Positions 1 to 56,707 of a stretch of DNA of 56,707 bases are shown piece by piece. Positions within the stretch are counted from its first letter, which is position 1, and each line of letters starts with the position of its first letter. The stretch comes from a virus, in the IMG/VR virus record IMGVR_UViG_3300041409_000548, positions 1 through 56,707 of that record; one strand, given 5' to 3'. The notes below the pieces were generated by a model. That model was not told the origin of the DNA and ran no database searches. It saw only the letters and a list, made by a program, of their open reading frames with translations. The translations under genes were made by a program, and so were the position numbers.

Positions 1-69
1 CCTCACCTACGTCCGGCTCCGAGTCCTCGCCGCCGCGCAAGCCGGCCACAACATCGACAGCATCACCCC
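1..69. repeat. Terminal direct repeat, left copy
   Basis: These 69 bases are identical to the last 69 bases of the window. Joining the two copies keeps one gene open across the junction, so this is most simply the overlap left when a circular molecule, or a circularly permuted phage genome, was assembled. A true short terminal repeat is possible but less likely, because it would cut a coding sequence. Confidence 0.95.
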
Positions 70-250
70 CACCCTCCCCACCCAGCCCACCGACCCGAAC
101 ACGTGGTGGCGGCAACTGCAAGAAGAACTCGCACAACACATGGACGCGTGGATCGACGACGACACCGGCCGCCTCCACGTCGCCGACACCAACATCAACA
201 CCCTTCTGGCCGAAGTCGGTCTCCCCACCCGGCAGCGGGACCAGTCATGA
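1..250 (+). CDS. Hypothetical protein, C-terminal part (gene crosses the circular join)
   Basis: The reading frame is open from base 2 and stops at 248-250. On the closed circle it starts at the GTG at 56589, giving a protein of 99 residues. No family was recognised. It contains 'NTWWRQLQEELAQHMDAW' followed by an acidic stretch, and looks soluble and helical. The stop overlaps the next ATG (ATGA at 247-250), so it belongs to the tightly packed early operon. Confidence 0.75.
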   Translation, partial: LTYVRLRVLAAAQAGHNIDSITPTLPTQPTDPNTWWRQLQEELAQHMDAWIDDDTGRLHVADTNINTLLAEVGLPTRQRDQS

Positions 251-507
251 CCACCCACGAACCGCGGCACGCCGCGCCCGACCCCGAACCGTCCACACAG
301 GACACCGAAGTCGGCCTCGACCACTGGGTGTGCAGCTACGACGTGAGCCTCACCATGTGCGGCCTCGACACCGGCGGCAACACCGGCGGCAACACCGGCG
401 GCGGGTTTGGCGTCGCATCGTGCCTCGTCTGCCAGGACATCGCCGAAGCCTGCACCACCACGAAGGCGTGCACGGGCTGCTCCCTCGCGATGCGGCTCGA
501 ACCGTGA
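247..507 (+). CDS. Small cysteine-rich hypothetical protein
   Basis: The 86-residue protein starts at the ATG that overlaps the preceding stop. The middle holds a short Gly/Asn/Thr repeat (GGNT units), and the C-terminal third has CLVC followed by two further cysteines spaced CTGC, which suggests a zinc knuckle. No family was recognised. Its own stop overlaps the next GTG, as in most of this operon. Confidence 0.65.
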   Translation: MTTHEPRHAAPDPEPSTQDTEVGLDHWVCSYDVSLTMCGLDTGGNTGGNTGGGFGVASCLVCQDIAEACTTTKACTGCSLAMRLEP

Positions 508-773
508 CGCGCATCGACACGGTCCGGGCCCTGATCGACGGACTCGCCCGAGCCCACGTCAACGGCGAACCGCCCAGCCGCGAATGCGTCGCCGCCGGGC
601 TGGCCCTCGCGTTCCCCGACTCCACCGCGGAGCAGCACCAGACCCTGTGGCGGACCGTCATCGACTGGACCCCCGAGGTGGACAACCCCGGTCTGTCCGC
701 CGAGGACTCCGCGGCGCGTGATCGGGCCGATGACGTCCTCGATTGGGAATACCGGAAGGCAGGTGTCCGGTGA
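504..773 (+). CDS. Hypothetical protein
   Basis: An 89-residue acidic protein starts at a GTG in a GTGA overlap with the preceding stop. It is predicted helical and soluble and was not assigned to a family. It lies directly upstream of the RecE-like nuclease gene, with which it also shares a 4-bp overlap, so it is probably co-translated with the recombination genes. Confidence 0.65.
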   Translation: MTRIDTVRALIDGLARAHVNGEPPSRECVAAGLALAFPDSTAEQHQTLWRTVIDWTPEVDNPGLSAEDSAARDRADDVLDWEYRKAGVR

Positions 774-1642
774 CGACGCCCATCGAGCACGGCGTGTACG
801 ACGGCTATCCCGAGGCCGTGTACCACCGGCACCCTGCCCTGTCCGCGTCCGGCGCCAAGAAGCTGCTCCCCCCGTCCTGCCCTGCCCTGTTCAAATGGGA
901 GAGAGACAACGGGCAGCCGCCGCGGCGCGTGTTCGACTTCGGCCACGCCGCGCACGCCAAGGTCCTCGGTGTCGGCGCCGAACTGGTGGTCGTCCAGAAG
1001 ACCACGAAGGACGGCGCCAGGGTCGACGCGGACGACTTCCGCACCAAGAGCGCGCAGGAGCACGCCGAGGCGATCCGCGCCGAGGGCAAGGTGCCGCTAC
1101 TCGCCCACGAGGTCGCCCAGGTCGACGCGATGGCCGCCGAGTTGCGGCGGCACCCGTTCGCGTCGGTCCTGTTCGACCCGGCGCGGGGCGGCAAACCGGA
1201 GCAAAGCCTGTTCTGGCACGACACCACGTACGGCGTCGACCGCCGCTGCCGCTTCGACTGGCTACCCGCGACCGACGGTAGCCGACTGATCATCCCGGAC
1301 TACAAGAGCGCCGCCTCGGCCGAGCCGAGGGCGTTCGCCAGGGCCGCCGCGAACCTCAACTACCACATGCAGGACGCCTTCTACCGGGACGCGGCTCTCG
1401 CCCTCGGGATCGCCGAGGACGTCGTCTTCGTGTTCGTCGCGCAGGAGAAGACGGCCCCGTACTTGGTCACCGTGTGCGAGTTGGACGCCGAGGCGGTGCA
1501 CGCGGGCCGCAGGCGCAACGACTTGGCGCTGCAGGTGTTCGCGGAGTGCAGCGCTACGGGTGTGTGGCCGGGCTACTCCGACGATGTCGAGCTCATCTCC
1601 CTGCCCGCATGGGCCACCTACGACTTGAGGAATGCAGCATGA
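770..1642 (+). CDS. RecE-like PD-(D/E)XK nuclease
   Basis: The 290-residue protein resembles the exonuclease VIII (RecE) C-terminal-type nucleases of actinophages. The N-terminal 'YDGYPEAVYHRHPALSASGA' is typical of that family. The catalytic signature is visible as E143, D163 and D177-x-K179 in 'IIPDYKSA'. Such enzymes resect double-stranded DNA ends from 5' to 3' and hand the strand to an annealing protein; the RecT-like partner is two genes downstream. The GTG at 770 was chosen because it makes a GTGA overlap with the preceding stop; an in-frame ATG at 743 would give nine extra residues not expected in the family. Confidence 0.85.
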   Translation: MTTPIEHGVYDGYPEAVYHRHPALSASGAKKLLPPSCPALFKWERDNGQPPRRVFDFGHAAHAKVLGVGAELVVVQKTTKDGARVDADDFRTKSAQEHAEAIRAEGKVPLLAHEVAQVDAMAAELRRHPFASVLFDPARGGKPEQSLFWHDTTYGVDRRCRFDWLPATDGSRLIIPDYKSAASAEPRAFARAAANLNYHMQDAFYRDAALALGIAEDVVFVFVAQEKTAPYLVTVCELDAEAVHAGRRRNDLALQVFAECSATGVWPGYSDDVELISLPAWATYDLRNAA

Positions 1643-1968
1643 CCATCACCCCGGACCTCGACCGCATCGACGCCGTCGTGGCGTACGTCAGGGCTCACCC
1701 CGAGGAGTACGACCAGGAGACGTGGCTCTGCTGTATCGCAGGGCACGCCGCGCGGATGGACGGCTGGAAGCCGTACCCGACGGGCTTTATCACGTCCATG
1801 GTTATCAAGGACGGCACCGCGCGCACGATCGTCGCCGTGGCCGCGGACCTACTCGGGCTTGACGAGGACACGGCCTACGACCTGTTCGACGTGAACAACA
1901 CGCTCGAAGACATCAGCCGCATCCAGGCCGAGCTACATGCCGCGTACCGCCCGGACGGTGCGGCATGA
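1639..1968 (+). CDS. Hypothetical protein, paralogue of the 56155 gene product
   Basis: The 109-residue protein starts at the ATG of an ATGA overlap and sits between the RecE-like and RecT-like genes. It shares its plan with the product at 56155-56592: an N-terminal 'LDRIDAVV' helix, 'HPEEY', a Trp/Cys segment (WLCCIAGHAA), 'GWKP', then 'LLGLDEDTAYDLFDVNNTLE' near the end. The two copies, about 2 kb apart on the circle, look like an old duplication. The function is unknown. Confidence 0.75.
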   Translation: MTITPDLDRIDAVVAYVRAHPEEYDQETWLCCIAGHAARMDGWKPYPTGFITSMVIKDGTARTIVAVAADLLGLDEDTAYDLFDVNNTLEDISRIQAELHAAYRPDGAA

Positions 1969-3011
1969 CCGCCGGACTCGACCGCATCGGCACCCGCTCC
2001 CCAGCCCCCGCCGCGGGCCTCAGTCAAGCCACCGCCATCGAACAAGCCCGCGCCGTCGCCGAAGTCCAAGCCGCCGTCTACGTCGCCCAAGCCAACCCGC
2101 GCGACCTCGAACGAGCCGTCGCCGAAATGCGCGAAGCCTGCGGACGCCTCGCCCTCGCACGCCACGCCTTCTACGCCGTCGTCAACCGCGGCACCGGACC
2201 GTCCGTCCACCTCGCCCGCGAACTCATCCGCATCTGGGGCAACGCCGACTACGGCGTCCGCGAACTCCGCCGCGACGACACCGCCGCCGAATCCGAAGTA
2301 CTCGCGTTCGCGTGGGACCAGCAGGCCAACACCCGATCCTCCCGGTCGTTCATCAACCCCCACGCCCGCATGGTCAAGAAGGAACGCCAAGCCCTCACCG
2401 ACCTCGGCGACATCTACCTGTCGAACCAGAACATCGGCGCCCGCGCCGTCCGCGAATGCATCTTCACCGTCCTGCCGAAGTGGTTCACCGAAGAGGCGCA
2501 GGACATCTGCCGCGCCACCTTGGAGAAGGGCGACGGGAAGCCCCTCGCCGACCGCATCCGCGACGCGGTCGCGGTCTTCGACAAGCTCGGCGTCGGCGCG
2601 CAGCGGATGGAAGCCAAGGTCGGGCGCAAGCGCGGCCAGTGGACCGCGGCGGACATCGGTGACTTCGAGGTGGCGTACACGTCGATCACCCGCGACGGGG
2701 CCAGCGCCGACGACCTGTTCCCCGCCGCGCGGGTGACGGCCGACGAGATCCGGGGACAGGCGCCGGCTCCGCCGCCCGACGAGGCGCCGAACGGTGTGCG
2801 GATGGACGACGGGCAGCGCAAGCTGCTGTTCGCCCTGCTCGGCGACAACGGCCTCTCGGCCGACGACCGGCGCGCGGACCGTCTGACGTGGATGTCCGCT
2901 GTGCTCGGACGCGGCGTCACCACGTCGAAAACCCTCACCGCGGCCGAGGCGTCGAAGCTGATCGACACACTGGACCCGCAGCCGCCCGAGGACGAGGCGG
3001 AGGCGTCATGA
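1965..3011 (+). CDS. RecT-like single-strand annealing protein
   Basis: The 348-residue product matches the actinophage family usually annotated as RecT-like single-strand DNA-binding protein. Recognised features are 'QATAIEQARAVAEVQAAVYV' near the N-terminus, 'GPSVHLARELIRIWGN', 'WDQQANTRSSRSF' and 'IVP/INPH'-type segments, and 'PLADRIRDAVAVFDKLGV'. It would coat the single strand made by the RecE-like nuclease and anneal it to a homologous strand, supporting recombination and genome circularisation. The C-terminal third is a poorly conserved tail. The start ATG overlaps the upstream stop. Confidence 0.82.
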   Translation: MTAGLDRIGTRSPAPAAGLSQATAIEQARAVAEVQAAVYVAQANPRDLERAVAEMREACGRLALARHAFYAVVNRGTGPSVHLARELIRIWGNADYGVRELRRDDTAAESEVLAFAWDQQANTRSSRSFINPHARMVKKERQALTDLGDIYLSNQNIGARAVRECIFTVLPKWFTEEAQDICRATLEKGDGKPLADRIRDAVAVFDKLGVGAQRMEAKVGRKRGQWTAADIGDFEVAYTSITRDGASADDLFPAARVTADEIRGQAPAPPPDEAPNGVRMDDGQRKLLFALLGDNGLSADDRRADRLTWMSAVLGRGVTTSKTLTAAEASKLIDTLDPQPPEDEAEAS

Positions 3012-3289
3012 CCGCCTCGCAACTGGACCTCACGGACCGCATCGAGGACGCCCTCGACGTGGCCGAGCAAGCCGCCACCCAAGCGCAGACCATCGGGCGG
3101 GCCTGGCCCATCGAACACGCCCGACACACCCGCCTGTGGGGACCGAACCGTGTCCTCACACTCATCGCAGCCGAAAAGCAAGACCTCGAACTCGCCGCCG
3201 ACTGGCTCACCAGCGCCGACCACCAAACCCGCTGGCACGGCACCGTCGTCCTCAACCGCATGGCCGCACGGTGGGGAATCGAACCGTGA
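3008..3289 (+). CDS. DUF6221-like protein (copy 1)
   Basis: The 93-residue protein has the outline of DUF6221: an N-terminal 'LTDRIEDALDVAEQAA' helix, a central 'GPNRVLTLIAAEKQDLELA' and a terminal 'MAARWGIEP'. The 55393-55731 product ends in a very similar 'LAARWGVTP', and a third member is encoded on the opposite strand at 14603-14998. The family is common in actinophages and actinomycete mobile elements and has no known function. Confidence 0.75.
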   Translation: MTASQLDLTDRIEDALDVAEQAATQAQTIGRAWPIEHARHTRLWGPNRVLTLIAAEKQDLELAADWLTSADHQTRWHGTVVLNRMAARWGIEP

Positions 3290-3468
3290 CCCGCCGCGCC
3301 AAGGCCTGCCCACGGCCCGACAAGCCCCGCTACACCGACCCCGACAAGGCGTGGACCGAAGCCCGCCGACTCCGCAACCGCGTCTGCGACGGGCGGCTAC
3401 TCAACGCCTACCCCTGCCGCTGCGGCTACTGGCACGTCGGCAACGCACGCCCCAGGCGGGCCGCATGA
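3286..3468 (+). CDS. Small basic zinc-finger-like protein
   Basis: The 60-residue, Arg-rich protein has 'YPCRCGYWHVGN' near its C-terminus, a pattern frequent in small actinophage proteins. The cysteines and histidine could bind zinc. It starts at a GTGA overlap and ends in an ATGA overlap with the methyltransferase gene. No function is assigned. Confidence 0.65.
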   Translation: MTRRAKACPRPDKPRYTDPDKAWTEARRLRNRVCDGRLLNAYPCRCGYWHVGNARPRRAA

Positions 3469-4574
3469 ACACAGATTGCCGAGCAGTCCGAGGCAGCGGC
3501 GTGAGGATCGGCTCCCTGTGCTCCGGCTACCGCGGCCTCGACCTCGCCGTGCAGACCGTCCTCGGCGGCGACGTGGTGTGGGACGCCGAGTATGACCCCG
3601 ACGCGTCGAAGGTCCTCGCCCACCACTGGCCGGGCACCCCCAACCACGGCGACATCACTCGCGTGGACTGGACCTCCGTGGAACCCGTCGAGGTGCTCGC
3701 CACCGGGTACCCGTGCCAGCCGTTCAGCCACGCCGGCAAACGCGAAGGAGAAAACGATGCCCGACATCTCTGGCCTTTCGTGGCGGACGCCGTTCGCGTT
3801 CTACGACCCCGACTCGTCGTGCTGGAGAACGTCGCAGGCCACCTTTCTCTCGGGTTCGGACGAGTACTCGGGGACCTGGCCGCCGTCGGGTATGACGCGC
3901 GGTGGGTGCGCCTACGGGCTTCCGATGTGGGAGCACCCCACGGGCGGGCGCGGGTCTTTGTTGTTGCTGAAGACGCCCACGGCGCAGCTCGCGGTGAATG
4001 GCGGGTCGCAGCACCCGAACAAGCGGAAAGCCGGGGGGCACGGGCCGACACTCGCGGACGAGGTGGAGCACCTCCTGCCGACTCCGAGAGCGACTCGCGG
4101 TGGTTCGGCCACGGAAACGACGTACCTGCTCCCGACACCACGCGCGACGGACGGGACAAAAGGCGGACCGAACCAGCGCGGCTCGTCGGGGGATCTGATG
4201 CTCCCGAGCGCGGTTGTTCAGCTCCTCCCGACACCGTTGGCGTCAGACGCGGGGCCACGGGGTGGGACAACGGGATTCGGGCTCAGAGACTGGTCGCGCG
4301 CTATGGCAGTTGGGGCGACTACGCCCCCGCCATCGAGCGGTGGGAACGAATCCTCGGACGGGCAGCTCCCGCTCCTACCGAGCCCGGCCGCACCGGGCAG
4401 CCCCGCCTGAGCCCCCCGTTCGTCGAGTGGCTCATGGGTCTCCCCGCCGGCCACGTCACCGCCGTACCCGGCCTCACCCGCAACGCGCAGCTCCGGATCC
4501 TCGGCAACGGCGTGGTGCCTCAGCAAGCCGCAGCCGCCCTGGAATGGCTGCTACCCGACGAGGCCGCCGCGTGA
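3465..4574 (+). CDS. dcm: DNA (cytosine-5) methyltransferase
   Basis: The 369-residue enzyme has the ordered motifs of C5 methyltransferases: motif I 'SLCSGYRGLDLA' (residues 17-28), motif IV 'GYPCQPFSHAG' with catalytic Cys84, motif VI 'LENVAG' (120-125), motif VIII 'GAPHGRARVFVVA' (156-168) and the C-terminal motifs IX-X 'RILGNGVVPQQAA'. It would methylate cytosine in a target sequence, probably to protect phage DNA from host restriction. The region between motifs VIII and IX, where target recognition is expected, is Ala/Gly/Arg/Asp-rich, has relaxed third codon positions, and coincides with a second gene in the +1 frame at 3757-4410. Confidence 0.92.
   Translation: MNTDCRAVRGSGVRIGSLCSGYRGLDLAVQTVLGGDVVWDAEYDPDASKVLAHHWPGTPNHGDITRVDWTSVEPVEVLATGYPCQPFSHAGKREGENDARHLWPFVADAVRVLRPRLVVLENVAGHLSLGFGRVLGDLAAVGYDARWVRLRASDVGAPHGRARVFVVAEDAHGAARGEWRVAAPEQAESRGARADTRGRGGAPPADSESDSRWFGHGNDVPAPDTTRDGRDKRRTEPARLVGGSDAPERGCSAPPDTVGVRRGATGWDNGIRAQRLVARYGSWGDYAPAIERWERILGRAAPAPTEPGRTGQPRLSPPFVEWLMGLPAGHVTAVPGLTRNAQLRILGNGVVPQQAAAALEWLLPDEAAA
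3757..4410 (+). CDS. Gene nested out of frame inside the cytosine methyltransferase gene ('LPTP' protein)
   Basis: A 217-residue protein is encoded wholly inside the methyltransferase gene in the +1 frame. The ATG has a strong ribosome-binding site (AAGGAG at 3745-3750, six bases upstream). The sequence looks like a real family: it opens with 'MPDISGLSWRTPFAFYDPDS', continues with 'SGTWPPSGMTRGG', and has three 'LLPTP' motifs plus 'GGPNQRGSSGDL'. Proteins of this kind are commonly found beside actinobacterial and phage methyltransferases and carry no known function. In the overlap its third positions are richer in G and C than those of the methyltransferase frame, which argues that selection acts on this frame. 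It could be a methyltransferase-associated specificity or accessory protein. Confidence 0.75.
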   Translation: MPDISGLSWRTPFAFYDPDSSCWRTSQATFLSGSDEYSGTWPPSGMTRGGCAYGLPMWEHPTGGRGSLLLLKTPTAQLAVNGGSQHPNKRKAGGHGPTLADEVEHLLPTPRATRGGSATETTYLLPTPRATDGTKGGPNQRGSSGDLMLPSAVVQLLPTPLASDAGPRGGTTGFGLRDWSRAMAVGATTPPPSSGGNESSDGQLPLLPSPAAPGSPA

Positions 4575-4726
4575 AGCACCACCACCAGCGGACCGGGATC
4601 GGCCTCACCCCCGCGCTCGACCCGTGCCGCGTCTGCGGCTACCCGCCCGCCAACCACCGCCACCAAGACGTCCCCGACACCGACGACCGCACCCAAGCCG
4701 TCCACCCACGCGAGGAGAAGCCGTGA
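4571..4726 (+). CDS. Small zinc-knuckle protein
   Basis: The 51-residue protein has 'PCRVCGYPPANHRH', a CxxC plus two histidines that could form a zinc site, and a His-rich start. It begins at a GTG overlapping the methyltransferase stop and ends in a GTGA overlap with the next gene. No function is known. Confidence 0.6.
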   Translation: MKHHHQRTGIGLTPALDPCRVCGYPPANHRHQDVPDTDDRTQAVHPREEKP

Positions 4727-4977
4727 ACTCCCACACGGATGTCGATGACGTCATGGTGCAGCGGATCGCCGACGGCCAAGCGCTGGCGTCACGAGGCACG
4801 ATCGCCGAGCGCGAGCGGGTTGTCAGGCTCCTGAACGGGAAGGGCATGAACGACCAGCAGATCGCCCGACGCACTGGCATGAGCCCCTGGACGGCCCTGC
4901 GGATCCGGCAGCGCCTGAACATCCCGCCAGCGCCCGACGTGGCGAAGCGCGGCCCTCGCCGGACCGGTGTCGCGTGA
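4723..4977 (+). CDS. Helix-turn-helix protein
   Basis: The 84-residue protein contains 'MNDQQIARRTGMSPWTALRI' at residues 45-64, a clear helix-turn-helix of the type found in sigma region 4 and resolvase families, preceded by 'ERERVVRLLNGKG'. It probably binds DNA and may regulate the early operon in which it lies. It starts at a GTGA overlap. Confidence 0.7.
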   Translation: MNSHTDVDDVMVQRIADGQALASRGTIAERERVVRLLNGKGMNDQQIARRTGMSPWTALRIRQRLNIPPAPDVAKRGPRRTGVA

Positions 4978-5162
4978 GCGCCCGCGACGAGCAGATCAAC
5001 GCGCTCCGCGACGCCCTCTGCCCCGACAACAACACCGGCCTCCTCCGGTACGACCACCGCAGCCGCACCTACCGGCTACACGGGACCCCCAACGAGGTGT
5101 TCGCCGCCGTCGCCGAGGTCTACGCGCTCCTGATCGCCGACGCCCTCAGGCCGACGTCGTGA
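4974..5162 (+). CDS. Hypothetical protein
   Basis: The 62-residue protein contains 'YDHRSRTYRLHGTPNEVFAA' followed by a hydrophobic helix. No family was recognised. It overlaps both neighbours by 4 bp, and the spacing and codon usage match the rest of the operon. Confidence 0.55.
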   Translation: MSARDEQINALRDALCPDNNTGLLRYDHRSRTYRLHGTPNEVFAAVAEVYALLIADALRPTS

Positions 5163-5344
5163 GCATCCAACCGGCCGCGATGACCGAGGCCTTCCGTCTC
5201 GCCTTGCTCGTCGAGCAGTACGGCCACACCACCCCCGAACAGTCCACCGTGGACCGCCGCGCCGAGCACCCCCAAGACAACGAACTCACCCAAGCCGCGC
5301 GGCGGCGCATCCTCCGCCAACTCGACGAACGGAAAGCGTCATGA
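5159..5344 (+). CDS. Hypothetical protein
   Basis: The 61-residue, charged protein starts at a GTGA overlap. It is predicted helical, with 'AARRRILRQLDERKAS' at the end. It lies just upstream of the RusA gene. No function is assigned. A nine-codon frame beginning at the overlapping ATG (5341) ends inside the RusA ribosome-binding region and may only couple translation. Confidence 0.55.
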   Translation: MSIQPAAMTEAFRLALLVEQYGHTTPEQSTVDRRAEHPQDNELTQAARRRILRQLDERKAS

Positions 5345-5366
5345 CCACCACCGAGGAGGGACGGAG

Positions 5367-5891
5367 GTGACCGCCACACAGCCCGCCGGCCGGTGCGGGG
5401 AAGCCCGGCCGGCGGCACTCCGCTTCGTCGTCCACGGCGTCCCCGCCCCCCAAGGCTCCAAAAACTTGAGCGCCCACGGCCACATGTACGAATCCTCCAC
5501 CCGCCTCCCCGCGTGGCGCGCAGCAGTCACCGCCGCCGTACTCGACACCCTCCGCAGACGACCCCACGCACCCATCTACACCGGGCCCGTCCGCTGCACC
5601 ATCACCTTCACCATCGCCCGGCCACTCTCACACCACCGCACCGGTAAATACGCGGGGCAGCTCTTCGACGACTCGCCCCTCTACCCCGTCGACCCGCCCG
5701 ACGTGGACAAACTCGCCCGCGCCACCCTCGACCCGCTCACCCTTGCGAACGTGTGGTTCGACGACGCGGGTGTCGTAGAGCTCCACGCCACCAAGCACTA
5801 CCAGCTCGGGCAGGGCACCCAGCCGCTGCACCCCGACATCCTCGCCAAGCCCGGCGCCGTCATCCGCATCGCGCCGCTGGTGATCCCGTGA
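5367..5891 (+). CDS. rusA: RusA-family Holliday junction resolvase
   Basis: The 174-residue protein matches RusA: an N-terminal β strand 'LRFVVHGVPAPQGSKNL', 'VRCTITFTIARP' and the metal-binding 'PPDVDKLARATLDPL', followed by 'WFDDAGVVEL' with a further acidic pair. RusA-type enzymes cut four-way junctions left by recombination and replication, which fits with the nearby RecE/RecT-like pair. The GTG at 5367 follows a GGAGG-rich stretch, which supports this start. Confidence 0.88.
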   Translation: MTATQPAGRCGEARPAALRFVVHGVPAPQGSKNLSAHGHMYESSTRLPAWRAAVTAAVLDTLRRRPHAPIYTGPVRCTITFTIARPLSHHRTGKYAGQLFDDSPLYPVDPPDVDKLARATLDPLTLANVWFDDAGVVELHATKHYQLGQGTQPLHPDILAKPGAVIRIAPLVIP

Positions 5892-6268
5892 CGCGCCAGC
5901 TGCCGCCCATCGCGGACCGCCCGCCGGTGTGCCCCTACGGGATGGGTTCCCGCCGCTGCTACGACGCCTACGGGTGCCGCTGCGGGCCGTGTTCGGCCGC
6001 GAACGCGGCGCACGCGAAGGCGTGGCACGACGCCGGGCCGCGGCGCGGCTCCGACTGGGTGAACGTGACCCGGCTGACCCGGGGTGAGATCCCGTTCCGG
6101 GAGGCGACGATCGCCGAGCGGGTCGCAGCGATCCGCAGCCTGCGCCGCGACCCGGACCTGACGGTCCGCGCGATCGCCCGCAGGATCGGGACGGGCCCCA
6201 GCACCGTTCACCACATCTGCGCGCGGGAACACATTCCCGCCGCCCGACCAGGAAGGCGCGCAGCATGA
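5888..6268 (+). CDS. Zinc-finger and helix-turn-helix protein
   Basis: The 126-residue protein has a cysteine cluster near the N-terminus ('CPYG', 'CYDAYGCRCGPC', residues 15-37) and a C-terminal helix-turn-helix 'TVRAIARRIGTGPSTVHHI' (about 92-110). It probably binds DNA. It lies between RusA and the amino-methyltransferase and overlaps both by 4 bp. Confidence 0.7.
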   Translation: MTRQLPPIADRPPVCPYGMGSRRCYDAYGCRCGPCSAANAAHAKAWHDAGPRRGSDWVNVTRLTRGEIPFREATIAERVAAIRSLRRDPDLTVRAIARRIGTGPSTVHHICAREHIPAARPGRRAA

Positions 6269-7074
6269 GCGAGGGCCTCTACTACGCCGACGATCACGTC
6301 GCCCTGTACCACGGCGACGCCCGGAACCTGCTGCCGTACATGGCCGGCGTCGACCTGGTGCTGGCCGACCCGCCGTACGGCTCGACCGGTCACGCATGGG
6401 ACCGCTGGCCGGACGGGTGGCCCGAGCAGGCCGCAGCGGTTGCCAAGGCCATGTGGTGCTTCGGGTCGATGCGCGTCTTCCTCAAGCACCACGGCGAGAT
6501 CGAGGCCGCCGGGTGGCGGTACTCGCAGGACACCATCGGCACCGACGACGACGGCCACATGGTATGGGAGAAGAACACCGGCTCCCGCCCGGCCGCGTCC
6601 GACCGGCTGAACTGCGTCCACGAGCACGCCACGTTCTGGTACCAGGGCCGGTGGACCGACCGGTACCACGAGGCGCCCCGGGTCCCGAACACCGGGCGCC
6701 ATCAGGGTTCCGCGGTCCGCGTGGCCGCGACCGGTGGCGGTCGCCTCACGGGCGGGCAGTACGGCGCCCGTGAGGGATGGGTGGACGACGGGACTCGGAT
6801 CCTCCGATCCGTCATCCGCGCCCCCAGCATGCGCGGCAAGGCGATCCACCCCACCGAAAAGCCCGTCACCCTGCTCACCCCGATGCTCGCCTACGCCTGC
6901 CCACCCGGCGGCACCGTCCTCGACCCGTTCGCCGGATCCGGTTCCACTGCCGTCGCCGCCCGCGCCCTCGGCATCCACACCGTGCTCATCGAGGACCGCG
7001 AAGAGCAGTGCGAGGCCACCGCCAAACGCCTCTCGCAAGCCGCGTTCGACTTCGGGGACGACCGTGCGTCCTGA
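6265..7074 (+). CDS. DNA amino-methyltransferase (N6-adenine or N4-cytosine)
   Basis: The 269-residue enzyme carries the catalytic 'LADPPYG' (DPPY at 35-38) and the cofactor-binding 'DPFAGSG' (220-226) near the C-terminus. This order, catalytic motif first, is that of the β class. The motif DPPY is used by both N6-adenine and some N4-cytosine enzymes, so the product is uncertain. 'HPTEKP' before the cofactor motif is typical. Together with the cytosine-5 enzyme it gives the phage two DNA modification activities, probably against host restriction. Confidence 0.88.
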   Translation: MSEGLYYADDHVALYHGDARNLLPYMAGVDLVLADPPYGSTGHAWDRWPDGWPEQAAAVAKAMWCFGSMRVFLKHHGEIEAAGWRYSQDTIGTDDDGHMVWEKNTGSRPAASDRLNCVHEHATFWYQGRWTDRYHEAPRVPNTGRHQGSAVRVAATGGGRLTGGQYGAREGWVDDGTRILRSVIRAPSMRGKAIHPTEKPVTLLTPMLAYACPPGGTVLDPFAGSGSTAVAARALGIHTVLIEDREEQCEATAKRLSQAAFDFGDDRAS

Positions 7075-7414
7075 CCCCCGCCCGGTCCGCGCGCACTGCC
7101 CCGAATGCGACTGGGCACCCCTCGTCGACGCCACCACCAACGTGGCCGGCGTCGAAGGACGCCACCGCCTCGCTAAACACGGCACACGACCACTGGACCG
7201 GTACCTCGCACGCGACCTCAGCCGTATCCACATCATCGACCAAGCCCTCGCCCTCATCTCCATGTGGCTCCTCGACCCCGCCCGCGTCGGGACCGCCGAA
7301 CAAGTCCTCCACCGCGTCCTGCGCATCCTCCGCGACGCACCCGAAGCCCAATCGGTCGCACCCGGCCGGTACGTCAACCCACCGAAACAACGCACCCGGA
7401 AGGACCCGTCATGA
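7064..7414 (+). CDS. Hypothetical protein with N-terminal CPEC
   Basis: The 116-residue protein begins with 'RAHCPECDWAPL', a half zinc knuckle, then forms a helical segment ('RLAKHGTRPLDRYL', 'ISMWLLDPARVGTAEQVLHR'). The chosen GTG overlaps the methyltransferase end by 11 bp; no closer start was better. No family was recognised. Confidence 0.6.
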   Translation: MRPDPRPVRAHCPECDWAPLVDATTNVAGVEGRHRLAKHGTRPLDRYLARDLSRIHIIDQALALISMWLLDPARVGTAEQVLHRVLRILRDAPEAQSVAPGRYVNPPKQRTRKDPS

Positions 7415-7623
7415 CCACCACCCCGGCCGTGAAGAAGTACAGCCGCCCCAAGGGCGAGGCAGCCGCGCGGCTCCGCCGCTACATCGTCCTCCGCTACATC
7501 GGCGGCTACTCCATCCGCGCCATCGCCGCCGACACCGGACGCTCCTACGGCGCCGTCCACGCCACCCTCACCGCGGCCGGCATCCCCCTCCGCAAACGCG
7601 GCGGAAGAGCAGCCAAGCACTGA
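7411..7623 (+). CDS. Small helix-turn-helix regulator
   Basis: The 70-residue protein belongs to a recurring actinobacterial family that starts 'KKYSRPKGEAAARLR' and carries the helix-turn-helix 'SIRAIAADTGRSYGAVHATL' (about residues 36-55), ending in a basic tail. It is likely a DNA-binding protein. It sits just before the replication initiator, so it may act on replication or early transcription; the link is inference. Confidence 0.78.
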   Translation: MTTTPAVKKYSRPKGEAAARLRRYIVLRYIGGYSIRAIAADTGRSYGAVHATLTAAGIPLRKRGGRAAKH

Positions 7624-7663
7624 GCTCAGCCGTCCCCGATCACTCCCGACCCGTGAGGCAACG

Positions 7664-8530
7664 ATGGCCCCGACTGGTGAGATCCATCTGCAGTTGTACG
7701 TGGGATTCGCCGAGGACCCGAAGGTCCGCGCGCTGGCCCGGTACGGCCGAGAAGCCCGTGGATGTCGGGACCTGTACGTGCAGATGTTGTGCTTCTCGAA
7801 GAGAAATCGAACTGATGGACACGTCACCGATGACGAACTCGGTGTTCTTGTCTACCCGGAGGCACCAAAAGTCGGCCGAAGGGACGCTCTACGGCTTGTA
7901 GAAGTTGGTCTGATCGAGCAGACGCCGGGCGGTGGGTACCGGGTCCTCGCCTACTTGAAGCGGAACAAGTCGCGGGCCGAGATCGAGGGCGCCGGAGAGG
8001 CATCGTCGCAGGACAACAGCAGTAACGGCACGTTCGGGAACCACACGCGGTGGCACACCAACCGGTCGATCGTGGACCCGGAATGCCGCCACTGCGCATC
8101 GCCATCCGATCGCGGTGGCGAATCGCCCCCCGATCGCCCCCCGATCGCCCCCCGAATCGCCATCCATCGCACAGAGACAGAGACAGAGACAGAGACAGAT
8201 ACAGGCGATGGCGATGGCGATGAGGCGATGCCATCGACCACCGCCCCCTCGCCCCGCGAGGAGGCCAACGACCGGCGCCGCTTCGGCGAGTTCTGGCTCC
8301 TGTACCCACGCCGCGAGAACCGCGGCAAAGCCGAGAACGCATGGAACATCGCCGTCACCAAAGCCGACCCCAACGAGATCATCGCCGGCCTCCGCCGGTA
8401 CCTCCCCGTCGCCGCCAAAGCCGAGAAGCGGTACATCCCGTACCCGGCGACATGGCTCAACGACCGCCGCTGGGACGACGTCCACCAACCCCAGACCGTC
8501 GGCGCCGACAAACCGGAGTGGTACGCGTGA
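7664..8530 (+). CDS. Phage replication initiator / helicase-loader-like protein
   Basis: The 288-residue protein has an N-terminal winged-helix-like domain (about 1-110, starting 'GEIHLQLYVGFAEDPKVRAL', with 'GHVTDDELG' and 'LRLVEVGLIEQTPGGGYRV') and a C-terminal domain (about 200-270) with 'FWLLYPRRENRGKAENAW' and 'RYIPYPATWLNDRRW', a pattern typical of phage replisome organisers. The two are joined by a linker (about 140-195) made from simple repeats. It directly precedes, and overlaps, the DnaB-like helicase gene. By analogy with lambda O, it would bind the origin and recruit the helicase. Confidence 0.82.
   Translation: MAPTGEIHLQLYVGFAEDPKVRALARYGREARGCRDLYVQMLCFSKRNRTDGHVTDDELGVLVYPEAPKVGRRDALRLVEVGLIEQTPGGGYRVLAYLKRNKSRAEIEGAGEASSQDNSSNGTFGNHTRWHTNRSIVDPECRHCASPSDRGGESPPDRPPIAPRIAIHRTETETETETDTGDGDGDEAMPSTTAPSPREEANDRRRFGEFWLLYPRRENRGKAENAWNIAVTKADPNEIIAGLRRYLPVAAKAEKRYIPYPATWLNDRRWDDVHQPQTVGADKPEWYA
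8120..8240 (+). repeat. Iteron-like simple repeats inside the initiator gene; candidate replication origin
   Basis: Three kinds of repeat follow one another. Around 8121-8157 there are successive copies of an 11-bp unit, ATCGCCCCCCG. At 8171-8198 the hexamer ACAGAG is repeated about four times. Around 8204-8228 there are copies of GCGATG. The repeats fall in the linker part of the initiator, where the protein sequence (TETETET) has little constraint. Lambda-like phages keep their origin as iterons in the same place, so this is a candidate origin, not a proven one. Confidence 0.45.
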
Positions 8531-9801
8531 TCACCGACCTCCTCGCCGAGCAGTACGTCCTCGGCGCCTGCCTCGCCCGCGGTGAACTCGCCGCGGAGCT
8601 CCTCACGATCGCCGAGCCGAAGATGTTCGACCAGACAGGGCACGCCACCATCGCCGCCGTCATCAGGGCACTGGCCGCCGCCGGCACCGCCGTGGAACCG
8701 ACGACGGTGCTGCAGCGGCTCCTCGACAACGGCGAGGCCGCCCGGGTCGGCGGCGGCCCGTACCTGCTGGAACTGATCCAGCGCTGCCCGCTCCCGATGG
8801 CGGAGGTGTCCCGTCCGCAGGCGGAGCGGGTGCGGGACGCCTGGTTCCGCCGCGCCGTGCACGTCGAGGCCGTGAGGCTGGCGCAGCGGGCCGAGAACCC
8901 GGTCACCGACACCGACGACCTGATCCGGCACCTCGCCGCCGTCATGGACTCCGTGGACCAGCTCGGTCCCCGCGAGCCGTACCGGCCGCCGACGGTGGAC
9001 GACCTGATGCGGCGCGACCCGGTGCCGGACTGGCTCGTGCCGGGCCTGTTGGAGCGCATGGAGCGGGTGATGATCACTGGAACGGAGGGGCTCGGGAAGT
9101 CGGAGGCTGCAGCGCAGGTGGCGGTGTGCCTCGCCGCCGGGGTGCACCCGTTCACCCTCGCGGAGACCGAGCCGATCCGGGTCCTCGTCGTGGACTTGGA
9201 GAACGGGTGGGGGAACCTGCGGCGCCGTTACGGCCGGATCCTCGCCGCGGTGGAGCTGGTCACGGGTGAGGCGATGGACCGGTCCCGGCTCATGGTCGAG
9301 TCGCGGGACGCCGGCCTGGACCTGACTCGCGTGGACGATCAGCGGTGGCTCGACGGGGCGATCACGGGTGGCCTGCCGGATGTGGTGTGCATCGGGCCGT
9401 TGTACAAGATGCACCGTTCGAAGATGGAGGACGAGCAGGCGGCGCGGTCGTTGACGGCGTTCCTGGACGACATGCGGACGCGGCACGGGACGGCGTTCGT
9501 GATCGAGGCGCATGCGGGTCACGCGAACGACGGCGGCGGGAAGCGTCTGCTGCGCCCGCGGGGGTCGTCGCTGTTCCTGGGTTGGCCGAATGTGGGGATC
9601 GGGATGCGGCCTCATCCGGATTGTGAGGACCCGGAGCGGCCGGAGCGGGTGTTGCTGGGGTCGTGGCGTGGTGCCCGGGATGAGCGGGATTGGCCGCGGG
9701 AGTTGCGGCGTGGGCACAACGGGCAGTTGCCGTGGGTGCCGGTATCGGCTTCGGATCGGGCGTCGTATGCGGCGCGGCGTCTGTCGGGTGGTGCGGCGTG
9801 A
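8527..9801 (+). CDS. DnaB-like replicative helicase / AAA ATPase
   Basis: The 424-residue protein starts with a DnaB N-terminal-like domain ('EQYVLGACLARGELAAELLT', 'VLQRLLDNGEAARVGG'; residues 1-95). A RecA-fold ATPase of the RepA/AAA_25 type follows, with Walker A 'GTEGLGKS' at 185-192 and Walker B 'RVLVVDLE' at 218-225. It would unwind DNA at the phage fork, loaded by the product of the overlapping upstream gene. It is slightly shorter than typical DnaB. From about 9,400 the codon choice shifts to more T in the third position. Confidence 0.85.
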   Translation: MITDLLAEQYVLGACLARGELAAELLTIAEPKMFDQTGHATIAAVIRALAAAGTAVEPTTVLQRLLDNGEAARVGGGPYLLELIQRCPLPMAEVSRPQAERVRDAWFRRAVHVEAVRLAQRAENPVTDTDDLIRHLAAVMDSVDQLGPREPYRPPTVDDLMRRDPVPDWLVPGLLERMERVMITGTEGLGKSEAAAQVAVCLAAGVHPFTLAETEPIRVLVVDLENGWGNLRRRYGRILAAVELVTGEAMDRSRLMVESRDAGLDLTRVDDQRWLDGAITGGLPDVVCIGPLYKMHRSKMEDEQAARSLTAFLDDMRTRHGTAFVIEAHAGHANDGGGKRLLRPRGSSLFLGWPNVGIGMRPHPDCEDPERPERVLLGSWRGARDERDWPRELRRGHNGQLPWVPVSASDRASYAARRLSGGAA

Positions 9802-9959
9802 CGCCGCGCCGCGTGGTGCTTGAACAACGTCTGACCCGTTTCTGGATGGGGGTTCGTGTGAGCCCTGTCCGCCGACCTGCCCCGACTCGTGAGGAGTTTC
9901 TGATGAACGCACTGCCCGAAGCCCCGAACCGCCCCGTCGAGCGTGAGGCCACCCCGTGA
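9798..9959 (+). CDS. Small hypothetical protein
   Basis: A 53-residue basic frame begins at the GTG overlapping the helicase stop and ends in a GTGA overlap with the next gene. Its coding signal is weak. A shorter frame from the ATG at 9903 (18 residues) is an alternative, in which case 9802-9900 would be non-coding. Confidence 0.4.
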   Translation: MTPRRVVLEQRLTRFWMGVRVSPVRRPAPTREEFLMNALPEAPNRPVEREATP

Positions 9960-10177
9960 GCGCGCGGAACCGGTGGCGGCTGGTGTGGTCGCCCGGCGGC
10001 TCCACCGAGCAGATGTCCAGTTCGGTGCGCGCGTACCAGATCGTCAAGGAGGAGCGCGAGCGGATCAAGGACGGCCGCAGCGACACGACGTCCGTCTCCG
10101 TCCAGTTCGACGACGGCGATGGCTTCGGCTGGCAGACGTACGAGCGGCTGGACTTCCGCAAGGAGGCCACCCCGTGA
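9956..10177 (+). CDS. Hypothetical protein
   Basis: The 73-residue protein starts at a GTGA overlap. It is polar, with 'AYQIVKEERERIKDGRSD' and a β-rich second half ('TSVSVQFDDGDGFGWQTYE'). No family was recognised. Confidence 0.6.
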   Translation: MSARNRWRLVWSPGGSTEQMSSSVRAYQIVKEERERIKDGRSDTTSVSVQFDDGDGFGWQTYERLDFRKEATP

Positions 10178-10359
10178 GCGCGCACCGCGAGGTCGAGCTC
10201 CGTTGCGACGGCATCCCCGGTGAGCCCTACGGGTGCTCGAACGTGATCTACAGCAGGACCGCCGAAAGGTGCCGCCGCGATGCCCGTGAGGGCGGCTGGC
10301 GGACGAACCTCCCCGGTGGCCGCGACCTGTGCCCCCGCCACCGCGAGGCGTCCCGGTGA
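10174..10359 (+). CDS. Small cysteine-containing protein
   Basis: The 61-residue protein has 'ELRCDG', 'YGCSNVIYS', 'RCRRDA' and 'LCPRHRE', four cysteines and a histidine spaced like a zinc ribbon. Similar short proteins are common in actinophages. It overlaps both neighbours by 4 bp. Confidence 0.6.
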   Translation: MSAHREVELRCDGIPGEPYGCSNVIYSRTAERCRRDAREGGWRTNLPGGRDLCPRHREASR

Positions 10360-11252
10360 CCGCGCCAACGCCTCGGCCGGCCGTCGTGGTGCTGTGCGGC
10401 AGCACCCGGTACCCCGCCGAACTCGCCGCAGCCGAGAGGGACCTGACCCTCGCCGGGTGCCTGGTCTTCGGCATCACCCCGTTCCCGGGTCTCACCGCCG
10501 CCGACGCCGCCCGGTTGGACGAGGCGCACCGCCGCAAGATCGACGTCGCGGACCGGGTCGTGGTCGTCAACCCCGACGGGTACGTGGGGCCCTCAACCCG
10601 CTCCGAGATCGCGTACGCCGAGTCGCAGGGCAAGCCCGTCGAGTACCTGACGCCGGTGACGGACGGGCCCCCGTCCGCCGCGCAGACGACCGCGCTCACG
10701 CCGGAAATCACGTGGTCAGATCTGCGCAGGGGGCTGGACCAGCTGTGGGGCTGGGCGAAGGCCGGCAAGAACGGCGGCATGTACGCGATGGACGTCGAGA
10801 ACGTCGACAGGTTCACCGACGACGTCTTACGCCTGGTCCACGGTCTGGTCTTTGCCCGGGAGGCGGCGGCCGAGCAGCGGGGAGCCGAAGCCGCGATCGC
10901 CGAGCTCCGCGCCAAGGCCTCGGCCGCCGGGCAGCGGGCACTCCGCGCCGCCGCGGCCGAACTGCGGGACGCCGCCCGGGACGCCGACACCGCCGACGAA
11001 GCGCAGATGTTCAGCCGGTGCGCCGACTGGCTCGCCCGTCACGCCGCCGTGACCGTGGCACCCGAACTGTGGACATCGCCCGTCCACCACACCGAGGCGT
11101 TCACCGAACAGGGCCGCGACGGGTGGGGCTGGCAGTGCTTCACCTGCGGCCGGGAGGACTACTGCGCCGGCACTCTCGCCGAGGCCGAGGCCGCTGGCGC
11201 TGAACACGAACGCTCGCCGAGCCCCGCTGACACTGACGAGGCAGACCTGTGA
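10356..11252 (+). CDS. DUF4406 / nucleoside deoxyribosyltransferase-like protein with C-terminal extension
   Basis: Residues 1-90 ('VVVLCGSTRYPAELAAAERD', 'KIDVADRVVVVNPDGYVG', 'TRSEIAYAESQGKPVEYL') have the fold signature of DUF4406 and nucleoside 2-deoxyribosyltransferases, which handle or bind nucleotides. The last 200 residues are different: a helical Ala-rich stretch (about 165-215) and a terminal Cys pair 'CFTCGRE'. The protein may salvage nucleotides or sense a nucleotide signal; the second is speculation. It starts at a GTGA overlap. Confidence 0.7.
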   Translation: MTAPTPRPAVVVLCGSTRYPAELAAAERDLTLAGCLVFGITPFPGLTAADAARLDEAHRRKIDVADRVVVVNPDGYVGPSTRSEIAYAESQGKPVEYLTPVTDGPPSAAQTTALTPEITWSDLRRGLDQLWGWAKAGKNGGMYAMDVENVDRFTDDVLRLVHGLVFAREAAAEQRGAEAAIAELRAKASAAGQRALRAAAAELRDAARDADTADEAQMFSRCADWLARHAAVTVAPELWTSPVHHTEAFTEQGRDGWGWQCFTCGREDYCAGTLAEAEAAGAEHERSPSPADTDEADL

Positions 11253-11881
11253 GCCGCCGGAGGCGGCCGTCGGTGGCGCCGGTGTTGCTGGTGGCGGTCG
11301 CCGCGTCGGCATGGGGCGTGGTGTGGGCGGCGAGGGCTGCCGAGCGGTTGTGGGAGGCGCATCAGGGGCGGGTCCTGTTCGCGGCTGCCGCGGCGGTGAC
11401 GTTCGCGGTGCTGGTGCAGCTGCGTCGTCGCCGGAGGGCCCGCTCGGTGGTGGAGGCGCTGCGGGAGTCGGATCGGGATGTGGAGAGCGTGGACGGGATG
11501 CTGCCGGGTCAGGTGGAGGACCTGGTGGCGCGGCTGCTCACGTACGGGGGGTGTTCGCGGGTGTCGGGGTGCGGTGGCGCCGGTGATCTGGGTGCGGATG
11601 TGACGGGGGTGCTGCCGGATGGTCGTCTGGTGGTGGTGCAGGTGAAGCACTACGTCCGGCCGGTGGGGTGTGAGGCGTTGCAGACGTTCAACGGGACGGT
11701 TCGGGCGGTGCACGGCGCGGATGTGGCGTTGTTCGTGACGACGTCGCGGTTCACGCGGGCGGCGGCGGAGTTCGCGGAGTCGCAGCGGATCGTGTGTGTG
11801 GATGGTCCGGCGCTGGATCGGTGGATGCGGGGCATGTCGCTGGGTGACGTGCTGGCGGCCCGTCCGGTGCGCGCGTCGTGA
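11249..11881 (+). CDS. Membrane-anchored Mrr-like restriction endonuclease
   Basis: The 210-residue protein has two hydrophobic segments at the N-terminus (about 10-27 and 41-57), a basic stretch, then a PD-(D/E)XK nuclease domain. The domain shows 'VEDLVARLLTYGG', 'GAGDLGADVTG' with the catalytic Asp, and 'VVVQVKHY' with the Q-x-K signature of the Mrr/type IV group. Type IV enzymes cut modified foreign DNA. On a phage that also encodes two methyltransferases it may exclude other phages, although it must then ignore the phage's own marks. The membrane anchor suggests action at the DNA entry site. Confidence 0.8.
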   Translation: MSRRRRPSVAPVLLVAVAASAWGVVWAARAAERLWEAHQGRVLFAAAAAVTFAVLVQLRRRRRARSVVEALRESDRDVESVDGMLPGQVEDLVARLLTYGGCSRVSGCGGAGDLGADVTGVLPDGRLVVVQVKHYVRPVGCEALQTFNGTVRAVHGADVALFVTTSRFTRAAAEFAESQRIVCVDGPALDRWMRGMSLGDVLAARPVRAS

Positions 11882-12078
11882 CCGGAGGGGCCGTGGCATC
11901 GGATCAGTTGGTGATGCGCTCCATGTCGGCTCGCGATGTGCCATTCTTGCCCCCTCAGCCTGCCCAGGACGGCCTGGGAGCGGGACCCACGTGGCTTTGG
12001 GTGTCCGAAGATTTGGGAGGCGCAGAAAGCTTCTCAGGGGCTCGTTGCGCGAGCAAGCATTTCGTCGAGGGAGGGCAC
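11882..12078 (+). promoter_or_regulatory. Non-coding gap in the early operon; possible secondary promoter
   Basis: This 197-bp stretch has no convincing gene, although one frame stays open through it. Base composition is less GC-biased than in the neighbouring genes. It holds a short hairpin near 12042-12058 (GCTCG / CGAGC) with no T run. Because the early genes are otherwise packed end to end, the gap could hold a promoter for the genes from 12079; no clear -35/-10 pair was seen. Confidence 0.35.
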
Positions 12079-12297
12079 ATGACCGAGGTGACCGAAGCGG
12101 AGATCGATGCGGCTGCGGCTGTCGTCCGGAACGCGCGCCGCGACAACCCGTACGCGGCGCTCCGCGTCGACTTCACCGCCGCGCAGATCCTCGCGTCCCC
12201 ACACGCCCGGCAGGCGGCGGACGCGCAGGCCGACGCCCGGCTGCGGGACCTGGTGCGGCGAACCCTCGTGGCGGCGCGGGAGGCCCGGGGAGCGTGA
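12079..12297 (+). CDS. Hypothetical protein
   Basis: The 72-residue protein starts at an ATG with a good ribosome-binding site (GAGGGAGG, a few bases upstream); longer frames from 11878 run through sequence without coding character. It is helical and charged ('TEAEIDAAAAVVRNARRDN', 'LRDLVRRTLVAAREARGA'). No family was recognised. Confidence 0.65.
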   Translation: MTEVTEAEIDAAAAVVRNARRDNPYAALRVDFTAAQILASPHARQAADAQADARLRDLVRRTLVAAREARGA

Positions 12298-12572
12298 ACG
12301 ACGTCGCCGTGCGGTGGAGGGCCGACGACACCGACAAGCGGATCGTCCTCGCCTGCCACGGCCCGGCGGCCACCAGCTCCGACCCCATCATGTGCGTGGC
12401 GTCGACAGCCCAGGTCGCGGCCCACGTGGTGGAGGTCCACAACGCGTCGCTGGAAGGCGCGGCGTGGGACGAGGGCCACGAGGCCGGCGTGTTCGACGCC
12501 GACCACCCGAACATGGCGCCGCATCCCAACCCATACCGGGGCAGATGGTGGGGCGACCCACCCGGACTCTAG
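12294..12572 (+). CDS. Hypothetical protein
   Basis: The 92-residue protein starts at a GTGA overlap. It contains 'VLACHGPAATSSDPIMCVAS' and 'AHVVEVHNASLEGAAWDEGH', with several histidines and two cysteines. No family was recognised. It ends in TAG just before the next GTG. Confidence 0.6.
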   Translation: MNDVAVRWRADDTDKRIVLACHGPAATSSDPIMCVASTAQVAAHVVEVHNASLEGAAWDEGHEAGVFDADHPNMAPHPNPYRGRWWGDPPGL

Positions 12573-13421
12573 GTGTCACCCCGCGAAATCACGTACGTTC
12601 GCAGCGTGACCAGCGGACCTGTCGTCTGCGGATGCGGACGCCCCGTACCAGACATGGCCTTCGCCTGCCCCTCCTGCGCCACCCGGCTCGCCACCCGCCT
12701 ACACGAGATCGTCGGCCTCCCCGAAGCCCTCGCAGACGCCTTCGCCCGCCAAACCCGCACCACCACCGACGTGGGTGTCCACACCCAGGGCGCCGCGACG
12801 CCGCTGCCCTGGGACGAACGCGCCTCCGCAGCCGCCAGGGCCCTCCGCGCCGCCCTCGGCACCTGGACGCGGGTCGTGTGCGAGGAACGCGGCACCGAAC
12901 CGCCCGCCGACACCCTCCCGGCGATGGCCGAGCTCCTCGCCGCGAACCTGGAATGGCTGCGGCACCAGCCCGCCGCGGGGCAGGCCGTGGACGACCTGTG
13001 CCGCGCGGTGGACGATGCGTGGCACGCCGTGGATCGCCGCCCGGACCGCCTGTACGCGGGGCAGTGCTGGCGGGACACCGGCTCCGGGCAGCAGTGTCCG
13101 GGCGAGTTGTATGCGGCGCTGACCGCGGCGACGGTGACGTGCCCGGTGTGCGGCGGGCAGTTCGATGTGGTGAAGCGGCGGGCGTGGCTGTTGGAGGCGG
13201 CGCGGGATGTGATCGCGAACGCGACGCTGGTGTCGGCGGCGCTGACCCGGCTGGATGTGCCGGTGACGGCGGACCGGTTGTGGAAGTGGAATCAGCGGGG
13301 CCGGATCTTCAACCATTCGCGACCCGGTGCGCAGCCGACGTACCGGGTCGGTGACGTGATCGATTTGCTCGACGCATATGCGGTGCAGCAGGTGGAGCGT
13401 GAGGCCCGGAAGGCCGGCTGA
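12573..13421 (+). CDS. Zinc-finger and helix-turn-helix phage protein
   Basis: The 282-residue protein has two cysteine clusters: 'CGCGRP' with 'CPSC' near the N-terminus (about 19-35) and 'YAGQCWRDTGSGQQCPGEL' with 'CPVCGGQFDV' at about 165-205. The C-terminal 70 residues hold a MerR/excisionase-like helix-turn-helix ('LDVPVTADRLWKWNQRGRIF' and 'YRVGDVIDLL'). The layout is common in Streptomyces phages and elements. A regulatory role is likely but not shown. The start could be the GTG at 12606, which lies next to the first zinc cluster. Confidence 0.72.
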   Translation: MSPREITYVRSVTSGPVVCGCGRPVPDMAFACPSCATRLATRLHEIVGLPEALADAFARQTRTTTDVGVHTQGAATPLPWDERASAAARALRAALGTWTRVVCEERGTEPPADTLPAMAELLAANLEWLRHQPAAGQAVDDLCRAVDDAWHAVDRRPDRLYAGQCWRDTGSGQQCPGELYAALTAATVTCPVCGGQFDVVKRRAWLLEAARDVIANATLVSAALTRLDVPVTADRLWKWNQRGRIFNHSRPGAQPTYRVGDVIDLLDAYAVQQVEREARKAG

Positions 13422-13542
13422 GCGACACGCCCGTCACAGGGTGTTGCGTTCCGTGTCAGAGCGTGTCAGGATCCGGGCGTCCCGAAACAGGTCTGTCCAC
13501 GAGCCCTGGTTCGGGACATCTTCGTGTCCCGGGGGTGCCACA
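13422..13542 (+). promoter_or_regulatory. Gap with repeated GTCCCGAA boxes; possible promoter/operator
   Basis: GTCCCGAA occurs at 13479-13486, as its inverted form TTCGGGAC at 13510-13517, and again directly at 13553-13560 just inside the next gene. The first pair forms an inverted repeat. CGTGTCAG is repeated at about 13452 and 13462, ten bases apart. Such paired boxes one to three helical turns apart suggest binding sites for a dimeric regulator, perhaps one of the helix-turn-helix proteins in this operon. Confidence 0.35.
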
Positions 13543-13686
13543 TTGCCCGACCGTCCCGAATGGCGCTGCGTCTGCGGCGAACCCGTCTCCATGGCCGTTC
13601 CGTCGCACCGGACCGGTACCGTCACCTGGTGCATCCACACATGTCACACGAAGACGTGGCCGCGGACCAGGGCTGCCCGCAGGTGA
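13543..13686 (+). CDS. Small zinc-ribbon-like protein (TTG start)
   Basis: A 47-residue frame starting at a TTG behind a GGGGG stretch reads 'LPDRPEWRCVCGEPVSM', then 'GTVTWCIHTCH'. The CxCG and CxxxC/H pattern is like many small actinophage zinc-binding proteins. The frame overlaps the next one by about 46 bp, which is more than usual here, so the exact ends of one or both are uncertain. Confidence 0.45.
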   Translation: MPDRPEWRCVCGEPVSMAVPSHRTGTVTWCIHTCHTKTWPRTRAARR

Positions 13687-13802
13687 TCAGGGTCCGCCGC
13701 GGTCTCGTAGAGGTCCCGATCACCCTGTCCGACGCGCAGGCGCGCCGTATCGAACGCCCGTGGCGGGCCGACCCGCGCAGGCTGAGGGGCAGGACACCGT
13801 GA
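13641..13802 (+). CDS. Small hypothetical protein
   Basis: A 53-residue frame from the ATG at 13641 (or the GTG at 13656) contains 'RVRRGLVEVPITLSDAQARR' and a basic tail. Its stop overlaps the next gene by 4 bp, the pattern of true neighbours here. No family was recognised. Confidence 0.5.
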   Translation: MSHEDVAADQGCPQVIRVRRGLVEVPITLSDAQARRIERPWRADPRRLRGRTP

Positions 13803-13990
13803 TGCCGCACGTCACCGTGGAACCCGTGGACCGGTTCGTGTGGTGCGCCCGCGTCCACCTCGGGAACGGCGCCGATCAGGCGACGCTCCGGATCGGGCGG
13901 CGCCGAGCCGAAAAAGCCGGGCTGCGGATCCTGCGCCGGGCGCTGCGCCGCCAGCACCGGGCATCCGCCGCATATGAGGCCATCCCGTGA
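13799..13990 (+). CDS. Small basic hypothetical protein
   Basis: The 63-residue protein (or 62 if it starts at the adjacent ATG, 13802) has a β-rich N-terminal half ('TVEPVDRFVWCARVHLGNG') and a very basic helix at the end ('LRILRRALRRQHR'). It may bind nucleic acid. It overlaps both neighbours by 4 bp. Confidence 0.58.
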   Translation: MMPHVTVEPVDRFVWCARVHLGNGADQATLRIGRRRAEKAGLRILRRALRRQHRASAAYEAIP

Positions 13991-14256
13991 TCTACGCGTG
14001 GGACTTCGACGCCGGCTTCGACGAGCTCCGCCGCCGAATCCACATGCTGGCCGCCGACCCGGGCTGGTCCCCGCACGAGCAGATCGCCGGTGAGGACGCC
14101 GCGATCGCGTTGCTGTACTCCGGGCTCGACGACGAGCAGATGGTCACCTACCGCAGCCTTGTGGATGCGGGTGTGCTGCCTGCGGGGGTGGGTCGTGCCG
14201 ATCGACCCGTTCGCGTCGCCGGACAGGCGGGCGTGGATCCCTTGTCCTCGCTGTGA
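13987..14256 (+). CDS. Hypothetical protein
   Basis: The 89-residue acidic protein starts 'MIYAWDFDAGFDELRRRIHM' and continues with 'EDAAIALLYSGLDDEQMVTY'. The last 20 residues overlap the next gene in a different frame. No family was recognised. Confidence 0.55.
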   Translation: MIYAWDFDAGFDELRRRIHMLAADPGWSPHEQIAGEDAAIALLYSGLDDEQMVTYRSLVDAGVLPAGVGRADRPVRVAGQAGVDPLSSL

Positions 14257-14392
14257 CCACGGTCACGGCTGCGACACGTGCTCGTCGCGCCGGAACTGCG
14301 ACGTGCACTGGCAGTACCTGTTGGGCAACACCGGCCGTCTGCTGCATCTGCAGTGCCCGACCTGCGCGTATCTGTGGGAGCGGTGGACGTGA
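14195..14392 (+). CDS. Conserved actinobacterial double zinc-ribbon protein
   Basis: The 65-residue protein resembles a family frequent in Streptomyces: 'IPCPRCDHGHGC', 'CSSRRNCDVHWQYLLGN' and 'HLQCPTCAYLWERWT'. Seven or eight cysteines and a histidine could bind two zinc ions. The start is the GTG at 14195, behind a GGGGGTGG stretch; it overlaps the upstream gene by 62 bp. The function is unknown. Confidence 0.7.
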   Translation: MPIDPFASPDRRAWIPCPRCDHGHGCDTCSSRRNCDVHWQYLLGNTGRLLHLQCPTCAYLWERWT

Positions 14393-14595
14393 ACGCGCGC
14401 CGGGCCCGGACCGTGGGGGCGTGGGTGTTGCTGATCGGGTCCCTCATCGGGTGGCCGTTGTCGCAGTTGACGATCGCCCGCGACGAGCCGCCGTTCGTCC
14501 TCGGCCTGTCGTGGCTCGCGATCATCCTCACGTCGACGGATCTGCTCACGTCGAGTCAGGTCCACGAGGAGCAGGCCGAGAAGGACGAGCGGTGA
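14389..14595 (+). CDS. Small two-pass membrane protein
   Basis: The 68-residue protein has two hydrophobic segments ('VGAWVLLIGSLIGWPLSQL' and 'FVLGLSWLAIILTSTDLL') and a charged C-terminal tail. It starts at a GTGA overlap. No function is assigned. Confidence 0.65.
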   Translation: MNARRARTVGAWVLLIGSLIGWPLSQLTIARDEPPFVLGLSWLAIILTSTDLLTSSQVHEEQAEKDER

Positions 14596-14602
14596 CGCCG
14601 AC

Positions 14603-14998
14603 CTACGGCGTGCTCGACCAGGTGCGGTCGATGAACCATTCGTCGCGGTAGTCGGGGTGGTCGGCGTAGATCGAGGCGAGCACCTTGAGCGTGCCGTCCG
14701 CCGCTTCGATCAGGTCCCACCCCTCGGGGCTGGCGGTCTGCATTGTCCGCGGTTCGTAGGCCGGGGCGACGGCATCAGCCAGTCTCTCGATGATCCGCCG
14801 CTTCGCCTCGACCTCCCGCAGTACCCGCGCCGGGTCATGGCGCTCGGCATGGGCCTTGTCCGGGCCGCTCAGCAGCAGTGCATCGCCGAATTCCTCAGGG
14901 TCCAGACCGTAGGTCAAGCGCCATTCGCGCGCGGTCGCGGCGCGCGCCACCGCCTCATCCTCGTCGAGCCGCGCGGTCAGGAACTCCACCAGCGTCAT
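14603..14998 (-). CDS. DUF6221 family protein (copy 2, opposite strand)
   Basis: The 131-residue protein is a clear DUF6221 member: 'MTLVEFLTARLDEDEAVARA' at the N-terminus, 'HDPARVLREVEAKRRIIERL' in the middle and 'LASIYADHPDYRDEW' near the end. It is the only - strand gene between 1 and 40,000, and lies against the direction of the early operon, ending 7 bp from the convergent neighbour. It may be a moron-type insertion with its own promoter. The function of the family is unknown. Confidence 0.85.
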   Translation of the reverse strand: MTLVEFLTARLDEDEAVARAATAREWRLTYGLDPEEFGDALLLSGPDKAHAERHDPARVLREVEAKRRIIERLADAVAPAYEPRTMQTASPEGWDLIEAADGTLKVLASIYADHPDYRDEWFIDRTWSSTP

Positions 14999-15030
14999 CG
15001 GCCCATCTTCGCAGCCGAGGAGGCCACCCG

Positions 15031-15222
15031 GTGACACTTCCCTGCGCCGGCCTCGTCCACGGATCCATCTCGTGCACACACCACGACCAGATCCAATGGC
15101 TACGCGGTGTCATCGAAGTGCAGCGGCAGCAGATCGCGGACCTGGAACGGCGCCTCCGAGGCGAACCGTTCACCCTCGAACAGCTACTACCACGAGAGCT
15201 ACGGAGTGGCGATGTCCTATAG
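15031..15222 (+). CDS. Small helical protein
   Basis: The 63-residue protein starts at a GTG behind GAGGAGG. It contains 'CTHHDQIQWLRGVIEVQRQQ' and 'IADLERRLRGEPFTLEQLL', a probable short coiled coil. The divergent gap to the - strand gene at 14998 is only 32 bp. No function is known. Confidence 0.6.
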   Translation: MTLPCAGLVHGSISCTHHDQIQWLRGVIEVQRQQIADLERRLRGEPFTLEQLLPRELRSGDVL

Positions 15223-15577
15223 CGCAACGGCGTACCCCCAAGTCATGGCCTGGTCCATGCCGAACAGCCCGGGGCCTGGCTACTGGGTGCGGCTACCTGC
15301 CGGACTCCGGTGCTCGTACTGCGACCCCACGCACCGGGCGTACACCGTGGACTGTGCCCACCGGTGCGACTGCTGCGGCCTCTACCGCAACGCCTCCGCC
15401 GAACAGCAGATCGATGGCTTCGGCTACCTGTGCGGAGACGAGTGCATGACCCACCGGATGAACAACTGGATCATGGACTGGGAAGCGCGAGCCCAAGCCA
15501 TCAGCGATGCAGACGCCCTCCACGCCCAGTGGTACCGCGACATGGGCGGCCAACTACCCCCCGACTGGGAGCACTGA
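15212..15577 (+). CDS. Cysteine-rich hypothetical protein
   Basis: The 121-residue protein has several paired cysteines ('CSYCDPTHRAYTVDCAHRCD', 'CCGLYRN', 'YLCGDECMTHRM'), as in treble-clef zinc domains, and a helical C-terminal tail. The ATG at 15212 has GGAG about seven bases upstream and overlaps the upstream gene by 11 bp. No family was recognised. Confidence 0.65.
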   Translation: MSYSATAYPQVMAWSMPNSPGPGYWVRLPAGLRCSYCDPTHRAYTVDCAHRCDCCGLYRNASAEQQIDGFGYLCGDECMTHRMNNWIMDWEARAQAISDADALHAQWYRDMGGQLPPDWEH

Positions 15578-15726
15578 TGGAGCACACCGTCCGCATCGCC
15601 CACGAAGGCGACATGGTGCGCATCTACCACACCACCGACACCGACGACCCCGGCCACGTACCCACCCCCAGCCTGCAGATCAGCCTGCCCGGCGCCGACA
15701 CCGTCGTCGTCGTAGACGAGACCTGA
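15577..15726 (+). CDS. Small β-rich hypothetical protein
   Basis: The 49-residue protein starts at an ATG one base into the upstream TGA. It is made mostly of alternating polar and hydrophobic residues ('HTVRIAHEGDMVRIYHTT', 'LQISLPGADTVVVVDE'), which suggests β strands. No function is known. Confidence 0.55.
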   Translation: MEHTVRIAHEGDMVRIYHTTDTDDPGHVPTPSLQISLPGADTVVVVDET

Positions 15727-15728
15727 TC

Positions 15729-15920
15729 GTGGACGCCCTGTTCTGGATCATCGTGGGATGCGCGCTGTACGCCACCGTGGAGTGCGCCATCCACATCATG
15801 TACGAACGGGCAGCGGACAAGCGGCAGCCACGTCACATCGGCGGCTACCCCTCCGATGACAGGGTCGTGACCCAGCTACCACGGCTGGACCGCCCGCCAC
15901 CGCAAGACACCGACGGCTGA
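15729..15920 (+). CDS. Small single-pass membrane protein
   Basis: The 63-residue protein has one N-terminal hydrophobic segment ('ALFWIIVGCALYATVECAIH') and a polar C-terminal tail. It starts at a GTG two bases after the upstream stop. No function is assigned. Confidence 0.55.
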   Translation: MDALFWIIVGCALYATVECAIHIMYERAADKRQPRHIGGYPSDDRVVTQLPRLDRPPPQDTDG

Positions 15921-15924
15921 CCCC

Positions 15925-16206
15925 GTGCCCCGCAGCAAAGGGCGCTCCGGCAGGGCATGGCGAGCGCTCTGCGCACAGGTCAGACGCGAAGAAGACACCT
16001 GCTGCCTGTGCGGCAAGCCCATAGACCCCGACGCAGAACCCCGGTCGCGCTGGTCGTTCAGCGTCGAACATCACGAACCGCTCAGCAAGGGCGGGCATCC
16101 CCTCGACAGGCGCAACGTGTCGGCCGCGCACTTCGGCTGCAACAGCGCCCGGGGCAACAGGGACGCGCCGCCGGTCACCACCCACGTCGCCTCAAGGGTG
16201 TGGTGA
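15925..16206 (+). CDS. HNH endonuclease of the packaging region
   Basis: The 93-residue protein is a compact HNH nuclease: 'CCLCGKPID', 'FSVEHHEPLSKGGHPLDRRN' and 'AAHFGCNSARGNR' give the two zinc cysteine pairs, the catalytic His and the Asn. Small HNH proteins encoded directly before the terminase, as in HK97 gp74 and many Gram-positive phages, work with terminase to cut DNA for packaging. That role is probable here from position and size. Confidence 0.88.
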   Translation: MPRSKGRSGRAWRALCAQVRREEDTCCLCGKPIDPDAEPRSRWSFSVEHHEPLSKGGHPLDRRNVSAAHFGCNSARGNRDAPPVTTHVASRVW

Positions 16207-16289
16207 CCCACATGCACGCAATGTCCGTTTTTAACCCATTCGGCTGGTAGACCTCGCCGCCGTCTTCTTTTTCTCTCCCCGGAGGATCC

Positions 16290-16682
16290 GTGGCCGTCGG
16301 TGAAGGGTGCGGGAGGCCTCCTGTGGGGCTCAGGGACCGCGGCCGGGCGTTGTGGGAGTCCTTGACGGCGGCGCGGTCGTTCGACGCCGCTGGGGAGCTT
16401 CTGGCGGGTGAGGCGTGCCGTATCGCGGACCGTCTGGAACGCCTGGACAGGCTGTTGCGGGGGGATGCCGGGGACTGGTCGCAGATCGTCGAGGTGCCGG
16501 GTTCGGGGACGCTGGTGCTGGTGATCGATTCGGCGTTGTCGGAGGCGCGGCAGCAGCAGAACGCCCTGCGGCAGATCTTCGCGACGCTGGGACTGGCGAA
16601 GGCGGTGGATCAGGGTGACGACGCTCTCGAGGCTTTCCTCGCTGGCTTGTCCTCCCCGGTTCGGGACGCCGAGGAACCCTGA
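16290..16682 (+). CDS. Terminase small subunit
   Basis: The 130-residue helical protein has the size, position and features of small terminases: 'GLRDRGRALWESLTAARSFD' at the N-terminus, a central 'EACRIADRLERLDRLLRG' and 'ALSEARQQQNALRQIFATLG'. It would recognise phage DNA and regulate the large subunit. The GTG start has GGAGG six bases upstream. The gap before it (16207-16289) is T-rich in two places and may hold a late promoter. It overlaps the large subunit gene by 68 bp. Confidence 0.82.
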   Translation: MAVGEGCGRPPVGLRDRGRALWESLTAARSFDAAGELLAGEACRIADRLERLDRLLRGDAGDWSQIVEVPGSGTLVLVIDSALSEARQQQNALRQIFATLGLAKAVDQGDDALEAFLAGLSSPVRDAEEP

Positions 16683-18063
16683 CCGGCCGACGCACGGGCC
16701 GCGGCTGGCGAAGATCGCGGAGCAGTTGGCGACGCCGCTGATGCCGTGGCAGCGGTATGTGGCGGATGTGGCGTTGGAGTACGACCCGGACACGGGGCGG
16801 TTGTGTTACCGCCGGGTGGGTTTGACGGTGCCGAGGCAGTCGGGGAAGACGACGCTGATCTTGGCGTTGGCGGTGGATCGGGCGCTGGGGTTCGGTGGCC
16901 GGCAGAACATCGTGTACACGGCGCAGACCCGCAACGATGCCCGGTTGAAGTGGGAGGAAGAGCACGTCGAGAGTTTGAACGGGTCGATCTTCCGGCCGTT
17001 GTTCCGGGTGAAGCTGGCGAACGGGCAGGAGGCGATTCGCTGGCGGAACGGGTCGCGGCACGGGATCACGGCGGGGACGGAGAAGTCGGGTCACGGTGCG
17101 ACGCTGGATCTGGGGTTCGTGGACGAGGCGTTCGCGCAGGTGGATGCCCGGTCGGAGCAGTCGATGAATCCGGCGATGATCACCCGGCCGGAGCCGCAGA
17201 TGTGGGTGGTGTCGACGGCGGGTACGGAGTCTTCGACGTATCTGCGGGACAAGGTGGAGGACGGCCGGGAGCGGACGCTCGCCGCCGATCCTGGTCCGGT
17301 GGCGTACTTCGAGTGGTCGGCTCCGGATGATGCGGACCCTGCCGATCCGGCGGTGTGGTGGGCGTGCATGCCAGCGCTGGGGCACACGGTCACCGAGGAC
17401 GCGATCCGCGCCGAGTACGAGTCGATGCGCCGGAAACAGTTGGCGGAGTTCCAGCGGGCGTACCTGAACCAGTGGGTTGACCGTTCGGTCAGGGATCAGG
17501 TGGTCCCGGAGTCGTGGTGGCGGCAGTGCGCGGACCGGGAGTCGGCCATCTCGGGCCCGGTGGTGTTCACGACGGATGTGGCGCCGGGCGACGGGTGGGC
17601 GTCGATCGCCGTGGCGGGGCTGCGGCGGGACGGCTTGCCGCACGGCGAGGTGACCGATCACCACCGGAACTCGGACTGGGTTGTGGCCCGGCTGGTGGAG
17701 TTGCGTGGCCGGCACGAGATGGTGTGCGACCTGGCGCTGGACCCGGCGGGTCCGGTGGGGTCGCTGTTGCCGGCGTTGCGCGCTGAGGGCTTCGACCCGA
17801 TCTTGTTGACGGCGCGGGATCAGGCGCAGTCGTGCGGCGGTTTGTTCACGAAGAGCAAGTCGTCGGCGTGGCGGCATCTGGCGCAGCCCGAGTTGGATGC
17901 GGCGCTGCGGAGCGCCGCGAAGCGGGACCTGGGTGATGCGTGGGCGTTGACCCGGCGGAAGTCGGGTGGCGACATCTCGCCGCTGGTGGCGGTCGCCGAG
18001 GCGCTGTGGGCGTTGGAGACGTTCGGCGGCGCCGCCTACGAGGTGCTCGATTCGGTGTGGTGA
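16615..18063 (+). CDS. Terminase large subunit
   Basis: The 482-residue protein is the packaging motor and nuclease. Walker A is 'VPRQSGKT' at 72-79, Walker B 'LDLGFVDEA' at 164-172, and the coupling region is 'WVVSTAGTESS'. The nuclease domain follows, with acidic residues in 'VFTTDVAPGD' and 'CDLALDPAG'. The length is normal for the HK97-like family. The start may be later than 16615, since the first 25 residues are atypical and overlap the small subunit. Confidence 0.93.
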   Translation: MTTLSRLSSLACPPRFGTPRNPDRPTHGPRLAKIAEQLATPLMPWQRYVADVALEYDPDTGRLCYRRVGLTVPRQSGKTTLILALAVDRALGFGGRQNIVYTAQTRNDARLKWEEEHVESLNGSIFRPLFRVKLANGQEAIRWRNGSRHGITAGTEKSGHGATLDLGFVDEAFAQVDARSEQSMNPAMITRPEPQMWVVSTAGTESSTYLRDKVEDGRERTLAADPGPVAYFEWSAPDDADPADPAVWWACMPALGHTVTEDAIRAEYESMRRKQLAEFQRAYLNQWVDRSVRDQVVPESWWRQCADRESAISGPVVFTTDVAPGDGWASIAVAGLRRDGLPHGEVTDHHRNSDWVVARLVELRGRHEMVCDLALDPAGPVGSLLPALRAEGFDPILLTARDQAQSCGGLFTKSKSSAWRHLAQPELDAALRSAAKRDLGDAWALTRRKSGGDISPLVAVAEALWALETFGGAAYEVLDSVW

Positions 18064-18076
18064 GAGGGGCGGGCGG

Positions 18077-18217
18077 ATGTCGGAGCTCGTCCGGACCGTG
18101 CTGGATGTGGGTGGGGCGCTGCTGATCGTCGCCGGGACGGGTCTGATGTTCGGCCCGGGGGTGGGTCTGGTGGTCGCCGGGACGCTGGTTCTGCTGGTGT
18201 CGTGGCGGGCCCGGTGA
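18077..18217 (+). CDS. Small membrane protein between terminase and portal
   Basis: The 46-residue protein has two hydrophobic stretches ('VGGALLIVAGTGLMFGPGVG', 'LVVAGTLVLLVSW'). The ATG follows a GGGGCGGGCGG stretch and the stop overlaps the portal start by 4 bp. Tiny membrane proteins at this position occur in several actinophages. Its role is unknown. Confidence 0.65.
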   Translation: MSELVRTVLDVGGALLIVAGTGLMFGPGVGLVVAGTLVLLVSWRAR

Positions 18218-19377
18218 GTTTGTTCTTCCGGGAGCGGCGTGCGGCCGACCCGGGGCCGGGGATGCCGCTGTGGCCGATGCGGAATCAGTCGTCGTATTCG
18301 TCGGTGCAGATCACGTCGGAGACCGCCCGGCGGCATTCGGCGGTGTGGCGGTGCCAGATGCTGCGCGCGGACCTGGTGTCCACGTTGCCGCTGTACGTGT
18401 ACCGCGGGTCCGAGTTGCAGGTGAAGCAAAGGATCCCGACGCCGCCGGTGCTGCGGACCCCGGCGTCGGATGTGGGGATCGTGGAGTGGCTGTACTCGTC
18501 GCAGATGTCGCTGGACGACTGCGGGAACGCGTTCGGGCTCATCGTGGGGCGGGATCAGTACGGCCTTCCGGCGCAGGTGGAGTTGCAGGACCCGTCGGCG
18601 GTGTCGCTGCGGGTGGATCGGGAGACGGGCCGCCGCCGGTACGACATCGGCGGGCGCATGTACGACCCGGTCGAGGTGTGGCATGAGCGGCAGTTCACGA
18701 TCCCCGGGTATCCGCTGGGGTTGTCGCCGGTGCAGTACGCGGAGTGGTCGATCGGGCAGGGTTTGTCGGCGGCGAAGTTCGGCCTGGACTGGTTCCGCAA
18801 CGGCGCGACACCGTCGGGCTGGTTCAAGAACACGGCCCGGAAGTTGACGGCGGACGAGTCGTCCGGGGTGAAGAAGAAGTTCATGGCTGCGGTGGGGATG
18901 CGGGAGCCGCTGGTCACCGGCAGCGACTGGGAGTACTCGGCGGTGTCGGTGACGGCGAACGAGTCCCAGTTCCTGGACACGGGCCGCATGTCGGTGCAGG
19001 ACGTGTGCCGGTTCTACGGGGTGCCGTCGGAGATGATCGGTGAGGGCGGTTCGGGTTCGTCGTTGACGTACGCGAACCGTGAGGACCGGGCGATCGACTT
19101 CCTCGCGTTCACCATGAACCCGGTGCTGGTGCGCCGCGAGACGGCCATGTCGGCGTTGACGCCGCGCCCGCACACTGTCGCGTTCGACCGGAACGAGTTG
19201 CTGGCGACGGACCGGTTGACGCGGGCGAAGGCCACACAGCTGGAAATCGCGGCGCATGTGCTGACCCCGGATGAGGCGCGGTTGGAGAACGACCGGCCGG
19301 CGTTGACGCCGGCCGATGTGGAGCAGCTGCCCCCGTGGGGTGCCACGACCGTGGCGCCCGTGCCAGAGAAACCGTAG
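18214..19377 (+). CDS. Portal protein
   Basis: The 387-residue protein matches HK97-type portals: 'NQSSYSSVQITSETARRHSA', 'VWRCQMLRADLVSTLPLYVY', 'YGLPAQVELQDPSAV', 'YGVPSEMIGEG' and 'YANREDRAIDFLAFTMNPVL'. It forms the dodecameric ring at the capsid vertex through which DNA is packed. The GTG at 18214 was chosen because it makes a 4-bp overlap with the upstream stop; an in-frame GTG at 18202 is an alternative. Confidence 0.92.
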   Translation: MSLFFRERRAADPGPGMPLWPMRNQSSYSSVQITSETARRHSAVWRCQMLRADLVSTLPLYVYRGSELQVKQRIPTPPVLRTPASDVGIVEWLYSSQMSLDDCGNAFGLIVGRDQYGLPAQVELQDPSAVSLRVDRETGRRRYDIGGRMYDPVEVWHERQFTIPGYPLGLSPVQYAEWSIGQGLSAAKFGLDWFRNGATPSGWFKNTARKLTADESSGVKKKFMAAVGMREPLVTGSDWEYSAVSVTANESQFLDTGRMSVQDVCRFYGVPSEMIGEGGSGSSLTYANREDRAIDFLAFTMNPVLVRRETAMSALTPRPHTVAFDRNELLATDRLTRAKATQLEIAAHVLTPDEARLENDRPALTPADVEQLPPWGATTVAPVPEKP

Positions 19378-19387
19378 GGAGTTCGCC

Positions 19388-20122
19388 GTGCCGGACCTGT
19401 CGAAGCGCGCCCAGGTGGTGGATCTGCGTCCGCGCGCGTATCGGGCGGCGTGGGAGGTGCGGTCGGGTGCCGGTTCGACGTCGACGTTGTCGGGGTACGC
19501 GGCGGTGTTCGAGGAGCCGTACACGGTGCACGACTGGCTGGGGTCGTATTCGGAGGTCGTGGATTCTGGGGCGGCGACGAAGACTCTGTCGGAGGACCCG
19601 GATGTGGTGTTCCTGGCGAACCACACCGGGTTGACGATGGCGCGGACGAAGGCGGGCACGCTGAGCCTGTACGCGGACTCGACGGGGATGGGCATGGAAG
19701 CCCAGGTCGACACGCGCCGCGGGGATGTGCGGGATCTGGTGCTGGCGATCGAGCGTAGCGATGTGGACGAGATGTCGTTCGCGTTCATGGTGACCCGGCA
19801 GAAGTGGTCCCCCGACTATGACGAGCGCCGGATCCTGGCGTACGACATCAACCGGGGTGACGTGTCGGGGGTGAACTTCGGCGCGAGCCCGACGACGAAT
19901 GTGGCGTCGCGGTCGGAGGTGCAGCGGCGGATCCTGTCGGCTGCGCGGGAGGGCCGGGCGTTGGAGTCCGCGGACATGGCGGTGCTGGTCCGCGCGCTGG
20001 GGTACGCGTCCGCTGTGGAGCTGCTGGACGACGACGCGGTGCCGGACCCGGCCGAGGTGCAGCAGAACACGCAGAGCGGCATGTCGCTGCGCCTCGCGCG
20101 AGCGCTCGCCGCGGCCCGGTGA
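19388..20122 (+). CDS. HK97-type prohead protease
   Basis: The 244-residue protein is a capsid maturation protease of family S78. The expected catalytic His79 lies in 'VVFLANHTG' and Ser130 in 'IERSDVDEMSFAF'. The last 75 residues, rich in Ala and Leu, may serve as a scaffold. It sits between portal and capsid genes, the usual order. The start is a GTG ten bases after the portal stop. Confidence 0.92.
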   Translation: MPDLSKRAQVVDLRPRAYRAAWEVRSGAGSTSTLSGYAAVFEEPYTVHDWLGSYSEVVDSGAATKTLSEDPDVVFLANHTGLTMARTKAGTLSLYADSTGMGMEAQVDTRRGDVRDLVLAIERSDVDEMSFAFMVTRQKWSPDYDERRILAYDINRGDVSGVNFGASPTTNVASRSEVQRRILSAAREGRALESADMAVLVRALGYASAVELLDDDAVPDPAEVQQNTQSGMSLRLARALAAAR

Positions 20123-20226
20123 CCATGCCCGGGCTGTTCCTGGTGTTGGCCGCGGTGCTGGCGTTCGCCGTCGCGTTGGCGCTGCTGTGGTCGTGGCTGG
20201 TCATCCGCCACCACATGACTCACTGA
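20119..20226 (+). CDS. Tiny single-pass membrane protein
   Basis: A 35-residue frame starts at a GTG overlapping the protease stop by 4 bp. Almost all of it is one hydrophobic segment ('LFLVLAAVLAFAVALALLWS') ending in a His-rich tail. The overlap and clean codon usage support it. A membrane protein this small between protease and capsid has no assigned role. Confidence 0.6.
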   Translation: MTMPGLFLVLAAVLAFAVALALLWSWLVIRHHMTH

Positions 20227-20252
20227 CCGAATGTAGATCCCATCCCACAGTC

Positions 20253-20278
20253 CCCCCGTCACCGACCGGTGAACGGGG
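20253..20278 (+). terminator. Hairpin upstream of the capsid gene
   Basis: CCCCCGTCACC at 20253-20263 pairs with GGTGAACGGGG at 20268-20278, with one bulge and a four-base loop. There is no T run after it. It lies in the 149-bp gap between the tiny membrane gene and the capsid gene and could end transcription in part, or protect the 5' end of the capsid message. Confidence 0.5.
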
Positions 20279-20375
20279 TCCCCGCGCTGCCCGCACCGCG
20301 CCGGAGCCGTTCACCCGCGGCCACCACCCGAGCACGGCGACGCGACCACCTATCAACCCGAGAGGAGTGAGCCCC

Positions 20376-21872
20376 GTGAACATCCAGGAGCTCATCGCGC
20401 AGCTGCAGCAGCGGCGCGCAGCCCTCGGTGAGGAACGGGCCGCGCTGGTCACAAGCCGCGAAGCCATCCTCACCAAGGTCACCGAAGAGAAGCGGTCCGA
20501 CCTCACCGACGAAGAGGCCACCGAGTTCCGGTCCCTCGTCGACAAGCTCGACGCGTTCGACGAAGGCAACGAGGACGGCAAGCTGGCCGCCGAGGTCGCC
20601 AAGTACGAAGAGATGGAGAAGCGGGACGCGGCTGCGGCCGAGCTCCGCAAGACCCTCGGGCAGAACACCGGTGTCGAACAGCGGCCCGTCGGCGGTGCCA
20701 CCACCAAGGAGGAGCGCACCTACACGGCGCGGAAGGCCACCACCGACCGCGACAACGTGTCGTTCTTCGTCGACGCCTACGCCATGACCTACCACGCCGA
20801 CTCCCAGGCGAGGGACCGGCTCGAGCGGCACGCCACCGAGGCCAAGGTCCACGGCGAGCTCGAATCCCGGGCCGACACCATCGCCTCCTTCGCCGGCCTC
20901 GTCGTGCCTCAGTACCTGGTGGACGAGTACGCGATGGTCCTGCGGAACGGGCGGCCGACGGTGGCCGTGTGCCGGAAGCTGCCGCTGCCCGCGCAGGGCA
21001 CCAGCTTCCTGATCCCGCGCGGCACGACGGGCGCAGCCGTGGCCAGCCAGGCCACGGAGAACACCGCGGTGCAGTCCACCGACGAGGTGTGGGCGAACGT
21101 CACCGTCCCGGTCGTGACGATCGCCGGGCAGCAGGACGTGTCCCGGCAGTCCCTCGAACGCGGCACGCCGGGTATCGACCAGATCATCTACGCGGACATC
21201 GTGGGTGCGTACGCGCAGGAGCTCGACCGGCAGGTCCTCAACGGCACCGGCGCGTCGGGGCAGATGCTCGGCATCCTGCAGACGTCGGGCATCAACGCGG
21301 CGACCGCGTACGGTGCGGCGCCGACGGCGCCGCTGTTCGCGCTGAAGATCGCCGGTCAGACGACGGCCATCTCCAGCGCGGGGACGATCCTGACGCCGCG
21401 CGTGGTCATCATGCACCCGCGGCGGTGGGGCTGGCTGCAGTCCCTGTCCGACACGACGAACCGCCCGCTGGCGGTCGCGACGGCCGTGAACCCGTTCAAC
21501 GCGCTCGCGGTCATCACGGCGGCGGGGGAACAGTCCGCCGGGATGGACCCGACCACGGCGTCGGCTCAGTTCGTGGGGATGCTGGCCAACGGTCTGCCGG
21601 TGGTGACGGACGCGAACATGCCCACGAACGTCGGCACGAACGTCGAGGACATGGTCATCGTCATGGACAACTCGCAGGCGATGCTGTGGCTCGAAGGCGA
21701 CGGGATGCCGAAGCAACTGCGGTTCGAGCAGACCCTCGGGGCCAACTTGACGATCAAGGTCGTCTGTTACTCCTACGCCGCCTTCACTTGTGCCCGCTAC
21801 CCAGTGGCGTTCGGCAAGATCGGCGGCCTTGATGCGACTGCAACTTGGGGTCATGTGGCACCTGCGTTCTAG
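20376..21872 (+). CDS. Major capsid protein (HK97 fold)
   Basis: The 498-residue protein has the HK97-type layout. The first 110 residues are a charged coiled-coil delta domain ('IQELIAQLQQRRAALGEERA', 'EEKRSDLTDEEATEFRSLVD') that acts as scaffold and is normally removed by the protease encoded upstream. The body has 'RNGRPTVAVCRKLPLPAQG', 'STDEVWANVTVPVVTIAGQQ', 'ELDRQVLNGTG', 'RVVIMHPRRWGWLQSLSDT' and 'MLANGLPVVTDANMPTNVG'. The GTG has GAGAGGAG upstream. It should be the most abundant protein of the virion. Confidence 0.95.
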   Translation: MNIQELIAQLQQRRAALGEERAALVTSREAILTKVTEEKRSDLTDEEATEFRSLVDKLDAFDEGNEDGKLAAEVAKYEEMEKRDAAAAELRKTLGQNTGVEQRPVGGATTKEERTYTARKATTDRDNVSFFVDAYAMTYHADSQARDRLERHATEAKVHGELESRADTIASFAGLVVPQYLVDEYAMVLRNGRPTVAVCRKLPLPAQGTSFLIPRGTTGAAVASQATENTAVQSTDEVWANVTVPVVTIAGQQDVSRQSLERGTPGIDQIIYADIVGAYAQELDRQVLNGTGASGQMLGILQTSGINAATAYGAAPTAPLFALKIAGQTTAISSAGTILTPRVVIMHPRRWGWLQSLSDTTNRPLAVATAVNPFNALAVITAAGEQSAGMDPTTASAQFVGMLANGLPVVTDANMPTNVGTNVEDMVIVMDNSQAMLWLEGDGMPKQLRFEQTLGANLTIKVVCYSYAAFTCARYPVAFGKIGGLDATATWGHVAPAF

Positions 21873-21975
21873 GCCCCCATGTTCTGAGCAGATGTTCGTG
21901 GGATTCACAGGGCTTGGAGAGCCCGGCCTGAGCCTGACCCTCTCGGGTCCGGCCGACAACCGAGAGGGAGCAGTG

Positions 21976-22416
21976 ATGGCTACAACCGACAAGGGGTTCG
22001 ACCCGGGCGTGTTCGTCCCGGATCACGCCCGGGACAACTACTTCGAGATGGCGCGCGCCGCCGCGACGCAGATCGGCGGCTCGGCCACCGATGCGCTGCA
22101 CAAGATGGCGGAGCAGTGGTGGCGCAACCACGAGTCGGAGCCCATGTTCGGGTGGGAGCACCTCGCCGGGTGGGCCGAGAACGCGACGGTCCCGGAGGAC
22201 GAGGACACGAACATGGCGGTCGCGCGCGCGTACGAGTCGGTGAAGCGGGCCGGGTCGGCCGCTCTCCTCGACGACGACGTGAAGGAGGAGCTGTTGGAGG
22301 CCCGGAAGAAGGCTGCCGGGCAGGGTCCGGTGGCGCCGCGGGAGTCGGCGAACGCCGGTCCGCTGGGGAGGCCGGCGAAGACGCCGGGTTCGGCGAAGCC
22401 TTCGCCGAAGTCCTGA
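21976..22416 (+). CDS. Hypothetical protein after the capsid gene
   Basis: The 146-residue protein starts at an ATG behind GAGAGGGAG. It is acidic and helical ('YFEMARAAATQIGGSATDAL', 'AVARAYESVKRAGSAALLDD') with a Pro/Lys-rich tail. Its position suggests a virion or assembly role, but no family was recognised. It overlaps the next, shorter gene weakly or not at all, depending on the start of that gene. Confidence 0.6.
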   Translation: MATTDKGFDPGVFVPDHARDNYFEMARAAATQIGGSATDALHKMAEQWWRNHESEPMFGWEHLAGWAENATVPEDEDTNMAVARAYESVKRAGSAALLDDDVKEELLEARKKAAGQGPVAPRESANAGPLGRPAKTPGSAKPSPKS

Positions 22417-22484
22417 GCGGGTTGGGCGCGTCCCTGGCCCCGGGCCGGTTGGGGGCGCGCCCTTCTTCGGTGGTGGAGGGGGTT

Positions 22485-22679
22485 GTGGTGGTGGAGTCGG
22501 AGTTCGTCGAGGTTCGTCGTCGTCGTGGTTTGTCGTGGGAGCAGATGGCGGAGTTGGCGGTGCGGGATGGGCAGCCGGAGGCGGCTGCGGAGTTCCGGCG
22601 CCGGGCGAGGGCGGAGCGGCGTGATGTTCTGCCTGGTGTGACGGAGTACGCGGTCCCGGCGCCGAAGGACCGGACCTGA
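22485..22679 (+). CDS. Small charged hypothetical protein
   Basis: The 64-residue protein starts at one of three consecutive GTG codons (22485, 22488, 22491) that follow GGAGGGGG. It is very rich in Arg and Glu ('VEVRRRRGLSWEQMAELAVR', 'AAAEFRRRARAERR'). The same frame is open further upstream, where a TTG at 22422 is an alternative. No function is known. Confidence 0.55.
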   Translation: MVVESEFVEVRRRRGLSWEQMAELAVRDGQPEAAAEFRRRARAERRDVLPGVTEYAVPAPKDRT

Positions 22680-22726
22680 GGTCTGTCAGTTCATCTGCGT
22701 TCCCTATACCCCCGAAGGAGCCCGCG

Positions 22727-23095
22727 ATGGGTGAGTTGGTCGTGCCCGCAGAACTGTTCGTGCGGGTGTGTGACGCCTGCGGCGGGGTGGATGACCACCC
22801 GCGGCACACGTTCGGTGGCGGGGATCGGGGCGCGTTCCCGCACGTCCGCCCGGAGGCTGTCGCCGCCGTGCTCGGGAACCCGGACCTGTCGGATGACGAC
22901 AAGGGCCGGTACGTGGCCGAGCTCGCCGACCTGTCCACGCAGGCCCTGCACTACGACTGCTGCCGGGCGCATGGCTGTCCGAAGGGGACGTGCGACGTGC
23001 TGAGCGCGGGCGCCGAGACGTTGCGCGGTCCGGTGCTGCGGGATCACGTCGCCGGGTTCGCCGCGTTCACCGTTCCCGCGCAGCAGGAGGGCTGA
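22727..23095 (+). CDS. Cysteine- and histidine-containing hypothetical protein
   Basis: The 122-residue protein starts at an ATG with GAAGGAG eight bases upstream. It has 'VCDACGGVDDHPRHTF' near the start and 'HYDCCRAHGCPKGTCDV' after the middle, so it may bind metal. It is in the structural region but no virion family was recognised. Confidence 0.6.
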   Translation: MGELVVPAELFVRVCDACGGVDDHPRHTFGGGDRGAFPHVRPEAVAAVLGNPDLSDDDKGRYVAELADLSTQALHYDCCRAHGCPKGTCDVLSAGAETLRGPVLRDHVAGFAAFTVPAQQEG

Positions 23096-23096
23096 G

Positions 23097-23486
23097 ATGG
23101 CTGTCGGTTTGTCGAGCGCGAATCTGGCGAACTCGTGGTTGAACATGCTGCGGGGGACGGCGTTCACGGCCCCTGCGGGGACGTTCGTGAAGTTGCACAC
23201 GGCTGATCCTGGGGCGGCGGGTGCGACGGCGGCGTCGGCGAACACGACGCGGGTGTCGGCGACGTTCTCGGCCGCATCGGCGGGTGTGTTGACGATGTCG
23301 AACACGCCGACGTGGGCGGCGTGGGCGTCGGGTTCGGAGACGTTGACGCACATCTCGGTGTGGGATGCGTCGACGGCCGGCAACTTCCTGTACTCGGTGG
23401 CGCTGACGACGTCGAAATCGGTCACCAATGGCGACACTTTCACTTTGAGTTCCCACACCTTCACTTTATCGCCGATCGCGGCGTAA
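23097..23486 (+). CDS. Virion surface / tail-fibre-like protein
   Basis: The 129-residue, Ala/Thr-rich protein has 'GTFVKLHTADPGAAGATAAS', the start of a domain often found in phage fibre or decoration proteins, followed by 'ISVWDASTAGNFLYSVALTT'. It is predicted all-β. It is the first gene of a cassette between the capsid and the connectors, so a capsid-surface role is as likely as a tail role. The end looks intact despite the homing endonuclease gene 10 bp downstream. Confidence 0.65.
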   Translation: MAVGLSSANLANSWLNMLRGTAFTAPAGTFVKLHTADPGAAGATAASANTTRVSATFSAASAGVLTMSNTPTWAAWASGSETLTHISVWDASTAGNFLYSVALTTSKSVTNGDTFTLSSHTFTLSPIAA

Positions 23487-23496
23487 CATTGACTGC

Positions 23497-24441
23497 ATGG
23501 CCACCCCCCCATGCACCTTCACGTCCGAGCAGGAAGCCGAGATCGTCGCCCGGTACCAGTCGGGCGGAACGATCAAGGAGATCGCCGCTTCTGTCGGCAC
23601 CGGCCGGAGGCCCGTTGTCCGGCTGCTGCGGCTCCACGAGGTCTACGACCCCGACCGGCCCTCCGTCCCGAGCCGGTACAGCGATGTGCAGAAGCGCGAG
23701 ATGGCCGAGCAGTACGCCGCCGGTGCCGGGCTGAAAGCCGTCGCAGATGCCTTCGGCTGCACGGACGGGCACGTCCTGCGCATCCTCCATACCCGAGGCG
23801 TCCAGATGCGTCCGGCGCGGCGACCGGTTGCACGGTCCCGTTTCACGCCCGAGCAGGAGTCCGAGATGGCCGAGCGGTACGCAGACGGGGCCACCTGCGC
23901 GGCCCTGGCCCGTGAGTACGGGTGCTCCGTCAACCCGATCCGCAGGGTGCTCGTCGGGCAAGGCGTGTACGAGGGGTCGCGGTTCCGCCGTGGTGCGGGG
24001 TACACCCGGGGCCAGAAACGGCAGATGGCCGAGCGTTATGAGGCCGGGGCGAGCATCGCGGCGATCGCCAAGGAGTTCGGGTCGAACGGGAACACCGTGT
24101 GGAAGATCCTCACCCACGCCGGCGTCGAGATGCGGGACAACGCATGGCGCGGTGGCCGGGTCAGGGCGACCGGCGGCTACATCGCGGTGGCAGTCGATCG
24201 GGACGACCCGCTGGCGGTCGCGATGGCGAACGTCACGGGCTACGTGCTGGAGCACCGCCTGGTGATGGCGCGCTCGCTCGGGCGGGCACTCACGAAGACC
24301 GAGACGGTCCATCACGTCAACGGCATCCGTACCGATAACCGCCTGGAGAATCTGCAACTCAGGCAGGGCCGACACGGCAAGGGAGTGAGGACCGTATGTC
24401 TGGACTGCGGATCGTCGAATGTGGGCCACGCCGACATCTGA
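23497..24441 (+). CDS. HNH homing endonuclease with four tandem helix-turn-helix units
   Basis: The 314-residue protein has four related segments of about 45 residues. Each has an aromatic/Thr-x-x-Q lead, a 'MAERY/EIVARY' helix, a 'G..I..IA..FG' helix-turn-helix and a closing 'ILHTRGVQM/VLVGQGVY' helix (starts at about residues 8, 60, 112, 166). The C-terminal 100 residues are an HNH_3-like nuclease with 'HRLVMARSLGRALTKTETVH', 'HVNGIRTDNRLENLQL' and a final Cys pair. The gene lies alone among virion genes and is followed by a hairpin, as expected for a free-standing homing endonuclease. The target may be the equivalent locus in related phages. Confidence 0.85.
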   Translation: MATPPCTFTSEQEAEIVARYQSGGTIKEIAASVGTGRRPVVRLLRLHEVYDPDRPSVPSRYSDVQKREMAEQYAAGAGLKAVADAFGCTDGHVLRILHTRGVQMRPARRPVARSRFTPEQESEMAERYADGATCAALAREYGCSVNPIRRVLVGQGVYEGSRFRRGAGYTRGQKRQMAERYEAGASIAAIAKEFGSNGNTVWKILTHAGVEMRDNAWRGGRVRATGGYIAVAVDRDDPLAVAMANVTGYVLEHRLVMARSLGRALTKTETVHHVNGIRTDNRLENLQLRQGRHGKGVRTVCLDCGSSNVGHADI

Positions 24442-24456
24442 CGCCCGTCTGCCGAG

Positions 24457-24488
24457 AGGCCCCGTCGCACAACGCGGCCGGGCCTTTC
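24457..24488 (+). terminator. Hairpin terminator after the homing endonuclease
   Basis: AGGCCC at 24457-24462 pairs with GGGCCT at 24480-24485, and TTTC follows. The stem is short but stands directly after the homing endonuclease stop. It could limit read-through of that gene, or mark the right edge of the inserted element. Confidence 0.5.
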
Positions 24489-24511
24489 GCATGTCCGGGG
24501 CTGGACGCCTG

Positions 24512-25051
24512 ATGGCGCTCAGCCTCGCGCAGGGCGCGCAGATGGTCGCGGACCCCGGCTACCAGGCCCGCATCCGGGCCGCGATGGTTCGCGCGGCGAT
24601 CGCCGTGTCGACGGAGCCGATCGGCTCGTTCTCCGGGAACGTGTGGCAGAAGCGCCGACAGTGCGCCAACCAGATCATCAACAACCCCGACTCGAAGCTG
24701 CCGTCGTTCCTGGCCGCGGTCTCGGCGGACCCGAACACCTCGCTGTCGTGGTTCGCGCCGGTGGAGATCGCCTCTTCGACGGGCGCGAACCCGATCGTCA
24801 TCACCACGACGGCGTCGCACGGCTACGTCAACGGCGACGTGGTGGAGATCATCGGCCACCAAACGAACACCCAGGCCAACGGCGTGTGGTCGGTGACGAA
24901 CCTGACGGCGACGACGTTCTCGATCCCGACGGACGGCAACGGCACGGGCGGCGCGACGGGCATGGCGATGAAGCAGATCACCGACTCGGACCTGGTGTTC
25001 ACCGTCAACTCTGTGTTCTCGGCTGCGGCCGGGATCTTGACGACGGATTGA
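24512..25051 (+). CDS. Structural protein with phage β domain
   Basis: The 179-residue protein has a helical N-terminal half ('LAQGAQMVADPGYQARIRAA', 'WQKRRQCANQIINNPDSKLP') and a second half with 'ITTTASHGYVNGDVVEIIGH' followed by 'NGVWSVTNLTATTFSIPT', a β domain that recurs in phage structural proteins. The chosen ATG has no strong ribosome-binding site; GTG/ATG codons further upstream lie in the hairpin region. A virion role is likely, exact place unknown. Confidence 0.65.
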   Translation: MALSLAQGAQMVADPGYQARIRAAMVRAAIAVSTEPIGSFSGNVWQKRRQCANQIINNPDSKLPSFLAAVSADPNTSLSWFAPVEIASSTGANPIVITTTASHGYVNGDVVEIIGHQTNTQANGVWSVTNLTATTFSIPTDGNGTGGATGMAMKQITDSDLVFTVNSVFSAAAGILTTD

Positions 25052-25069
25052 CATGGGAGGTGATCGCCG

Positions 25070-25345
25070 GTGAGTGAGTTCGTCCCGTTCCCGGTGCCGC
25101 GCGGCCCGGAGGACACGCCGCTGGTGCGCCCGGGTGTGGTGGACGTGTTCGGGACGAAGGTCGGCGTGTACGTGTGCTCGGGGTGTGGTGCCGCGATGCC
25201 GACCGGGGTGTGGTTCCACGAGACCGTCGTCGACGGCATGGTGACGGGGCTCGACGGGTACGCGGGCCCGGACGGTGAGCTGGTGCACCGGTGCGGTGAG
25301 GACGTCGAGGGCCGGCCGCCGTGGCTGCGTCAGGGTGGTGCCTGA
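25070..25345 (+). CDS. Small protein with zinc-knuckle centre
   Basis: The 91-residue protein starts at a GTG behind GGGAGGTG. It has 'VYVCSGCGAAMPTGVWFHET' in the middle and 'LVHRCGEDVEG' near the end. It lies in the cassette of structural genes. No family was recognised. Confidence 0.6.
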   Translation: MSEFVPFPVPRGPEDTPLVRPGVVDVFGTKVGVYVCSGCGAAMPTGVWFHETVVDGMVTGLDGYAGPDGELVHRCGEDVEGRPPWLRQGGA

Positions 25346-25794
25346 TGGCCACCCAGTATTCGATCAGCACGGGGTCGGTGGCGTTGGTGGCGGCTACGGC
25401 GAAGACGCTGATCGAGATCCCGACGGGTGCGACGGCGCCGTTCACGGTGGTCGGCCTGGATGTGTCGTTTTCCCACACGGCGGCGTCGTCGTGCGTTGTG
25501 GAGTGGGGCACGTTCACGACGACGGGTACGGGGACGACGGCGACGCCGTTGAAGATGGGCATGGATCAGGGTCCGGCGGCGGTCCTGGGCACGGTGAAGA
25601 TCAACGACACGGTGGAGCCCGCCGGTTTCGCGCGGGGCACCTTGCTGCACTGGTTCATTCCGTTGCCGGGCATGTTCTCGCTGCGTGAGCCGTATGCGCG
25701 GGAGTTGTACACGCCGCTGTCGACGAACCGGGCCCTGCGGTTGACGGCGGTGGCGGCGGGCAACGCGTCGGTGAACCTGATCATCGAGCAGTAG
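25345..25794 (+). CDS. β-rich structural protein
   Basis: The 149-residue protein begins 'MATQYSISTGSVALVAATAK' and is predicted to be mostly β strands, with 'APFTVVGLDVSFSHTAASSC' and 'LRLTAVAAGNASVNLIIEQ' at the end. Proteins of this type occur in actinophage structural regions. A decoration or head-fibre base role fits its place between the capsid and lectin-like genes, but this is inference. Confidence 0.6.
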   Translation: MATQYSISTGSVALVAATAKTLIEIPTGATAPFTVVGLDVSFSHTAASSCVVEWGTFTTTGTGTTATPLKMGMDQGPAAVLGTVKINDTVEPAGFARGTLLHWFIPLPGMFSLREPYARELYTPLSTNRALRLTAVAAGNASVNLIIEQ

Positions 25795-25796
25795 TC

Positions 25797-26564
25797 GTGA
25801 CGGTGCTGCGGAACAACTTCGACGGCGGGCCCGACGGGACGGTCATCACCACCGCCAACTCGGGGCAGGTGCCGGGTAACGACGCGTTCGACTTCGTGCA
25901 GCCGCAAGGCTCGGGCATGTCGATGCAGTTCGCGTCGGCGGCGGCCCTGGGCCGGGCCACCGCCGAGTACGTGATGAACATCGCCACGGCGGCGACGTCA
26001 GGCCAGCTGAACGTCATCTGGTCGACGTCGATGGGCTCGCAGACGCAGGTGTGGTGGCGCTACTACATGTACCTGGTGGCGCTGCCCACCGCCACGGCGA
26101 ACAACCCCACGATCTTCGAGATGGACAACGGCGCGGCGTACGGCGGCGTCCTGCTGATCAACAAGGCCACGAACTCGCTGCGGGTGGTGACAGGCTCCGG
26201 CGCGACGTCGACGTTCGCCACCGGCGCCGTGGCCCTGTCGGCGGGACGCTGGTACCGCATCGAGGGCCGGTACCAGGCCGGGACGGGCACCAGCGGCAGC
26301 TGCGACGTGAGGCTGTTCGACGAACCCGACGACGACACCCCCGCGGAGACGATTTCCCTGTCGGGCGTCAACATGGGCACCACCAGCGCGAACTCGTTCA
26401 CGTTCGGCTGGATCTTCAACGACGTCAACTATCCGCACATGTACATGTCGGGGTTGGAGCTGAACAACACGGACTGGCCGGGGCCGGCGCCGCCCCGGCT
26501 CGGCAAGGGCACCCCGGCGGGGAACCTGACGAACCCCGTCGCCATCCACCAGAGCTTGTTCTAG
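25797..26564 (+). CDS. Concanavalin A-like lectin/glucanase-fold protein
   Basis: The 255-residue protein has the strand pattern of a LamG/concanavalin A-like domain over nearly its whole length: 'QVWWRYYMYLVALP', 'PTIFEMDNGAAYGGVLLINK', 'LSAGRWYRIEGRYQAG' and 'NYPHMYMSGLELNNTDW'. Such domains bind sugars. It is the first of two lectin-like proteins placed before the connector genes, suggesting exposure on the virion surface and attachment to host glycans. Confidence 0.72.
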   Translation: MTVLRNNFDGGPDGTVITTANSGQVPGNDAFDFVQPQGSGMSMQFASAAALGRATAEYVMNIATAATSGQLNVIWSTSMGSQTQVWWRYYMYLVALPTATANNPTIFEMDNGAAYGGVLLINKATNSLRVVTGSGATSTFATGAVALSAGRWYRIEGRYQAGTGTSGSCDVRLFDEPDDDTPAETISLSGVNMGTTSANSFTFGWIFNDVNYPHMYMSGLELNNTDWPGPAPPRLGKGTPAGNLTNPVAIHQSLF

Positions 26565-26579
26565 GTCGGGGGGCGGGCG

Positions 26580-28796
26580 GTGCCGTCACCGATCCTGGGG
26601 CGCGGGCAGCCCATCCGGCCGTTTTTCGTCCGGTCGCCGTACGCGCTGGGGTCGGTGCGGTTCAACGCCGACGGGCAGGACTTCACGTCCACGTCGGCGC
26701 CACCGGCGACCCCGTACACGATCACCTGCTGGGGTCGTATCGCGGTCGACCGGAACGCGTTCCAGACGCTGTGGTGCGTGGACCCGAACAACACCACCGG
26801 GTCCTGCGCGATCCTGCAGGCGCAGGCCGACGGCACGACGATGAACCTCACCACCCTCACCGGTGAAGGCACCGACATCGTCGGCCCCAACATGGTCGTC
26901 GGGGACTGGTACAAGTTCGCCGTCACCCGTGCCGCCGGCACGATGGTCTTCTACTGGGGCACCGCCGCCGGTTCGCTGAGCTCGGGCACGGTGTCCGACT
27001 GGGTCACGCCGACGCAGGCCCCGACGACGTTCCGTGTCGGTGAGTCCAACTTCACCGCGGAGTGGCTGAACGGCAACGTGGCGGCGCTCAAGCACTGGTC
27101 GGCCACACTGACGCAGACCGAGGTCGAGGCCGAGCTCGCGCAGTACGACCCGGTGCGCCTGACGAACTTGGTGCGGTCGTATCCGCTGCAGATCGCGGAC
27201 CGGGTGGACCGTTCGGGTAACGGGCGTGACCTGTCCGTGACGGGTATGGGTGCGGTCGCGGAGGAGGGCCCGCCGATCCCGTCGGCTGTGGCCGGGGTGA
27301 CGCAGCTCGGCGACGCCGCCTTGGCGGTGACCGCGAGCTTGTCGGCGGATGCGTCGCCGACGCGGATGGCCGACGCGGCTCTCGCTGTGACCTCAGGCTT
27401 GTCCGCCGTAGCCACCCGTACGGCGGCCACCGATGCAGCCCTCGCGGTGACGGCCACCACCCCCGCGGCTGGGACCGTCACGGCGGCCGGCGGCGGGACC
27501 CTCGCGGCCACCGCGACCCTGACGGCTGCGGGAGCTACGACCGCGGCGACGGGCGCGGCACTGGCGACCACGGTCACGCTGGCCGCTGCGGACGCCGTGA
27601 CGGCTGTGGCCGCTGCCGCGGTGAACGTGACGGCGACACTGTCGGCCACCGCCGTGAAGACGGCGACCGTCGATGCGGCCTTGTCGGTGACGGCGGCGGC
27701 CACGGCGGTGGGTGGCCGGGCGACCGCGGCGGACGCTGCCCTGGCTGTGACGGCCGGGCTGGCGGCGGCGGGTTCGGTGCCGGTGACCGGTGCCGCCGCG
27801 CTGGCCGTCACCGTGTCCCTCGCGGCGGCGGGGACGCGGACGGCTGCGGTGGACGCGCCGTTCACGGCGGTCGCGGCGGCCTCGGCGGCCGGGTTCTCCA
27901 CCTTGCCCGGCGCCGCCGTACTGGCCGTGTCCGCGGGTTTGTCCGCGGCCGGTGTGCGCGCGGCGGGTGCGGATGCGGCGCTGACCGTCTCCGCCACGCT
28001 CGCGGCGGCAGCGACCCGCACAGCGGCGGCCGGGGCGGCGACCGCCGTCACTGCCGTCCTGTCCGCAGCCGGCGCCGGGACGTTCACCGGCCAGGCGCCG
28101 GTGGCCGTGGTGGCCACCCTCGCGGCCACGGCTGCGGTCACCGACGTGGCCACGGCCACTCTGGCGGCCACCGTGTCCCTGTCGGCTGCCGGTCTGGCGG
28201 TCCGCCCGGGTGACGCGGCCCTCACGGTGTCGGCGGGGCTGGCCGCGTCGGCCACCGCGTCGGCGCTGGCCACGGCTGCGCTGGCGGTGGCCGCCAGCCT
28301 GGCGGCCACCGGCACGTACGTGGCCGCGGCCGGGGCGGCGTTGGTCGTGACGGCGACGCGGACGGCGGCGGCGAACCCGACCGGCGTGGCCGTGTTCACC
28401 GTGACCGCGACCCTCGCGACTACGGGTGTCCGCACCGCACCGGCCGACGCCGCGCTCACCGTCACGGCCACCCGGGCCGCGGCTGCGGCGCTCACCCTGC
28501 CAGGCGCCGCGGCCCTCACCGTCACCGCCACCACCACCGCAGGCGCCACCCGCGGCTCCACCGCGGGCGCGGCCCTCACCGTCACGGTCACCCTCACCGC
28601 CACCGGGACCACCGGGTCCCCCGGCGTGATGGACGTGGCGACAGTTCTCCGCGCCGGGATCGTCGTCGTCGCGACAGCCAGGGCGGCCACGGCGGCGGCC
28701 ACGGCCCCCACGGCCACGGTCACCGCCGTGACCGGCCTGGGGTACCCGGCGATGACACCGGCCACCCCAGGCCGCCCGACGATCAGGGAGGTGTAG
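26580..28796 (+). CDS. Lectin-fold protein with 22 tandem 20-residue repeats
   Basis: The 738-residue protein has an N-terminal LamG-like domain (about 20-240: 'TPYTITCWGRIAVDRNAFQT', 'VVGDWYKFAVTRAAG', 'EWLNGNVAALKHWSATLTQT'). A repeat region (245-682) of about 22 units with consensus 'DAALAVTATLSAAGTRTAAA' follows, then a short C-terminal tail. The repeats contain almost only Ala, Val, Thr, Gly, Ser and Leu and would form a regular β-type rod. The likely form is a long fibre with a sugar-binding head. It precedes the connector genes, so it may be a head fibre. Confidence 0.75.
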   Translation: MPSPILGRGQPIRPFFVRSPYALGSVRFNADGQDFTSTSAPPATPYTITCWGRIAVDRNAFQTLWCVDPNNTTGSCAILQAQADGTTMNLTTLTGEGTDIVGPNMVVGDWYKFAVTRAAGTMVFYWGTAAGSLSSGTVSDWVTPTQAPTTFRVGESNFTAEWLNGNVAALKHWSATLTQTEVEAELAQYDPVRLTNLVRSYPLQIADRVDRSGNGRDLSVTGMGAVAEEGPPIPSAVAGVTQLGDAALAVTASLSADASPTRMADAALAVTSGLSAVATRTAATDAALAVTATTPAAGTVTAAGGGTLAATATLTAAGATTAATGAALATTVTLAAADAVTAVAAAAVNVTATLSATAVKTATVDAALSVTAAATAVGGRATAADAALAVTAGLAAAGSVPVTGAAALAVTVSLAAAGTRTAAVDAPFTAVAAASAAGFSTLPGAAVLAVSAGLSAAGVRAAGADAALTVSATLAAAATRTAAAGAATAVTAVLSAAGAGTFTGQAPVAVVATLAATAAVTDVATATLAATVSLSAAGLAVRPGDAALTVSAGLAASATASALATAALAVAASLAATGTYVAAAGAALVVTATRTAAANPTGVAVFTVTATLATTGVRTAPADAALTVTATRAAAAALTLPGAAALTVTATTTAGATRGSTAGAALTVTVTLTATGTTGSPGVMDVATVLRAGIVVVATARAATAAATAPTATVTAVTGLGYPAMTPATPGRPTIREV
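27312..28625 (+). repeat. 60-bp coding tandem repeats (22 units)
   Basis: The region encodes successive 20-residue units with a hydrophobic 'ALAVTA' core strand. One unit is two residues short, so the total is 438 codons. DNA identity between units is moderate, so the array is old rather than freshly expanded. Base bias in these repeats opens long antisense reading frames, which are not real genes. Confidence 0.85.
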
Positions 28797-28798
28797 CC

Positions 28799-29656
28799 GT
28801 GTCGTACGACGTGGGTGACCCGGCCCCCCTGGCCGTGAACACGCGAGACGCCGCCGGTGCCCTCGCGAACGCCGGTGCCGTCGTGTGCACGGTGACGCTG
28901 CCGGACCTGACCGTGGTCACCCCCAGCGTGACGAACGTGTCGACCGGCCTCTACACGGCGGCGTACACCATCGTCCAGCCGGGGCATCACACCGTCCGCT
29001 GGGTCGCCACCGGCCTGAACGCGGCCAGCGTGACGGACGTGTTCGATGCCCGGCCCTCACCGAACCCGATCCTGATGTCCCTCGACGACGCCCGCGCGAC
29101 ACTGAAACTGCCGTCGTCGGACCGGACGCGGGACGACGTGATCCGCGACTACATCGACGGCGTCACCCGTGTCATCGAGGACCACTGGGGGTCCGTTGTT
29201 CCCCGCACCTGGGTCGAGCAGTACGAACCCGGGACGCAGACCATCTCCCTGAACCACCAGCCCGTCATCTCCATCACGTCCGTGCTCGAGTACCGCGGCG
29301 CGGCCCCGTTCCCCCTGGACCCGGTCGCCACCCCGGACCTGTCGTCGGCGTTCTCCTACACGTACGACGCGGCGACGGGGACGATCGAGCGCCGCTCGGC
29401 TGGCGGCTACCCGATGCCGTTCTACGGGCAGGTGTGGGTCACGTACGTCGCCGGGGTGAGCATCATCCCGGGGAATGTGCTGCTGGCGGCGCGGGAGCTG
29501 CTGCGGCACCTGTGGCAGAACGGGCAGCAGGCCGGCCGCCCGCAGTTGGGCGGGATCCCGGGTGACGACAGCGTGTACACGCCCGCCGGGTACGCGGTGC
29601 CGCGGATGGTGTCGGGTCTGCTGGGTGATCCGCGTAAGGCACCCGGGTTCGCCTGA
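28799..29656 (+). CDS. Head-tail connector protein with N-terminal Ig-like domain
   Basis: The 285-residue protein has two parts. Residues 1-85 look like an Ig-type β domain ('AGALANAGAVVCTVTLPDLT', 'GHHTVRWVATGLNAASVTD'). Residues 90-285 match the HK97 gp6/head-tail adaptor type: 'LMSLDDARATLKLPSSDRTR', 'DYIDGVTRVIEDHWG', 'HQPVISITSVLEYRG', 'VWVTYVAGVSIIPGNVLLAA' and 'LLRHLWQNGQQAGRP'. It would join the portal to the tail. The GTG has GGGAGGTG upstream. It lies about 7 kb from the capsid gene, further than usual. Confidence 0.8.
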   Translation: MSYDVGDPAPLAVNTRDAAGALANAGAVVCTVTLPDLTVVTPSVTNVSTGLYTAAYTIVQPGHHTVRWVATGLNAASVTDVFDARPSPNPILMSLDDARATLKLPSSDRTRDDVIRDYIDGVTRVIEDHWGSVVPRTWVEQYEPGTQTISLNHQPVISITSVLEYRGAAPFPLDPVATPDLSSAFSYTYDAATGTIERRSAGGYPMPFYGQVWVTYVAGVSIIPGNVLLAARELLRHLWQNGQQAGRPQLGGIPGDDSVYTPAGYAVPRMVSGLLGDPRKAPGFA

Positions 29657-30126
29657 TGACGGGTCCGGTGCTCCCCCCGGGTAGTACGGCGCCGGGGGTG
29701 AAGCGGTGGCTGTTCGACCAGTTGACGGCGGCGGTGGCGCCGGTGCTGGTGGCGTGGAACGACCCGCTGGGCGCGGGCCCGGACGACCTGGTGATGGTCG
29801 GCGCGGTCCGCCGCACGATCCGGGTGGCCGCGCTGGTGGGCGGCGGCGGCGCGGGGTGGCTGCACGAGGAGTACACGGTCGAGGTGTACGTCGGGTCGGC
29901 CCGCGGCGGGGACAACCCGGTCGAGGCGGACACAGCCTGCGCGGCGCTCGTGGACACGGTCATCGCCGTCGTCCGCGCGGATCCGACGTGCGGCGGGCGG
30001 GTGCTGCGCGCGCGGCCCGGTGACCACGACCTGGAACCCCGACCGGCGCTGGCCGACAACGGTCCGGCGGTCCTCGGCTACATCACCGAGTGCACGGTCC
30101 CCATCGAGTGTTACGCCGCGATCTGA
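29656..30126 (+). CDS. Tail terminator / head-tail joining protein
   Basis: The 156-residue protein starts at an ATG overlapping the connector stop. Its outline, 'VKRWLFDQLTAAVAPVLVAW' then 'YTVEVYVGSARGGDNPVEAD' and 'AALVDTVIAVVRADPTCGGR', fits the tail terminator/minor tail protein family found before the tail tube gene. It would cap the tail tube and dock it to the connector. Confidence 0.72.
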   Translation: MTGPVLPPGSTAPGVKRWLFDQLTAAVAPVLVAWNDPLGAGPDDLVMVGAVRRTIRVAALVGGGGAGWLHEEYTVEVYVGSARGGDNPVEADTACAALVDTVIAVVRADPTCGGRVLRARPGDHDLEPRPALADNGPAVLGYITECTVPIECYAAI

Positions 30127-30138
30127 GGAGCGAGGGCA

Positions 30139-30360
30139 ATGTCGAAGACGTACCGCTACACCGGTGAGCCGGACCACTACTACCCCAGCCTGGGGATCCG
30201 GCCCGGGGCGAAGAGGGACGGGTACGACGGGGTCGAGTTCGAGTTCGACGAGAACCCGGACGAGTACCGCTTCACCGAGAAGGCCGCCGCCCCGAAGAGG
30301 GACAAGCCCGACGACACGTCGACCACCACTCCGGCAGCGCCGGACACCACGGAGGAGTAG
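30139..30360 (+). CDS. Small acidic protein before the tail tube gene
   Basis: The 73-residue protein begins 'MSKTYRYTGEPDHYYPSLGI', is rich in Asp and Glu and ends in a Thr/Pro-rich tail. Small proteins of this kind commonly precede the major tail gene in actinophages. No function is known. Confidence 0.68.
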   Translation: MSKTYRYTGEPDHYYPSLGIRPGAKRDGYDGVEFEFDENPDEYRFTEKAAAPKRDKPDDTSTTTPAAPDTTEE

Positions 30361-30363
30361 GCC

Positions 30364-31341
30364 ATGCCCCAGCCGTCGCTGCGGTCGTACATCGGCATCG
30401 GGAAGGAAACGACGCCCGGCACCGCCGTCGCGGCCACCCACTTCATCCCCGTGTCGACGATGACCCCGAAGGACGACATCACCTACCTCGTGGATCAGGG
30501 GATGCGCGGGTCGATGGTGTCGGAGTACGACACGATCGCGGGGGTGAAGGTCGCCACGTACGACTTCGACGGTGACGCGTTCCCCGACACGCTGGGGTTC
30601 CTCCTGACGGGGGTGCTGGGGGACCTGACGACGACCGGGGCGTCGGCGCCGTTCTCCCACGCGATGGCCGTGCTGAACACGGGCGATGCGCAGCCGCCCA
30701 GCTACACGATCTCCGACTACTACGCCATGACGGGGGCCGCGACGACGCGCCGGTACGCCGGGATGAAGTTCTCCGAGGTCGGGTTGAAGTGGGCCGCCGA
30801 CGGGCTGCTCACCTACTCGGCGAAGGCCACCGGCTACGCCAGTGCGACGGCGACGAACCCGACCCCCACCTACTCCGCGGTCACCCCGATGGCGGCGTGG
30901 ATCGGTGTCATCTCCATCGGCGGGTCCGTCGTGAACTATGTGACCGACGCGGAGTGCACCATCAAGCGCCCGGCGGATCCCATCCACACCGGCGACGGGT
31001 CGGCGGACCCGTACAAGATCTTCGCGGGGCCGGTGACGGTGGAGGGGAAGTTCACGGCGGTGATGGAGGACGACACCGAACTGACCCGGTACCTGACGAA
31101 CACGAAGCCGGCGCTGGACATGAGCTTTCAGCAGGGCGCGGCTGCCGCGTTGACGCAGGTGCTGCTGCACATGACGAAGTGCGCGTACACGGCGGCGGAG
31201 GTGGGCCGCGGCAAGGACTATGTGGAGATCTCGGTCACGTACAAGGGGCTGGCGAACACGACGGACGTGGGCGCGTCGGCCGGGTATTCGCCGATCAAGG
31301 CGACGCTGCAGAACGCGATCGCGGCGAGCGTGTACAAGTGA
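30364..31341 (+). CDS. Major tail tube protein
   Basis: The 325-residue protein matches actinophage tail tube subunits: 'RSYIGIGKETTPGTAVAATH' at the N-terminus, 'SMVSEYDTIAGVKVATYDFD', 'RYAGMKFSEVGLKWAADGLL' and 'VEGKFTAVMEDDTELTRYLT'. It would stack in rings to form the non-contractile tail. It comes before the chaperone and tape measure genes, the standard order. The absence of any sheath gene supports a siphovirus. Confidence 0.9.
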   Translation: MPQPSLRSYIGIGKETTPGTAVAATHFIPVSTMTPKDDITYLVDQGMRGSMVSEYDTIAGVKVATYDFDGDAFPDTLGFLLTGVLGDLTTTGASAPFSHAMAVLNTGDAQPPSYTISDYYAMTGAATTRRYAGMKFSEVGLKWAADGLLTYSAKATGYASATATNPTPTYSAVTPMAAWIGVISIGGSVVNYVTDAECTIKRPADPIHTGDGSADPYKIFAGPVTVEGKFTAVMEDDTELTRYLTNTKPALDMSFQQGAAAALTQVLLHMTKCAYTAAEVGRGKDYVEISVTYKGLANTTDVGASAGYSPIKATLQNAIAASVYK

Positions 31342-31778
31342 GCACCGTCGCCCAGTTGCCGCGCGGTCACACGGCGTTGCTGCGGGAGCCGGAGGACGTT
31401 CCGGAGCGGCTCCGCAGGCCGGTCAACGTCAGGACCGCGGAGGTGCTCGCGGCGCATCCGCAGCTCGCGGCGATGGCGGCCCGGGACGACACGGACGAGA
31501 TGTCGGAGGAGCAGCAGTTGGCGGCCCTCGGTGTCCTCGGGGTCATGTCGGAGATCAACGATCTGGCTGTGATCGCGTTCGTGGCGGACTGGTCGTTCCA
31601 CGCCGAGGACAGTGACGCGAAGTTGCCGGTGACGATGGAGTCGCTGATGGATCTGCCCGGGGACTGCTACGACGCGCTGCAGAAGGCCGTCGCGCCGCTG
31701 TACGGGCGGATGCAGACGAAGATGGCCGCGATGGGCCCGGATGGTGTGACGGACCCGGCTTCCCCTACTGGGCCCTGA
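31338..31778 (+). CDS. Tail assembly chaperone (gpG-like)
   Basis: The 146-residue protein begins at a GTGA overlap with the tail tube gene. It is helical and acidic ('VRTAEVLAAHPQLAAMAARD', 'ALGVLGVMSEINDLAVIAF'). By position it is the lambda gpG counterpart, which binds the tape measure during tail assembly. A slippery heptamer 40 bases before the stop should send part of the ribosomes into the next frame to make the longer gpGT-like form. Confidence 0.85.
   Translation: MSTVAQLPRGHTALLREPEDVPERLRRPVNVRTAEVLAAHPQLAAMAARDDTDEMSEEQQLAALGVLGVMSEINDLAVIAFVADWSFHAEDSDAKLPVTMESLMDLPGDCYDALQKAVAPLYGRMQTKMAAMGPDGVTDPASPTGP
31733..31739 (+). other. -1 ribosomal frameshift site GGGCCCG
   Basis: In the chaperone frame this reads as G GGC CCG, an exact X-XXY-YYZ slippery heptamer. 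A -1 slip moves the ribosome into the frame that runs to 31984. Such a shift between the two tail chaperone forms is conserved in almost all long-tailed phages. Only position, heptamer and downstream frame are seen here; efficiency cannot be judged. Confidence 0.8.
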
Positions 31779-31984
31779 CGCGTCTGCGGCAGACGTTGCA
31801 GGGCCACGAGGTCCGGGGGCCTCTGCCGCCGCTGCTCCGCACCTACCGCTGCGTCGCCGAGCTCGGGATGAGTCCGGCAGAGGTGGACGACACCCCGGCG
31901 TTGACGATCGACTGGCTGCTGGCGATCCACGACGTCCACGAGCGGGTCCGGGCGGAGGCGGAGGAGAAGGCGGCGAGGGCGTGA
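31739..31984 (+). CDS. Frameshift extension of the tail assembly chaperone (gpT-like part)
   Basis: This frame is joined to the upstream chaperone by the -1 slip, giving a fused product of about 215 residues. It has the expected content of the T part: 'FPYWALTRLRQTLQGHEV' at its start, then 'PLLRTYRCVAELGMSPAEVD' and 'TIDWLLAIHDVHERVRAEAE'. It has no good start of its own. The stop overlaps the next GTG. Confidence 0.82.
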   Translation, partial: GWCDGPGFPYWALTRLRQTLQGHEVRGPLPPLLRTYRCVAELGMSPAEVDDTPALTIDWLLAIHDVHERVRAEAEEKAARA

Positions 31985-32445
31985 GCGAGATCGTGTTCCT
32001 GGGCATCGAGGACGCCCGCCGGGAGTTGGCCGCCGCCGCGAAACGCGCCGACAAGGCCACCCTGGCGGCGCTGCGCGCCAACCAGAACCTGTTGAAGCGG
32101 GAGGTCCGGAAGGGTCTGCGCGGCGGGCCGCGGTGGGGGCACCGGGGGAAGTCGTCGCGGACCGGCGCCGCGGTGGACCTGGGGTTCGGTCACCACCCGC
32201 GGGGCGGCGGCCCGGGGAAGCTGACGGGGGCGCTGCTCGGCGGTGTGGGTTCGGTGCGCAGGCCGAAGCGGACCGCCGACCACGGCTACGTCGGTGGCGT
32301 CGGTGTCGGCGGCAACATCAACAACTTGAAGAAGGGCCCCCTCGAAGCCCGGTTCCCGTACTTCGAGCCCGCGTTCCGGCGGGCGTACCCGAAGTTCGCG
32401 CCGACGTGGGAGAAGGCGTGGGCCAAGGCGATCCACAAGAAGTAG
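31981..32445 (+). CDS. HK97 gp10-like tail completion protein
   Basis: The 154-residue basic protein resembles the HK97 gp10/minor tail completion type: 'EDARRELAAAAKRADKATLA', 'NLLKREVRKGLRGGPRWGHR', and a C-terminal 'YFEPAFRRAYPKFAPTWEKA'. These proteins usually lie between the connector and the tail tube genes; here the gene comes after the chaperone and before the tape measure, which is unusual. Confidence 0.7.
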   Translation: MSEIVFLGIEDARRELAAAAKRADKATLAALRANQNLLKREVRKGLRGGPRWGHRGKSSRTGAAVDLGFGHHPRGGGPGKLTGALLGGVGSVRRPKRTADHGYVGGVGVGGNINNLKKGPLEARFPYFEPAFRRAYPKFAPTWEKAWAKAIHKK

Positions 32446-32451
32446 CGGGGG

Positions 32452-35196
32452 GTGCTCGTGGCGATCCCCCCGGTGTGGGCCGAGTTGAAGGGCAAGTCGG
32501 GTCACTTCGACGCGATGATGGGCCGGTCCGGCGGGAAGCTGAGCCGGTTCTCGAAGGAAGGCTCGGGGCATTTCCGCGGCCTGTCGGGGGTGGCGAAGGG
32601 CGCGCTGCTGGGCGTCGGTGTCGCCGCTGTCGGCCTGGCCGGCGAGGCACTCGGCAGCGTGCGGACGTTCTTCTCCGAGTCGATCGCCGGGGCGCGCGAG
32701 TCGGCGAAGGTGGGCGCGCTGACGAACGCTGTCATCAAGTCGACCGGCGGCGCGGCGAAGCTGACCGCGGTGCAGGTCGGGGACCTGGCGACGGCGATCT
32801 CCAACAAGACCGGTGTCGACGACGAGGCCATCCAGTCCGGCGAAAACTTGTTGCTCACGTTCACGAACATCCACAACGCGGCCGGGAAGAACAACGACAT
32901 CTTCAACCAGGCCACGACGACCGCCGTGGACATGTCGGTCGCGCTGGGGCAGGACATGAAGTCGTCGAGCATCCAGCTCGGCAAGGCGCTGAACGATCCG
33001 ATCAAGGGCGTCACCGCGCTGCAGCGCGTCGGTGTGTCGTTCACGGCGTCGCAGAAGGACCAGATCAAGACGATGGTCAAGTCGGGGGACACCCTCGGCG
33101 CGCAAAAGTTGATCCTGGCGGAGCTCAGCAAGGAGTTCGGCGGCGCCGCAGCTGCCGCGTCGACCCCCGCCGAGAAGGCGCGCGTGGCGTGGGGCAACTT
33201 TCAGGAGATGCTCGGCGGGATGGTCCTGCCGGCCATCGACCGCCTCGCCACGTTCTTCACCACCACCCTGCTGCCGGGGGTGCAGTCGTTCATCACCGCT
33301 CTCCGCTCGGGTACCGCGTCCGGGGCCGGGTTCGCCGGGTTCATGTCGAACGCCGGGGTGAAGGCGCTGCAGTTCGGGCAGTTCTTCAAGGCCGACATCT
33401 TGCCGGCGTTGAAGGCGTTCGCGTCGTTCCTCACCGGCACCGTCGTCCCGGCCGTCGCCTCGTTCGGTGGCTGGCTGATGAAGTACCGCGGCTGGATCAT
33501 CCCCGTCGTCGCCGGTGTCACCGCGATGGTCGTCGCGTTCCGCATCTACACCACGATCCTGGCGCTGGTTCGTGCGGCGACGATCGCATGGATCGTGGTG
33601 CAGGCCATCTTGAACGTGGCCCTGACGGCGAACCCGATCGGGATCGTCATCATGGCGATCGTCGGCCTGGTGGCGATGTTCGTGGTGGCGTGGAAGCGGT
33701 CGGAGACGTTCCGGGCTGTGGTGACCGGGGCGTGGAACGGCATCAAGGCCGCGGCGATGGCGGTCGCGCGGTGGTTCATGGGGACCCTGCTGCCCGCGGT
33801 CTTGTCCGTCTGGAACGGCATCAAGACGGGGATCATGGCGGCGGTCCGGTTCATCATCGGCTACTACCGGATGCTCGGTCAGGGCGTCGTGATGGTCGTC
33901 GGGTTCTTCATCCGCATGTACACGGGTGTGCGGGCGAAGGTGGTCAGCATCATCCAGGCCGTCGCGGGGATGGCCGCGAAGGTCATCGGCTTCATCGTGA
34001 GCATCCCGGGCCGGATCTCGGGTGTCGGTGCGGCGCTCGTGCAGGGCCTCGCGAACGGTATCCGCGGCGCGGCGCATCGGGTCCTGGACGCGGTCCGGTC
34101 CCTGGTCGACAAGATCCCGCAGAAGATCCGGTCCATGTTGGGGATCTCGTCGCCGTCGCGGGTCACCGCCGTGCTCGGGCAGGCGATCGCGCACGGTCTC
34201 GCGCTCGGTATCCACACGTCCACGAAGACCGTGGTGAAGACGGCGCAGAAGCTGATCGACGGGGTCCGCGCCGCCATGTCGTCCGGGCTGCGGGGCGCCT
34301 CGTCGGGTCTGATGCGGGTCCTGACGCGTGAGGACTCGGCCCTGGAACGTCTCGCTCGCCGCCGCGACATCATCATCAAGCGGCTCGCCGACGCCGAGAA
34401 GGCGTACACGAAGGTCCTCAAGGCCCGCGCCGACTACGCGGCGAAGGTCGCCGACTCTGTTGCCGGGTTCGCCTCGATCACCGCCGCGACCGGTGAGGGG
34501 CCGCTGAATTCGGACATGCTGCTGGCGCAGATGCAGGCCCGGATCAGCCAGGTCGTCCAGTTCTCGGGTGTCATCGACCAGCTCCGCAAGGGCGGCCTGA
34601 ACTCGCGCGCGCTGGACGACATCATTCAGAAGGGCCCCGAGGAGGGGTACCGGTACGCGCTGGCGCTGGCGGGTGGTGGGAAGGACGCGATCGACCGCGC
34701 CAACGGGCTGCAGTCCCAGTTGGCCGGCGCGGCGAAGCGGCTCGGCGCGGTCGCGGGGAACGCCATGTACGCGGCCGGGGTGAGCACGGCGGCTGCGCTG
34801 GTGCGGGGCCTGCGGTCGCAGGAGAAGCACCTGGCGGCGGCGATGCTGCGCCTGGCGCGGCTGATGGCGTCGCAGATCCGTAAGGCGCTGCAGATCCGGT
34901 CCCCTTCGCGGGTGGGTCACGGGATCGGCGAGAACTTCGGCCTGTCGCTGGCCGGCGGGGTGCTGGCGGCGGCGTCGGCTGTGCAGTCTGCGGTCGCGGG
35001 GCTGGCCCCGTCGCCGCAGTTCGCGTTGGGCGGCGGGTACCGCGCGCCCGGCCGGGCGGCGGGCACGTCGTGGCCGGATCGGGACGACCGGCCGATCGTG
35101 GTGCAGCTGAACGTGGACGGGCACCGGCTGGTGGAGGCGCTGGTCCCGGCGGCGCAGCGCCGTAAGCAGCGCACCGGCACCTCCGGGTTGGCGTGA
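32452..35196 (+). CDS. Tape measure protein
   Basis: The 914-residue protein is the only very long helical protein in the tail region. It has 'SGHFRGLSGVAKGALLGVGV' near the start, several hydrophobic segments around 330-480, and two 'SPSRV' modules ('MLGISSPSRVTAVLGQAIAH' and 'IRSPSRVGHGIGENFG') typical of tape measures. Its length implies a tail of roughly 135 nm, using the usual 0.15 nm per residue. The start may be the second GTG (32458), better spaced from the GGGGGG ribosome-binding stretch. Confidence 0.92.
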   Translation: MLVAIPPVWAELKGKSGHFDAMMGRSGGKLSRFSKEGSGHFRGLSGVAKGALLGVGVAAVGLAGEALGSVRTFFSESIAGARESAKVGALTNAVIKSTGGAAKLTAVQVGDLATAISNKTGVDDEAIQSGENLLLTFTNIHNAAGKNNDIFNQATTTAVDMSVALGQDMKSSSIQLGKALNDPIKGVTALQRVGVSFTASQKDQIKTMVKSGDTLGAQKLILAELSKEFGGAAAAASTPAEKARVAWGNFQEMLGGMVLPAIDRLATFFTTTLLPGVQSFITALRSGTASGAGFAGFMSNAGVKALQFGQFFKADILPALKAFASFLTGTVVPAVASFGGWLMKYRGWIIPVVAGVTAMVVAFRIYTTILALVRAATIAWIVVQAILNVALTANPIGIVIMAIVGLVAMFVVAWKRSETFRAVVTGAWNGIKAAAMAVARWFMGTLLPAVLSVWNGIKTGIMAAVRFIIGYYRMLGQGVVMVVGFFIRMYTGVRAKVVSIIQAVAGMAAKVIGFIVSIPGRISGVGAALVQGLANGIRGAAHRVLDAVRSLVDKIPQKIRSMLGISSPSRVTAVLGQAIAHGLALGIHTSTKTVVKTAQKLIDGVRAAMSSGLRGASSGLMRVLTREDSALERLARRRDIIIKRLADAEKAYTKVLKARADYAAKVADSVAGFASITAATGEGPLNSDMLLAQMQARISQVVQFSGVIDQLRKGGLNSRALDDIIQKGPEEGYRYALALAGGGKDAIDRANGLQSQLAGAAKRLGAVAGNAMYAAGVSTAAALVRGLRSQEKHLAAAMLRLARLMASQIRKALQIRSPSRVGHGIGENFGLSLAGGVLAAASAVQSAVAGLAPSPQFALGGGYRAPGRAAGTSWPDRDDRPIVVQLNVDGHRLVEALVPAAQRRKQRTGTSGLA

Positions 35197-37709
35197 TGGC
35201 GCAGAACCCGAACCGGCCCGCGCTCGCCGCGCAGGTCGCGTTCAACGCCGACCCCAACGACCCCACCGCCACCGCACTGTGGAAGGAGGTGTCCCGCACC
35301 GGGAACCCGATGCTGGCGCTCGCCACGAAGCGGGGCCGCCAGTACGAGCTGGACCAGAACCAGACCGGCACCGCGACCGTGGTGTTCGACAACACGAACG
35401 AGAACCTGTCGCCCGCGAACACGGCCGGCGTGTACGCCCCGGATGTGCTGCCGATGCGGCAGTTCCGGGCCTACGCGGCGTGGCCCCTGACCGGGAACCT
35501 GCTGAACTCGGCCAACGGGCGCGAGCCGGGGTTCGTCGACGGGTACGACCCGCAGTTCACCGCCAACTCGTCCCTGTGGTTCGTCGGCGGCGCGACCTTG
35601 CCGACGTTCGTCCGCAACTCCACCCACGTCCGGTCCGCCGGGCAGGCGCTGGACGTGACGTGGCCCACCGCGTCGGCCGGTGTCCCGAAGGTGTATGTGC
35701 GGGTCCGGCGTCTCATCCCCGGCACCCGGTACACGTTCTCCCTGTACGTGTGGGTCACCGCGGGCACCCCCAACGTGACCTTGCTGGACACCGACGGCAC
35801 GTCCACCGTCGTCGCCGCGGGACAGACGTCCTCCTCCACCGGGACATACGTCCGCCTCACCTACGTCTTCGACGCGACCCTCGACACGCACCGTTTCGGT
35901 ATCACCCCCGCCACCGGCTCCACCGCCGGGCAGCACGTGTGGATCGACGACTACCAACTGGAATTCGGGTCGACCGCGGGCACGTTCACGTCGACCGGGC
36001 CCGTCCTGTACCCGCTGCACCAGGGCTACATCGAGCGGTGGCCCGCCCGGTGGGAGTCCGCCGGGTTCCGGTCCGTCACCGACACCACGTCCGTCGACGC
36101 GATGGCCGTCATGGAGAACCGGAGGCTTCGCGCCGAGCTCCTCACCGCTGTTCTCGACACCCACCCCGACTACTACTGGCCGCTGAACGAGCCGCAGGGG
36201 TCGACAACGTTCGCGGAAGCGTCCGGCAACAACGGGCCGCCGCTCACCGCCCGCATCTCGAAGTACGGCGGCGCCCTCCCGGAAGCCGGGTCCACGTCCA
36301 CCCTCGGCGGCGACCCCGAAGGCGTGGGGGTCCTGATCAACCCCACGGCCCCGTTCCCCGACTACTCCGGCGGCGGCCTGCAAGCCGGGCTGCCGGGCAC
36401 GTTCACCACCGGGGTCGACGTCGGCGCCGACACCGGGGCGTGGCAGATCACGATGGCGGCGTGGTTCAAAGCCGTCGACCCGCCCAACTCCCCCGGGCAG
36501 CGGATCTTCGCGTTCACCGGCCGCTCCCAGTACGGCTACGGGAAGACGACCCTCGGGATGTACCTGAGCAACACGCCCGGCGTGGGGGCGCAGTCGTTCG
36601 AGGTGAACGCCGAGACCGGGACGACTGCGTTCAACGTGAACACGTTCCTCACCGGCATCCCCATCTGGGACGGCAAGGACCACCTGCTCGTCGCGATCGT
36701 GGACGTGACCGCCCCCGGCGTGATGACCGTCACGTTCGGCATCGACGACGCGTACTTCCTCACCTCCGCGGCGATCGGCACCACCCCCAAGATGGCCGCG
36801 ACGTGGGTCGAGGTCGGCGTCCCCCTGGGGCAGCCCCTCACGACGGGGAACTCGCTGGTGCAGGCGCAGCTGTCGCACCTCGCGGTGTGGCGGCGGCAAC
36901 TGACGGGGACCGAGCGGACCGCCCTGTGGAACGGCGGCTCCGGCTACCCCGGTGAACTGTCCGGGACCCGCGTGGCCCGGTACGTGGCGCACGGCTACAC
37001 CGGCCCCACCGCGATCGACGCCGGCCTGTCGCCGATGGGCGTGTCGAACCTCACCGACGGCACCACCGTCCTGGAAGCCGTCCGGTCGGTGGCGGTCAGC
37101 GAGAACGGGAACCTGTTCGTCGACGGGTCCGGCACGGTGCGGTACGCCGACCGCGCCTCCCGGTACCTCAGCCTCACCTCGTCGTTCGTGTTCGGCGACG
37201 GCCCCGGCGAACTCCCGTACGAAGACGACATCGCGTTCGACTTCGACCCCGGGCAGGTGTTCAACGACATCGCCATCGACCGGCCCGGCGGGATCGCCGC
37301 CACCGTCGCCGACGACCCGTCGCAGCTCACCTACTTCCCCCGCTCCCTGCAACGCACCCACAACGTGGCGTCCGACCTCGAAGTCGCCGACGCGGCGAAC
37401 TGGTTCCTGCAAGCCCACAAGGACCCGCAGCTGCGGGTCCAGCAGATCCGGCTGATCCCGTCCGCGAACACCGCCCTGTGGCCGGCGGCGCTCGGGTGCG
37501 AGATCGGGACGCGGGTGACGGTGAACCGGCGCCCCAAGACCGGGGCGGCGATCTCGCTGGACTTCTTCGTCGAGTCGGTGGAACACGCGGTCGACCAGGA
37601 CTCGTGGGTGACGACGTTCCTCCTGTCACCGGCGATCGGCACGAGCGTGTGGATTCTCGAGGACGCCACCTACGGGCAGCTCGACGTGACCACGCAACTC
37701 GCGTACTGA
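35193..37709 (+). CDS. Distal minor tail protein with lectin-like insertions
   Basis: The 838-residue protein follows the tape measure, where the distal tail/baseplate protein is expected. The N-terminal 100 residues and C-terminal 250 residues resemble actinophage minor tail proteins ('GTATVVFDNTNENLSPAN', 'LSHLAVWRRQLTGTERTALW', 'RVTVNRRPKTGAAISLDFFV'). Between them are a carbohydrate-binding-like β domain (about 130-270) and a LamG-like domain (about 325-585, 'YYWPLNEPQGSTTFAEASGN'). It likely forms the tail tip and contributes to host binding. GTG 35193 and ATG 35196 are equivalent starts. Confidence 0.82.
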   Translation: MMAQNPNRPALAAQVAFNADPNDPTATALWKEVSRTGNPMLALATKRGRQYELDQNQTGTATVVFDNTNENLSPANTAGVYAPDVLPMRQFRAYAAWPLTGNLLNSANGREPGFVDGYDPQFTANSSLWFVGGATLPTFVRNSTHVRSAGQALDVTWPTASAGVPKVYVRVRRLIPGTRYTFSLYVWVTAGTPNVTLLDTDGTSTVVAAGQTSSSTGTYVRLTYVFDATLDTHRFGITPATGSTAGQHVWIDDYQLEFGSTAGTFTSTGPVLYPLHQGYIERWPARWESAGFRSVTDTTSVDAMAVMENRRLRAELLTAVLDTHPDYYWPLNEPQGSTTFAEASGNNGPPLTARISKYGGALPEAGSTSTLGGDPEGVGVLINPTAPFPDYSGGGLQAGLPGTFTTGVDVGADTGAWQITMAAWFKAVDPPNSPGQRIFAFTGRSQYGYGKTTLGMYLSNTPGVGAQSFEVNAETGTTAFNVNTFLTGIPIWDGKDHLLVAIVDVTAPGVMTVTFGIDDAYFLTSAAIGTTPKMAATWVEVGVPLGQPLTTGNSLVQAQLSHLAVWRRQLTGTERTALWNGGSGYPGELSGTRVARYVAHGYTGPTAIDAGLSPMGVSNLTDGTTVLEAVRSVAVSENGNLFVDGSGTVRYADRASRYLSLTSSFVFGDGPGELPYEDDIAFDFDPGQVFNDIAIDRPGGIAATVADDPSQLTYFPRSLQRTHNVASDLEVADAANWFLQAHKDPQLRVQQIRLIPSANTALWPAALGCEIGTRVTVNRRPKTGAAISLDFFVESVEHAVDQDSWVTTFLLSPAIGTSVWILEDATYGQLDVTTQLAY

Positions 37710-37721
37710 GAGGGGGCGACG

Positions 37722-38237
37722 ATGGCCGTACCCGTCCCCCGCACCTGGGTCGTGGGTGAGGTGGTCACCGCGGCGTACATGAACGGTGTCCGCGACGCCC
37801 TCAACTACCTCCTCGCCCCGCCGCTCGTGGACCTGTCGCAGAACGTGGCCCAGTCCCTGCCCAACAACTCGCTCACCGCGGTCGCGTGGGACACCGAGGG
37901 CTACGACTCCGACGGCACCCACAGCACGGTGACGAACACGACCCGGATCACGTTCATCACGCCCGGCTGGTACCAGTACGACGGCGCGATCACGTTCGAC
38001 GCGAACACCACCGGCTACCGCCTCGCCGCCGCGTACAAGAACGCGGTCACGTACAAGACCGGTGGCCGTCTACCGCCGTCGTCGTCGCAGACGTCGATCC
38101 CCGTGTCCGGGTCCATGAGCGTCGTCGCGGGGGACTACTTGGAGATCTACGCCCTTCAGAGCTCCGGCGGCGCCCTGAACACGTTCACATCCAACAATTT
38201 CCGGTCGTTCTGCACCGTGCGGTGGGTGTCGACGTGA
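37722..38237 (+). CDS. Minor tail protein, possible receptor-binding jelly roll
   Basis: The 171-residue protein begins 'VPVPRTWVVGEVVTAAYMNG', a common start of actinophage minor tail proteins, and then has a C1q/TNF-like β sandwich pattern ('TRITFITPGWYQYDGAITFD', 'SIPVSGSMSVVAGDYLEIYA'). It probably forms a trimeric tip that touches the host. The ATG has GAGAGGGGG upstream. Confidence 0.72.
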   Translation: MAVPVPRTWVVGEVVTAAYMNGVRDALNYLLAPPLVDLSQNVAQSLPNNSLTAVAWDTEGYDSDGTHSTVTNTTRITFITPGWYQYDGAITFDANTTGYRLAAAYKNAVTYKTGGRLPPSSSQTSIPVSGSMSVVAGDYLEIYALQSSGGALNTFTSNNFRSFCTVRWVST

Positions 38238-38653
38238 CCCGCCGTCTGCGCCTGGGTGCGCGCGGGAGGTGGCTGTTCTCCGGCGGCGCCCTGTACCTGC
38301 TGCTGGGGTTGCAGTACGCGCTGCAGCCCGTCCCGCCGGAGCGGCAACGGGCGCTCGCGGCTGCGCTGTACCTCGCACCCATGTGGGTGTGGGCCACGGC
38401 GTGGATGCTCGCCGGGTCGACGGCGGTGGTGTGCGGGTTCATGCACTGGTGGCGGCTCGGCTTCGGGGCCCTGTACGCGATGCCCGCGGTGTGGGCGGCG
38501 TGCTTCATGGCGACGTGGATGGCGGGCCGGTTCGGGGTGCTGCACCCGGCGTCGGCCGGCGCGGGGACCGGGGCGGTCATCTTCGCCCTCCTCGCGTTGT
38601 GGGTGTACCAGACCGTCGACGTGTTCACGGAGAAGCGCCCCGATGTGGCCTGA
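38234..38653 (+). CDS. Multi-pass membrane protein of the lysis region
   Basis: The 139-residue protein has four hydrophobic segments (around 15-30, 42-62, 66-88 and 105-125) and short charged ends. It starts at a GTG that overlaps the minor tail stop. Its place before other membrane proteins and the endolysin suggests a holin or holin-like role, but no specific family was recognised. Confidence 0.65.
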   Translation: MTRRLRLGARGRWLFSGGALYLLLGLQYALQPVPPERQRALAAALYLAPMWVWATAWMLAGSTAVVCGFMHWWRLGFGALYAMPAVWAACFMATWMAGRFGVLHPASAGAGTGAVIFALLALWVYQTVDVFTEKRPDVA

Positions 38654-38933
38654 CCGGCTCATCACGATCTTCGTGGCGCTCATCTCCACGGCGGCGGTGC
38701 TGGGTCCCGCGATCGCCGTGGACCGGCGACTCCGGCGCGCGTGGGAGCAGGGGGCGGCGCTGCGGGCGCAGCAGTCCGACGGGGAGATCGCGAACCGGCT
38801 GCGCACCGAGATCGCCCGCCTCGACGTGCGGGTCGACGAGGCCGACGAGGAGAACACGCGCCTGCGGAAGCGGGTGGCGATCCTGGAAGACACCCTGCGG
38901 GTGAACCACATCGCCGTCCCACCGTGCCCATGA
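38643..38933 (+). CDS. Membrane-anchored coiled-coil protein
   Basis: The 96-residue protein has one N-terminal membrane segment ('LITIFVALISTAAVLGPAIA') and a coiled coil ('RTEIARLDVRVDEADEENTR' with following Leu repeats). It could be a spanin-like or holin-like part of the lysis cassette. It overlaps the upstream gene by 11 bp. Confidence 0.65.
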   Translation: MWPDRLITIFVALISTAAVLGPAIAVDRRLRRAWEQGAALRAQQSDGEIANRLRTEIARLDVRVDEADEENTRLRKRVAILEDTLRVNHIAVPPCP

Positions 38934-39433
38934 GGTTCCGCCGCACGGTCCTCACCGCGACCTCCGTGCTCCACCGCGGCGAATGGGACGCCCCCGATGT
39001 CCGCCGGTTGAAGCTGCGGACCCTGACGCACCGGTTCGTGCACTGCGCCCTCGAAGACCAACTCGGCCTCATCACCCGGCCCGCCGTCACCTGCGTGTGG
39101 TGCACCGGGTCGGACTGGGACGCCCACGGCGTCCGCACCGACCACGTTGTCCCGGCAGGGTCGCCGGGCGCGCGGATCGTCATCGTCACCCTCACCGCCA
39201 AGGCCCGGCCACTCCGGGCCCAGAACTCAGGAGATCCCGTGTTCAGTAACTACGCCAAGGCCACCGTCGCGTTCCTCGGCGGCGTGTTCGAGGTCATCAA
39301 CGTCGCCGCGCTGCCCGAGTCGTGGCAGCCGTGGATCGCGCCCATCGTCGCCATCGTCACCGTCCTCGGTGTGCGTCAGGTCCCGAACGCCCCCGCACCG
39401 GCCGGACCCGCGGCCGGGCAGTCCGAGTTCTGA
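38930..39433 (+). CDS. Two-part protein: cysteine/histidine domain fused in frame to holin-like segment
   Basis: The 167-residue frame has an N-terminal part (1-103) with 'RFVHCALEDQLG', 'VTCVWCTGSDWDAHG' and 'RTDHVVPAGSPG', features of a degenerate HNH or zinc domain. It continues without a stop into a holin-like membrane segment that has its own start (39239). The full-length form may be made, or the first part may be a gene that lost its stop. The ATG overlaps the preceding stop by 4 bp. Confidence 0.55.
   Translation: MRFRRTVLTATSVLHRGEWDAPDVRRLKLRTLTHRFVHCALEDQLGLITRPAVTCVWCTGSDWDAHGVRTDHVVPAGSPGARIVIVTLTAKARPLRAQNSGDPVFSNYAKATVAFLGGVFEVINVAALPESWQPWIAPIVAIVTVLGVRQVPNAPAPAGPAAGQSEF
39239..39433 (+). 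CDS. Holin-like small membrane protein (internal start)
   Basis: The 64-residue protein starts at a GTG with AGGAG seven bases upstream, inside the longer frame. 'FSNYAKATVAFLGGVFEVIN' and 'WIAPIVAIVTVLGVRQVPNA' resemble the DUF7439/holin-type proteins of actinophages, which normally stand alone at this size. It likely makes pores that release the endolysin. It lies just before a 25-residue membrane peptide gene and the endolysin gene. Confidence 0.72.
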   Translation: MFSNYAKATVAFLGGVFEVINVAALPESWQPWIAPIVAIVTVLGVRQVPNAPAPAGPAAGQSEF

Positions 39434-39447
39434 GAGGAGGTTCCACC

Positions 39448-39525
39448 GTGCTCACCCCTGTGATCGGCCTGCTCCACGGCGTCGTCGTCACCCTCGGCGA
39501 CGTGCTCGCCTTCATCGTGTCGTAG
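39448..39525 (+). CDS. 25-residue membrane peptide
   Basis: A very short frame starts at a GTG with AGAGGAGG eight bases upstream, one of the best ribosome-binding sites in this region. The product is hydrophobic throughout ('VIGLLHGVVVTLGDVLAFIV'). The strong site and the place between the holin-like gene and a terminator-like hairpin argue that it is translated. A role in lysis control is a guess. Confidence 0.55.
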   Translation: MLTPVIGLLHGVVVTLGDVLAFIVS

Positions 39526-39534
39526 CGCCCCACA

Positions 39535-39583
39535 ACACGGCCCGCCCCGTCCCTGCCTGGCGCGGGGGCGGGGCGGGCCGTGT
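39535..39583 (+). terminator. Strong hairpin between lysis membrane genes and endolysin
   Basis: A perfect 15-bp GC-rich stem pairs 39535-39549 with 39569-39583 around a 19-base loop. No T run follows, as is common for actinobacterial terminators. It may reduce transcription of the endolysin gene compared with the structural genes, or shield mRNA from decay. Confidence 0.7.
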
Positions 39584-39607
39584 CCACCGAAAGAGAGGCA
39601 CGCCGCC

Positions 39608-40375
39608 ATGACACGGGAAGCGCCCGCGCTCACCGAGTGCAAGACGCACCTCGACCGGCTCGGCGCCGGATTCCTGGGCATCATCGGCGACGCCCGCCAC
39701 GGCTACGGCTACCACCTGTCCCGCGCCGACATCCGGGCCCGCGGGAACACGGACTACTCCATCACCGGCACGGGCGACACGAACGGGCCGTCGGACACCG
39801 CGTGCGCCCTCGACGTCCGTGTCACCCCCATCAAGAACCTGTTCGGGAAGAAGGTGACCGGCTGGCCGGCGGCGCCCGCGTTCCTGCGGTGGCTGCGTGC
39901 TGAACGCGCGGCGGGTCGGCTGCCGGAGGTCGCGGAGCTGATCGGCGACGCCAAGGGCACCGGTGTGGCCATGTACGCGGCGGATTCCACCGGCTGGAAG
40001 TGGGTCCGGTACACGGGTACGGGTCACGTCGACTGGTTCCACGTGGCGATCTACCGCAGTCAGGCGACCGATTTGACGTTCGCGCGGCGGACCTTCGCTC
40101 TGTGGGACGCGAAGGGACTCATCGAGAAGGAGACCCCCATGGAGCTTCTGCGGAAGCTGATCAGTGCGGTGAACGATCGCGTGTCGCGTGTGTCGTCGTC
40201 GCATCAGCGCACTCAGGCCGCGGTGAACAAGCAGGCGGCCCAGATACGTGTGCTGGATGAGCAGATGGTCGAGGTGCAGGGTCTGTTCAAGTCGATGTCG
40301 GAGTATGCGAGCAACACGAACTCCGAGTTGGTGTTGCTGCAGGGGCGTGTGGAGGCGCTGGAGAACCGGTCCTGA
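39608..40375 (+). CDS. Putative endolysin (M15-like peptidase domain) with coiled-coil tail
   Basis: The 255-residue protein has an N-terminal domain (about 20-160) resembling the M15-type lysins of actinophages: 'DYSITGTGDTNGPSDTACAL' with 'ALDV', and 'TGTGHVDWFHVAIYRS', which supplies possible zinc ligands (Asp, His, His). These enzymes cut peptide bonds of the cell wall. Residues 175-255 form a coiled coil ('LLRKLISAVNDRVSRVSSSH', 'VLDEQMVEVQGLFKSM'), which is unusual for a lysin. It is the last late gene, before a strong terminator. Confidence 0.68.
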   Translation: MTREAPALTECKTHLDRLGAGFLGIIGDARHGYGYHLSRADIRARGNTDYSITGTGDTNGPSDTACALDVRVTPIKNLFGKKVTGWPAAPAFLRWLRAERAAGRLPEVAELIGDAKGTGVAMYAADSTGWKWVRYTGTGHVDWFHVAIYRSQATDLTFARRTFALWDAKGLIEKETPMELLRKLISAVNDRVSRVSSSHQRTQAAVNKQAAQIRVLDEQMVEVQGLFKSMSEYASNTNSELVLLQGRVEALENRS

Positions 40376-40391
40376 CCCCACCTCGCACCGT

Positions 40392-40447
40392 GCACGCAAA
40401 GAGCCCCCCTCGTCCTCTTCGGAGGATGAGGGGGGCTCTTTGCGTGC
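40392..40447. terminator. Bidirectional terminator with UUCG loop
   Basis: A 26-bp stem (one G-T pair) joins 40392-40417 to 40422-40447 around the loop TTCG. The run GCAAAGAG and its complement CTCTTTGC at the stem base give short T stretches on both strands. It separates the end of the late operon from the convergent end of the - strand repressor operon and should stop transcription from both sides. Confidence 0.92.
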
Positions 40448-40455
40448 TGTCCCGT

Positions 40456-40677
40456 TTACCGGACGTCGAGGCCAGTCTTGTCGCGGATCGTCTCGTACGT
40501 CTTCGCGAGCCGGTTCGAACCGGGGTCGGATGCCACGATCGCGATGCCCCCGGGGCCGCTGATGCGCAGGTGCCCCTTGCCAGTCCGGTCTACCGTGCCG
40601 CCCGCCTTGGTGACGGCACGCTCGATGTCGCGGGCCTCCTTGGACCTGCCCCGGCCGGTGCCGCCGCGTGCGCTCAC
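40456..40677 (-). CDS. HicA-like small protein
   Basis: The 73-residue protein has the core of the HicA/dsRBD-like fold: 'IERAVTKAGGTVDRTGKGHL' followed by 'RISGPGGIAIVASD' and a helix 'SNRLAKTYETIRDKTG'. HicA toxins cut mRNA using a conserved His, and 'GKGHL' offers that residue. No HicB partner was found nearby; the upstream GntR-type repressor gene overlaps it by 4 bp, so the pair may form a small operon. Alternatively it is a harmless RNA-binding phage protein. Confidence 0.65.
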   Translation of the reverse strand: MSARGGTGRGRSKEARDIERAVTKAGGTVDRTGKGHLRISGPGGIAIVASDPGSNRLAKTYETIRDKTGLDVR

Positions 40678-41474
40678 GACCCGAGCTCCATCACGTACTG
40701 CAAATCCACCCTGTCCGACGGGATCACGATGTCGCACACCTCCACCACCCGACCCCCCGCCAACATCCGACGCCGCACACACAACACCGGCACACCCTCA
40801 TCGATGTCCAGCTCATCCACCTCATCCAACGCAGGCATCCGCGCCGACACCACCTCCTCCACCGCATCCACCACAACCCCCACCGAATCCAGCTGCGCCA
40901 TCGTCCCCCCCGGCCACGGCTCATTCGCCGGATCCACGATCGGTGTCCCCCCGACATCGCCCATCAGCAGGTAGCTGAACGACCGCCGGTGCGGCTCCAT
41001 CCCCCCGCCCTCATCGAAAAAGAACACGAACGTCCGCCGCAGCAGCGGCGTCAACGGCTCCACCCCGAACGCCCCCGCCAGGTCGTCGTCCGCCCCCACC
41101 ACCGTGGCATGAGCACCCAACTGCCAATCCCGGAACTCGTGCCCATGCGTGAACGGCGCGTCATCACGGGCATCCGCCGGCCGGGACAACTGCGCCCGCT
41201 CGTCTTCGTAGTGCGACGACGCCCGCCGCCGCACCACCCGGTGCGGGCGCACGAACCAGCCCCGGCCCTGCGCCGACGAGATCAGGCCCTCCGACTTGAG
41301 CAGCGTCAACCCCTGCCGCGCGGTCGTCGCCGACACCCCGAACTCCGCCGCCAACGTCTGCTGCGACGGCAGCAGGGCGCCGGGCGGGAACTCCCCGGCG
41401 GTGATGCGTTCGCGGAGCGCGTCGGCGAGTTGCTTGAACGGTGGCCGGTCAGACCTCGGGTTGATGCTCGTCAT
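40674..41474 (-). CDS. GntR-family (UTRA) transcriptional repressor, KorSA-like
   Basis: The 266-residue protein has a GntR winged helix at about 12-75 ('QLADALRERITAGEFPPGAL', 'AEFGVSATTARQGLTLLKSE', 'GRGWFV') and a UTRA-type ligand domain at about 95-260, ending in 'VLCVRRRMLAGGRVVEVCDI'. Repressors of this class (KorSA of pSAM2, KorA/TraR of other plasmids) keep transfer genes silent in actinomycete elements. It is transcribed away from the transfer cluster, with an operator-like palindrome between them, which fits self-regulation and repression of transfer. Confidence 0.88.
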   Translation of the reverse strand: MTSINPRSDRPPFKQLADALRERITAGEFPPGALLPSQQTLAAEFGVSATTARQGLTLLKSEGLISSAQGRGWFVRPHRVVRRRASSHYEDERAQLSRPADARDDAPFTHGHEFRDWQLGAHATVVGADDDLAGAFGVEPLTPLLRRTFVFFFDEGGGMEPHRRSFSYLLMGDVGGTPIVDPANEPWPGGTMAQLDSVGVVVDAVEEVVSARMPALDEVDELDIDEGVPVLCVRRRMLAGGRVVEVCDIVIPSDRVDLQYVMELGS

Positions 41475-41520
41475 CGGCGGGTCCTCTCTGGGCGCGCGTC
41501 AGTAGGTGACGGGAACTTGT

Positions 41521-41540
41521 GCGCCTATTGACATACGCGC
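41521..41540. promoter_or_regulatory. Candidate GntR operator over a -35 element
   Basis: GCGC-CTAT-TGAC-ATAC-GCGC is a near-perfect inverted repeat (outer GCGC and inner TAT/ATA match). It contains TTGACA at 41528-41533, a consensus -35 for rightward transcription. No ideal -10 is seen, the nearest being TCTCAT at 41554-41559, so the spacing is long. Binding here would block the transfer promoter and could control the repressor gene itself. Confidence 0.5.
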
Positions 41541-41597
41541 TTAAGTGGGTGAGTCTCATTGTGGCAGGTGGAGCCGTCGCCCGGAAGGGGCGAGTCG

Positions 41598-41795
41598 ATG
41601 ACCGCAACCGCAGTTCACATCCCGCAGCGCACGTCCGCCCCTTGGTCGGAGGCGTCGCAGCAGCTCGACCGGCTCGTCACGGATGCGTTCCGCCTGCACG
41701 ACGACCACGGGACCGGGACGTGTCCGGTCTGCCACACCAGATTCCCTTGCCCGGTGCTGGTTCGGGCTGACCTGAACCGTTCCCTCCTCACCTAG
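41598..41795 (+). CDS. Small zinc-knuckle protein, first gene of the transfer cluster
   Basis: The 65-residue protein starts at an ATG behind GAAGGGG. It has 'DHGTGTCPVCHTRFPCPV', a three-cysteine zinc-type motif, after a helix 'SEASQQLDRLVTDAFRLHDD'. Proteins like this often come first in actinomycete element operons. A GTG at 41559 in the same frame is a less likely start. Confidence 0.65.
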   Translation: MTATAVHIPQRTSAPWSEASQQLDRLVTDAFRLHDDHGTGTCPVCHTRFPCPVLVRADLNRSLLT

Positions 41796-41804
41796 GAGCC
41801 GACC

Positions 41805-42383
41805 GTGCGTCTGCCCGCGTTCCTCCGCAGGACCGACCCCGAATGGCCTACCGGCCGCGCAGCGCGTCGCGCCCGGCGCAGCTACTTCGCCCGCGAACGC
41901 TCATCCGGGTACGTCCTGGACCAGCTCCTCTCCGCGCTGCCCGACGAGCGGGACGACCTGTACCTCCTGCTCGCCAGCAACGAGCGGGAGTGCGCGGCGC
42001 TGCACGACACCGCGTTCGGCCCGGACGTCCTCACGGACGAGGACGTGGCCGCGGGTGAGTGCACGCTCCCGGCGATGCACGCCTACTCGGCGGCCCTGTT
42101 CTGGCTCCTGGCGGCTGTGGAGGTCCGGGTCGCGGCCGGGGACCGGGTCCCGCCGCCGCTGTCGTGGGCTGGGGTCACCGAGTTCCCCGAGGTGGAGCAG
42201 GCCGCGGCACCCGTGCTCGACCGCATGGTGGCGGCGCCCGAGCGGAGGCTCGACCTGCTGGTGGACCTGCGGCTCGCCGTGTGGGATGTGGTGCCCGGCC
42301 AGGGCGCCGAGGGTCTAGCCGCCGTGACCCCGCCGTGCACCCTGTGGGCGCGGGTTCGCCAGTCGATGACAGAGGCGGCTTGA
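41805..42383 (+). CDS. Hypothetical protein of the transfer cluster
   Basis: The 192-residue, acidic and helical protein starts at a GTG and has 'RAARRARRSYFARERSSGYV' near the N-terminus and 'AYSAALFWLLAAVEVRVAAG' in the middle. No family was recognised. It is spaced 9 bp from the upstream gene and 1 bp from the next, so it is probably co-transcribed. Confidence 0.65.
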   Translation: MRLPAFLRRTDPEWPTGRAARRARRSYFARERSSGYVLDQLLSALPDERDDLYLLLASNERECAALHDTAFGPDVLTDEDVAAGECTLPAMHAYSAALFWLLAAVEVRVAAGDRVPPPLSWAGVTEFPEVEQAAAPVLDRMVAAPERRLDLLVDLRLAVWDVVPGQGAEGLAAVTPPCTLWARVRQSMTEAA

Positions 42384-42384
42384 G

Positions 42385-42642
42385 ATGTCCGCGTTCCGTC
42401 GTCGTGTCGCCGCGCTCCGTCGCGTCGAGGCGCCTCGTCTCCCCGATGTCGCGCTGATCCTCGGCCTCGCGCTCTGCGGGAGCGCTGTGCTGTCGGGTGA
42501 GGATCCGCTGATGTGGGCGGGTGTCGTCCTCCTCGCCACGTTCGGGATCTTCACGCGCCTCTTCCAGTACGTGACCGACCGGGCCGTGACCGCGGAGGCC
42601 CGTGTCGCCGCCCGCGCCGGCCGCCCGTCCGCCGACCTCTAG
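42385..42642 (+). CDS. Small membrane protein of the transfer cluster
   Basis: The 85-residue protein has an Arg-rich N-terminus, two hydrophobic segments ('VALILGLALCGSAVLSG', 'MWAGVVLLATFGIFTRLF') and a helical tail. Small membrane proteins of this kind are common in Spd (spread) clusters of actinomycete plasmids. No closer match was recognised. Confidence 0.62.
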   Translation: MSAFRRRVAALRRVEAPRLPDVALILGLALCGSAVLSGEDPLMWAGVVLLATFGIFTRLFQYVTDRAVTAEARVAARAGRPSADL

Positions 42643-42708
42643 TCGTCCGGCCCCGGCGGTGTGTCCGCACCGGCGTCGGGGCTGGACGCCCAACCTGCAG
42701 GAGAAGAC

Positions 42709-43059
42709 GTGACCGACCTCGACGCGAAGATCCTCGGCCTCCTCATCGGGGGCCGCGACTACCTCGCCCGGCCCGACGTCGAACTGAACCAGGACGGCGG
42801 CTTCTTTGCCGACGACTCCACCAAATGCTGCGGGTTGGGCGCGGTCATGGCGGCTGCGGGATTCCGGCACGTCTGGTCCCTGTACGACGCGACAGGCGTG
42901 CCGTACCGCCTCATCCGCACCGCCCTCGACCGGGCGGTGCCCGAGTCCTCGCCTCACCGGGTGTTCCCCTACTTCAACGACCACATCGCGGAGTCGAAGG
43001 ACGACGTCCTCGCGGTGTTCGACCGGGCGATCGCAGACCTCCGCGCGGCCCAGCTGTGA
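42709..43059 (+). CDS. DUF6197-like protein (copy 1)
   Basis: The 116-residue protein shows the DUF6197 pattern: 'LLIGGRDYLARPDVELNQDG', a Cys pair in 'TKCCGLGAVMAAAG', and 'YFNDHIAESKDDVLAVFDRA' near the end. A paralogue at 52888-53262 shares the last segment almost exactly, also in DNA. The GTG at 42709 has CAGGAGAAG upstream; the in-frame GTG at 42661 is less well placed. The function is unknown. Confidence 0.75.
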   Translation: MTDLDAKILGLLIGGRDYLARPDVELNQDGGFFADDSTKCCGLGAVMAAAGFRHVWSLYDATGVPYRLIRTALDRAVPESSPHRVFPYFNDHIAESKDDVLAVFDRAIADLRAAQL

Positions 43060-43805
43060 CCGCCGGACGTGGCTGGGCGTACACCGGCGTCGCGCTCGGC
43101 GCCGTCACATCCGTCGCCGCGAACATCGCCCACTCCTACGTGCCACCGGCCGGATCGACCTCGGACTTCACCCCGCCCACCGGCTCGGTCATCAGCGCCG
43201 TGTTCTGGCCCGTCGCCCTCGTCGTCGGCATCGAAGTCCTCGCCCGCGCCGCGTGGCCAGCCGAAGCACGCTGGCTGTGGCTCCGCTACGGCGGCCTCGT
43301 CCCCGTGGCCACGGTGGCCGCCGTCGTGTCGTACCTCCACATGTCCGGCCTCCTGGCGTACTACGGCGAGTCGAAGGTGGCCGTCATCCTGGGGCCGCTC
43401 GCGGTCGACGGGCTGATGGTGATGGCCACCGGCGCGCTCATCGCCACCTCGCCGGCCCGGCACCGGACCGCGGTGGCCGGCGGCATGCCCGCACGGGGGG
43501 ACGTGGCCACACCGCCGCCCGTGGCGATCACGGTGCCGGGTCCCGGCACGCTACCTGTGGCCACCCCGGCGCCGGTAGTGGCCACGTCCGAGCCCTGGGT
43601 GGCCACGGAGCCTGAGCCGGTGGCCACGCCGCGGCCAGCCATCCCGGTCACCGACATGGAGAAGGCGGCCAGGGTGGCCGCCGCGAAGGCGAGTGGCCTG
43701 TCGCAGAAAGCCACGGCCGAAGAGACGGGGATCCCGCGGACCACGGTGCGCCGGTACTGGGACACGCCGCACCTGACCGCCGTCCCGAAGGAGGACGCCC
43801 GGTGA
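43056..43805 (+). CDS. DUF2637 / Spd-like membrane protein with C-terminal helix-turn-helix
   Basis: The 249-residue protein has four membrane segments in residues 1-130 ('YTGVALGAVTSVAANIAHSY', 'VISAVFWPVALVVGIEVLAR', 'GGLVPVATVAAVVSYLHMSG', 'LGPLAVDGLMVMATGALIAT'), the DUF2637 pattern of actinomycete elements. A Pro-rich linker with repeated 'VAT' units (150-195) follows, then a helix-turn-helix ('ASGLSQKATAEETGIPRTTV'). Spd-type proteins help transferred DNA spread across septa of mycelium. The DNA encoding the linker carries regularly spaced palindromes. Confidence 0.78.
   Translation: MTAGRGWAYTGVALGAVTSVAANIAHSYVPPAGSTSDFTPPTGSVISAVFWPVALVVGIEVLARAAWPAEARWLWLRYGGLVPVATVAAVVSYLHMSGLLAYYGESKVAVILGPLAVDGLMVMATGALIATSPARHRTAVAGGMPARGDVATPPPVAITVPGPGTLPVATPAPVVATSEPWVATEPEPVATPRPAIPVTDMEKAARVAAAKASGLSQKATAEETGIPRTTVRRYWDTPHLTAVPKEDAR
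43305..43627 (+). repeat. GTGGCCAC palindrome array
   Basis: The exact 8-bp palindrome GTGGCCAC occurs at 43305-43312, 43503-43510, 43557-43564, 43578-43585, 43599-43606 and 43620-43627. The last four start exactly 21 bp apart, two turns of the DNA helix, so they face the same side. In protein they encode 'VAT' units of a linker. Short repeats recognised by the FtsK-like TraB (TRS in clt) are the transfer sites of Streptomyces plasmids, so this is a candidate transfer or partition site. Confidence 0.55.
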
Positions 43806-44026
43806 GCCGCGTCATCACCGACGAGTTCGGCCGGCCCCTCAGCGGGCGCCACACGCTGGCCGAGGAAGCCGCGCTCCGCGCCGGCTTCGTGGAACGGATC
43901 CGGGCCCAGTACCCGGAGCGTTCGGACGACTGGGTGCGGACGTACGCCGAGTACGAACTCGCGATCGAACTGAACAAGCCACCGGCCGCGCCGCGGCAGC
44001 GGCGAGAGGGAGAAGACCTGACATGA
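43802..44026 (+). CDS. Small hypothetical protein of the transfer cluster
   Basis: The 74-residue, charged protein starts at a GTGA overlap. It has 'HTLAEEAALRAGFVERIRAQ' and 'DDWVRTYAEYELAIELNKPP'. It is predicted helical and was not assigned to a family. It overlaps both neighbours by 4 bp. Confidence 0.62.
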   Translation: MSRVITDEFGRPLSGRHTLAEEAALRAGFVERIRAQYPERSDDWVRTYAEYELAIELNKPPAAPRQRREGEDLT

Positions 44027-44208
44027 AGATCCGGCTCCGCAAGTCGATCCCCGTTCTCCCGTTCCTGCGGCTGAACCTGTCCAACTCCGGCATGTCGTGG
44101 ACGTTCCACGCCGGGCCGCTGTCGTACAACACGCGGCGTCGCCGCGGCCGGGCCGACCTGCCGGGCCCGTTCAGCGCGGAAACCGACCGCATCGGAGACG
44201 ACCGGTGA
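44023..44208 (+). CDS. DUF4236-like protein
   Basis: The 61-residue protein begins 'MKIRLRKSIPVLPFLRLNLS' followed by 'NSGMSWTFHAGPLSYNT', the pattern of the DUF4236 N-terminal domain ('RLNLSKSG'). The family is widespread and of unknown function. It overlaps both neighbours by 4 bp. Confidence 0.72.
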   Translation: MKIRLRKSIPVLPFLRLNLSNSGMSWTFHAGPLSYNTRRRRGRADLPGPFSAETDRIGDDR

Positions 44209-44495
44209 CCACCACCGACGCCAAGACCCTCGCCGAGCAGGTCAAGATCCTGCTCCGCAACAACGGCTACACCCTCACCGACAGGTTCCACGTCGACATG
44301 GGCGTCTTCGTCGAGGCCACCGGGATGCCCGGCTGCGCCAAGGTCACCCTCCCGTTCGGGGACGTCGGGTACCGCACGCAGATCAAGCGGGACCTGACCG
44401 CGCTGCTCCGCGGCACGGGCTACACCGTCGCCGCGGGCGGTTTCAGCCTCTCGACTTGCCTGTACGTCCGGGACGGCGCTGGCGGCGACCTGTGA
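44205..44495 (+). CDS. Hypothetical protein of the transfer cluster
   Basis: The 96-residue protein starts at a GTGA overlap. It contains two similar halves around 'LAEQVKILLRNNGYTLTDRF' and 'DLTALLRGTGYTVAAGGF', each a helix, 'GYT' and a strand, so it may be an internal duplication. No family was recognised. Confidence 0.6.
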   Translation: MTTTDAKTLAEQVKILLRNNGYTLTDRFHVDMGVFVEATGMPGCAKVTLPFGDVGYRTQIKRDLTALLRGTGYTVAAGGFSLSTCLYVRDGAGGDL

Positions 44496-44517
44496 ACACC
44501 GCCGCCCCCTTGCCGAA

Positions 44518-44634
44518 CGTCACCCACAGTGTCATCCTCGCGCGCCCGCGCGCGTACCCGTGCGCGTCTGGGCGTTGGACCCGGGCGCGGGTGCCACACC
44601 GGGTGTCACTGTCACTGCCACCGTCACCCACAGT
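44518..44634 (+). repeat. Gap with direct repeat CGTCACCCACAGT
   Basis: The 13-bp sequence occurs at 44518-44530 and 44622-44634, and a related GTCACTGTCAC lies just before the second copy. Between them is a stretch of alternating C and G (44539-44567). The 153-bp gap (44496-44648) divides the transfer cluster, so it may hold a promoter or a binding site for the genes from 44649, which include the translocase. Confidence 0.5.
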
Positions 44635-44648
44635 CACGGAGAACCGCC

Positions 44649-44912
44649 ATGGGCAAAGCTAAGGACTACCTCGTCCGGCTGTACCTCGACGGCTTCGAGC
44701 AGGTCGAGGAGGCGCACAGCCTCGACACCGGCAACGACAACGAGCTCGCCTCGACGCTCCGGCAGATGGTCCGCCGCGTCCGCAACGACAACCGGCTGTC
44801 CGACCGGGAGTACTCCCGGTACGTCATCCACGTGCACGAGGACAGGTCGGGCCGGTACCTGGCCGCGCGCTGCTGGGTGTCGTCGACCGGGGCCGTGCGG
44901 GTGAAGCGGTGA
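44649..44912 (+). CDS. Hypothetical protein of the transfer cluster
   Basis: The 87-residue protein starts at the ATG at 44649 behind CGGAGAA. It has 'MGKAKDYLVRLYLDGFEQVE', a basic helix 'TLRQMVRRVRNDNRLSDREY' and a β-rich end. A small mixed fold that could bind nucleic acid is plausible; no family was recognised. Confidence 0.62.
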   Translation: MGKAKDYLVRLYLDGFEQVEEAHSLDTGNDNELASTLRQMVRRVRNDNRLSDREYSRYVIHVHEDRSGRYLAARCWVSSTGAVRVKR

Positions 44913-45115
44913 CGTCGAACCGGCAGCGGGCCAAGGCCCAGCGCCGCGCCGAGTTCTGGGCGCAGAAGTTCACGCAGGTGCCCGACCCCAAGGGCCGGGC
45001 CGTCGTCGCGTTCGAGCGGCTCCGCGCCACCGTCCCGGCCCACGACCAGGCGTGGACCGAACTGGAGACCACGTTCACCCGGCTCGTCGAGCAGAGAGAG
45101 AGGGCCCGCGCATGA
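44909..45115 (+). CDS. Small basic helical protein
   Basis: The 68-residue protein is very basic at its start ('MTSNRQRAKAQRRAEFWAQK') and helical throughout. It starts at a GTGA overlap and ends in an ATGA overlap with the membrane protein gene. No family was recognised. Confidence 0.6.
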   Translation: MTSNRQRAKAQRRAEFWAQKFTQVPDPKGRAVVAFERLRATVPAHDQAWTELETTFTRLVEQRERARA

Positions 45116-45555
45116 GCGTCGGGCAGGGAATTTCCGCATCGGCGGGGCTGAGCGCCCTCGTCGTCGCCGGGATCATGTGGTTCATCGTCGGCCGGTGGCA
45201 GCCCCGGTACGTCGTCCTCCTCATCGTCGCCGGGATGGCCGGCCTCGCCGGGTCCGGGTTCGGCCAGGGGCTGCACCGCGGCGCGGGGTACGTCGACGGC
45301 AAGGTGTCCGTCGTCGTCGGGCAGTACACGGGCGCCACGATCGTCGGCCTCGTCGCGCTGATCACGCTCGCGGCGGTCACTGTCGGGGTGTTGAAGAACA
45401 AGGTGAGCGGGCGGACACTCGTCGCCGCCCTGGTCCTGCCCGCGGTCGTGACGATGATCCCGGGGGTGTTCGGTCAGGTGGCCACGGCCACCGTGAGCGC
45501 CCTGGCGTCCGGGGTGGGCATGGGCATCGGCGTCCTGTTCGGTGCGGGGGGCTGA
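45112..45555 (+). CDS. Multi-pass membrane protein, SpdB-like
   Basis: The 147-residue protein has four or five hydrophobic segments ('LSALVVAGIMWFIVG', 'YVVLLIVAGMAGLAGSGFG', 'GATIVGLVALITLAAVTVGV', 'LVAALVLPAVVTMIPGVFG'). A polytopic membrane protein one gene before the FtsK-type translocase is the usual place of SpdB in Streptomyces plasmids, where it helps the DNA cross mycelial septa. Similarity is by layout, not by a clear motif. Confidence 0.65.
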   Translation: MSVGQGISASAGLSALVVAGIMWFIVGRWQPRYVVLLIVAGMAGLAGSGFGQGLHRGAGYVDGKVSVVVGQYTGATIVGLVALITLAAVTVGVLKNKVSGRTLVAALVLPAVVTMIPGVFGQVATATVSALASGVGMGIGVLFGAGG

Positions 45556-45558
45556 CCG

Positions 45559-46407
45559 GTGGAACTTCTCATCTTGTTCATCGCCGCCGCGTACGGCCTG
45601 GGCCGCGGTGTGGAGGACGGTGTCGGTGAGGTCCGCGCGTTGTGGCGGGGCGCGCGGGACGCGCACGTGCAGCGCCGCGGCCACCGCCAGACACTCCGCG
45701 GGGGTGGCCGCGGAGGGGTGACCACCCCCGCGGGACCCGGTCGTGGCCACGGCACCGGCCGCAGGGTGGCCAAGGGCGCCGCGGCCACCCTGCACGGCAC
45801 GGCGGCCGCCGCCCGTGCGGCCAACTCGGTCCGCCGGGAGTTCACGGCCGGATGGCGTCGGGGGTGGCCGGAAGGCAAGGAACGCGGCGCCGCGTGGCTC
45901 GGCCGCCAGATGGCCACCCCCGACGTCGACCCCGCACCGGCCACGGACCCCAGCCTGCGCCCGGCCACCCTCGAACCGCGGCCACCCCAGCCACCCACCA
46001 ACCAGCCCACCACCGCACAGAGGAGCGCACCCATGACCACCACCCACACCGAGATCACCAGCATCCCCGCCTACATGCGGGAGTTGGAGGACGACATCAA
46101 GCGGTCCGCGTCGGAGATCGAAGACGCGCAGGCCGGCGCGCAGCGCGCCGCGCAGGACGTCGCGCACATCGACGCCGTGTCCGCGTCCCTCGCGGCCATG
46201 AAGCTCGACCCGGCGACCCTCGCGGAGACCGCCGCACGGCTGGAAACCAAGCTGGCCCGGCGGCAGGCACACCTGGCGCTGCTCGCGGCGGTCGAGGCCG
46301 AGGACGGCGCCAACCAGCAGGCGCTACAGGGCATCCAGGCCAGGCACGGCGCGATCCTCGAGCACGCCGACGTCGTCGCCGACCGCGCCGCCTACCAGGA
46401 CTCCTGA
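45559..46407 (+). CDS. Transfer-associated protein: membrane/basic part plus coiled coil
   Basis: The 282-residue frame has a short hydrophobic start ('MELLILFIAAAYGLGRG'), a basic Gly/Arg/Ala-rich region (40-130), a Pro/Thr-rich linker and a coiled coil (160-282). The coiled coil has its own start at 46033 with a strong ribosome-binding site. The basic part could bind DNA. Its DNA contains more GGCCAC half-palindromes and one full GTGGCCAC (45743-45750). Confidence 0.62.
   Translation: MELLILFIAAAYGLGRGVEDGVGEVRALWRGARDAHVQRRGHRQTLRGGGRGGVTTPAGPGRGHGTGRRVAKGAAATLHGTAAAARAANSVRREFTAGWRRGWPEGKERGAAWLGRQMATPDVDPAPATDPSLRPATLEPRPPQPPTNQPTTAQRSAPMTTTHTEITSIPAYMRELEDDIKRSASEIEDAQAGAQRAAQDVAHIDAVSASLAAMKLDPATLAETAARLETKLARRQAHLALLAAVEAEDGANQQALQGIQARHGAILEHADVVADRAAYQDS
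46033..46407 (+). CDS. Coiled-coil protein from internal start
   Basis: An ATG preceded by GAGGAG at a good distance opens a 124-residue product in the same frame as the longer gene. It contains 'EITSIPAYMRELEDDIKRSA', 'SEIEDAQAGAQRAAQDVAHI' and 'LAETAARLETKLARRQAHLA', a long coiled coil. Proteins of this shape and size stand alone before translocase genes in other actinomycete elements, so this may be the main product. Confidence 0.6.
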   Translation: MTTTHTEITSIPAYMRELEDDIKRSASEIEDAQAGAQRAAQDVAHIDAVSASLAAMKLDPATLAETAARLETKLARRQAHLALLAAVEAEDGANQQALQGIQARHGAILEHADVVADRAAYQDS

Positions 46408-46409
46408 CC

Positions 46410-48527
46410 GTGGGCCGCCGCACCGCGCCACCGACAGCGTGGCCCCCGAAACGGGGCCACCTGTCCCTCGTGCCGCCCATCCTCGCCGCGCCCCGCGACC
46501 GCCTCGAATGGAAGGCGTACCAGCGGGAGATGGCGGAGATGGCGCGGCAGGGCGCGGCGTGGCGGCGCACCTGGCGCGGCATCCGGCGGCTGTGCCGCTT
46601 CGGATGGGCACACCGCCGCGGCCTCGCCCCCCTGTACCTCGCCGTCGCCATGGAAATCAGCGGCGCCGTCCTGTCCACCGCCGAGAAGGGGTACGCCACC
46701 GTCCTCGCCATCTCCACCGTGCTGGCACCCGTCCTCGTCCGCCGCCTCCACCGCTGGCCGGCGCGGTTCCCGTGGGAACCCGCGTCGAAGACACCACGCA
46801 AGCCCGTGCCGCGGCGCCAAGCCGTGTGGGTGTGGACCCTGTTCGCCGCCGTCACCGCGTGGCTCACCGCCGCCGCGAACACCGGCGCAGGGCCGCCGAT
46901 GCCCGGGTTCCTGCTCATCGGCTTCATCGTGTGGAGCCTCGGATGGTGGAGCCACCACCGCATCCGCCCCCGCACCGCCGACGACCCCCGCGTGCAGCTG
47001 TGGGGCGACTACGTGGCCTGCACCGACGGGCCGCTACCGAAAGCCGTCCTCCACGACGTGCTCCCCATCACCGCCGCGCAGTACGCCGCCGGAGCCCAAG
47101 CCGTCGGCGTCACCACAGGCGGCGGCACCTCCGAGCCGATCGGCTGGACCGGCACCAGTTCCCTGCCACCCGGCAAGAACACCGCCACCCGGGCGATGGC
47201 GAAAGTCGAAGACGTGGCGTCCGCGTTCTCCCTCGACGCGCAGTCCGTCGTCCTCGAACCGGTCGACCCGCCGCGCGCCGACCGGGTCAAGGTGTCCGTG
47301 TACGAACACAACCCGCTGCGGAACGTGCTGCCGTGGCCGGGGCCGCACCTGTTCGACCCGGAGACGGGGATCGTGCCCGTCGCTCTGTACCAGGACGGGC
47401 AGCACGCCCTGTACCGGTACTACCGGCGCGGGTCCGGCCCCGTCCATGACCTCATCGCGGGCACAACCGACGCCGGCAAGTCGCGGCTCCTGGACATGTT
47501 CCTCGCGATCGAACGCCACAACTGGATGGTGTCGTTCGTCATCGACCCGCAGGAAGGCGCGTCCCTCCCGGTGTGGAAGGACCAGCCGGACGGGAGCCGC
47601 GCTGTCCACGGCTACGCCCGGAACGTCACCGAAGGCCTCTCGCTGCTGAAAGCCATCTACGCGGAGATGAAGGCCCGGAACCGGTTCATGGCGAACTACG
47701 AATGGACCGACGAGAAGGGCCGCACCCGCTACGGCCTCGACCACTTCGACCCGGCGTTCTGGGCGACGAGGGAAGATCCGGCGGACCGGCTCTGCCTGCT
47801 GTGCCTGACGATCGACGAGTCCCACGAACTCCTGAACGAGCCGTCCGGGCAGGGGAAGGGCCGCGCGGAAGACATCGGGAAGATGGCCCGCAAGTGCGGC
47901 ATCAAGCTTCGGCTTGTCACGCACGTTCCGACGCTGGACCAGCTCGGCGGGTCGGGCACCCTGCGGGACATGGTGAAGTCGCAGGTCGTGGTGCTCCGCA
48001 CGGGCACGCCCCTCGTGGGGCAGGTCGCTTTCTCGGGGCGCCTCCCGGTGGACCCGGTCAGTATCCCGATCGAGTTCCCCGACCGTTCGTCAACAGCCGG
48101 CATGGGCTACATCCTGGGCCCGGGGGCGCGGCCGGCGCCGGTGCGGACGTGGCTGGTGGAGGACGCGACGCATTGGGCGACGACGGGATCACTGACGCCG
48201 TTCACGCCGCTGTCGCCGGAGCTCGCCGCGTGGATGGGCGGGGCGCGGGGCGCCGGCCAGCGGGGGGCGCCTGTGGCGGTGTCGCAGCCGCCGGTGGGGG
48301 TTCCGGCGCCGCGGACGGCGAAGCAGCAGGTCGCGGAGTATCTGCGGCTTCGTGGCACGCAGGTGGGGCGGCAGGTGATCGTGAGGGAGTTGGGGATCGA
48401 GGCGACGCAGGTGTCTCGGGCGTTGCGGGAGCTGGGTGAGGAGGGGTTGGTGCATCAGCCTGATTGCCGGCCGGGTATGTGGGCGGCGGGTCCGGGTGTC
48501 GAATCCGCAACAGAGGTGCCGGTGTGA
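46410..48527 (+). CDS. FtsK/SpoIIIE-type DNA translocase (plasmid transfer protein)
   Basis: The 705-residue protein has hydrophobic segments within residues 70-180, then an FtsK-type motor with Walker A 'LIAGTTDAGKSRLL' (about 348-361) and Walker B 'CLTIDESHELL' (about 464-475), 'KMARKCGIKLRLVTHVP', and a C-terminal winged helix (about 639-695, 'QQVAEYLRLRGTQVGRQVIV', 'ATQVSRALRELGEEGLVHQP'). Proteins of this plan are the single transfer pump of actinomycete elements, moving double-stranded DNA between cells; the C-terminal domain recognises short repeats in clt. It is far larger than needed for virion packaging and has no standard role in a phage. Confidence 0.88.
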   Translation: MGRRTAPPTAWPPKRGHLSLVPPILAAPRDRLEWKAYQREMAEMARQGAAWRRTWRGIRRLCRFGWAHRRGLAPLYLAVAMEISGAVLSTAEKGYATVLAISTVLAPVLVRRLHRWPARFPWEPASKTPRKPVPRRQAVWVWTLFAAVTAWLTAAANTGAGPPMPGFLLIGFIVWSLGWWSHHRIRPRTADDPRVQLWGDYVACTDGPLPKAVLHDVLPITAAQYAAGAQAVGVTTGGGTSEPIGWTGTSSLPPGKNTATRAMAKVEDVASAFSLDAQSVVLEPVDPPRADRVKVSVYEHNPLRNVLPWPGPHLFDPETGIVPVALYQDGQHALYRYYRRGSGPVHDLIAGTTDAGKSRLLDMFLAIERHNWMVSFVIDPQEGASLPVWKDQPDGSRAVHGYARNVTEGLSLLKAIYAEMKARNRFMANYEWTDEKGRTRYGLDHFDPAFWATREDPADRLCLLCLTIDESHELLNEPSGQGKGRAEDIGKMARKCGIKLRLVTHVPTLDQLGGSGTLRDMVKSQVVVLRTGTPLVGQVAFSGRLPVDPVSIPIEFPDRSSTAGMGYILGPGARPAPVRTWLVEDATHWATTGSLTPFTPLSPELAAWMGGARGAGQRGAPVAVSQPPVGVPAPRTAKQQVAEYLRLRGTQVGRQVIVRELGIEATQVSRALRELGEEGLVHQPDCRPGMWAAGPGVESATEVPV

Positions 48528-48543
48528 GCCGTCGACCCGGTCG

Positions 48544-49977
48544 TCACGCCTTCCACGTGATGTCGACCGCCGCCGGATCGAAATAGGCGCCGCCCGGCAG
48601 GCGGCCCCGCCGCCCCGGCAGGATCGTCACCGTCACCAACGCATCCACCACCCCACGACGCCGATCCAAATCCAACCCCGCCCACACCGACCCCACATCA
48701 GGCACACCAGCCACCACCGACAGAGCCGAACGCTGCGACACCCGCGCGATCCGATCCTGCACCGCCTCCAACCGGGCATGCAGATCCCGCGACCCCGCCG
48801 CGAACTGCCTCGCATCGATCGCCGGGTTCTCACCCGCGAACAACCCCGCCAACTCGTCCAGCCGAGTCCGCAACACCTGAGCCTGCGTATGCAGAGCCGT
48901 CGTATCCGGCCGCTGATCCCCAGCCGCCAGCAGGCCCGCCGCGTCCGCCCGCCCCAGACGCGCCAACACGGCGCGCGTCACGAACCCGTCCACCGCCGCC
49001 GCATCCCGGTACACATGCCCACGAGTCGGCCGGCACCGGTACCCCGGCTTGTGAACCCCACTCCCCGTCGTCGTGGACGACACCAGCATCGGCGCCCCGC
49101 ACACCCCGCACACGTACAGCCCCGACCCCAGCCACCTACGCCCAGCCGGAGGCGACGTCCGCCGCGCCGGATCCCCCAACAGGGAACACAAAGCCCGCCA
49201 CGTGTCCTCCGTCAAAATCGCAGGCCACTTCGCCGCACCGATCACACTCTTCTGGTGCTGCCGCAAACCGGCGTTCCTCGGCCGCACCAGGACCCGCCCC
49301 ACCTCCCTCGGCGCCCACGCCCGTCCCGTCGACGTCGTCACCCCGCGGGCGTTCAGGTCCGCCGCGATCCGGCGCAGCGACCCGCCCGACAGGACGATGT
49401 CCGCCGCCGCGGCGATGACCGCCGCCTCCGACTCGACCACCGTGACACCGTCCGCCGCGTACCCGAACGGTCGCCGGCCGCCGCGCCACTCCCCGTCCGC
49501 CGCCAGTTCCAGGCTCTTGCGTTTGAGGCGTTCACGCTGGTGATCCACTTCGTACCTGGCGACCGCGCCGAGCAGGCGGGCTTGGAGCCATCCGGCGGGG
49601 GTGGTGTAGTCGATGAGCCCCGCTTTCACGGTCTGGGTGACGACACCGCGTTTCTCGCAGAGGGCCCCGTACTCTTCGGGTTCGACGATGGAGCGGTGCA
49701 GGCGGTCGGTGTGCCAGACGAGGACACCGCTGTAGCGGCCGGCGTCGATGTCGGCGAGGAGCCGCCGGTAGCCGGGGCGGGGTTTGCCGCTGTAGGCGGA
49801 CAGGTCGTTGTCGACGTAGACGTCGGTGACGTGCCAGCCGAGTTTGGCGGCGAGTTCGCGGCAGTCGGCTTCTTGGCGTTCGACGCCGAGGCCCGCACCT
49901 TCCCGGTCGCGGGAGATGCGGGCGTAGATCGCGGCGGGAATCGCGGGGATCGGTGTGCCCGGCGTCTGCTCGCTCAC
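48544..49977 (-). CDS. int: Serine integrase (large serine recombinase)
   Basis: The 477-residue enzyme has a resolvase N-terminal domain with the nucleophile Ser22 in 'IYARISRDREGAGLGVERQE', followed by 'DNDLSAYSGKPRPGYRRLLA' and 'VWHTDRLHRS'. A recombinase domain ('GGRRPFGYAADG', 'SGGSLRRIAADLNARGVTTS') and a zinc ribbon ('GLYVCGVCGAPM') follow, then a coiled coil. It would integrate the circular genome at attB and, with the excisionase-like protein, excise it. Its end lies 16 bp from the convergent translocase stop, so no attP fits downstream of it. Confidence 0.93.
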   Translation of the reverse strand: MSEQTPGTPIPAIPAAIYARISRDREGAGLGVERQEADCRELAAKLGWHVTDVYVDNDLSAYSGKPRPGYRRLLADIDAGRYSGVLVWHTDRLHRSIVEPEEYGALCEKRGVVTQTVKAGLIDYTTPAGWLQARLLGAVARYEVDHQRERLKRKSLELAADGEWRGGRRPFGYAADGVTVVESEAAVIAAAADIVLSGGSLRRIAADLNARGVTTSTGRAWAPREVGRVLVRPRNAGLRQHQKSVIGAAKWPAILTEDTWRALCSLLGDPARRTSPPAGRRWLGSGLYVCGVCGAPMLVSSTTTGSGVHKPGYRCRPTRGHVYRDAAAVDGFVTRAVLARLGRADAAGLLAAGDQRPDTTALHTQAQVLRTRLDELAGLFAGENPAIDARQFAAGSRDLHARLEAVQDRIARVSQRSALSVVAGVPDVGSVWAGLDLDRRRGVVDALVTVTILPGRRGRLPGGAYFDPAAVDITWKA

Positions 49978-50363
49978 GGAGTGGTCTCACGGAAGCACAG
50001 GCGGCACCGATCCTCGGGCGCGGGCAGCTCAGCGGGCACCCGCTCCATCTCGCCGGCATACCTGTGGCAGCGCGTCCAGATCGGATCGGTCACGACGAGC
50101 AGGTGCGCCTTGCCGCGCTTCGGGTGACGCGCCGCCTCCGCCGCGCCCGCCGGGTCGGTTCCGGGGCCGTGGCGGCGCGCCTGTCTGGCGTTGTCGCGCT
50201 CTCGCTCTGCCTTCACCACGAGGGCGGAGAGAGACGCCACCTCGGCACGCAGATCAGTGACCTCGGCCCCAAGTATTTCCTCGCGCGCCGCATCCCACGC
50301 GTACCGCCGGAAGGCCGGGGCCGGAATCGCCTCGTTGATCCGGGCGGCCCCCTCGGGGTTCAC
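49974..50363 (-). CDS. Coiled-coil protein upstream of the integrase gene
   Basis: The 129-residue protein has a central coiled coil ('EILGAEVTDLRAEVASLSAL') and a C-terminal Cys/His motif ('TRCHRYAGEMERVPAELPAP' then 'DRCRLCFRE'). It starts at a GTG overlapping the upstream stop and its own end overlaps the integrase start. It is probably transcribed together with the integrase. The function is unknown. Confidence 0.65.
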   Translation of the reverse strand: MNPEGAARINEAIPAPAFRRYAWDAAREEILGAEVTDLRAEVASLSALVVKAERERDNARQARRHGPGTDPAGAAEAARHPKRGKAHLLVVTDPIWTRCHRYAGEMERVPAELPAPEDRCRLCFRETTP

Positions 50364-50545
50364 GAGGTGGCCTCGGCCGACGACGCCTTGCCGCGCCGGT
50401 AACCGAGTACCAGGCCGCGCAGGTAGCCGAGTACCAGCGTCAGAGCCATCGGGAACGGGACCGCCAGCGGTCCCGCCAGTGCCACCGCCGCGATCCCGAG
50501 GATGGCAAAGACGACAAACGCGTGCCAGACCGTCGCCGCGCTCAC
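50360..50545 (-). CDS. Small two-pass membrane protein
   Basis: The 61-residue protein has two hydrophobic segments ('AFVVFAILGIAAVALAGPLA', 'PMALTLVLGYLRGLVLGY') and a charged tail. It overlaps both neighbours by 4 bp in the integrase operon. No function is known. Confidence 0.62.
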   Translation of the reverse strand: MSAATVWHAFVVFAILGIAAVALAGPLAVPFPMALTLVLGYLRGLVLGYRRGKASSAEATS

Positions 50546-51024
50546 GGGGTGGCCTCACGACGGTGCTCATCCGCGGATGCGTCAGCGCTGTCGAAGTCCT
50601 CGTAGCCCGTCGCCTCTTCCCGGCAGCCCGGCACGGCCGCTGCCTCGCGGAGAGCCTTCTCGGCGCCGCGCTGCTCGGCCACCGCGAGCTCGCCGCGCAG
50701 ACGCTCGATCTCGGCGTTGGCCTCAAGCAACTCCATGGCCTTGGCGCCGAGCACGTGGTGCGCTTTCTCCACCTCGGCGCGCAGGCGAGAAACCTCGGCA
50801 TGGATGGCGTCACGCGGCTCGGCCGCCCCCTCGCTCCCACGGATGGCCTGCGTGAGCAGTTCCTCCACCGGTCCGTGCGGGTGCCACCCGCAGTGCGACT
50901 CGTGCGGCCACCCGCCGCCGCCGACGCAGGTGCAGCCGCCGACGTGCTCGACCAGGTAGCCGTTCATCACATCGAAGCGCGGCGGCTCGGTGGTCGGAGG
51001 TGTGCCCGGTGTCTGCTCGTCCAT
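50542..51024 (-). CDS. Zinc-binding and coiled-coil protein, first gene of the integrase operon
   Basis: The 160-residue protein starts at an ATG behind AAGGGA. It has a metal-type motif ('VEHVGGCTCVGGGGWPHESH' then 'CGWHPHGP') and a coiled coil ('EVSRLRAEVEKAHHVLGAKA', 'NAEIERLRGELAVAEQRGAE'). The plan, with 'EQTPGTP' at the N-terminus and a Glu/Arg coiled coil, partly echoes the two following genes. The promoter should lie at the palindrome 32 bp upstream. Confidence 0.65.
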   Translation of the reverse strand: MDEQTPGTPPTTEPPRFDVMNGYLVEHVGGCTCVGGGGWPHESHCGWHPHGPVEELLTQAIRGSEGAAEPRDAIHAEVSRLRAEVEKAHHVLGAKAMELLEANAEIERLRGELAVAEQRGAEKALREAAAVPGCREEATGYEDFDSADASADEHRREATP

Positions 51025-51055
51025 GACAGTCCCTTCAAGCGGCGTAAGGAAGTAT

Positions 51056-51097
51056 GTCACACCTTGACATTCGCGATCGCGAATGTCAAGGTGTGAC
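51056..51097. promoter_or_regulatory. Perfect 42-bp palindrome between divergent genes
   Basis: The two 21-bp arms (51056-51076 and 51077-51097) are exact complements with no loop. Each holds TTGACA (51064-51069 on +; 51084-51089 on -), and the centre is TTCGCGATCGCGAA. It lies between the integrase operon (-) and the gene at 51264 (+). The likeliest role is a symmetrical operator with paired -35 elements, so one dimer or tetramer could shut both directions; no clear -10 is seen. Alternatives are a cruciform-based replication or resolution site. Directional attP is unlikely, because a perfect palindrome has no polarity. Confidence 0.8.
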
Positions 51098-51263
51098 GCG
51101 TCTACAGACAGCAACCGTCACCCTGAGGGGACGGGCGATCAACACGCGGCGACCTTCGATCGTGAGCTGCGTTGCCCGCAAACCTCCCACCGCGCGACGC
51201 CTGTGACGCATGATGGAAACCGACGCGCAACGCCGGGACACCCCGGCCACGAGAGGCGGACCC

Positions 51264-51596
51264 ATGACCCGGACCCCAGCGCAACTCCCCACCTGCCCCG
51301 ACTGGTGCCAGCTCGCGGCAGGCGACCCCGGGCACGGCCACAACGACAACGACGAACACGCCCACGAACGATCCATCGGCACCGTCACCCTCCGCGGCAA
51401 CGACGGCACCGAAGAAGTCTGGGTGTCCGTCCGCCGCTACACGTCGCCCGGCGGCACCGACACCAAGCCGCCCGCCGTCGTCATCACCCGCGTCCGCCCC
51501 ACCGGACCCATCGAAGTCCGGATCACCGACGCGGGCGGCATGCGGGCACTCGCCGAAGCCATCGTCGCCGCCACCGACTTCCTCGAAAGCCTCTAG
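51264..51596 (+). CDS. DUF6907-like protein
   Basis: The 110-residue protein has the family start 'LPTCPDWCQLAAGDPGHGHN', a 'CPxWC' motif, then 'EERS/HERSIGTVTLRG' and an all-β middle ('EEVWVSVRRYTSPGG'), closing with 'GMRALAEAIVAATDFLESL'. DUF6907 proteins are common in actinomycete elements; the role is unknown. The ATG has GAGAGGCGG upstream; an earlier ATG at 51210 is less likely. It is transcribed away from the palindrome. Confidence 0.72.
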   Translation: MTRTPAQLPTCPDWCQLAAGDPGHGHNDNDEHAHERSIGTVTLRGNDGTEEVWVSVRRYTSPGGTDTKPPAVVITRVRPTGPIEVRITDAGGMRALAEAIVAATDFLESL

Positions 51597-51654
51597 ACGC
51601 CAAGCCCACGGCGGGTGCCGGGTTCCGCGTCACCAGCCGACATGAACTTTCGGC

Positions 51655-52050
51655 TCACCCGCGCCCGTTGAGTCGCTCATCCGACCTGGCGACTTCCTCG
51701 AGCATCCGCAGCACCACGTCCATCACCGCCCGCTGCCACGACGCGTCCACGCCCGCCATCGCGGCGACGACCGCGAGCTGCTCGGTGTTGAGGGACGACA
51801 CGGGTGGCTCCTGCCCGGCGGCCAGGAGCGCGTACCGCTGGACCGCGGCGAGGGGCCGTCCGAGGCCGGATGCGATGGCCTGCAGGATCTCCGTCGGTGG
51901 AAGCCGCGTCATGTCGTTGCGGAGCCACCTGCCGAGCTGGACGTCGCTTATGCCGCCGTCACGGGCGACCTGAGCTAGTGACTTGCTGCCTTTCTCTTGC
52001 TCGACGTACTGGCCTAGCGCGTTGTAGCGCGACTCCGCACCCGTGGTCAT
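51655..52050 (-). CDS. XRE-like repressor candidate
   Basis: The 131-residue protein has a helix-turn-helix of the Cro/CI type at about 24-62 ('SLAQVARDGGISDVQLGRWL', 'LPPTEILQAIASGLGRP') and a helical C-terminal region that may form dimers. It is transcribed divergently from the excisionase-like gene across a 144-bp control region. It is the best candidate for the immunity repressor of the early operon. Confidence 0.8.
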   Translation of the reverse strand: MTTGAESRYNALGQYVEQEKGSKSLAQVARDGGISDVQLGRWLRNDMTRLPPTEILQAIASGLGRPLAAVQRYALLAAGQEPPVSSLNTEQLAVVAAMAGVDASWQRAVMDVVLRMLEEVARSDERLNGRG

Positions 52051-52063
52051 GTCTAAGGATTTA

Positions 52064-52074
52064 CCACGTCGTGG
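52064..52074. promoter_or_regulatory. Palindrome CCACGTCGTGG near the repressor start
   Basis: The 11-bp palindrome (5-bp arms, one central T) is centred 19 bp upstream of the repressor ATG. It would lie over or just downstream of the repressor promoter, so it could be the site of self-control. The surrounding bases are locally AT-rich compared with the genome. Confidence 0.45.
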
Positions 52075-52117
52075 ACGGTTATCCCGCCTTTACCTCAAGC
52101 GAAGTACTTGCAGCTTG

Positions 52118-52147
52118 TTGACACTCGACGTCGTTAGATGACATGAT
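52118..52147 (+). promoter_or_regulatory. Early promoter (TTGACA - 18 bp - CATGAT)
   Basis: TTGACA at 52118-52123 matches the -35 consensus. CATGAT at 52142-52147 fits four of six -10 positions at 18-bp spacing. Transcription would begin about 40 bp before the excisionase-like gene and run through the whole early operon across the circular join. This is the most complete promoter seen in the window. Confidence 0.62.
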
Positions 52148-52157
52148 CTCCGTCATC
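52137..52157. promoter_or_regulatory. Inverted repeat over the early -10 region
   Basis: GATGAC at 52137-52142 pairs with GTCATC at 52152-52157, leaving nine bases between. It covers the -10 element and probable start of transcription. A repressor dimer bound here would block the early promoter; the divergent XRE-like protein is the natural candidate. Confidence 0.5.
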
Positions 52158-52194
52158 AGATGATGCGCCCGGCGGTCCTCGGGAGGACGGCGAG

Positions 52195-52434
52195 ATGGCA
52201 ACCCAGACAGGCGGGATGACGCACGAGGAGCTGTTGGAGCTCCCCGCGATCGTCGACCTGGAAACCGCGGGGAGGGCGTTCGGGATCGGCCTCCGCACGG
52301 CGTACACGCTGGTGCAGCGGGGCGAGTTCCCGGTGCGGACGTTGCGTGTGGGGCGGCAGTACCGGATCCGGCGGACTGATCTGTTGAAGGCGGTCCTGGC
52401 CGGCGGCGAGCCCGACGGGAGGCCCGCCGCATGA
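52195..52434 (+). CDS. Excisionase-like helix-turn-helix protein
   Basis: The 79-residue protein has the AlpA/excisionase (helix_turn_helix_17) pattern: 'VDLETAGRAFGIGLRTAYTL' followed by 'VQRGEFPVRTLRVGRQYRI' and 'RRTDLLKAVL'. Such proteins direct integrases toward excision or act as small regulators. It is the first gene behind the early promoter, so induction would give it at once. It is 1.8 kb from the integrase operon and on the other strand. Confidence 0.82.
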   Translation: MATQTGGMTHEELLELPAIVDLETAGRAFGIGLRTAYTLVQRGEFPVRTLRVGRQYRIRRTDLLKAVLAGGEPDGRPAA

Positions 52435-52580
52435 CCGCGCCCGAGGCGGAGCCGGAGCCCGAGTGGGCCGCCGTTGCTGACGCCCTCGCCGCGCAAGCAC
52501 CGCCCCTCACCGCCGAGCAGATGACCCGGCTGAGGCTGCTCCTCACCACCCGCCTCGCCCCAGACAGCGACGCCGCCTGA
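52431..52580 (+). CDS. Small acidic protein
   Basis: The 49-residue protein starts at an ATG overlapping the excisionase stop by 4 bp. It has an acidic N-terminus ('MTAPEAEPEPEWAAVADALA') and a helix 'AEQMTRLRLLLTTRLAP'. Very similar small proteins often follow excisionase genes in actinomycete elements. The function is unknown. Confidence 0.65.
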   Translation: MTAPEAEPEPEWAAVADALAAQAPPLTAEQMTRLRLLLTTRLAPDSDAA

Positions 52581-52648
52581 CCAACGACCGAGCCCCCCGC
52601 TCTCCGGCAAGAGAAACGCGAGGGGCCCAGACACAGAGAGGCTATCCG

Positions 52649-52891
52649 ATGCCCGACCAGACGATCCGCTTCGCGGAGGTCAAGCACATCGCCATCAAGT
52701 CGGTCCCGTGCGAGGTGTGCGGGAAAAAGGTTCGCCGTCAGCAGACGTTCTGGCAGACGCTCAACCCGTTCAACAAGAACGCCAGCGGCTTCCCGAAGGA
52801 TGCCTCCGAGATCCGGGCCGAGCTTCGTGTCGTTGCGGCCGAGTGGGAGCAGCAGCCCGAGCGGCACGCCCGCTGCGAGGTGCAGTCGTGA
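52649..52891 (+). CDS. Zinc-knuckle protein
   Basis: The 80-residue protein contains 'VPCEVCGKKVRRQQTFWQTL' and ends 'ERHARCEVQS', so a CxxC and a His/Cys pair could hold zinc. The 68-bp gap before it holds a weak GC-rich inverted pattern but no convincing terminator. No family was recognised. Confidence 0.62.
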   Translation: MPDQTIRFAEVKHIAIKSVPCEVCGKKVRRQQTFWQTLNPFNKNASGFPKDASEIRAELRVVAAEWEQQPERHARCEVQS

Positions 52892-53262
52892 CCGCCCCCG
52901 CGTCCGGCGACAAGGTCCTCGACCTGCTCGTGGCGGGCCGCGAGTACTTCGCAACGCACGAGTGGAACCGGGACGGCACCTACTTTGCGGGCACTCCGTT
53001 CCGCCCGGACGTCAGCACCTGCTGCGCCGTCGGCGCGGTGCTGGCCGCCGCGGGGGCCGACAGCGAGTCCGGCTTCGTGCGCGCGACGGAGATCCACCCG
53101 TCCGACATCAGCGACGCGCTGTACGAGGCACTGACGCCCGAGCAGAGGTACGTCCCGGGCAACTTCTACTACTTCAACGACTTCATCGCGGAGTCGAAGG
53201 ACGAGATCCTCGCGGTGTTCGACCGGGCCATCGAGGCCCGCAAGTCGGCGGTGCAGTCGTGA
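52888..53262 (+). CDS. DUF6197-like protein (copy 2)
   Basis: The 124-residue protein has the pattern 'LLVAGREYFATHEWNRDGTY', 'DVSTCCAVGAVLAAAG' and 'YYFNDFIAESKDEILAVFDR'. It is the closest relative of the 42709-43059 product; a 59-bp stretch near the end is nearly identical in DNA. It starts at a GTGA overlap. Confidence 0.75.
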   Translation: MTAPASGDKVLDLLVAGREYFATHEWNRDGTYFAGTPFRPDVSTCCAVGAVLAAAGADSESGFVRATEIHPSDISDALYEALTPEQRYVPGNFYYFNDFIAESKDEILAVFDRAIEARKSAVQS

Positions 53263-54101
53263 CCCCGCAGGTGGGCGACATCGTCGTCTACATCGGCCAC
53301 CGCGACGGGTGGCGATGGCGCCTCCGCCGCAACGAGCGGATCCCGTACATCGTCACTGTCACCGGCAGCGACTGGGCCGTCGCTCACGCCATCGGGTTGT
53401 CTGAGCACGTCGGCGAGACGATCGACGTGCCGCTGCACGACCTCAGCGTCACCCACCGCGCCTCCTACACCCGCGTCTCCTACGCCGACGCCCAGCCGGC
53501 GGCCCCTGCCCCCTCCGATGACACCTACGACTGGCAGCACGACGGCCGCACCGGTAGACGCACGGTCGATCTCGTCGAGGCTGCGGTTCGCCGTGACGAC
53601 GGCACGTTCGAGGCCCGCTACTACGACGGCACGGTCGTCCCGTACGGCACCGAGGATGCGCTGCGCGCGGTGATCGGCGTCTACCGCCTGATCTTCACCG
53701 AGGCGGAGTTGGCCGAGCAGGGGCGGGTCCGCGAGTGGCGCCGCCACTACACGTTCGCCGACGGCCACATCCACAGTGAGCCGTACGCCGGGCTCGCCGC
53801 GTACCGCGCCGCCCTCGCGGCGAGGGACGCGGACGCTGCCGCCGCCGAGGTCGAGGCGTTCTACACCCGGCAGGGCTACACGCAGTACGTGGGCCGCTAC
53901 GTCGGCCCCTCCGCCGGGCTCGCCGTGATCGTCCGCATGAAGCGGCAGATCGTGTCGAAGTCGGGGCTGGCGTTCCTCCGCAACGAACTGGCCCTGGCGG
54001 TGAAGCGTGACGACGGGAACGGTGAGTGGTCGGTGTTCTCGGCCCTCGCCGGCGGCGACTTCGGCGGCCTCGACTTCGGCGACTTCACCGTCTCGCACTG
54101 A
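53259..54101 (+). CDS. Hypothetical two-domain protein
   Basis: The 280-residue protein has an N-terminal β-rich part ('VGDIVVYIGHRDGWRWRLRR', 'RIPYIVTVTGSDWAVAHAIG') and a helical C-terminal part ('LAAYRAALAARDADAAAAEV'). In the middle is 'DWQHDGRTGRRTVDLVEAAV'; the motif DWQHDGRT recurs in the 54392-54724 product. No family was recognised. It starts at a GTGA overlap. Confidence 0.65.
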   Translation: MTPQVGDIVVYIGHRDGWRWRLRRNERIPYIVTVTGSDWAVAHAIGLSEHVGETIDVPLHDLSVTHRASYTRVSYADAQPAAPAPSDDTYDWQHDGRTGRRTVDLVEAAVRRDDGTFEARYYDGTVVPYGTEDALRAVIGVYRLIFTEAELAEQGRVREWRRHYTFADGHIHSEPYAGLAAYRAALAARDADAAAAEVEAFYTRQGYTQYVGRYVGPSAGLAVIVRMKRQIVSKSGLAFLRNELALAVKRDDGNGEWSVFSALAGGDFGGLDFGDFTVSH

Positions 54102-54385
54102 TGGGCACCGTGACGCTGCACCGCCGGGACGCGGTCGTCGACGCGGTCGTCGACGCGGGTATCGGCGCCGACCCGGATGACGCGGTCGTCACCACCTATC
54201 GCACCCACCTCGAACCCGACGTGTGCTTCGGCATCCTCGTCGACCCGTGGGACACGGCTCTGGCGATGGGAGTCGCGCGGCGACTCGGCGTCGACGGCGT
54301 GGCCCGTTCGGCGAACCTGCCGTTCGACGACGGCCGCGACGGCGTCGTCGTCTACTTCCCCGGCCACACCCTCACGGAGGACTGA
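54101..54385 (+). CDS. Hypothetical protein
   Basis: The 94-residue protein starts at an ATG that shares its A with the preceding TGA. Its N-terminal part has a direct repeat ('DAVVDAVVDAG'; GCGGTCGTCGAC twice in DNA), and later 'GVARRLGVDGVARSANLPFD'. It could be an old α/β fold; no family was recognised. Confidence 0.6.
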   Translation: MGTVTLHRRDAVVDAVVDAGIGADPDDAVVTTYRTHLEPDVCFGILVDPWDTALAMGVARRLGVDGVARSANLPFDDGRDGVVVYFPGHTLTED

Positions 54386-54391
54386 TCCGCC

Positions 54392-54724
54392 ATGACCACC
54401 ACTACCACCGGGGACCTGTTCGTCGCCCCGGACGCGCACGGCGACCCCTCTGTCTGGCTGCGCCGTCCCGACGGCGGCGATGGCATCGCGCTCGCACGGC
54501 GCACGGAGATCCATCCCGCGCTGTGGGACCTCCTGGCCGGCGTCATCTCCGAGGTGCCCGACCGGGTCTACGTCTACGACTGGCAGCACGACGGGCGCAC
54601 CGCGTACGTGCCGGTGACCGTCGTGGGCGGGCCGGACGGTGACGGGGACCTGCTGGTGTCGCTGTGCGGGCACGAGGTCCAGGTCCCGGCGGACACCGTG
54701 GTGGTCCGCGAGGTGACGTCATGA
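54392..54724 (+). CDS. Hypothetical protein with DWQHDGRT motif
   Basis: The 110-residue protein starts with Met and five Thr, and contains 'YVYDWQHDGRTAYVPVTVVG' and a β-rich end. The motif DWQHDGRT is shared with the gene two positions upstream, so the two proteins may have a common domain. The function is unknown. Confidence 0.62.
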   Translation: MTTTTTGDLFVAPDAHGDPSVWLRRPDGGDGIALARRTEIHPALWDLLAGVISEVPDRVYVYDWQHDGRTAYVPVTVVGGPDGDGDLLVSLCGHEVQVPADTVVVREVTS

Positions 54725-55029
54725 CCGCCCCCGCGAAGGTGTGGGCGTGGTGCAACAGCGGCAACGGAACCGACTGGCAAACATGGCTGGCGATCGCCGA
54801 GGACGGCGAGGTGCTGTGCTCGCACATCTCCTCGTCCCGAGATTGGGGCCAGCGTGACGTCGGCCCCAGCGGGTTCTACGTCGAGAGGTACGTCGCCAAA
54901 TTCGGTGAGCGGTTCATGGACCGCCTCGATTACGTCGTCGTCGCAGAGGGCGAGGCCCCTCCTGCTGAGGTGTACGAGCGCAACCAGGAACGTGCCCGTG
55001 CTGAGGCCGCTAAGCAGGCAACGTCATGA
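54721..55029 (+). CDS. Hypothetical protein
   Basis: The 102-residue protein begins 'MTAPAKVWAWCNSGNGTDWQ' and continues 'WLAIAEDGEVLCSHISSSRD' and 'YVAKFGERFMDRLDYVVVAE', ending in a charged helix. Proteins with this outline are common in actinophage early regions. No function is known. It starts at an ATGA overlap. Confidence 0.65.
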   Translation: MTAPAKVWAWCNSGNGTDWQTWLAIAEDGEVLCSHISSSRDWGQRDVGPSGFYVERYVAKFGERFMDRLDYVVVAEGEAPPAEVYERNQERARAEAAKQATS

Positions 55030-55196
55030 GCGGCCTCAAGCCCGGCGACAAGGTCTACGTCGAAGCCGTCGTGAACGACGTCTACGGCGACGACGTCGAG
55101 CTCGCCATCGAGCAGAACGGCGGCCGGGTCATGTACCCCCTCGTCGCGGCCGAGCACGTCCACCCCGCGCCGCAGCCGGGCGAGGCGACGACGTGA
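55026..55196 (+). CDS. Small KOW-like β-barrel protein
   Basis: A 56-residue frame starts at an ATGA overlap and reads 'LKPGDKVYVEAVVNDVYGDD' followed by 'VELAIEQNGGRVMYPLVAAE'. This alternation suggests a small SH3/KOW-like barrel. It overlaps both neighbours by 4 bp, which supports it as a real gene. Confidence 0.62.
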   Translation: MSGLKPGDKVYVEAVVNDVYGDDVELAIEQNGGRVMYPLVAAEHVHPAPQPGEATT

Positions 55197-55396
55197 CCAA
55201 GGTGAAGGTCGGCCAGATCTGGGCCGACAACGACAAGCGCCACTATGGCCGCCAGATCCGCATCGTCCGCGTGGACGTGCGCTACGCGGACGTCGAGAAC
55301 GTTGACAGCGGCCGTCGCAGTCGGGTTCTGCTCTCCCGCTTCTGGCCTACCAGAACCGGCTACCGGCTCGTGTCCGACGTGGACGGTGCCGCATGA
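55193..55396 (+). CDS. Small β-barrel-like protein
   Basis: The 67-residue protein has 'VKVGQIWADNDKRHYGRQIR' and 'LLSRFWPTRTGYRLVSD', a pattern common in actinophages and close to the small barrel encoded just before. It may bind nucleic acid. It starts at a GTGA overlap and ends in an ATGA overlap. Confidence 0.65.
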   Translation: MTKVKVGQIWADNDKRHYGRQIRIVRVDVRYADVENVDSGRRSRVLLSRFWPTRTGYRLVSDVDGAA

Positions 55397-55731
55397 CGAC
55401 CACCGGCGACCTGGCGCAGCGCATCACCGCCGCGCTCGACAAGGCGGAGATGGTCGCCAACGCCTCAGCACGGGGTGGCCTGGCCGTCACCGTGGGCATC
55501 AAGACCGTGTCCAACGCTGCCGAAGCCGCCGTGGTCGCCCACTGGAACGCGTGGAAGCCCGCACGCGTGCTCGCCCTGATTACCACCGACCGACGCGTGC
55601 TGGAACGGCACCACACGGTGTGGGCCGAGCCCGAGACTTCGTGGGAGTGGTGCAAGTCGTGCCGCCACCGCGACCGGCACGACTGCGACGACGTGCTGGA
55701 TCTCGCCGCGCGCTGGGGCGTGACCCCGTGA
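55393..55731 (+). CDS. DUF6221-like protein (copy 3)
   Basis: The 112-residue protein has 'DLAQRITAALDKAEMVANAS', 'KPARVLALITTDRRVLERHH' and 'VLDLAARWGVTP'. The middle and end agree with the 3008-3289 product. It also has a Cys/His pair region ('CKSCRHRDRHDC'). The family has no known function. Confidence 0.78.
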   Translation: MTTTGDLAQRITAALDKAEMVANASARGGLAVTVGIKTVSNAAEAAVVAHWNAWKPARVLALITTDRRVLERHHTVWAEPETSWEWCKSCRHRDRHDCDDVLDLAARWGVTP

Positions 55732-56165
55732 AGCGCGCCCCCGAACACACAGAATCCGAACTGCTCGAACGCGCCGCCACCGAAATCGAACACCGCGCCC
55801 AACTGCACCCCGACAAGCTCGGCTGGACCCCCGGCTGCACCTACGACGGACCCAACCGCGCCGCATGCCGCGTCGACATCGAAGGCGCCATGACGTGGCC
55901 AGCCACCAACCACCACACCGGCGCCGTCGACCCCACCCGGCACACAGCCGGCGCGATCCTGAACCGGGCCGTCGGGAACTACATCGCGTGGAACGACGCC
56001 GAGGGCCGCACCCAGGACCAGGTCCTGGGTCTGCTCCGCCGCGCAGCCGCGTACGCCGCCGACCTGCCGCCTGCTGACCTGGCCGCTCTGCGGGCCGAGG
56101 TCCTGACCGATCCCACGCCGACCCCGCCGCCCGTCCAGATCCAGGAGCCCCGCCATGCCTGCTGA
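55728..56165 (+). CDS. DUF6197-like protein (copy 3)
   Basis: The 145-residue protein has 'ELLERAATEIEHRAQLHPDK', a Cys pair region ('PGCTYDGPNRAACRVDIEGA') and 'NYIAWNDAEGRTQDQVLGLL', the typical DUF6197 end. It is more diverged from the other two copies than they are from each other. A Pro/Thr-rich tail follows. It starts at a GTGA overlap. Confidence 0.72.
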   Translation: MKRAPEHTESELLERAATEIEHRAQLHPDKLGWTPGCTYDGPNRAACRVDIEGAMTWPATNHHTGAVDPTRHTAGAILNRAVGNYIAWNDAEGRTQDQVLGLLRRAAAYAADLPPADLAALRAEVLTDPTPTPPPVQIQEPRHAC

Positions 56166-56592
56166 TGCCCACGTGGACCTCGACCGCGCCGACGCGGTCA
56201 TGGACCACATCGACACCCACCCCGAGCAGCACGCCCAGAGGCGGTGGTTCTGCGGGACCACCGCCTGCGTCGCAGGACGCACCGCGCTGATGGCCGGCTG
56301 GAAGCCGGTCTTCCGCTCCATCTGCGGAGCGGAAGCCTGCCGCGCCTGCCGCCTCATCGCGGAGGAGGTCGAGAAGGACGGTGAGGTGCGCTACGTCGCG
56401 GACGTCGCGAGGGAGCTGCTCGGGCTGGACTGCGAGACGGCGGACCGGCTGTTCGCGGGGGACAACACGCTCGACGACATCCACCAGGTCCACAAGGAGC
56501 TGCACGGCGCGCCCCGCCAGCCCCTGTCATGGGAAGACACCGACAGGGGCGCCGTCGGCGTCATCTGGGCGAGCACGGACGGTGCACCGTGA
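56155..56592 (+). CDS. Hypothetical protein, paralogue of the 1639 gene product
   Basis: The 145-residue protein shares with the 1639-1968 product 'DLDRADAVMDHIDTHPEQHA', a Trp/Cys segment ('RRWFCGTTACVAGRTALMAG'), 'GWKP' and 'LLGLDCETADRLFAGDNTLD'. It has an extra cysteine-rich insert ('CGAEACRACRL') and a longer tail. The role is unknown. The ATG lies 11 bp inside the end of the upstream gene. Confidence 0.72.
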   Translation: MPADAHVDLDRADAVMDHIDTHPEQHAQRRWFCGTTACVAGRTALMAGWKPVFRSICGAEACRACRLIAEEVEKDGEVRYVADVARELLGLDCETADRLFAGDNTLDDIHQVHKELHGAPRQPLSWEDTDRGAVGVIWASTDGAP

Positions 56593-56707
56593 CACGCGGA
56601 CACGTCGTGCGGCTCCCCGACGGCACCCCCGACACAACCCTCACCTACGTCCGGCTCCGAGTCCTCGCCGCCGCGCAAGCCGGCCACAACATCGACAGCA
56701 TCACCCC
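56589..56707 (+). CDS. Hypothetical protein, N-terminal part (gene crosses the circular join)
   Basis: The GTG at 56589 overlaps the upstream stop by 4 bp. The frame runs off the end of the window and continues at the start, ending at 250. The N-terminus reads 'VTRGHVVRLPDGTPDTTLTY'. That the frame and protein continue smoothly across the 69-base overlap supports a circular molecule. Confidence 0.75.
   Translation, partial: MTRGHVVRLPDGTPDTTLTYVRLRVLAAAQAGHNIDSIT
56639..56707. repeat. Terminal direct repeat, right copy
   Basis: These 69 bases are identical to positions 1-69, with no mismatch. Confidence 0.95.

Follow-up and report, generated by a model that had tools for sequence, protein, structure and literature searches.

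An overlapping frame in a phage cytosine-5 DNA methyltransferase gene that probably encodes a second, target-recognition chain

In 56,707 nucleotides of viral DNA (IMG/VR virus record IMGVR_UViG_3300041409_000548, positions 1 to 56,707; the whole stretch analysed, hereafter the window), a gene for a cytosine-5 DNA methyltransferase, alpha, contains a second gene, beta, in its +1 frame. We consider it probable that the overlapping frames of the locus together encode a cytosine-5 DNA methyltransferase of two chains, with beta bringing the target-recognition modules; that alpha and beta are parts of one enzyme appears very likely from their sequences and those of their relatives. Across these relatives, both frames are free of stops, silent sites of alpha are frozen at a conserved motif in the head of beta, and the stretch bearing the repeated LPTP modules evolves as beta protein. 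In other relatives, alpha's own frame contains the same LPTP modules, placed between motifs VIII and IX.

In the arrangement that we favor, alpha (frame 0) would supply the catalytic motifs I-VIII and, beyond a long and probably unstructured linker, the C-terminal motifs IX and X; this linker would occupy the usual place of the target-recognition domain. Beta (+1) would start from its own ribosome-binding site within alpha and would consist of a short conserved head, with the signature W/L-P-x-S-G, followed by an array of LPTP modules. The two chains would be made separately from one message and would then assemble, with beta docking on alpha to provide in trans the target recognition that the linker of alpha cannot. 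We infer from the sequence comparisons presented below that beta is translated, that it binds alpha and acts in recognition, and that different modules correspond to different target sequences.

Two overlapping genes in the window

The DNA of the window is ~70% GC, and its PHROG matches, which include a RecT-like protein, a RusA-like resolvase, a DnaB-like helicase, and portal, major head, and tape-measure proteins, identify it as a tailed phage (a GC-rich caudovirus). None of 50,697 phage records gave a near DNA match to its first 20 kb. Another DNA methyltransferase gene (6265-7074; PHROG 67, 4.2e-43) is found 1.7 kb downstream of alpha and beta. The features of the locus, with the evidence for each in brackets, are the following:

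3465-4574, + strand: alpha, cytosine-5 DNA methyltransferase, 369 codons, frame 0 (PF00145, PHROG 363)
3507-3548, + strand: alpha, presumed motif I (conserved in the alignment)
3705-3749, + strand: alpha, presumed motif IV with Pro-Cys-Gln (conserved in the alignment)
3745-3750, + strand: ribosome-binding site of beta, AAGGAG, within the coding for alpha motif IV (sequence, start survey)
3757-4410, + strand: beta, nested +1 gene, ATG to TGA, 217 codons (stop avoidance, silent-site freeze, start signal, PHROG match)
3793-3924, + strand: beta head, ending in WPPSGMTRGGCAYGLP, with W-P-x-S-G at 3877-3891 (frozen silent third bases of alpha)
3813-3968, + strand: alpha motif VI (3813-3839) to motif VIII (3924-3968), with the beta head over them out of frame (alignment; +1 frame stop-free in 80 of 80 loci)
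3964-4290, + strand: beta LPTP modules, at 3964-4071, 4072-4125, 4126-4221, and 4222-4290 (module clustering, substitution phase)
3969-4304, + strand, frame 0: probably unstructured linker of alpha, kept open, that joins motifs VIII and IX (58 loci with the window's layout; model of the relative L130)
4306-4410, + strand: beta tail, out of frame over the alpha C-terminal part (substitutions here follow frame 0)
4311-4553, + strand: alpha C-terminal part, with motif IX at 4407-4454 and motif X at 4491-4553 (PHROG 1008, 9.2e-38)

Alpha matches PF00145 (3.7e-32) over residues 14-169 only, where the match ends, and PHROG 363 (4.1e-70) over residues 9-360. It possesses the N-terminal catalytic motifs of the C5 DNA methyltransferases, namely I, IV (PC), VI (ENV), and VIII, with the P, C, E, N, and V of these motifs invariant in 18 aligned relatives. 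Motifs IX and X are present in the same chain and were assigned by eye to residues 315-330 and 343-363. The methyltransferase frame keeps motifs I, IV, VI, VIII, IX, and X, in line with the original prediction that it retains all its motifs.

The description of beta made from the letters of the window alone is equally borne out. The 217-codon frame (3757-4410) is +1 with respect to the methyltransferase frame (3465-4574), lies entirely within it, and overlies motifs VI to VIII (3813-3968) out of frame; AAGGAG at 3745-3750 is followed by six bases and then by the ATG of beta. Three copies of the repeated LLPTP motif and one LLKTP are seen in beta, and its third positions are richer in GC than those of the methyltransferase frame over the same stretch (80.6% vs 65.7%; the value over the whole methyltransferase frame is 74.5%). 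The +1 frame is open from 3505, and an ATG at 3592 is a possible alternative start, with a ribosome-binding site noted only at 3757. At the other end, the last ~35 residues of beta are dictated by the C-terminal part of alpha.

In relatives, too, the region where beta begins is marked by start signals. A Shine-Dalgarno match of at least 4 accompanies 114 of 268 ATGs in the beta zone, vs 27 of 175 in the +1 control and 3 of 54 in the +2 control, and at least one start with such a match is present in the beta zone of 162 of 192 loci. The strong starts cluster 40-41 codons before the W of the head motif, with the start in the window at 40.

Searches with beta recovered 0 Pfam families at E values up to 1 and likewise no match in NCBIfam. 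However, its residues 3-165 match PHROG 1008, named 'DNA methyltransferase' (9.7e-24), which is also matched by alpha residues 181-363 (9.2e-38). This shared match was the first sign that the LPTP part and the C-terminal part form one ORF in other phages, and PHROG 1008 was presumably built from relatives with both parts in one ORF. The entry is silent on the out-of-frame overlap of its family with the catalytic ORF.

Both frames are kept open and are constrained in turn

Long open frames are abundant in the window, with 118 stop-to-stop stretches of at least 217 codons (68 on the plus strand and 50 on the minus strand); hence, length alone is no argument, and the case rests on relatives. The evidence from the window by itself is modest: permutation of synonymous codons gives P = 0.016 for the +1 frame being open over 164 codons and, again, P = 0.016 for frame 0 being open over the LPTP stretch. 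Relatives were gathered in three ways: by beta, by alpha, and by a profile of alpha motifs I-VIII regardless of beta. From 131 sequences, with L001 (a second copy of the window stretch) skipped, 126 rows were taken on, and the 119 with a C-terminal match were classed by layout. Loci found via beta (L004-L083 and L098-L130) are biased with respect to openness of the +1 frame; a further 80 (L131-L210), with GC contents of 41-74%, were picked on alpha alone.

It had been proposed at the outset that the idea of a nested gene be judged by stops in the nested frame of homologues. All 80 alpha-selected loci passed this test, whose span, used also for the conventional methyltransferases below, is the roughly 52 codons that end at motif VIII: over motifs VI-VIII we found 0 stops vs 68.9 expected, with the +1 frame open in 80 of 80 loci (32.1 expected). 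In the same loci, the +2 frame has 127 stops vs 161.7 expected and the +1 frame upstream of beta has 288 vs 291.9. These expectations derive from permuted synonymous codons. Sixteen conventional C5 methyltransferases from the same host genomes show 16 +1 stops vs 20.6 expected, and the head motif, in the form W/L/F-P-x-S/W-G/R, is found in 0 of the 16, so that the head is no general consequence of encoding C5 motifs in GC-rich DNA. A chance ORF is likewise ruled out, by the relatives and not by length.

Frame 0 is kept open in a comparable manner where beta carries its modules. In the 58 distinct loci with the window's layout (class ii, defined below) that were used in the shuffling test, most of them found with beta, frame 0 over the LPTP stretch has 0 stops vs 77.1 expected when the LPTP protein is held fixed and is open in 58 of 58. 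The +1 frame of this class, followed from motif VI to the C-terminal part, is not perfectly open, with 5 stops, in 4 of the 58 loci, vs 80.0 expected. In this shuffling test, the value from permuted codons (64.9) was preferred to an expectation from upstream codon usage, as the latter is too high (113.8 for a control with 58 observed). More broadly, of the 103 loci in which the C-terminal part shares alpha's frame, every one has frame 0 open across the gap. The stop counts in +1 and frame 0 together indicate that both frames are kept open. Alignment columns at alpha residues 107 and 111 do show +1 stops (14% and 16%, respectively), which, in the loci inspected, lie upstream of the beta head, before an insertion. 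L040, L044, and many actinophage alphas have an insertion with spaced cysteines (e.g., EPCPGCVG) between motifs VI and VIII, just before the beta head.

A profile of the head run over the DNA collected here gave 137 hits inside alpha in +1 and 19 in unanchored loci, several of these also being inside alpha in +1. A seemingly free-standing copy of the head, from an early tblastn row (L027), was rejected, as its translation proved to consist of LPTP modules in frame 0 only.

The imprint of the head on alpha is most apparent at silent sites, for which 192 distinct loci were retained. The third base of alpha codon 127 is C in 176 of 181 four-fold codons (42 of 46 in low-GC3 loci), that of codon 129 is C in 120 of 128 (13 of 13), and that of codon 130 is G in 171 of 188 (44 of 51). 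Difference rates at these three codons are 0.05, 0.03, and 0.17, vs ~0.63 upstream. The frozen bases coincide with the W/L-P-x-S-G of beta, AT-rich phages included. The constraint from the head is limited to a few positions, since the mean third-base rate of class ii over motifs VI-VIII is not lowered (0.382 vs 0.342 upstream).

Comparison of class ii pairs, which are not independent of each other, shows the leading frame to change along the gene. Over motifs VI-VIII, the substitution rates at frame-0 positions 1, 2, and 3 are 0.227, 0.199, and 0.382, so that alpha's wobble is fastest; over the LPTP stretch they are 0.360, 0.207, and 0.178, with beta's wobble fastest; and over the C-terminal part they return to alpha's phase (0.175, 0.167, and 0.402). 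The GC content of the class ii gap at frame-0 positions 1, 2, and 3 (85.0, 66.7, and 62.2%) agrees with beta's LPTP frame. The original prediction had both frames coding and the pair under a double constraint. Both frames indeed behave as coding in relatives, in their stop counts, frozen silent bases, and substitution phase. As for the double constraint, both frames are constrained, but the constraint acts as a relay rather than uniformly: over motifs VI-VIII alpha is dominant, with a few silent positions frozen for beta, and over the LPTP array beta is dominant, with alpha only stop-free.

LPTP modules, changes of frame, and alternative readings

The LPTP modules number 629 and fall into 273 clusters, 50 of which occur in at least three loci; 20 of these 50 are found in both frames relative to alpha. 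Different loci have modules in common, in changed order. The module DGTKGGPN was a search seed, and its count (86 loci, 3 of them alpha-selected) is inflated. A survey of 192 loci, based on regular expressions whose two passes differ slightly (e.g., for L102 and L119) such that single loci may be misplaced, distinguished the following layouts. In class ii, that of the window, the LPTP modules are in +1 and the C-terminal motifs in alpha (73 loci); in class i, both are in frame 0 (46 loci); in class iii, LPTP, IX, and X are all in +1, and alpha ends just after VIII (19 loci); and in a fourth layout, IX is in +1 and X in alpha (11 loci). The other 43 are of other or truncated form, 22 of them with a motif IX match only in +1. 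In class i, alpha carries LPTP modules itself, so beta is not the sole source of modules there. L124 (Luteimicrobium album; 2643-3905) has LPTP and part of the C-terminal region in +2, with stops in frame 0, and is either a further layout or a broken copy. In L047 (2589-6609), two copies of the system stand in tandem in ~4 kb of one virus contig.

The placement of the modules bears on what beta might do. In C5 enzymes, the recognition domain sits between motifs VIII and IX. For the single-chain relative L130, whose LPTP modules are in frame 0, structure prediction gives a C5 methyltransferase fold (pLDDT 79.2, pTM 0.79; Z 23.3 and rmsd 2.8 over 244 residues vs M.HhaI). Its linker (residues 168-213) has pLDDT < 50 and its LPTP part (about 214-255) is of modest confidence; the model would put the LPTP modules between motifs VIII and IX, in the place of the recognition domain. 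Beta alone gives a model too weak to use (pLDDT 59, pTM 0.22), with four short strands predicted at low confidence in its head, and its comparison by sequence with solved structures yielded nothing useful (best E 0.13). Beta has its own start, its model is poor, and its recognition role is drawn from position and analogy, all of which would suit a separate partner without a role in specificity, e.g., an inhibitor, a chaperone of alpha, or an anti-restriction factor. We hold this to be unlikely, as single-chain relatives carry the LPTP modules in frame between motifs VIII and IX, and beta in other relatives also carries motif IX, or both IX and X, which are parts of the enzyme.

The constraint on amino acids in class ii, running through frame 0, +1, and frame 0 again, together with relatives such as L130 and L060 that encode LPTP modules and motifs in one frame, could also be accommodated by recoding, in which ribosomes would begin translation in alpha, enter the LPTP array by a +1 shift, and return to frame 0 ahead of the C-terminal part to make one mosaic chain. 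This appears quite improbable: the beta head over motifs VI-VIII would fall outside the mosaic product, yet it is conserved at bases silent in alpha, and beta has starts and Shine-Dalgarno sites of its own. The junctions also speak against recoding. At least one frame-0 LPTP is present in 53 loci, and in 28 of the 34 close cases, which come from relatives with the array partly in frame 0, a +1 stop ends beta exactly 8 bases before the first of them; the stops of the 34 cases are of all three kinds (TAG 20, TGA 12, TAA 2), the codons preceding them vary, and no common slippery site is seen by eye. The constant position of this stop suggests rather that beta is made to end where its modules end. 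In GC-rich phages (L017, L022-L031, L049, L060, L130, and others) the stop 8 bases ahead of the frame-0 LPTP is often provided by a GTA valine codon. Reinitiation at a start overlapping the +1 stop in class i was considered, as the first junctions looked like GTGA or ATGA, and was rejected, for GTA accounts for 20 of the 34 frame-0 codons that overlap the stop.

On a tree of alpha built from the 149 loci outside the other or truncated group, the four layouts require at least 27 changes, pointing to frequent frameshifts, and the nearest rows to the window are of class i, with the frame-0 layout. Such lability might mean that the window's beta or alpha is degenerating, left over from a split (class iii) ancestor in which the C-terminal part shifted into alpha's frame. 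We judge this very improbable: the open gap in 103 of 103 loci indicates that the layouts are maintained, and the catalytic motifs, beta start, and modules of the window are intact. Finally, the view that alpha alone is translated, with the +1 frame a by-product of GC-rich codons and the conserved bases an RNA or DNA element, can appeal to the 118 long chance stretches in the window, yet it is scarcely credible in light of the lack of stops (0 vs 68.9) in loci whose GC content spans 41-74%, the absence of the open frame and head from conventional methyltransferases encoded by the same genomes, an LPTP stretch in beta's codon phase, and class iii loci, where the C-terminal enzyme parts lie only in beta's frame.

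Spread of the system and comparison with known methyltransferases

The two-chain enzyme that we prefer would not be confined to the window. Its beta is matched in 153 of 50,697 phage records, and the beta of L087, which is of the motif-IX kind, in 37 phage records and 2 plasmids. In 6 of 6 records inspected from these 39, the match lies in +1 inside an annotated methyltransferase ORF, is stop-free, and is itself without annotation, a weaker statement for the two plasmids, since the plasmid collection describes its own gene table as incomplete. Four of the six are phages (Salmonella phage S9-5, Synechococcus phage S-H1, Lacticaseibacillus phage R23.9, in which the host ORF is labelled hypothetical, and Acinetobacter phage ABMM1), and two are plasmids, of Leptospira interrogans and of the archaeon Methanomethylovorans hollandica. 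The permutation P values for +1 openness range from 0.0095 to 0.18 for the individual records. Relatives of the S9-5 gene are present in 4 of 5,426 E. coli genomes. Gordonia phage Gudmit, which grows on Gordonia terrae, has the gene as gp58. In some actinophage records, a further methylase ORF that overlaps the first is annotated; in Arthrobacter phage Colucci (L002, 1939-3979), the annotated gp82 corresponds to alpha and gp83 to a long beta that includes LPTP modules and motifs IX and X, but the start given for gp83 is downstream of the beta head.

A wider generalization has, in our estimate, about an even chance of being right: that this family, widespread in phages and also present in plasmids, works as a specificity machine in two frames, in which small indels move recognition cassettes, and even motifs IX and X, between a catalytic and a hidden chain, that phages reshuffle specificity in this way, and that many single 'Dcm' genes are two-subunit enzymes with a specificity subunit that was never annotated. 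Should beta be the specificity chain, phage methyltransferases of a common class have been named and modelled in the absence of the component that selects the target, anti-restriction predictions made from alpha alone would fail, and recoding of the annotated gene, as in a codon-optimised construct, would destroy beta. The system would also be an instance of same-strand gene overlap that is widely distributed among phages and plasmids, with evidence at silent sites that is directly testable, and a natural case of exchangeable recognition modules moving between two chains.

Two-chain C5 methyltransferases as such are already known; the new part would be the phage-wide overlap, the LPTP array, and the migration between frames, for which no description was found in a search of titles and abstract starts in the open literature, most subscription papers being outside its scope. 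M.EcoHK31I and M.EaeI are both two-chain enzymes, and the small gene of EcoHK31I reportedly lies inside the large one in another frame. The window would resemble EcoHK31I in having the second chain coded inside the first in a different frame. PMC3404938 assigns to the large chain of M.EcoHK31I motifs I-VIII and X, together with the predicted recognition domain, and to the small chain motif IX; this placement of the recognition domain counts against the role proposed here for beta. For the split enzyme M.AquI, it assigns to alpha motifs I-VIII and to beta the distal variable region with IX-X. The M.EcoHK31I layout, with IX in the small chain and X in alpha, is encountered in at least 11 of the 192 loci, in addition to the 22 of other or truncated form with an IX match only in +1. 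In contrast, motif IX of the window is in alpha (4407-4454), and its beta comprises the head and LPTP modules only. With M.AquI the window shares the division into two chains, and a comparable layout, with IX and X in the small chain, is seen in 19 of the 192 loci. It differs in that beta begins deep inside alpha and overlaps VI-VIII, and in that alpha also runs through IX and X.

A protein hidden out of frame in a phage methylase whose own frame stays open is also seen in gp65 of the actinophage ShiLan, where, according to PMC9957025 and PMC11855218, the hidden frame is an HNH endonuclease insert. That case involves a mobile insert in another methylase, and the ShiLan relative of the present gene is gp70, so that ShiLan has both. 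We rejected beta as a homing endonuclease insert of this type, as it lacks an HNH match (0 Pfam families at E up to 1).

A further comparison is with the multispecific C5 methyltransferases of Bacillus phages, in which tandem, exchangeable recognition modules are placed between motifs VIII and IX of one chain, in one frame. The loci described here are like these enzymes in having several modules in tandem, which are shared and reordered between loci. They are unlike them in that the modules lie in an overlapping frame and would belong to a separate chain.

Follow-up and report, generated by a model that had tools for sequence, protein, structure and literature searches.

Phages and conjugative elements generally count as distinct kinds of mobile DNA. 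In Streptomyces plasmids and in actinomycete conjugative elements of the AICE type, one FtsK-like Tra protein binds a transfer site, clt, and moves double-stranded DNA (PMC3218068, PMC9513070), the AICE translocase gene being the transfer gene (PMC3218068), and Spd proteins spread the transferred DNA (PMC4170104). A phage that also conjugates has a precedent in pZL12, a Streptomyces plasmid-phage described in 2010 (cited in PMC3583192), whose conjugal transfer is reported to need tra and two adjacent genes (PMC3583192). A second plasmid-phage, PhiNon1 of Nonomuraea, occurs both as a circle and integrated (PMC5431353). Here we analyse the 56,707-bp IMG/VR record IMGVR_UViG_3300041409_000548 (the window, in full) from a virus whose host type is a Streptomyces-like bacterium. 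We conclude, with a probability of roughly 0.7, that it is a temperate, chromosome-integrating actinophage with a captured TraB/Spd-type module for double-stranded DNA transfer from an actinomycete conjugative element. Gene identities, homology, synteny, repeated exchange and a shared noncoding element are the observations behind this reading.

Like the window, pZL12 (phage ZL12, GQ919031) combines virion genes, a GntR regulator and an FtsK-type transfer gene in one genome, but it is extrachromosomal and carries ParAB. Its translocase has no detectable blastp homology to that of the window, and the two phage bodies are unrelated apart from two weak protein matches; we considered pZL12 as a direct relative and set it aside, neither its FtsK nor its phage genes being close. 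PhiNon1 (NZ_LT559120) resembles the window in having a gene in the DUF2637 position followed in order by small, transmembrane, ~400-aa and FtsK genes. In PhiNon1 the first of these does encode DUF2637, and the translocase is 29% identical to that of the window (E 3e-28), whereas the side genes cannot be aligned by blastp and the phage body is different. What is new relative to pZL12 is chromosomal integration by a serine integrase, a module of the AICE type and a shared cis-element.

A temperate phage genome with a conjugation-type module

The first and last 69 bases of the window are identical, and we therefore regard the genome as a closed circle. It holds about 100 genes by a codon-based gene call, among them TerL, portal, MCP and tail genes, an integrase and a phage DnaB-like helicase, the parts expected of a temperate tailed phage. 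None of the phages in the annotated collection matched the stretch from 22 to 46 kb at the DNA level. The initial annotation had placed a conjugation-type module between the late operon and the integrase of a complete phage circle, and both the position and the circle held up, as did the head, tail and packaging genes; its lysis genes were assigned from gene order and transmembrane segments only. Within the module, a GntR/UTRA gene in a KorSA-like position is divergent from an operon that ends in the translocase gene (Table 1).

Table 1. Features of the 56,707-bp window, with positions numbered from its first base.
Position	Strand	Feature	Evidence or remark
1-69 = 56639-56707		69-bp direct repeat	exact match
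16615-40375	+	late operon	PHROGs
16615; 18202; 19388; 20376 (starts)	+	TerL; portal; protease; MCP	PHROGs
30364; 32452; 35193 (starts)	+	tail protein; tape measure; tail/tip	PHROGs
about 38222-40375	+	lysis region	gene order and TM segments only
40392-40447		26-bp inverted repeat (96%), likely bidirectional terminator	between late operon and GntR unit
40456-40677	-	73-aa protein	phrog_2089 (function not assigned there), E 2.5e-5; downstream of and co-directional with GntR
40674-41474	-	GntR/UTRA repressor	Pfam GntR E 2e-19, UTRA E 9e-10
41805-44495	+	first part of operon, hypothetical genes	gene call, Pfam
42709-43059	+	DUF6197 protein	domain match
43056-43805	+	hydrophobic protein, weak C-terminal HTH	position of DUF2637 genes
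44023-44208	+	DUF4236 protein	domain match
44496-44648	-	candidate clt, 153 bp	five GTGAC and (CG)n inverted repeat
44649-44912	+	87-aa protein	gene call
44909-45115	+	68-aa protein	AICE 73-aa homologue 40%, E 1e-5; plasmid 90-aa E 4e-3
45112-45555	+	five-TM protein, Spd-like by position	five predicted TM segments; AICE homologue 36%, E 3e-20
45559-46407	+	282-aa coiled-coil protein, hydrophobic N terminus, helical C-terminal half	AICE homologue 30%, E 3e-16
46410-48527	+	705-aa FtsK/TraB-type DNA translocase	N-terminal TM domain, RecA-like motor, C-terminal winged helix
48544-49977	-	large serine integrase (Resolvase, Recombinase, Zn ribbon)	Pfam
51056-51097		42-bp perfect palindrome, GTCACACCTTGACATTCGCGATCGCGAATGTCAAGGTGTGAC	upstream of integrase operon, promoter region
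51655-52050	-	HTH_3 repressor-like protein	domain match

The translocase had been read from its letters as an FtsK/SpoIIIE protein with a C-terminal winged helix, and searches agree with that reading. Its Pfam FtsK_SpoIIIE match (E 5e-5, 23.3 bits) falls just under the cut-off of 24, the best Foldseek match of its predicted model is an FtsK motor on double-stranded DNA (E 4e-13), and a profile search of solved structures returned FtsK and C-terminal winged-helix domains. Walker A (GTTDAGKS) and Walker B (LTIDES) motifs are present. With a mean pLDDT of 55 the model is of low confidence, and we use it for the order of parts only: four N-terminal hydrophobic helices (residues 70-184), a RecA-type motor and a winged-helix-like segment (637-677). 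An FtsK/SpoIIIE-type Tra protein, as AICEs have, is thus present, if with a Pfam score marginally under cut-off, and the low-confidence model suggests the TraB-type plan of one membrane-anchored FtsK-like ATPase with a C-terminal winged helix.

The side genes match the annotated parts list less evenly. The predicted GntR/UTRA repressor is confirmed by both Pfam domains and is 31% identical both to the GntR protein of another phage, G052 (E 2e-22), and to a plasmid GntR (E 2e-15). The putative DUF2637 membrane protein is not upheld: the Pfam match has E 0.92, and a profile of the DUF2637 proteins of related modules misses it. The SpdB-like polytopic protein does have five predicted transmembrane segments, but it matches none of the Spd families of Pfam or NCBIfam; it belongs to a five-TM family found in the same place of plasmid and AICE modules. 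Profiles of the five-TM and coiled-coil families built without the window hit, within it, these two genes alone (E 2e-20 and 2e-27).

Beside the module, the 73-aa gene, for which phrog_2089 was the sole match, overlaps the end of the GntR gene, and its product resembles, by eye, a HicA-type toxin. The 42-bp palindrome is a candidate operator or attP.

Homologous modules in AICE-type elements and linear plasmids

AICE-type elements from Streptomyces albidus, Streptomyces sp. WMMB 322, S. abyssalis and an IMG isolate encode the closest relatives of the translocase, which are 43-48% identical to it along the full length; blastp gives 43-44% across ~670 aa (E 1e-139 to 1e-143). The gene order of these elements is Nudix, XRE (both named from sequence by eye), GntR, HTH, DUF2637 (E 5e-38), 73-aa, five-TM, ~306-aa, FtsK, DnaB_N/DUF3987 Rep and tyrosine integrase, so that the three genes before the translocase stand in the same order as in the window. 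Like the window, these elements have a GntR gene and, in the gap before the five-TM gene, GTGAC copies with a (CG)n stem in the same orientation. Unlike it, they have their own DUF2637, a DnaB_N/DUF3987 Rep and a tyrosine integrase; the window instead encodes a serine integrase along with a complete virion gene set, and we saw no virion genes in the three 21.8-kb AICE-type genome loci that were fetched.

Streptomyces linear plasmids (NZ_CP109321, NZ_CP119148, NZ_CP106800, NZ_CP108729) hold the second-nearest translocases, more distant than the AICE ones at 31-38% identity. They share with the window the order GntR, DUF2637-position gene, 90-aa, five-TM/155-aa, coiled-coil and FtsK-winged-helix, but differ in WhiB genes, an extra 128-aa gene and a cis-element that faces the other way with respect to the operon. 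The family is rare, with a close member in 4 of 296 Streptomyces genomes. Searching viral_contigs with the translocase alone gave no relatives; an alignment as query gave three.

The AICE link proposed from the sequence alone therefore stands for the translocase and its three neighbours, which are closest, and in order, to Streptomyces AICE-type elements and linear plasmids. It does not extend to a pSAM2-like parts list: besides the unsupported DUF2637, neither Prim-Pol, DUF3987 Rep nor a TrwC-type relaxase (the search covered TrwC/MOBF) was found in the window. Because the replication-protein part of the AICE definition, covered in part (the RepAM search had no working control), was not found, we do not file the window as an AICE. 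ParB_N likewise gave no match in the window, which thus has no Par/Rep maintenance genes of the pZL12 type among those searched for.

A candidate transfer site common to plasmids, AICEs and phages

The operon consists of nearly overlapping genes, and its sole large gap lies just ahead of the 87-aa gene. Read on the minus strand, an alternating (CG)n inverted repeat ending GCGCGCGAGGAT separates the first GTGAC copies of this gap from a further one. In the plasmid loci and in G052 the gap before the five-TM gene holds four GTGAC copies, mostly as CTGTGAC, followed by a stem ending GCGCGCGAG, and AICE gaps hold the stem with one or two copies. A simple scan for the combination of GTGAC and stem matched the 56.7-kb window once, at this gap. 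When a nucleotide profile trained solely on the plasmids and G052 was run against a further 550 kb, the window gap ranked first (E 0.02), and six of the profile's seven top matches were module gaps (window, G051, two AICE-type loci, a plasmid and PhiNon1), against one for a reversed model and zero or one for shuffled columns. Most of the signal comes from the stem, the E-values are weak singly, and the element was recognised post hoc. Its repeats are not significant in the window gap by themselves and become visible only by comparison across modules; a GTGAC-triplet pattern alone is not specific, with at least 120 matching stretches in viral_contigs.

The arrangement recalls described clt loci such as that of pWTY27, with four TGACACC copies and inverted repeats (PMC3583192), in that direct repeats and an inverted repeat lie beside transfer genes. 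TRS octamers of the known kind (GACCCGGA and similar) occur here and there in the window without clustering. The element has the AICE orientation in the window, opposite to that in the plasmids, and because it is kept in both orientations it is more probably a DNA site than an RNA structure. We propose the gap as a candidate clt, a noncoding element common to plasmids, AICEs and phages; this shared element is new here, and for a clade of AICEs and linear plasmids it points to a specific candidate for the transfer site.

Possible routes of spread

Its homologues, gene order and cis-element lead us to expect that the module of the window works like the Tra systems of plasmids and AICEs. The GntR/UTRA protein would repress the divergent transfer operon, and the serine integrase would excise the phage DNA, which would then circularise. 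If the module is expressed, the translocase could form a hexameric membrane pump whose winged helix would recognise the candidate clt, driving the phage circle, as double-stranded DNA, across the cell envelope into the next hypha, with the five-TM and coiled-coil proteins aiding the crossing of septa. Virion production would provide a second route, and by analogy with pZL12 the phage may move by both. We found no transfer assay on any member of this module in the literature. If it does have two routes, such a temperate phage could persist where free virions fail, for example in soil mycelium.

Might the module instead serve spread within one mycelium, carrying excised or prophage DNA across septa into compartments and spores and stabilising it there, rather than transfer between mycelia? 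We consider this unlikely, though it deserves weight: in hosts that grow as mycelium it is difficult to tell Spd functions from plasmid stability (PMC4170104), conservation next to the pump extends to the five-TM and 282-aa genes, and ParB is missing from the genes found in the window. Its closest homologues, however, belong to AICE-type elements that integrate themselves and have the translocase gene as their transfer gene (PMC3218068), and the clt-like site travels with the module. The DNA might pass between mycelia, across the septa of one mycelium, or both.

Repeated exchange of the module

The module is also present in at least three other, unrelated phages: G051, G052 and PhiNon1. In G051, a 24.5-kb virus record, it is followed by TerL (phrog_38), an SPP1-type portal (phrog_104) and capsid genes; in G052, a 65.7-kb virus record from an isolate genome, it lies upstream of a full head-tail-lysis set with TerL phrog_9/19179 and portal phrog_104. 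The packaging genes of both belong to other families than those of the window. In the translocase tree, whose long branches limit exact placement, the window protein stands beside the AICE sequences (support 85/87), G051 branches off at the base of the plasmid clade, and G052 falls within that clade. Constraining all three phage translocases to one clade is rejected (p-AU 5e-72), as is a clade of the window and G051 (p 7e-4). The module has therefore been exchanged repeatedly, and the tree does not agree with one capture event in a common phage ancestor. The deposited G052 translocase gene is broken once by a frameshift, which suggests that selection for module function is not uniform.

Relatives of the window by TerL or MCP tell which partner was the recipient. 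An FtsK domain was detected in 2 of 49, many of these records being fragments, and the two, G002 and G005, have FtsK types other than that of the window. With its relatives mostly lacking FtsK or carrying other types, we favour a phage that gained the module over the reverse, an AICE that gained virion genes, which the initial annotation had left open. That annotation had also asked whether relatives of the translocase are confined to phages; they are not, the closest being in AICE-type elements and the next in linear plasmids.

The existence of a separate phage FtsK-like clade (Streptomyces phage Gilgamesh, G002 and G005; support 100/99), and the filing of phrog_1358 as a host-takeover gene, would suit a phage-dedicated factor for packaging, segregation or host takeover; we judge this very improbable, since the tree places the window protein beside AICE translocases and not in that clade, FtsK is scarce among the TerL/MCP relatives, fragmentary as many are, and the phage has its own TerL. 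An assembly artefact joining an AICE or plasmid fragment to a phage, conceivable for a metagenome record, is scarcely credible against the closed circle with its 69-bp repeat, a G+C content that is even along the genome (0.68-0.73 across 40-50 kb) and the same module-phage adjacency in G051, G052 and PhiNon1, the module adjoining packaging genes in G051 and G052 as independent records.

We thus return to a phage with a captured transfer module. Since the same cluster occurs in at least three other unrelated phages, some bacterial viruses may also spread from hypha to hypha without particles. The odds seem to us about even that these genomes form a recurrent class of integrating actinophages with two routes, virions and a TraB-type mycelial transfer that has its own conserved cis site, and that several unrelated phage lineages each acquired the module independently. 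A fourth module phage, IMGVR_UViG_2524614578_000002, was considered and rejected; it seems to be a prophage (5-28 kb) joined to an adjacent AICE (37.5-53 kb), and the two have separate integrases.

Two small proteins of the window, the DUF6197 protein and one at 52888-53262, look alike by eye. Among the TerL/MCP relatives, the 56.7-kb phage record G002 encodes a 587-aa FtsK at 12327-14983 (Pfam E 2e-13) beside a four-TM protein. G005 is a circular 83.6-kb phage with a 118-bp end repeat and a TerL 49% identical to that of the window; at 32-43 kb it has its own cluster of GntR, many small transmembrane proteins and a different, 753-aa FtsK, which is likely a second type of transfer module.

Follow-up and report, generated by a model that had tools for sequence, protein, structure and literature searches.

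The sps sites of the SpdA2 system lie in or just upstream of spdA genes, or at the start codon, and affect plasmid stability (PMC4170104). The binding array of the lambda O protein, ori-lambda, sits within the O gene itself (PMC5043065). SpdB2 of pSVH1, which is an integral membrane protein, interacts with TraB and also binds DNA (described in PMC4170104), and among actinophages the RedRock parS, an 8-bp motif repeated eight times in direct orientation, serves as a centromere on an extrachromosomal prophage (PMC7157519). Here we describe an array of the palindrome GTGGCCAC that lies in the linker codons of a DUF2637-type membrane protein gene and that, judged from sequence, probably serves the element as a docking site for its DNA.

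The window, by which we mean the whole 56,707-base stretch of DNA analysed here, is a virus record with phage head and tail genes. Between 40.7 and 50 kb it contains a module composed of a GntR regulator, small genes, a DUF2637-type membrane protein, an FtsK-like translocase, and a serine recombinase; ParA/ParB were not seen in this module. Its relevant features are as follows.

40674..41474, minus strand: GntR/UTRA regulator, part of the DUF2637 module
43056..43805, plus strand: DUF2637-type membrane protein gene, 249 aa (PF10935/HTH_23 family matches, AlphaFold2)
43305..43312, no strand assigned: sixth GTGGCCAC, in membrane-domain coding DNA
43503..43627, no strand assigned: main array of five GTGGCCAC (43503, 43557, 43578, 43599, 43620) in linker-coding DNA (synonymous shuffles)
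43633..43637, plus strand: half site GGCCA (within CGGCCA), 11 bp past the last full site
43653..43760, plus strand: C-terminal HTH codons, candidate array reader (weak Pfam HTH_23/HTH_3, AlphaFold2)
45470..46000, no strand assigned: second cluster, 17 GGCCA/TGGCC half sites and GTGGCCAC at 45478 and 45743
46410..48527, plus strand: FtsK/SpoIIIE-like translocase with a C-terminal winged helix (PF01580)
48544..49977, minus strand: serine recombinase, integrase type

This plasmid/AICE-like module (40674-49977) adjoins the phage head/tail genes (20187-37709) within one virus record, and the record is a possible phage-conjugative hybrid. The translocase gene is found 2.6 kb downstream of the array gene in the window and also adjoins the array gene in many relatives.

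Across the whole window, GTGGCCAC occurs 10 times (2.9 +/- 1.6 expected; a count of 10 was reached in 0 of 100 shuffles). The copies outside the module, at 28110 and 28146, are inside a phage structural gene, and six copies fall in the 750-bp gene 43056-43805 (Poisson P ~4e-12 at the window rate, a value that takes no account of the motif having been chosen by eye). A recount confirmed the initial annotation in its five copies within 125 bp, four of them exactly 21 bp apart, and its sixth copy at 43305. The half sites that it had noticed in the gene preceding the translocase are also there: the second cluster lies mostly within gene 45559-46407, upstream of the translocase, and this gene has 17 GGCCA/TGGCC half sites where codon shuffling gives 7.2. 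The translocase gene itself (46410-48527) has no TGGCCA and is depleted in GGCCA/TGGCC half sites (7 vs 15 by codon shuffle). The tail gene 35193-37709 is likewise poor in them (9 vs 17.6 by codon shuffle), the opposite of the array gene. Within the main array, the four phased 21-bp units are identical at 8/8 positions of the motif and at only 2-7/13 elsewhere, and Tandem Repeats Finder reported no tandem repeat there.

AlphaFold2 places helices at residues 2-27, 42-64, 71-79/81-102, 107-131, and 200-235 of the window protein, a layout of four predicted TM helices (2-131), a disordered linker (~132-198), and a three-helix HTH (200-235), with pLDDT values of 93-96 in the HTH and ~50 in the linker. 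The main array coincides with the codons of the disordered linker. Using Foldseek, ~34 HTH residues align to DeoR and LuxR-type HTHs with an rmsd of ~1.1 Å and an E-value that is not significant, and a fold search with the whole window model gave no significant match. The DUF2637 label given at the outset stands for the family, of which 15 of the 16 aligned members match PF10935, and does not stand for the window protein by itself, which alone is below the threshold; over the alignment it is 43-52% identical to the aligned PF10935 members. A multi-helix membrane domain followed by a linker and a C-terminal HTH is the architecture of most members identified here, and the window protein has the same. 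The DUF2637 protein gave no match in the phage and plasmid collections.

In all, 1,464 genomes or records were searched, yielding 35 close homologues and then more; Streptomyces-type DUF2637 seeds were left out because the longest-frame choice gave wrong frames. DUF2637 proteins abound on the chromosomes and elements of actinobacteria, being present in 113 of the 296 genomes of the sampled class. The GTGGCCAC array is absent from nearly all homologues; we, therefore, rejected GTGGCCAC as a conserved site. Val-Ala-Thr repeats are not kept in the homologues either; the pattern that had been named as evidence for a protein-level repeat, in which such repeats persist while their codons vary freely, is thus absent. 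Many homologues have an array of another short motif in the same linker-coding stretch, and about three-quarters have no clear array. The linker arrays, by motif and locus, are as follows.

GGCCA: the window, L004, L314
CGGACA: L005, L020, L036, L240-242
GCGACA: L243
GGAACG: L169-171
GGGACG: L244, L350
GCGTAC/TACGCA: L293, L272, L358
GCGGCA: L245, L246
CGCGTC: L017, L018, L022
TCGACA: L013, L016
CGGGCC: L009

TGGCCA/GGCCA fills the linker of L004 (46% identical) in several frames, where it encodes VAT, VAI, VAM, VAK, DGH, and RPS; codon shuffling of the L004 tail gives 17.4 half sites, and the tail itself has 36. Arrays in several frames and/or on both strands are found in L004, L036, L169-171, L244, L293, L241, and L008. 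Spacings are ~10-12 or 21 bp, the 11-bp steps of L004 not being codon multiples, which suggests helical phasing with the sites on one helix face. The array gene of L008 (5236-6140) has a reversed order, in which an N-terminal region and the linker precede the membrane domain. Its linker contains ~28 CGGAGG sites on both strands and in five frame/strand classes (25 vs 7.9 by codon shuffle), no HTH was recognised in the gene, and the L008 translocase is the only one found to be related to that of the window. L008 lends support to an array housed in the linker but is a warning with regard to its reader, which may not be the HTH in every case.

The surroundings of the DUF2637 genes contain other features. 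At L244:4425-6771, the DUF2637 gene with its GGGACG array has a RepSA replicase and a C-5 cytosine methylase in its vicinity. In many Micromonosporaceae elements, clusters of CTAGCA/CGCTAG (5-8 per 240 bp) are found downstream of the DUF2637 gene, ~2.9-4.7 kb after its start (L011, L013, L014, L016, L019, L021, and L030); these clusters are possibly an origin or a clt site.

For the family as a whole we analysed 118 tails of DUF2637-family genes, a set that is diluted because some frames are probably wrong (e.g. L351 and the second L314 frame). Clustered 6-mers (score >=5) were found in 27 of the 118 tails, whereas of 521 control genes from these loci 15 had one (odds ratio 10, P 1e-11). Ranked against equal-length windows of the locus to which each belongs, 16 tails are in the top 1% (1.2 expected), and a synonymous test on the maximum over 6-mers is passed at the 0.01 level by 15 of them (1.2 expected). 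Several array loci are close relatives, and the counts, therefore, overstate independence. In the synonymous-shuffle maximum test, 12.7% of tails reach P<0.01 compared with 2.3% of 697 control segments (Fisher P 4e-6). Recurrence upstream of the gene provides a check that is independent of motif choice. Across the 26 array loci, the motifs chosen from the linkers occur 79 times in the 300 bp before the gene where 13.3 are expected (6-fold), compared with 11 vs 13.3 (0.8-fold) at -600 to -300 and 15 vs 13.2 (1.1-fold) just downstream, and control genes have no upstream excess (1 vs 2.6 expected). Inside the gene, the array motif is 3.3-fold enriched in membrane-domain codons and 15.9-fold in the linker, the linker figure reflecting the choice of the motifs from the linkers. 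At least three upstream copies are present in about seven separate lineages and none in several loci, the window included; in L171 these copies are intergenic, and in L240-242 they belong to another small frame. Because the arrays in the strong cases beat codon shuffles and cross several frames and often both strands, and because the arrays change motif and recur upstream, a DNA-level site rather than a protein repeat is supported at the family level. The original idea of a DNA site hidden in linker-coding sequence is thus supported by relatives that keep arrays and swap the motif.

If the array is a DNA site, both the HTH of its own protein and the neighbouring translocase are candidate readers. 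HTH similarity tracks motif identity, with a permutation P of 1e-4 for all pairs and 0.012 for pairs with dissimilar linkers. Genome G371 has four elements. CGGACA is found upstream and in the linker in the three whose HTH reads SKRTVRRYL, and GCGACA in both places in the fourth, whose HTH reads HHSTVARIV. Shared ancestry accounts for part of this link, and HTH similarity between the window and L004 is low (0.12) despite their common GGCCA. The translocases of these two loci are unrelated (similarity 0.01-0.04), and L005 and L036, both with CGGACA, have a translocase similarity of 0.06. The translocase C-terminus of L036 is similar to those of L022, L017, and L018 (0.59-0.61), whereas the motifs differ (CGGACA vs CGCGTC). 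To some extent, then, the motif appears to go with the protein's own HTH rather than with the FtsK-like translocase next to it, and since it does so, the TraB-type reader put forward in the initial annotation is not supported.

In our judgement the chances are about even that GTGGCCAC forms an element-specific array for DNA binding in DUF2637-type linker codons that is read by the HTH and serves in membrane tethering. Computation across the family shows the linker arrays, selection on the DNA itself, the change of motif between elements, and the recurrence upstream; the HTH as reader is an inference, and tethering at the membrane, with its purpose, is a conjecture. In this mechanism, the C-terminal HTH of the array protein would read the array, the four-helix domain would hold the HTH at the membrane, and many copies of the protein would grip their own gene in cis. 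The element DNA might in this way be tethered at the membrane or septum beside the FtsK-like pump, where the tether might aid spreading, partition, or transfer and might also autoregulate the gene, and the disordered linker could absorb the coding cost of the array. A generalization that we find possible but rather doubtful is that DUF2637 proteins are membrane anchors, each binding an array within its own gene, and that array and HTH change together between elements, so that every element would have an address tag, housed in disordered-linker codons, for tethering, spreading, or exclusion.

Judged alone, the window makes a moderate case for a DNA-level site, weaker than that at the family level. 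All six Val-Ala-Thr triplets of the gene are coded GTG GCC ACN, with GTG and GCC each used about half the time. Synonymous shuffles of the whole gene reach six sites at P 0.0005-0.001, motif-specific shuffles of the linker alone give P ~0.01-0.015, and the maximum test confined to the linker does not reach significance (P 0.20). The array is almost wholly in one reading frame, and the 300 bp upstream of the gene contain no motif (1.3 expected). The phage gene 26580-28796, which encodes a 738-aa protein with Ala/Val/Thr-rich repeats, is also enriched in GGCCA (35 vs 18.9 by codon shuffle), so that duplication or codon-pair bias can mimic the array signal; this gene serves as a cautionary control for uniform codons in repeats. 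Searching viral contigs for three successive GTGGCCA returned at least 119 stretches, a pattern common in high-GC DNA and hence uninformative. Given the single frame, the linker P values, and the phage gene, our argument rests on the relatives. A reading of the window repeats as nothing but Val-Ala-Thr units repeated in the protein, or duplicated, and uniform in their codons would fit main copies that share one frame, a 21-bp period equal to seven codons, and the similar excess in the repeat-rich phage gene. We consider this very improbable, however, because the 21-bp units have little in common outside the motif, the triplet coding is uniform in six of six cases, homologues swap residues yet keep arrays in several frames and upstream, and L004 and L314 come near to having GGCCA arrays in linkers free of Val-Ala-Thr.

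The remaining explanations accept a DNA site and differ in its reader or purpose. FtsK recognition sites are directional and not palindromic, and the palindromic GTGGCCAC therefore fits poorly with a clt-type loading site read by the C-terminal winged helix of the FtsK-like translocase, as in Streptomyces TraB; together with the translocase comparisons above (window/L004, L036/L022/L017/L018, and L005/L036), this makes such a site unlikely, even though the translocase gene is near the array gene in the window and many relatives, the L008 array gene leaves the translocase as a candidate reader, and known clt sites are short direct repeats, one overlapping a tra gene (PMC3583192). Repeats phased at ~21 bp or 11-12 bp also resemble iterons, some array genes adjoin replication genes (L244 beside RepSA), and ori-lambda provides a precedent for an origin inside a gene (PMC5043065). 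Replication iterons read by the HTH or another initiator are nevertheless quite unlikely given that the array protein, with its membrane domain, lacks an initiator domain and that AICE replicases are separate genes. Just as improbable, in our view, is a set of operators through which the HTH controls its own gene as repressor or activator, with the linker copies as extra operators: the concentration of the motif in the 300 bp upstream (79 vs 13.3), including short intergenic DNA, is what such control would produce, but the copies can number 20 or more, most of them 400-700 bp into the gene, which exceeds what an operator requires, and several loci, the window among them, have no upstream copies.

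In the literature searched, which included few subscription papers, DUF2637 is mentioned in one paper, on an unrelated subject, and we found no report of DUF2637 arrays of this kind. Binding arrays carried by the gene of their own reader are already known as such; here the motif changes from element to element and lies in genes for DUF2637 membrane proteins. If many DUF2637 proteins do carry a docking site in cis, a family without known function becomes testable, each gene predicting its own motif. On the same condition, DNA transfer and spreading of the Streptomyces type, which are poorly understood, would gain a tether to the membrane that is sequence-specific, and the arrays would offer a clear example of a fast-changing DNA site housed in the codons of a disordered linker.

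Compared with TraB and clt, the loci described here have in common plasmid-specific short repeats near an FtsK-like pump (PMC4170104, PMC3583192); unlike in that system, the motif does not follow the translocase, co-variation with the translocase winged helix was not found, and the sites are in another gene. The likeness to SpdB2 is that of an element-encoded integral membrane protein, with DNA binding known for SpdB2 and predicted here, although that of SpdB2 is reported as non-specific; SpdB of pIJ101, the only SpdB tested, matched neither the DUF2637-family model nor Pfam. RedRock parS is likewise an array of a short motif but is read by the ParB of a ParABS system. Phased repeats, as in iterons, are present with 21-bp and 11-12-bp spacings, and the layout of an array within the gene of its proposed reader is analogous to that of lambda O; O, however, is a soluble initiator, whereas the protein here is a membrane protein without an initiator domain. 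The SpdA2/sps system offers an analogy in its element-encoded DNA-binding protein and its short palindromes in or near that protein's own gene, which is the candidate layout here at the family level. The sps palindrome CGTCACGTGACG, which we located in the pIJ101 control at 8140 and 8173, is not the window motif (GTGGCCAC/GGCCA). It is conserved across plasmids in 1-3 copies, whereas the motif described here varies by element and is present in many copies, and the window protein is a DUF2637 membrane protein.

Follow-up and report, generated by a model that had tools for sequence, protein, structure and literature searches.

The window analysed here is a virus contig of 56,707 nucleotides whose first 69 bp (1-69) are identical to its last 69 bp (56639-56707), and we therefore take the record to be a full genome of 56,638 bp that is circular or was assembled as a circle. 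Its source is a temperate, tailed phage of actinobacteria, and the phage genes present include those for a large terminase with phage relatives, a portal, a capsid and a tape-measure protein. From a 42-bp palindrome at 51056-51097, four genes run leftward (51024 to 48544) with their ends overlapping stop to start. The first (50542-51024, minus strand) encodes a 160-aa protein of no known family with a His/Cys-rich stretch followed by a coiled-coil-like region, the second (50360-50545, minus strand) a small hydrophobic protein of 61 aa that overlaps the neighbouring genes, and the third (49974-50375, minus strand) a protein of about 133 aa with an uncertain start, whose stop overlaps the int start codon. 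The last is a large serine integrase with Resolvase, Recombinase and zinc ribbon domains (48544-49977, minus strand), separated by a gap of 16 bp from a convergent FtsK-like gene. To the right of the palindrome lies a divergent DUF6907-like gene (51264-51596, plus strand), which encodes 110 aa from an ATG with a ribosome site and scores just under the curated cut-off. Beyond it come an XRE-like HTH protein (51655-52050, minus strand) and, to the right of that gene, an HTH_17 excisionase-like protein (52195-52434, plus strand).

Upstream of the coupled int operon there is a single non-coding stretch, the gap at 51025-51263, and this is where the palindrome lies. An earlier note on this DNA had placed it between the integrase operon and a divergent gene, in agreement with the leftward ATG at 51024 and the rightward ATG at 51264. 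Since the operon genes overlap and int has no upstream gap of its own, the gene layout leads us to expect the int promoter in the 51025-51263 gap, at the palindrome.

A further stretch of the tailed phage genome, 40674-48527, carries plasmid- or integrative-element-like genes: a HutC-type, KorSA-like GntR regulator, a membrane protein whose C terminus holds an HTH, and an FtsK/SpoIIIE-like protein of TraB-like look with a winged helix at its C terminus. A DUF2637/SpdB identity was considered for the membrane protein near 43.2-43.8 kb and was given up, with no support from Pfam. The regulator itself (40674-41474, minus strand) combines a GntR domain (PF00392, 69.5 bits) with a UTRA domain (PF07702, 38.9 bits), a type of domain that often binds a small ligand. 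A very strong hairpin (40392-40447), with 26-bp arms, one mismatch and a TTCG loop, separates the structural genes from the gntR side and is probably a strong terminator, perhaps a two-way one.

The palindrome, GTCACACCTTGACATTCGCGATCGCGAATGTCAAGGTGTGAC, is identical to its own reverse complement, with arms of 21 bp each, no mismatch and no loop, as first described, and the two central letters of its CGATCG middle are AT. No other gapless palindrome in the window is as long, its 21-bp arms comparing with arms of 7 to 11 bp in 40 first-order Markov genomes, and the count of 21-bp arms expected in the window from base composition is about 3e-7. The earlier note, too, had judged a chance origin very unlikely. 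In 625 kb of other DNA, the next-longest gapless palindrome has an 18-bp arm and belongs to phage phiC31. The flanks diverge directly outside the 42 bp, which makes a fold-back chimera unlikely. Within the window, the 26-bp core of the palindrome has no second copy, even with 3 mismatches allowed, and the half-site TTGACATTCGCG shows no excess over chance.

Mirrored TTGACA elements had been pointed out in the palindrome, and they are found at 51064-51069 on the plus strand and 51084-51089 on the minus strand. Each opens a promoter-like pair, TTGACA-N17-CAAGGT, recognized as a consensus match. The rightward pair (51064-51092, plus strand; -10 at 51087-51092) faces the DUF6907-like gene, and the leftward pair (51061-51089, minus strand; -10 at 51061-51066) faces the int operon, such that the -35 of each direction touches the -10 of the opposite direction. 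Start points are predicted near 51054 and near 51099, at a distance of about 45 bp, and the -10 element, CAAGGT, is weak. TTGACA occurs six times in the 56.7 kb, while exact TTGACA followed by N16-19 and NANNNT is found at four sites (41528, 51064, 51084 and 52118), every one intergenic. The pair at 41528 adjoins gntR, and that at 52118 is an early promoter-like pair, TTGACA-N18-CATGAT (52118-52147, plus strand), between the XRE-like and HTH_17 genes. Around this early promoter, repeated AGATGA/GTCATC elements (52118-52180) are candidate sites for the XRE-like repressor. A search for intrinsic terminators (a GC-rich hairpin plus a T run) returned no terminator-like site in 48000-53500.

Each arm of the palindrome is, moreover, a smaller dyad in itself, GTCA-N5-TGAC (13 bp). 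The left copy, with its core at 51056-51068, extends to ATGTCA-N5-TGACAT at 51054-51070 and so reaches 2 bp past the palindrome edge, and the right copy occupies 51085-51097; the two centres are 29 bp apart, which is not a whole number of helical turns. GTCA-N5-TGAC has three copies in the whole genome, one per palindrome arm and one upstream of gntR. This third copy (41498-41510; CGTCA-N5-TGACG, 15 bp) begins at -36 relative to the gntR start codon. A random occurrence in the 123-bp gntR gap has a chance of about 0.002 before correction for looking, a figure that must be discounted, the motif, eight bases with a spacer, having been picked after both sequences were inspected; corrected for the patterns and promoters examined, the chance level of the link is perhaps a few per cent. 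Shuffled arms produce a dyad of the ATGTCA-N5-TGACAT type in 0.9% of cases. A 12-mer that the palindrome shares with the gntR promoter, TTGACATACGCG (41528), had initially been regarded as the connection; most of it is the -35 box, and the dyad at 41498 took its place.

A check that is partly independent of this after-the-fact motif choice comes from relatives of the GntR regulator, which were collected by protein similarity; 40 promoters, the window's own included, were compared. Seven relatives (L026, L027, L032, L034, L037, L038 and L152) have 14-bp GT...AC dyads at -29 to -40, a range that takes in the position of the window's gntR dyad (-36), and in each of them there is another such dyad at -79 to -101. 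The far copy lies inside a longer palindrome in L034 (28 bp) and L026 (30 bp), and in L152, from Nocardia farcinica, it has the same 13-bp geometry, GTCC-N5-GGAC. A near GT...AC dyad is present in 8 of the 40 promoters (window included), against a mean of 2.0 and a maximum of 7 in 300 shufflings, and is missing in 32. The GT...AC spacing of GntR sites is usually shorter. Perfect or near-perfect palindromes (14-30 bp) were also observed in the own promoters of GntR relatives L025, L026, L030, L034 and L038, often paired and about 55-60 bp apart. On Streptomyces and Kitasatospora plasmids, other relatives (L149, L150, L151 and L153) stand directly ahead of glycosyltransferase genes, and on plasmid pMR2 one is found alongside FtsK/SpoIIIE, DUF2637, xis and int genes.

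DNA and protein searches of phage, plasmid, viral and genome collections returned no relative sharing the operon. Integrase relatives are at best 44% identical, with the upstream genes common to none, and terminase relatives (up to 53%) lack both this integrase and any TTGACA-N8-22-TGTCAA. The sequence TTGACATTCG-N3-CGAATGTCAA also occurs in two viral contigs, but there it lies within a coding region and was set aside as a coincidence. Among the integrase relatives, TTCTACAGGCCGAC, the 3' end of an NlpC/P60 gene, is found directly before int in L005 (1476-1520) and, reversed, just upstream of int in L004 and L008; it is likely a common attachment target.

We propose, with confidence that is about evenly balanced, that the phage's own GntR/UTRA repressor reads the palindrome as a mirrored double operator, superimposed on two back-to-back promoters. 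The leftward promoter would drive the operon ending in the serine integrase and the rightward promoter the DUF6907-like gene, both using the same bases in opposite directions. One repressor dimer would occupy each 13-bp dyad, the left sub-dyad serving as dimer site 1 and the right as dimer site 2, and either dimer alone could shut both promoters, each dyad overlying one promoter's -35 together with the opposite promoter's -10. The dyad upstream of gntR would act as an autoregulatory operator through which the repressor limits itself, as KorSA does on pSAM2. An operator is supported by the anatomy of the locus and, more weakly, by the GntR motif. The earlier proposal of a symmetrical operator for both directions thereby stands as the best-supported reading, on account of the only non-coding gap before the int operon, the promoter-like hexamers on both strands and the sub-motif upstream of gntR; promoter activity, the identity of the repressor, its binding and the claimed effect on integration are what we infer from this arrangement. 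Against a double operator counts the perfect arm of 21 bp, which exceeds what one needs. Furthermore, the motif published for SCO3932, a KorSA relative, AC[TC]T[AG]TT[GC][TG][GT]ACG, is different and asymmetric, with only its ...TGACG end in common, and this poor match would speak against a simple transfer of specificity.

The readers suggested earlier for the operator were the XRE-like, GntR-like and excisionase-like proteins, and while the GntR protein is favoured, the anatomy would be identical for an operator over both promoters read by the XRE-like repressor, the HTH_17 protein, another phage protein or a host regulator. Such a reader is possible, if on the unlikely side. The XRE-like gene lies 560 bp from the palindrome on the int strand, and a 2-mismatch ATGTCA-N5-TGACAT occurs at 52128-52144 in the XRE-like/HTH_17 promoter gap; this gap contains no exact dyad, however, and proximity and that one site are what link the XRE-like and excisionase-like proteins to the palindrome. 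As for the host, matches to TTGACAT...ATGTCAA in 297 Pseudonocardia-family genomes mostly look like unrelated singletons, and no host regulon with this site is visible in these genomes, of a family that may not be the host's. A bolder variant is that the site is a fully two-fold symmetric promoter, on which polymerase would load either way on identical bases, each loading excluding the other, giving an even toss between the int operon and the DUF6907-like gene until a repressor or the flanking DNA biases the choice. We consider this fairly improbable. It is also clearly doubtful that the palindrome is, or overlaps, the attP of the serine integrase, although a complete circle must contain attP and no gap upstream of int is nearer to it than the one with the palindrome. 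The Bxb1 attP needs 48 bp and that of A118 is pseudo-palindromic, and TCTACAG at 51101-51107, beside the palindrome, resembles the P60-gene sequence adjoining int in relatives. Yet that match spans 7 bases and is expected about twice per genome, and the likely junction in relatives coincides with the int start instead of lying 1.1 kb upstream. Additionally, an asymmetric central dinucleotide is the sole determinant of polarity in Bxb1 (PMC3642061), whereas the AT at the palindrome centre is its own complement, an objection that applies only if crossover takes place at that centre.

Further explanations were weighed as well. The palindrome could act as RNA: within a read-through leader it would form a 19-bp hairpin, either cleaved by RNase III or masking the ribosome site. 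The minus strand folds very stably (z about -6), and its hairpin stops about 20 bases short of the first ribosome site. However, there is no T tract and hence no terminator, a promoter inside the hairpin would start transcripts past it, TTGACA on both strands is unexplained by the needs of an RNA, and Rfam gives no match. Such a leader hairpin, though possible, is not needed, and as the explanation of the palindrome it is very unlikely. The full symmetry might instead have arisen without selected function, a short operator being symmetrised by template-switch repair at a hairpin, or through sequencing or assembly error. Perfect palindromes are known to arise by hairpin-templated correction, but the exact promoter hexamers and the intergenic position argue against an origin of this kind, as do flanks that differ at once and arms shorter than a read, and we give it a slender chance. 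The earlier alternative of a cruciform used in replication or resolution found no support, and a hairpin telomere, replication origin or packaging signal appears extremely unlikely. Telomere phages do have one large palindrome beside the protelomerase gene (PMC10612081), but PF16684, the telomere-resolvase family, has no match in the genome, where a serine integrase is present instead. GC-skew extremes fall near 8 and 36 kb, with none at 51 kb, and the terminase and portal genes are 33 kb away.

The double operator favoured here can be set beside several known systems. The CIB repressor sites of phiC31 are likewise perfect, intergenic palindromes of a temperate actinophage, one of them 36 bp long, but sites of the CCTACTCACGTGAGTAGG type number at least 15 in phiC31, whereas the palindrome here is a single copy of unrelated sequence. 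The CIB core CCTACTCACGTGAGTAGG is absent from the window, and a tblastn search of the window for a homologue of the phiC31 repressor gave no significant match (best E 0.79). In phiC31 (L079), a CIB-type core is enclosed in a perfect palindrome of 36 bp (34772-34807) with a T run behind it, where operator and terminator appear to be fused. In mycobacteriophages BPs and L5, operators similarly lie between or over the -35 and -10 of phage promoters, and the repressor/int gap of BPs has two divergent promoters; the palindrome nevertheless differs from the BPs site CGACATATGTCG and from the L5 sites, which are asymmetric and multi-copy, and there is no multi-copy motif here. An L5-type stoperator reading was dropped, since the half-site resembles the stoperator end but has no further copies. 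Bacterial bidirectional promoters (Warman, Grainger) also have elements symmetric on both strands, with divergent transcripts expected. Theirs share a -10 and start 7-25 bp apart, in contrast to predicted starts about 45 bp apart here; a natural, perfectly symmetric lysogeny coin would be new, if true.

The comparison extends to operators of the KorSA/HutC type (pSAM2, SCO3932 and pMR2), with which the phage shares a GntR+UTRA regulator, dyads in the regulator's own promoter, control (here proposed) of an int gene cluster and an FtsK/SpoIIIE-like gene on the same element. In pSAM2 this control runs via pra, the activator of repSA-xis-int, KorSA being reported to bind both its own promoter and that of pra and to repress both genes (PMC8584621). 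Here, by contrast, the element is a tailed phage, and a perfect 42-bp mirrored site, in sequence unlike the SCO3932 motif, lies directly on the serine integrase operon. If the double-operator reading is right, the integration decision of a tailed phage would be tied to a repressor of the plasmid/integrative-element type, with one binding event silencing both directions; the serine integrase would have a compact switch next to it, and polymerase behaviour on a perfectly symmetric promoter would have a natural test case. The palindrome would then be a remarkably tidy instance of a familiar type of genetic switch, with the arm-internal dyads newly noted here.
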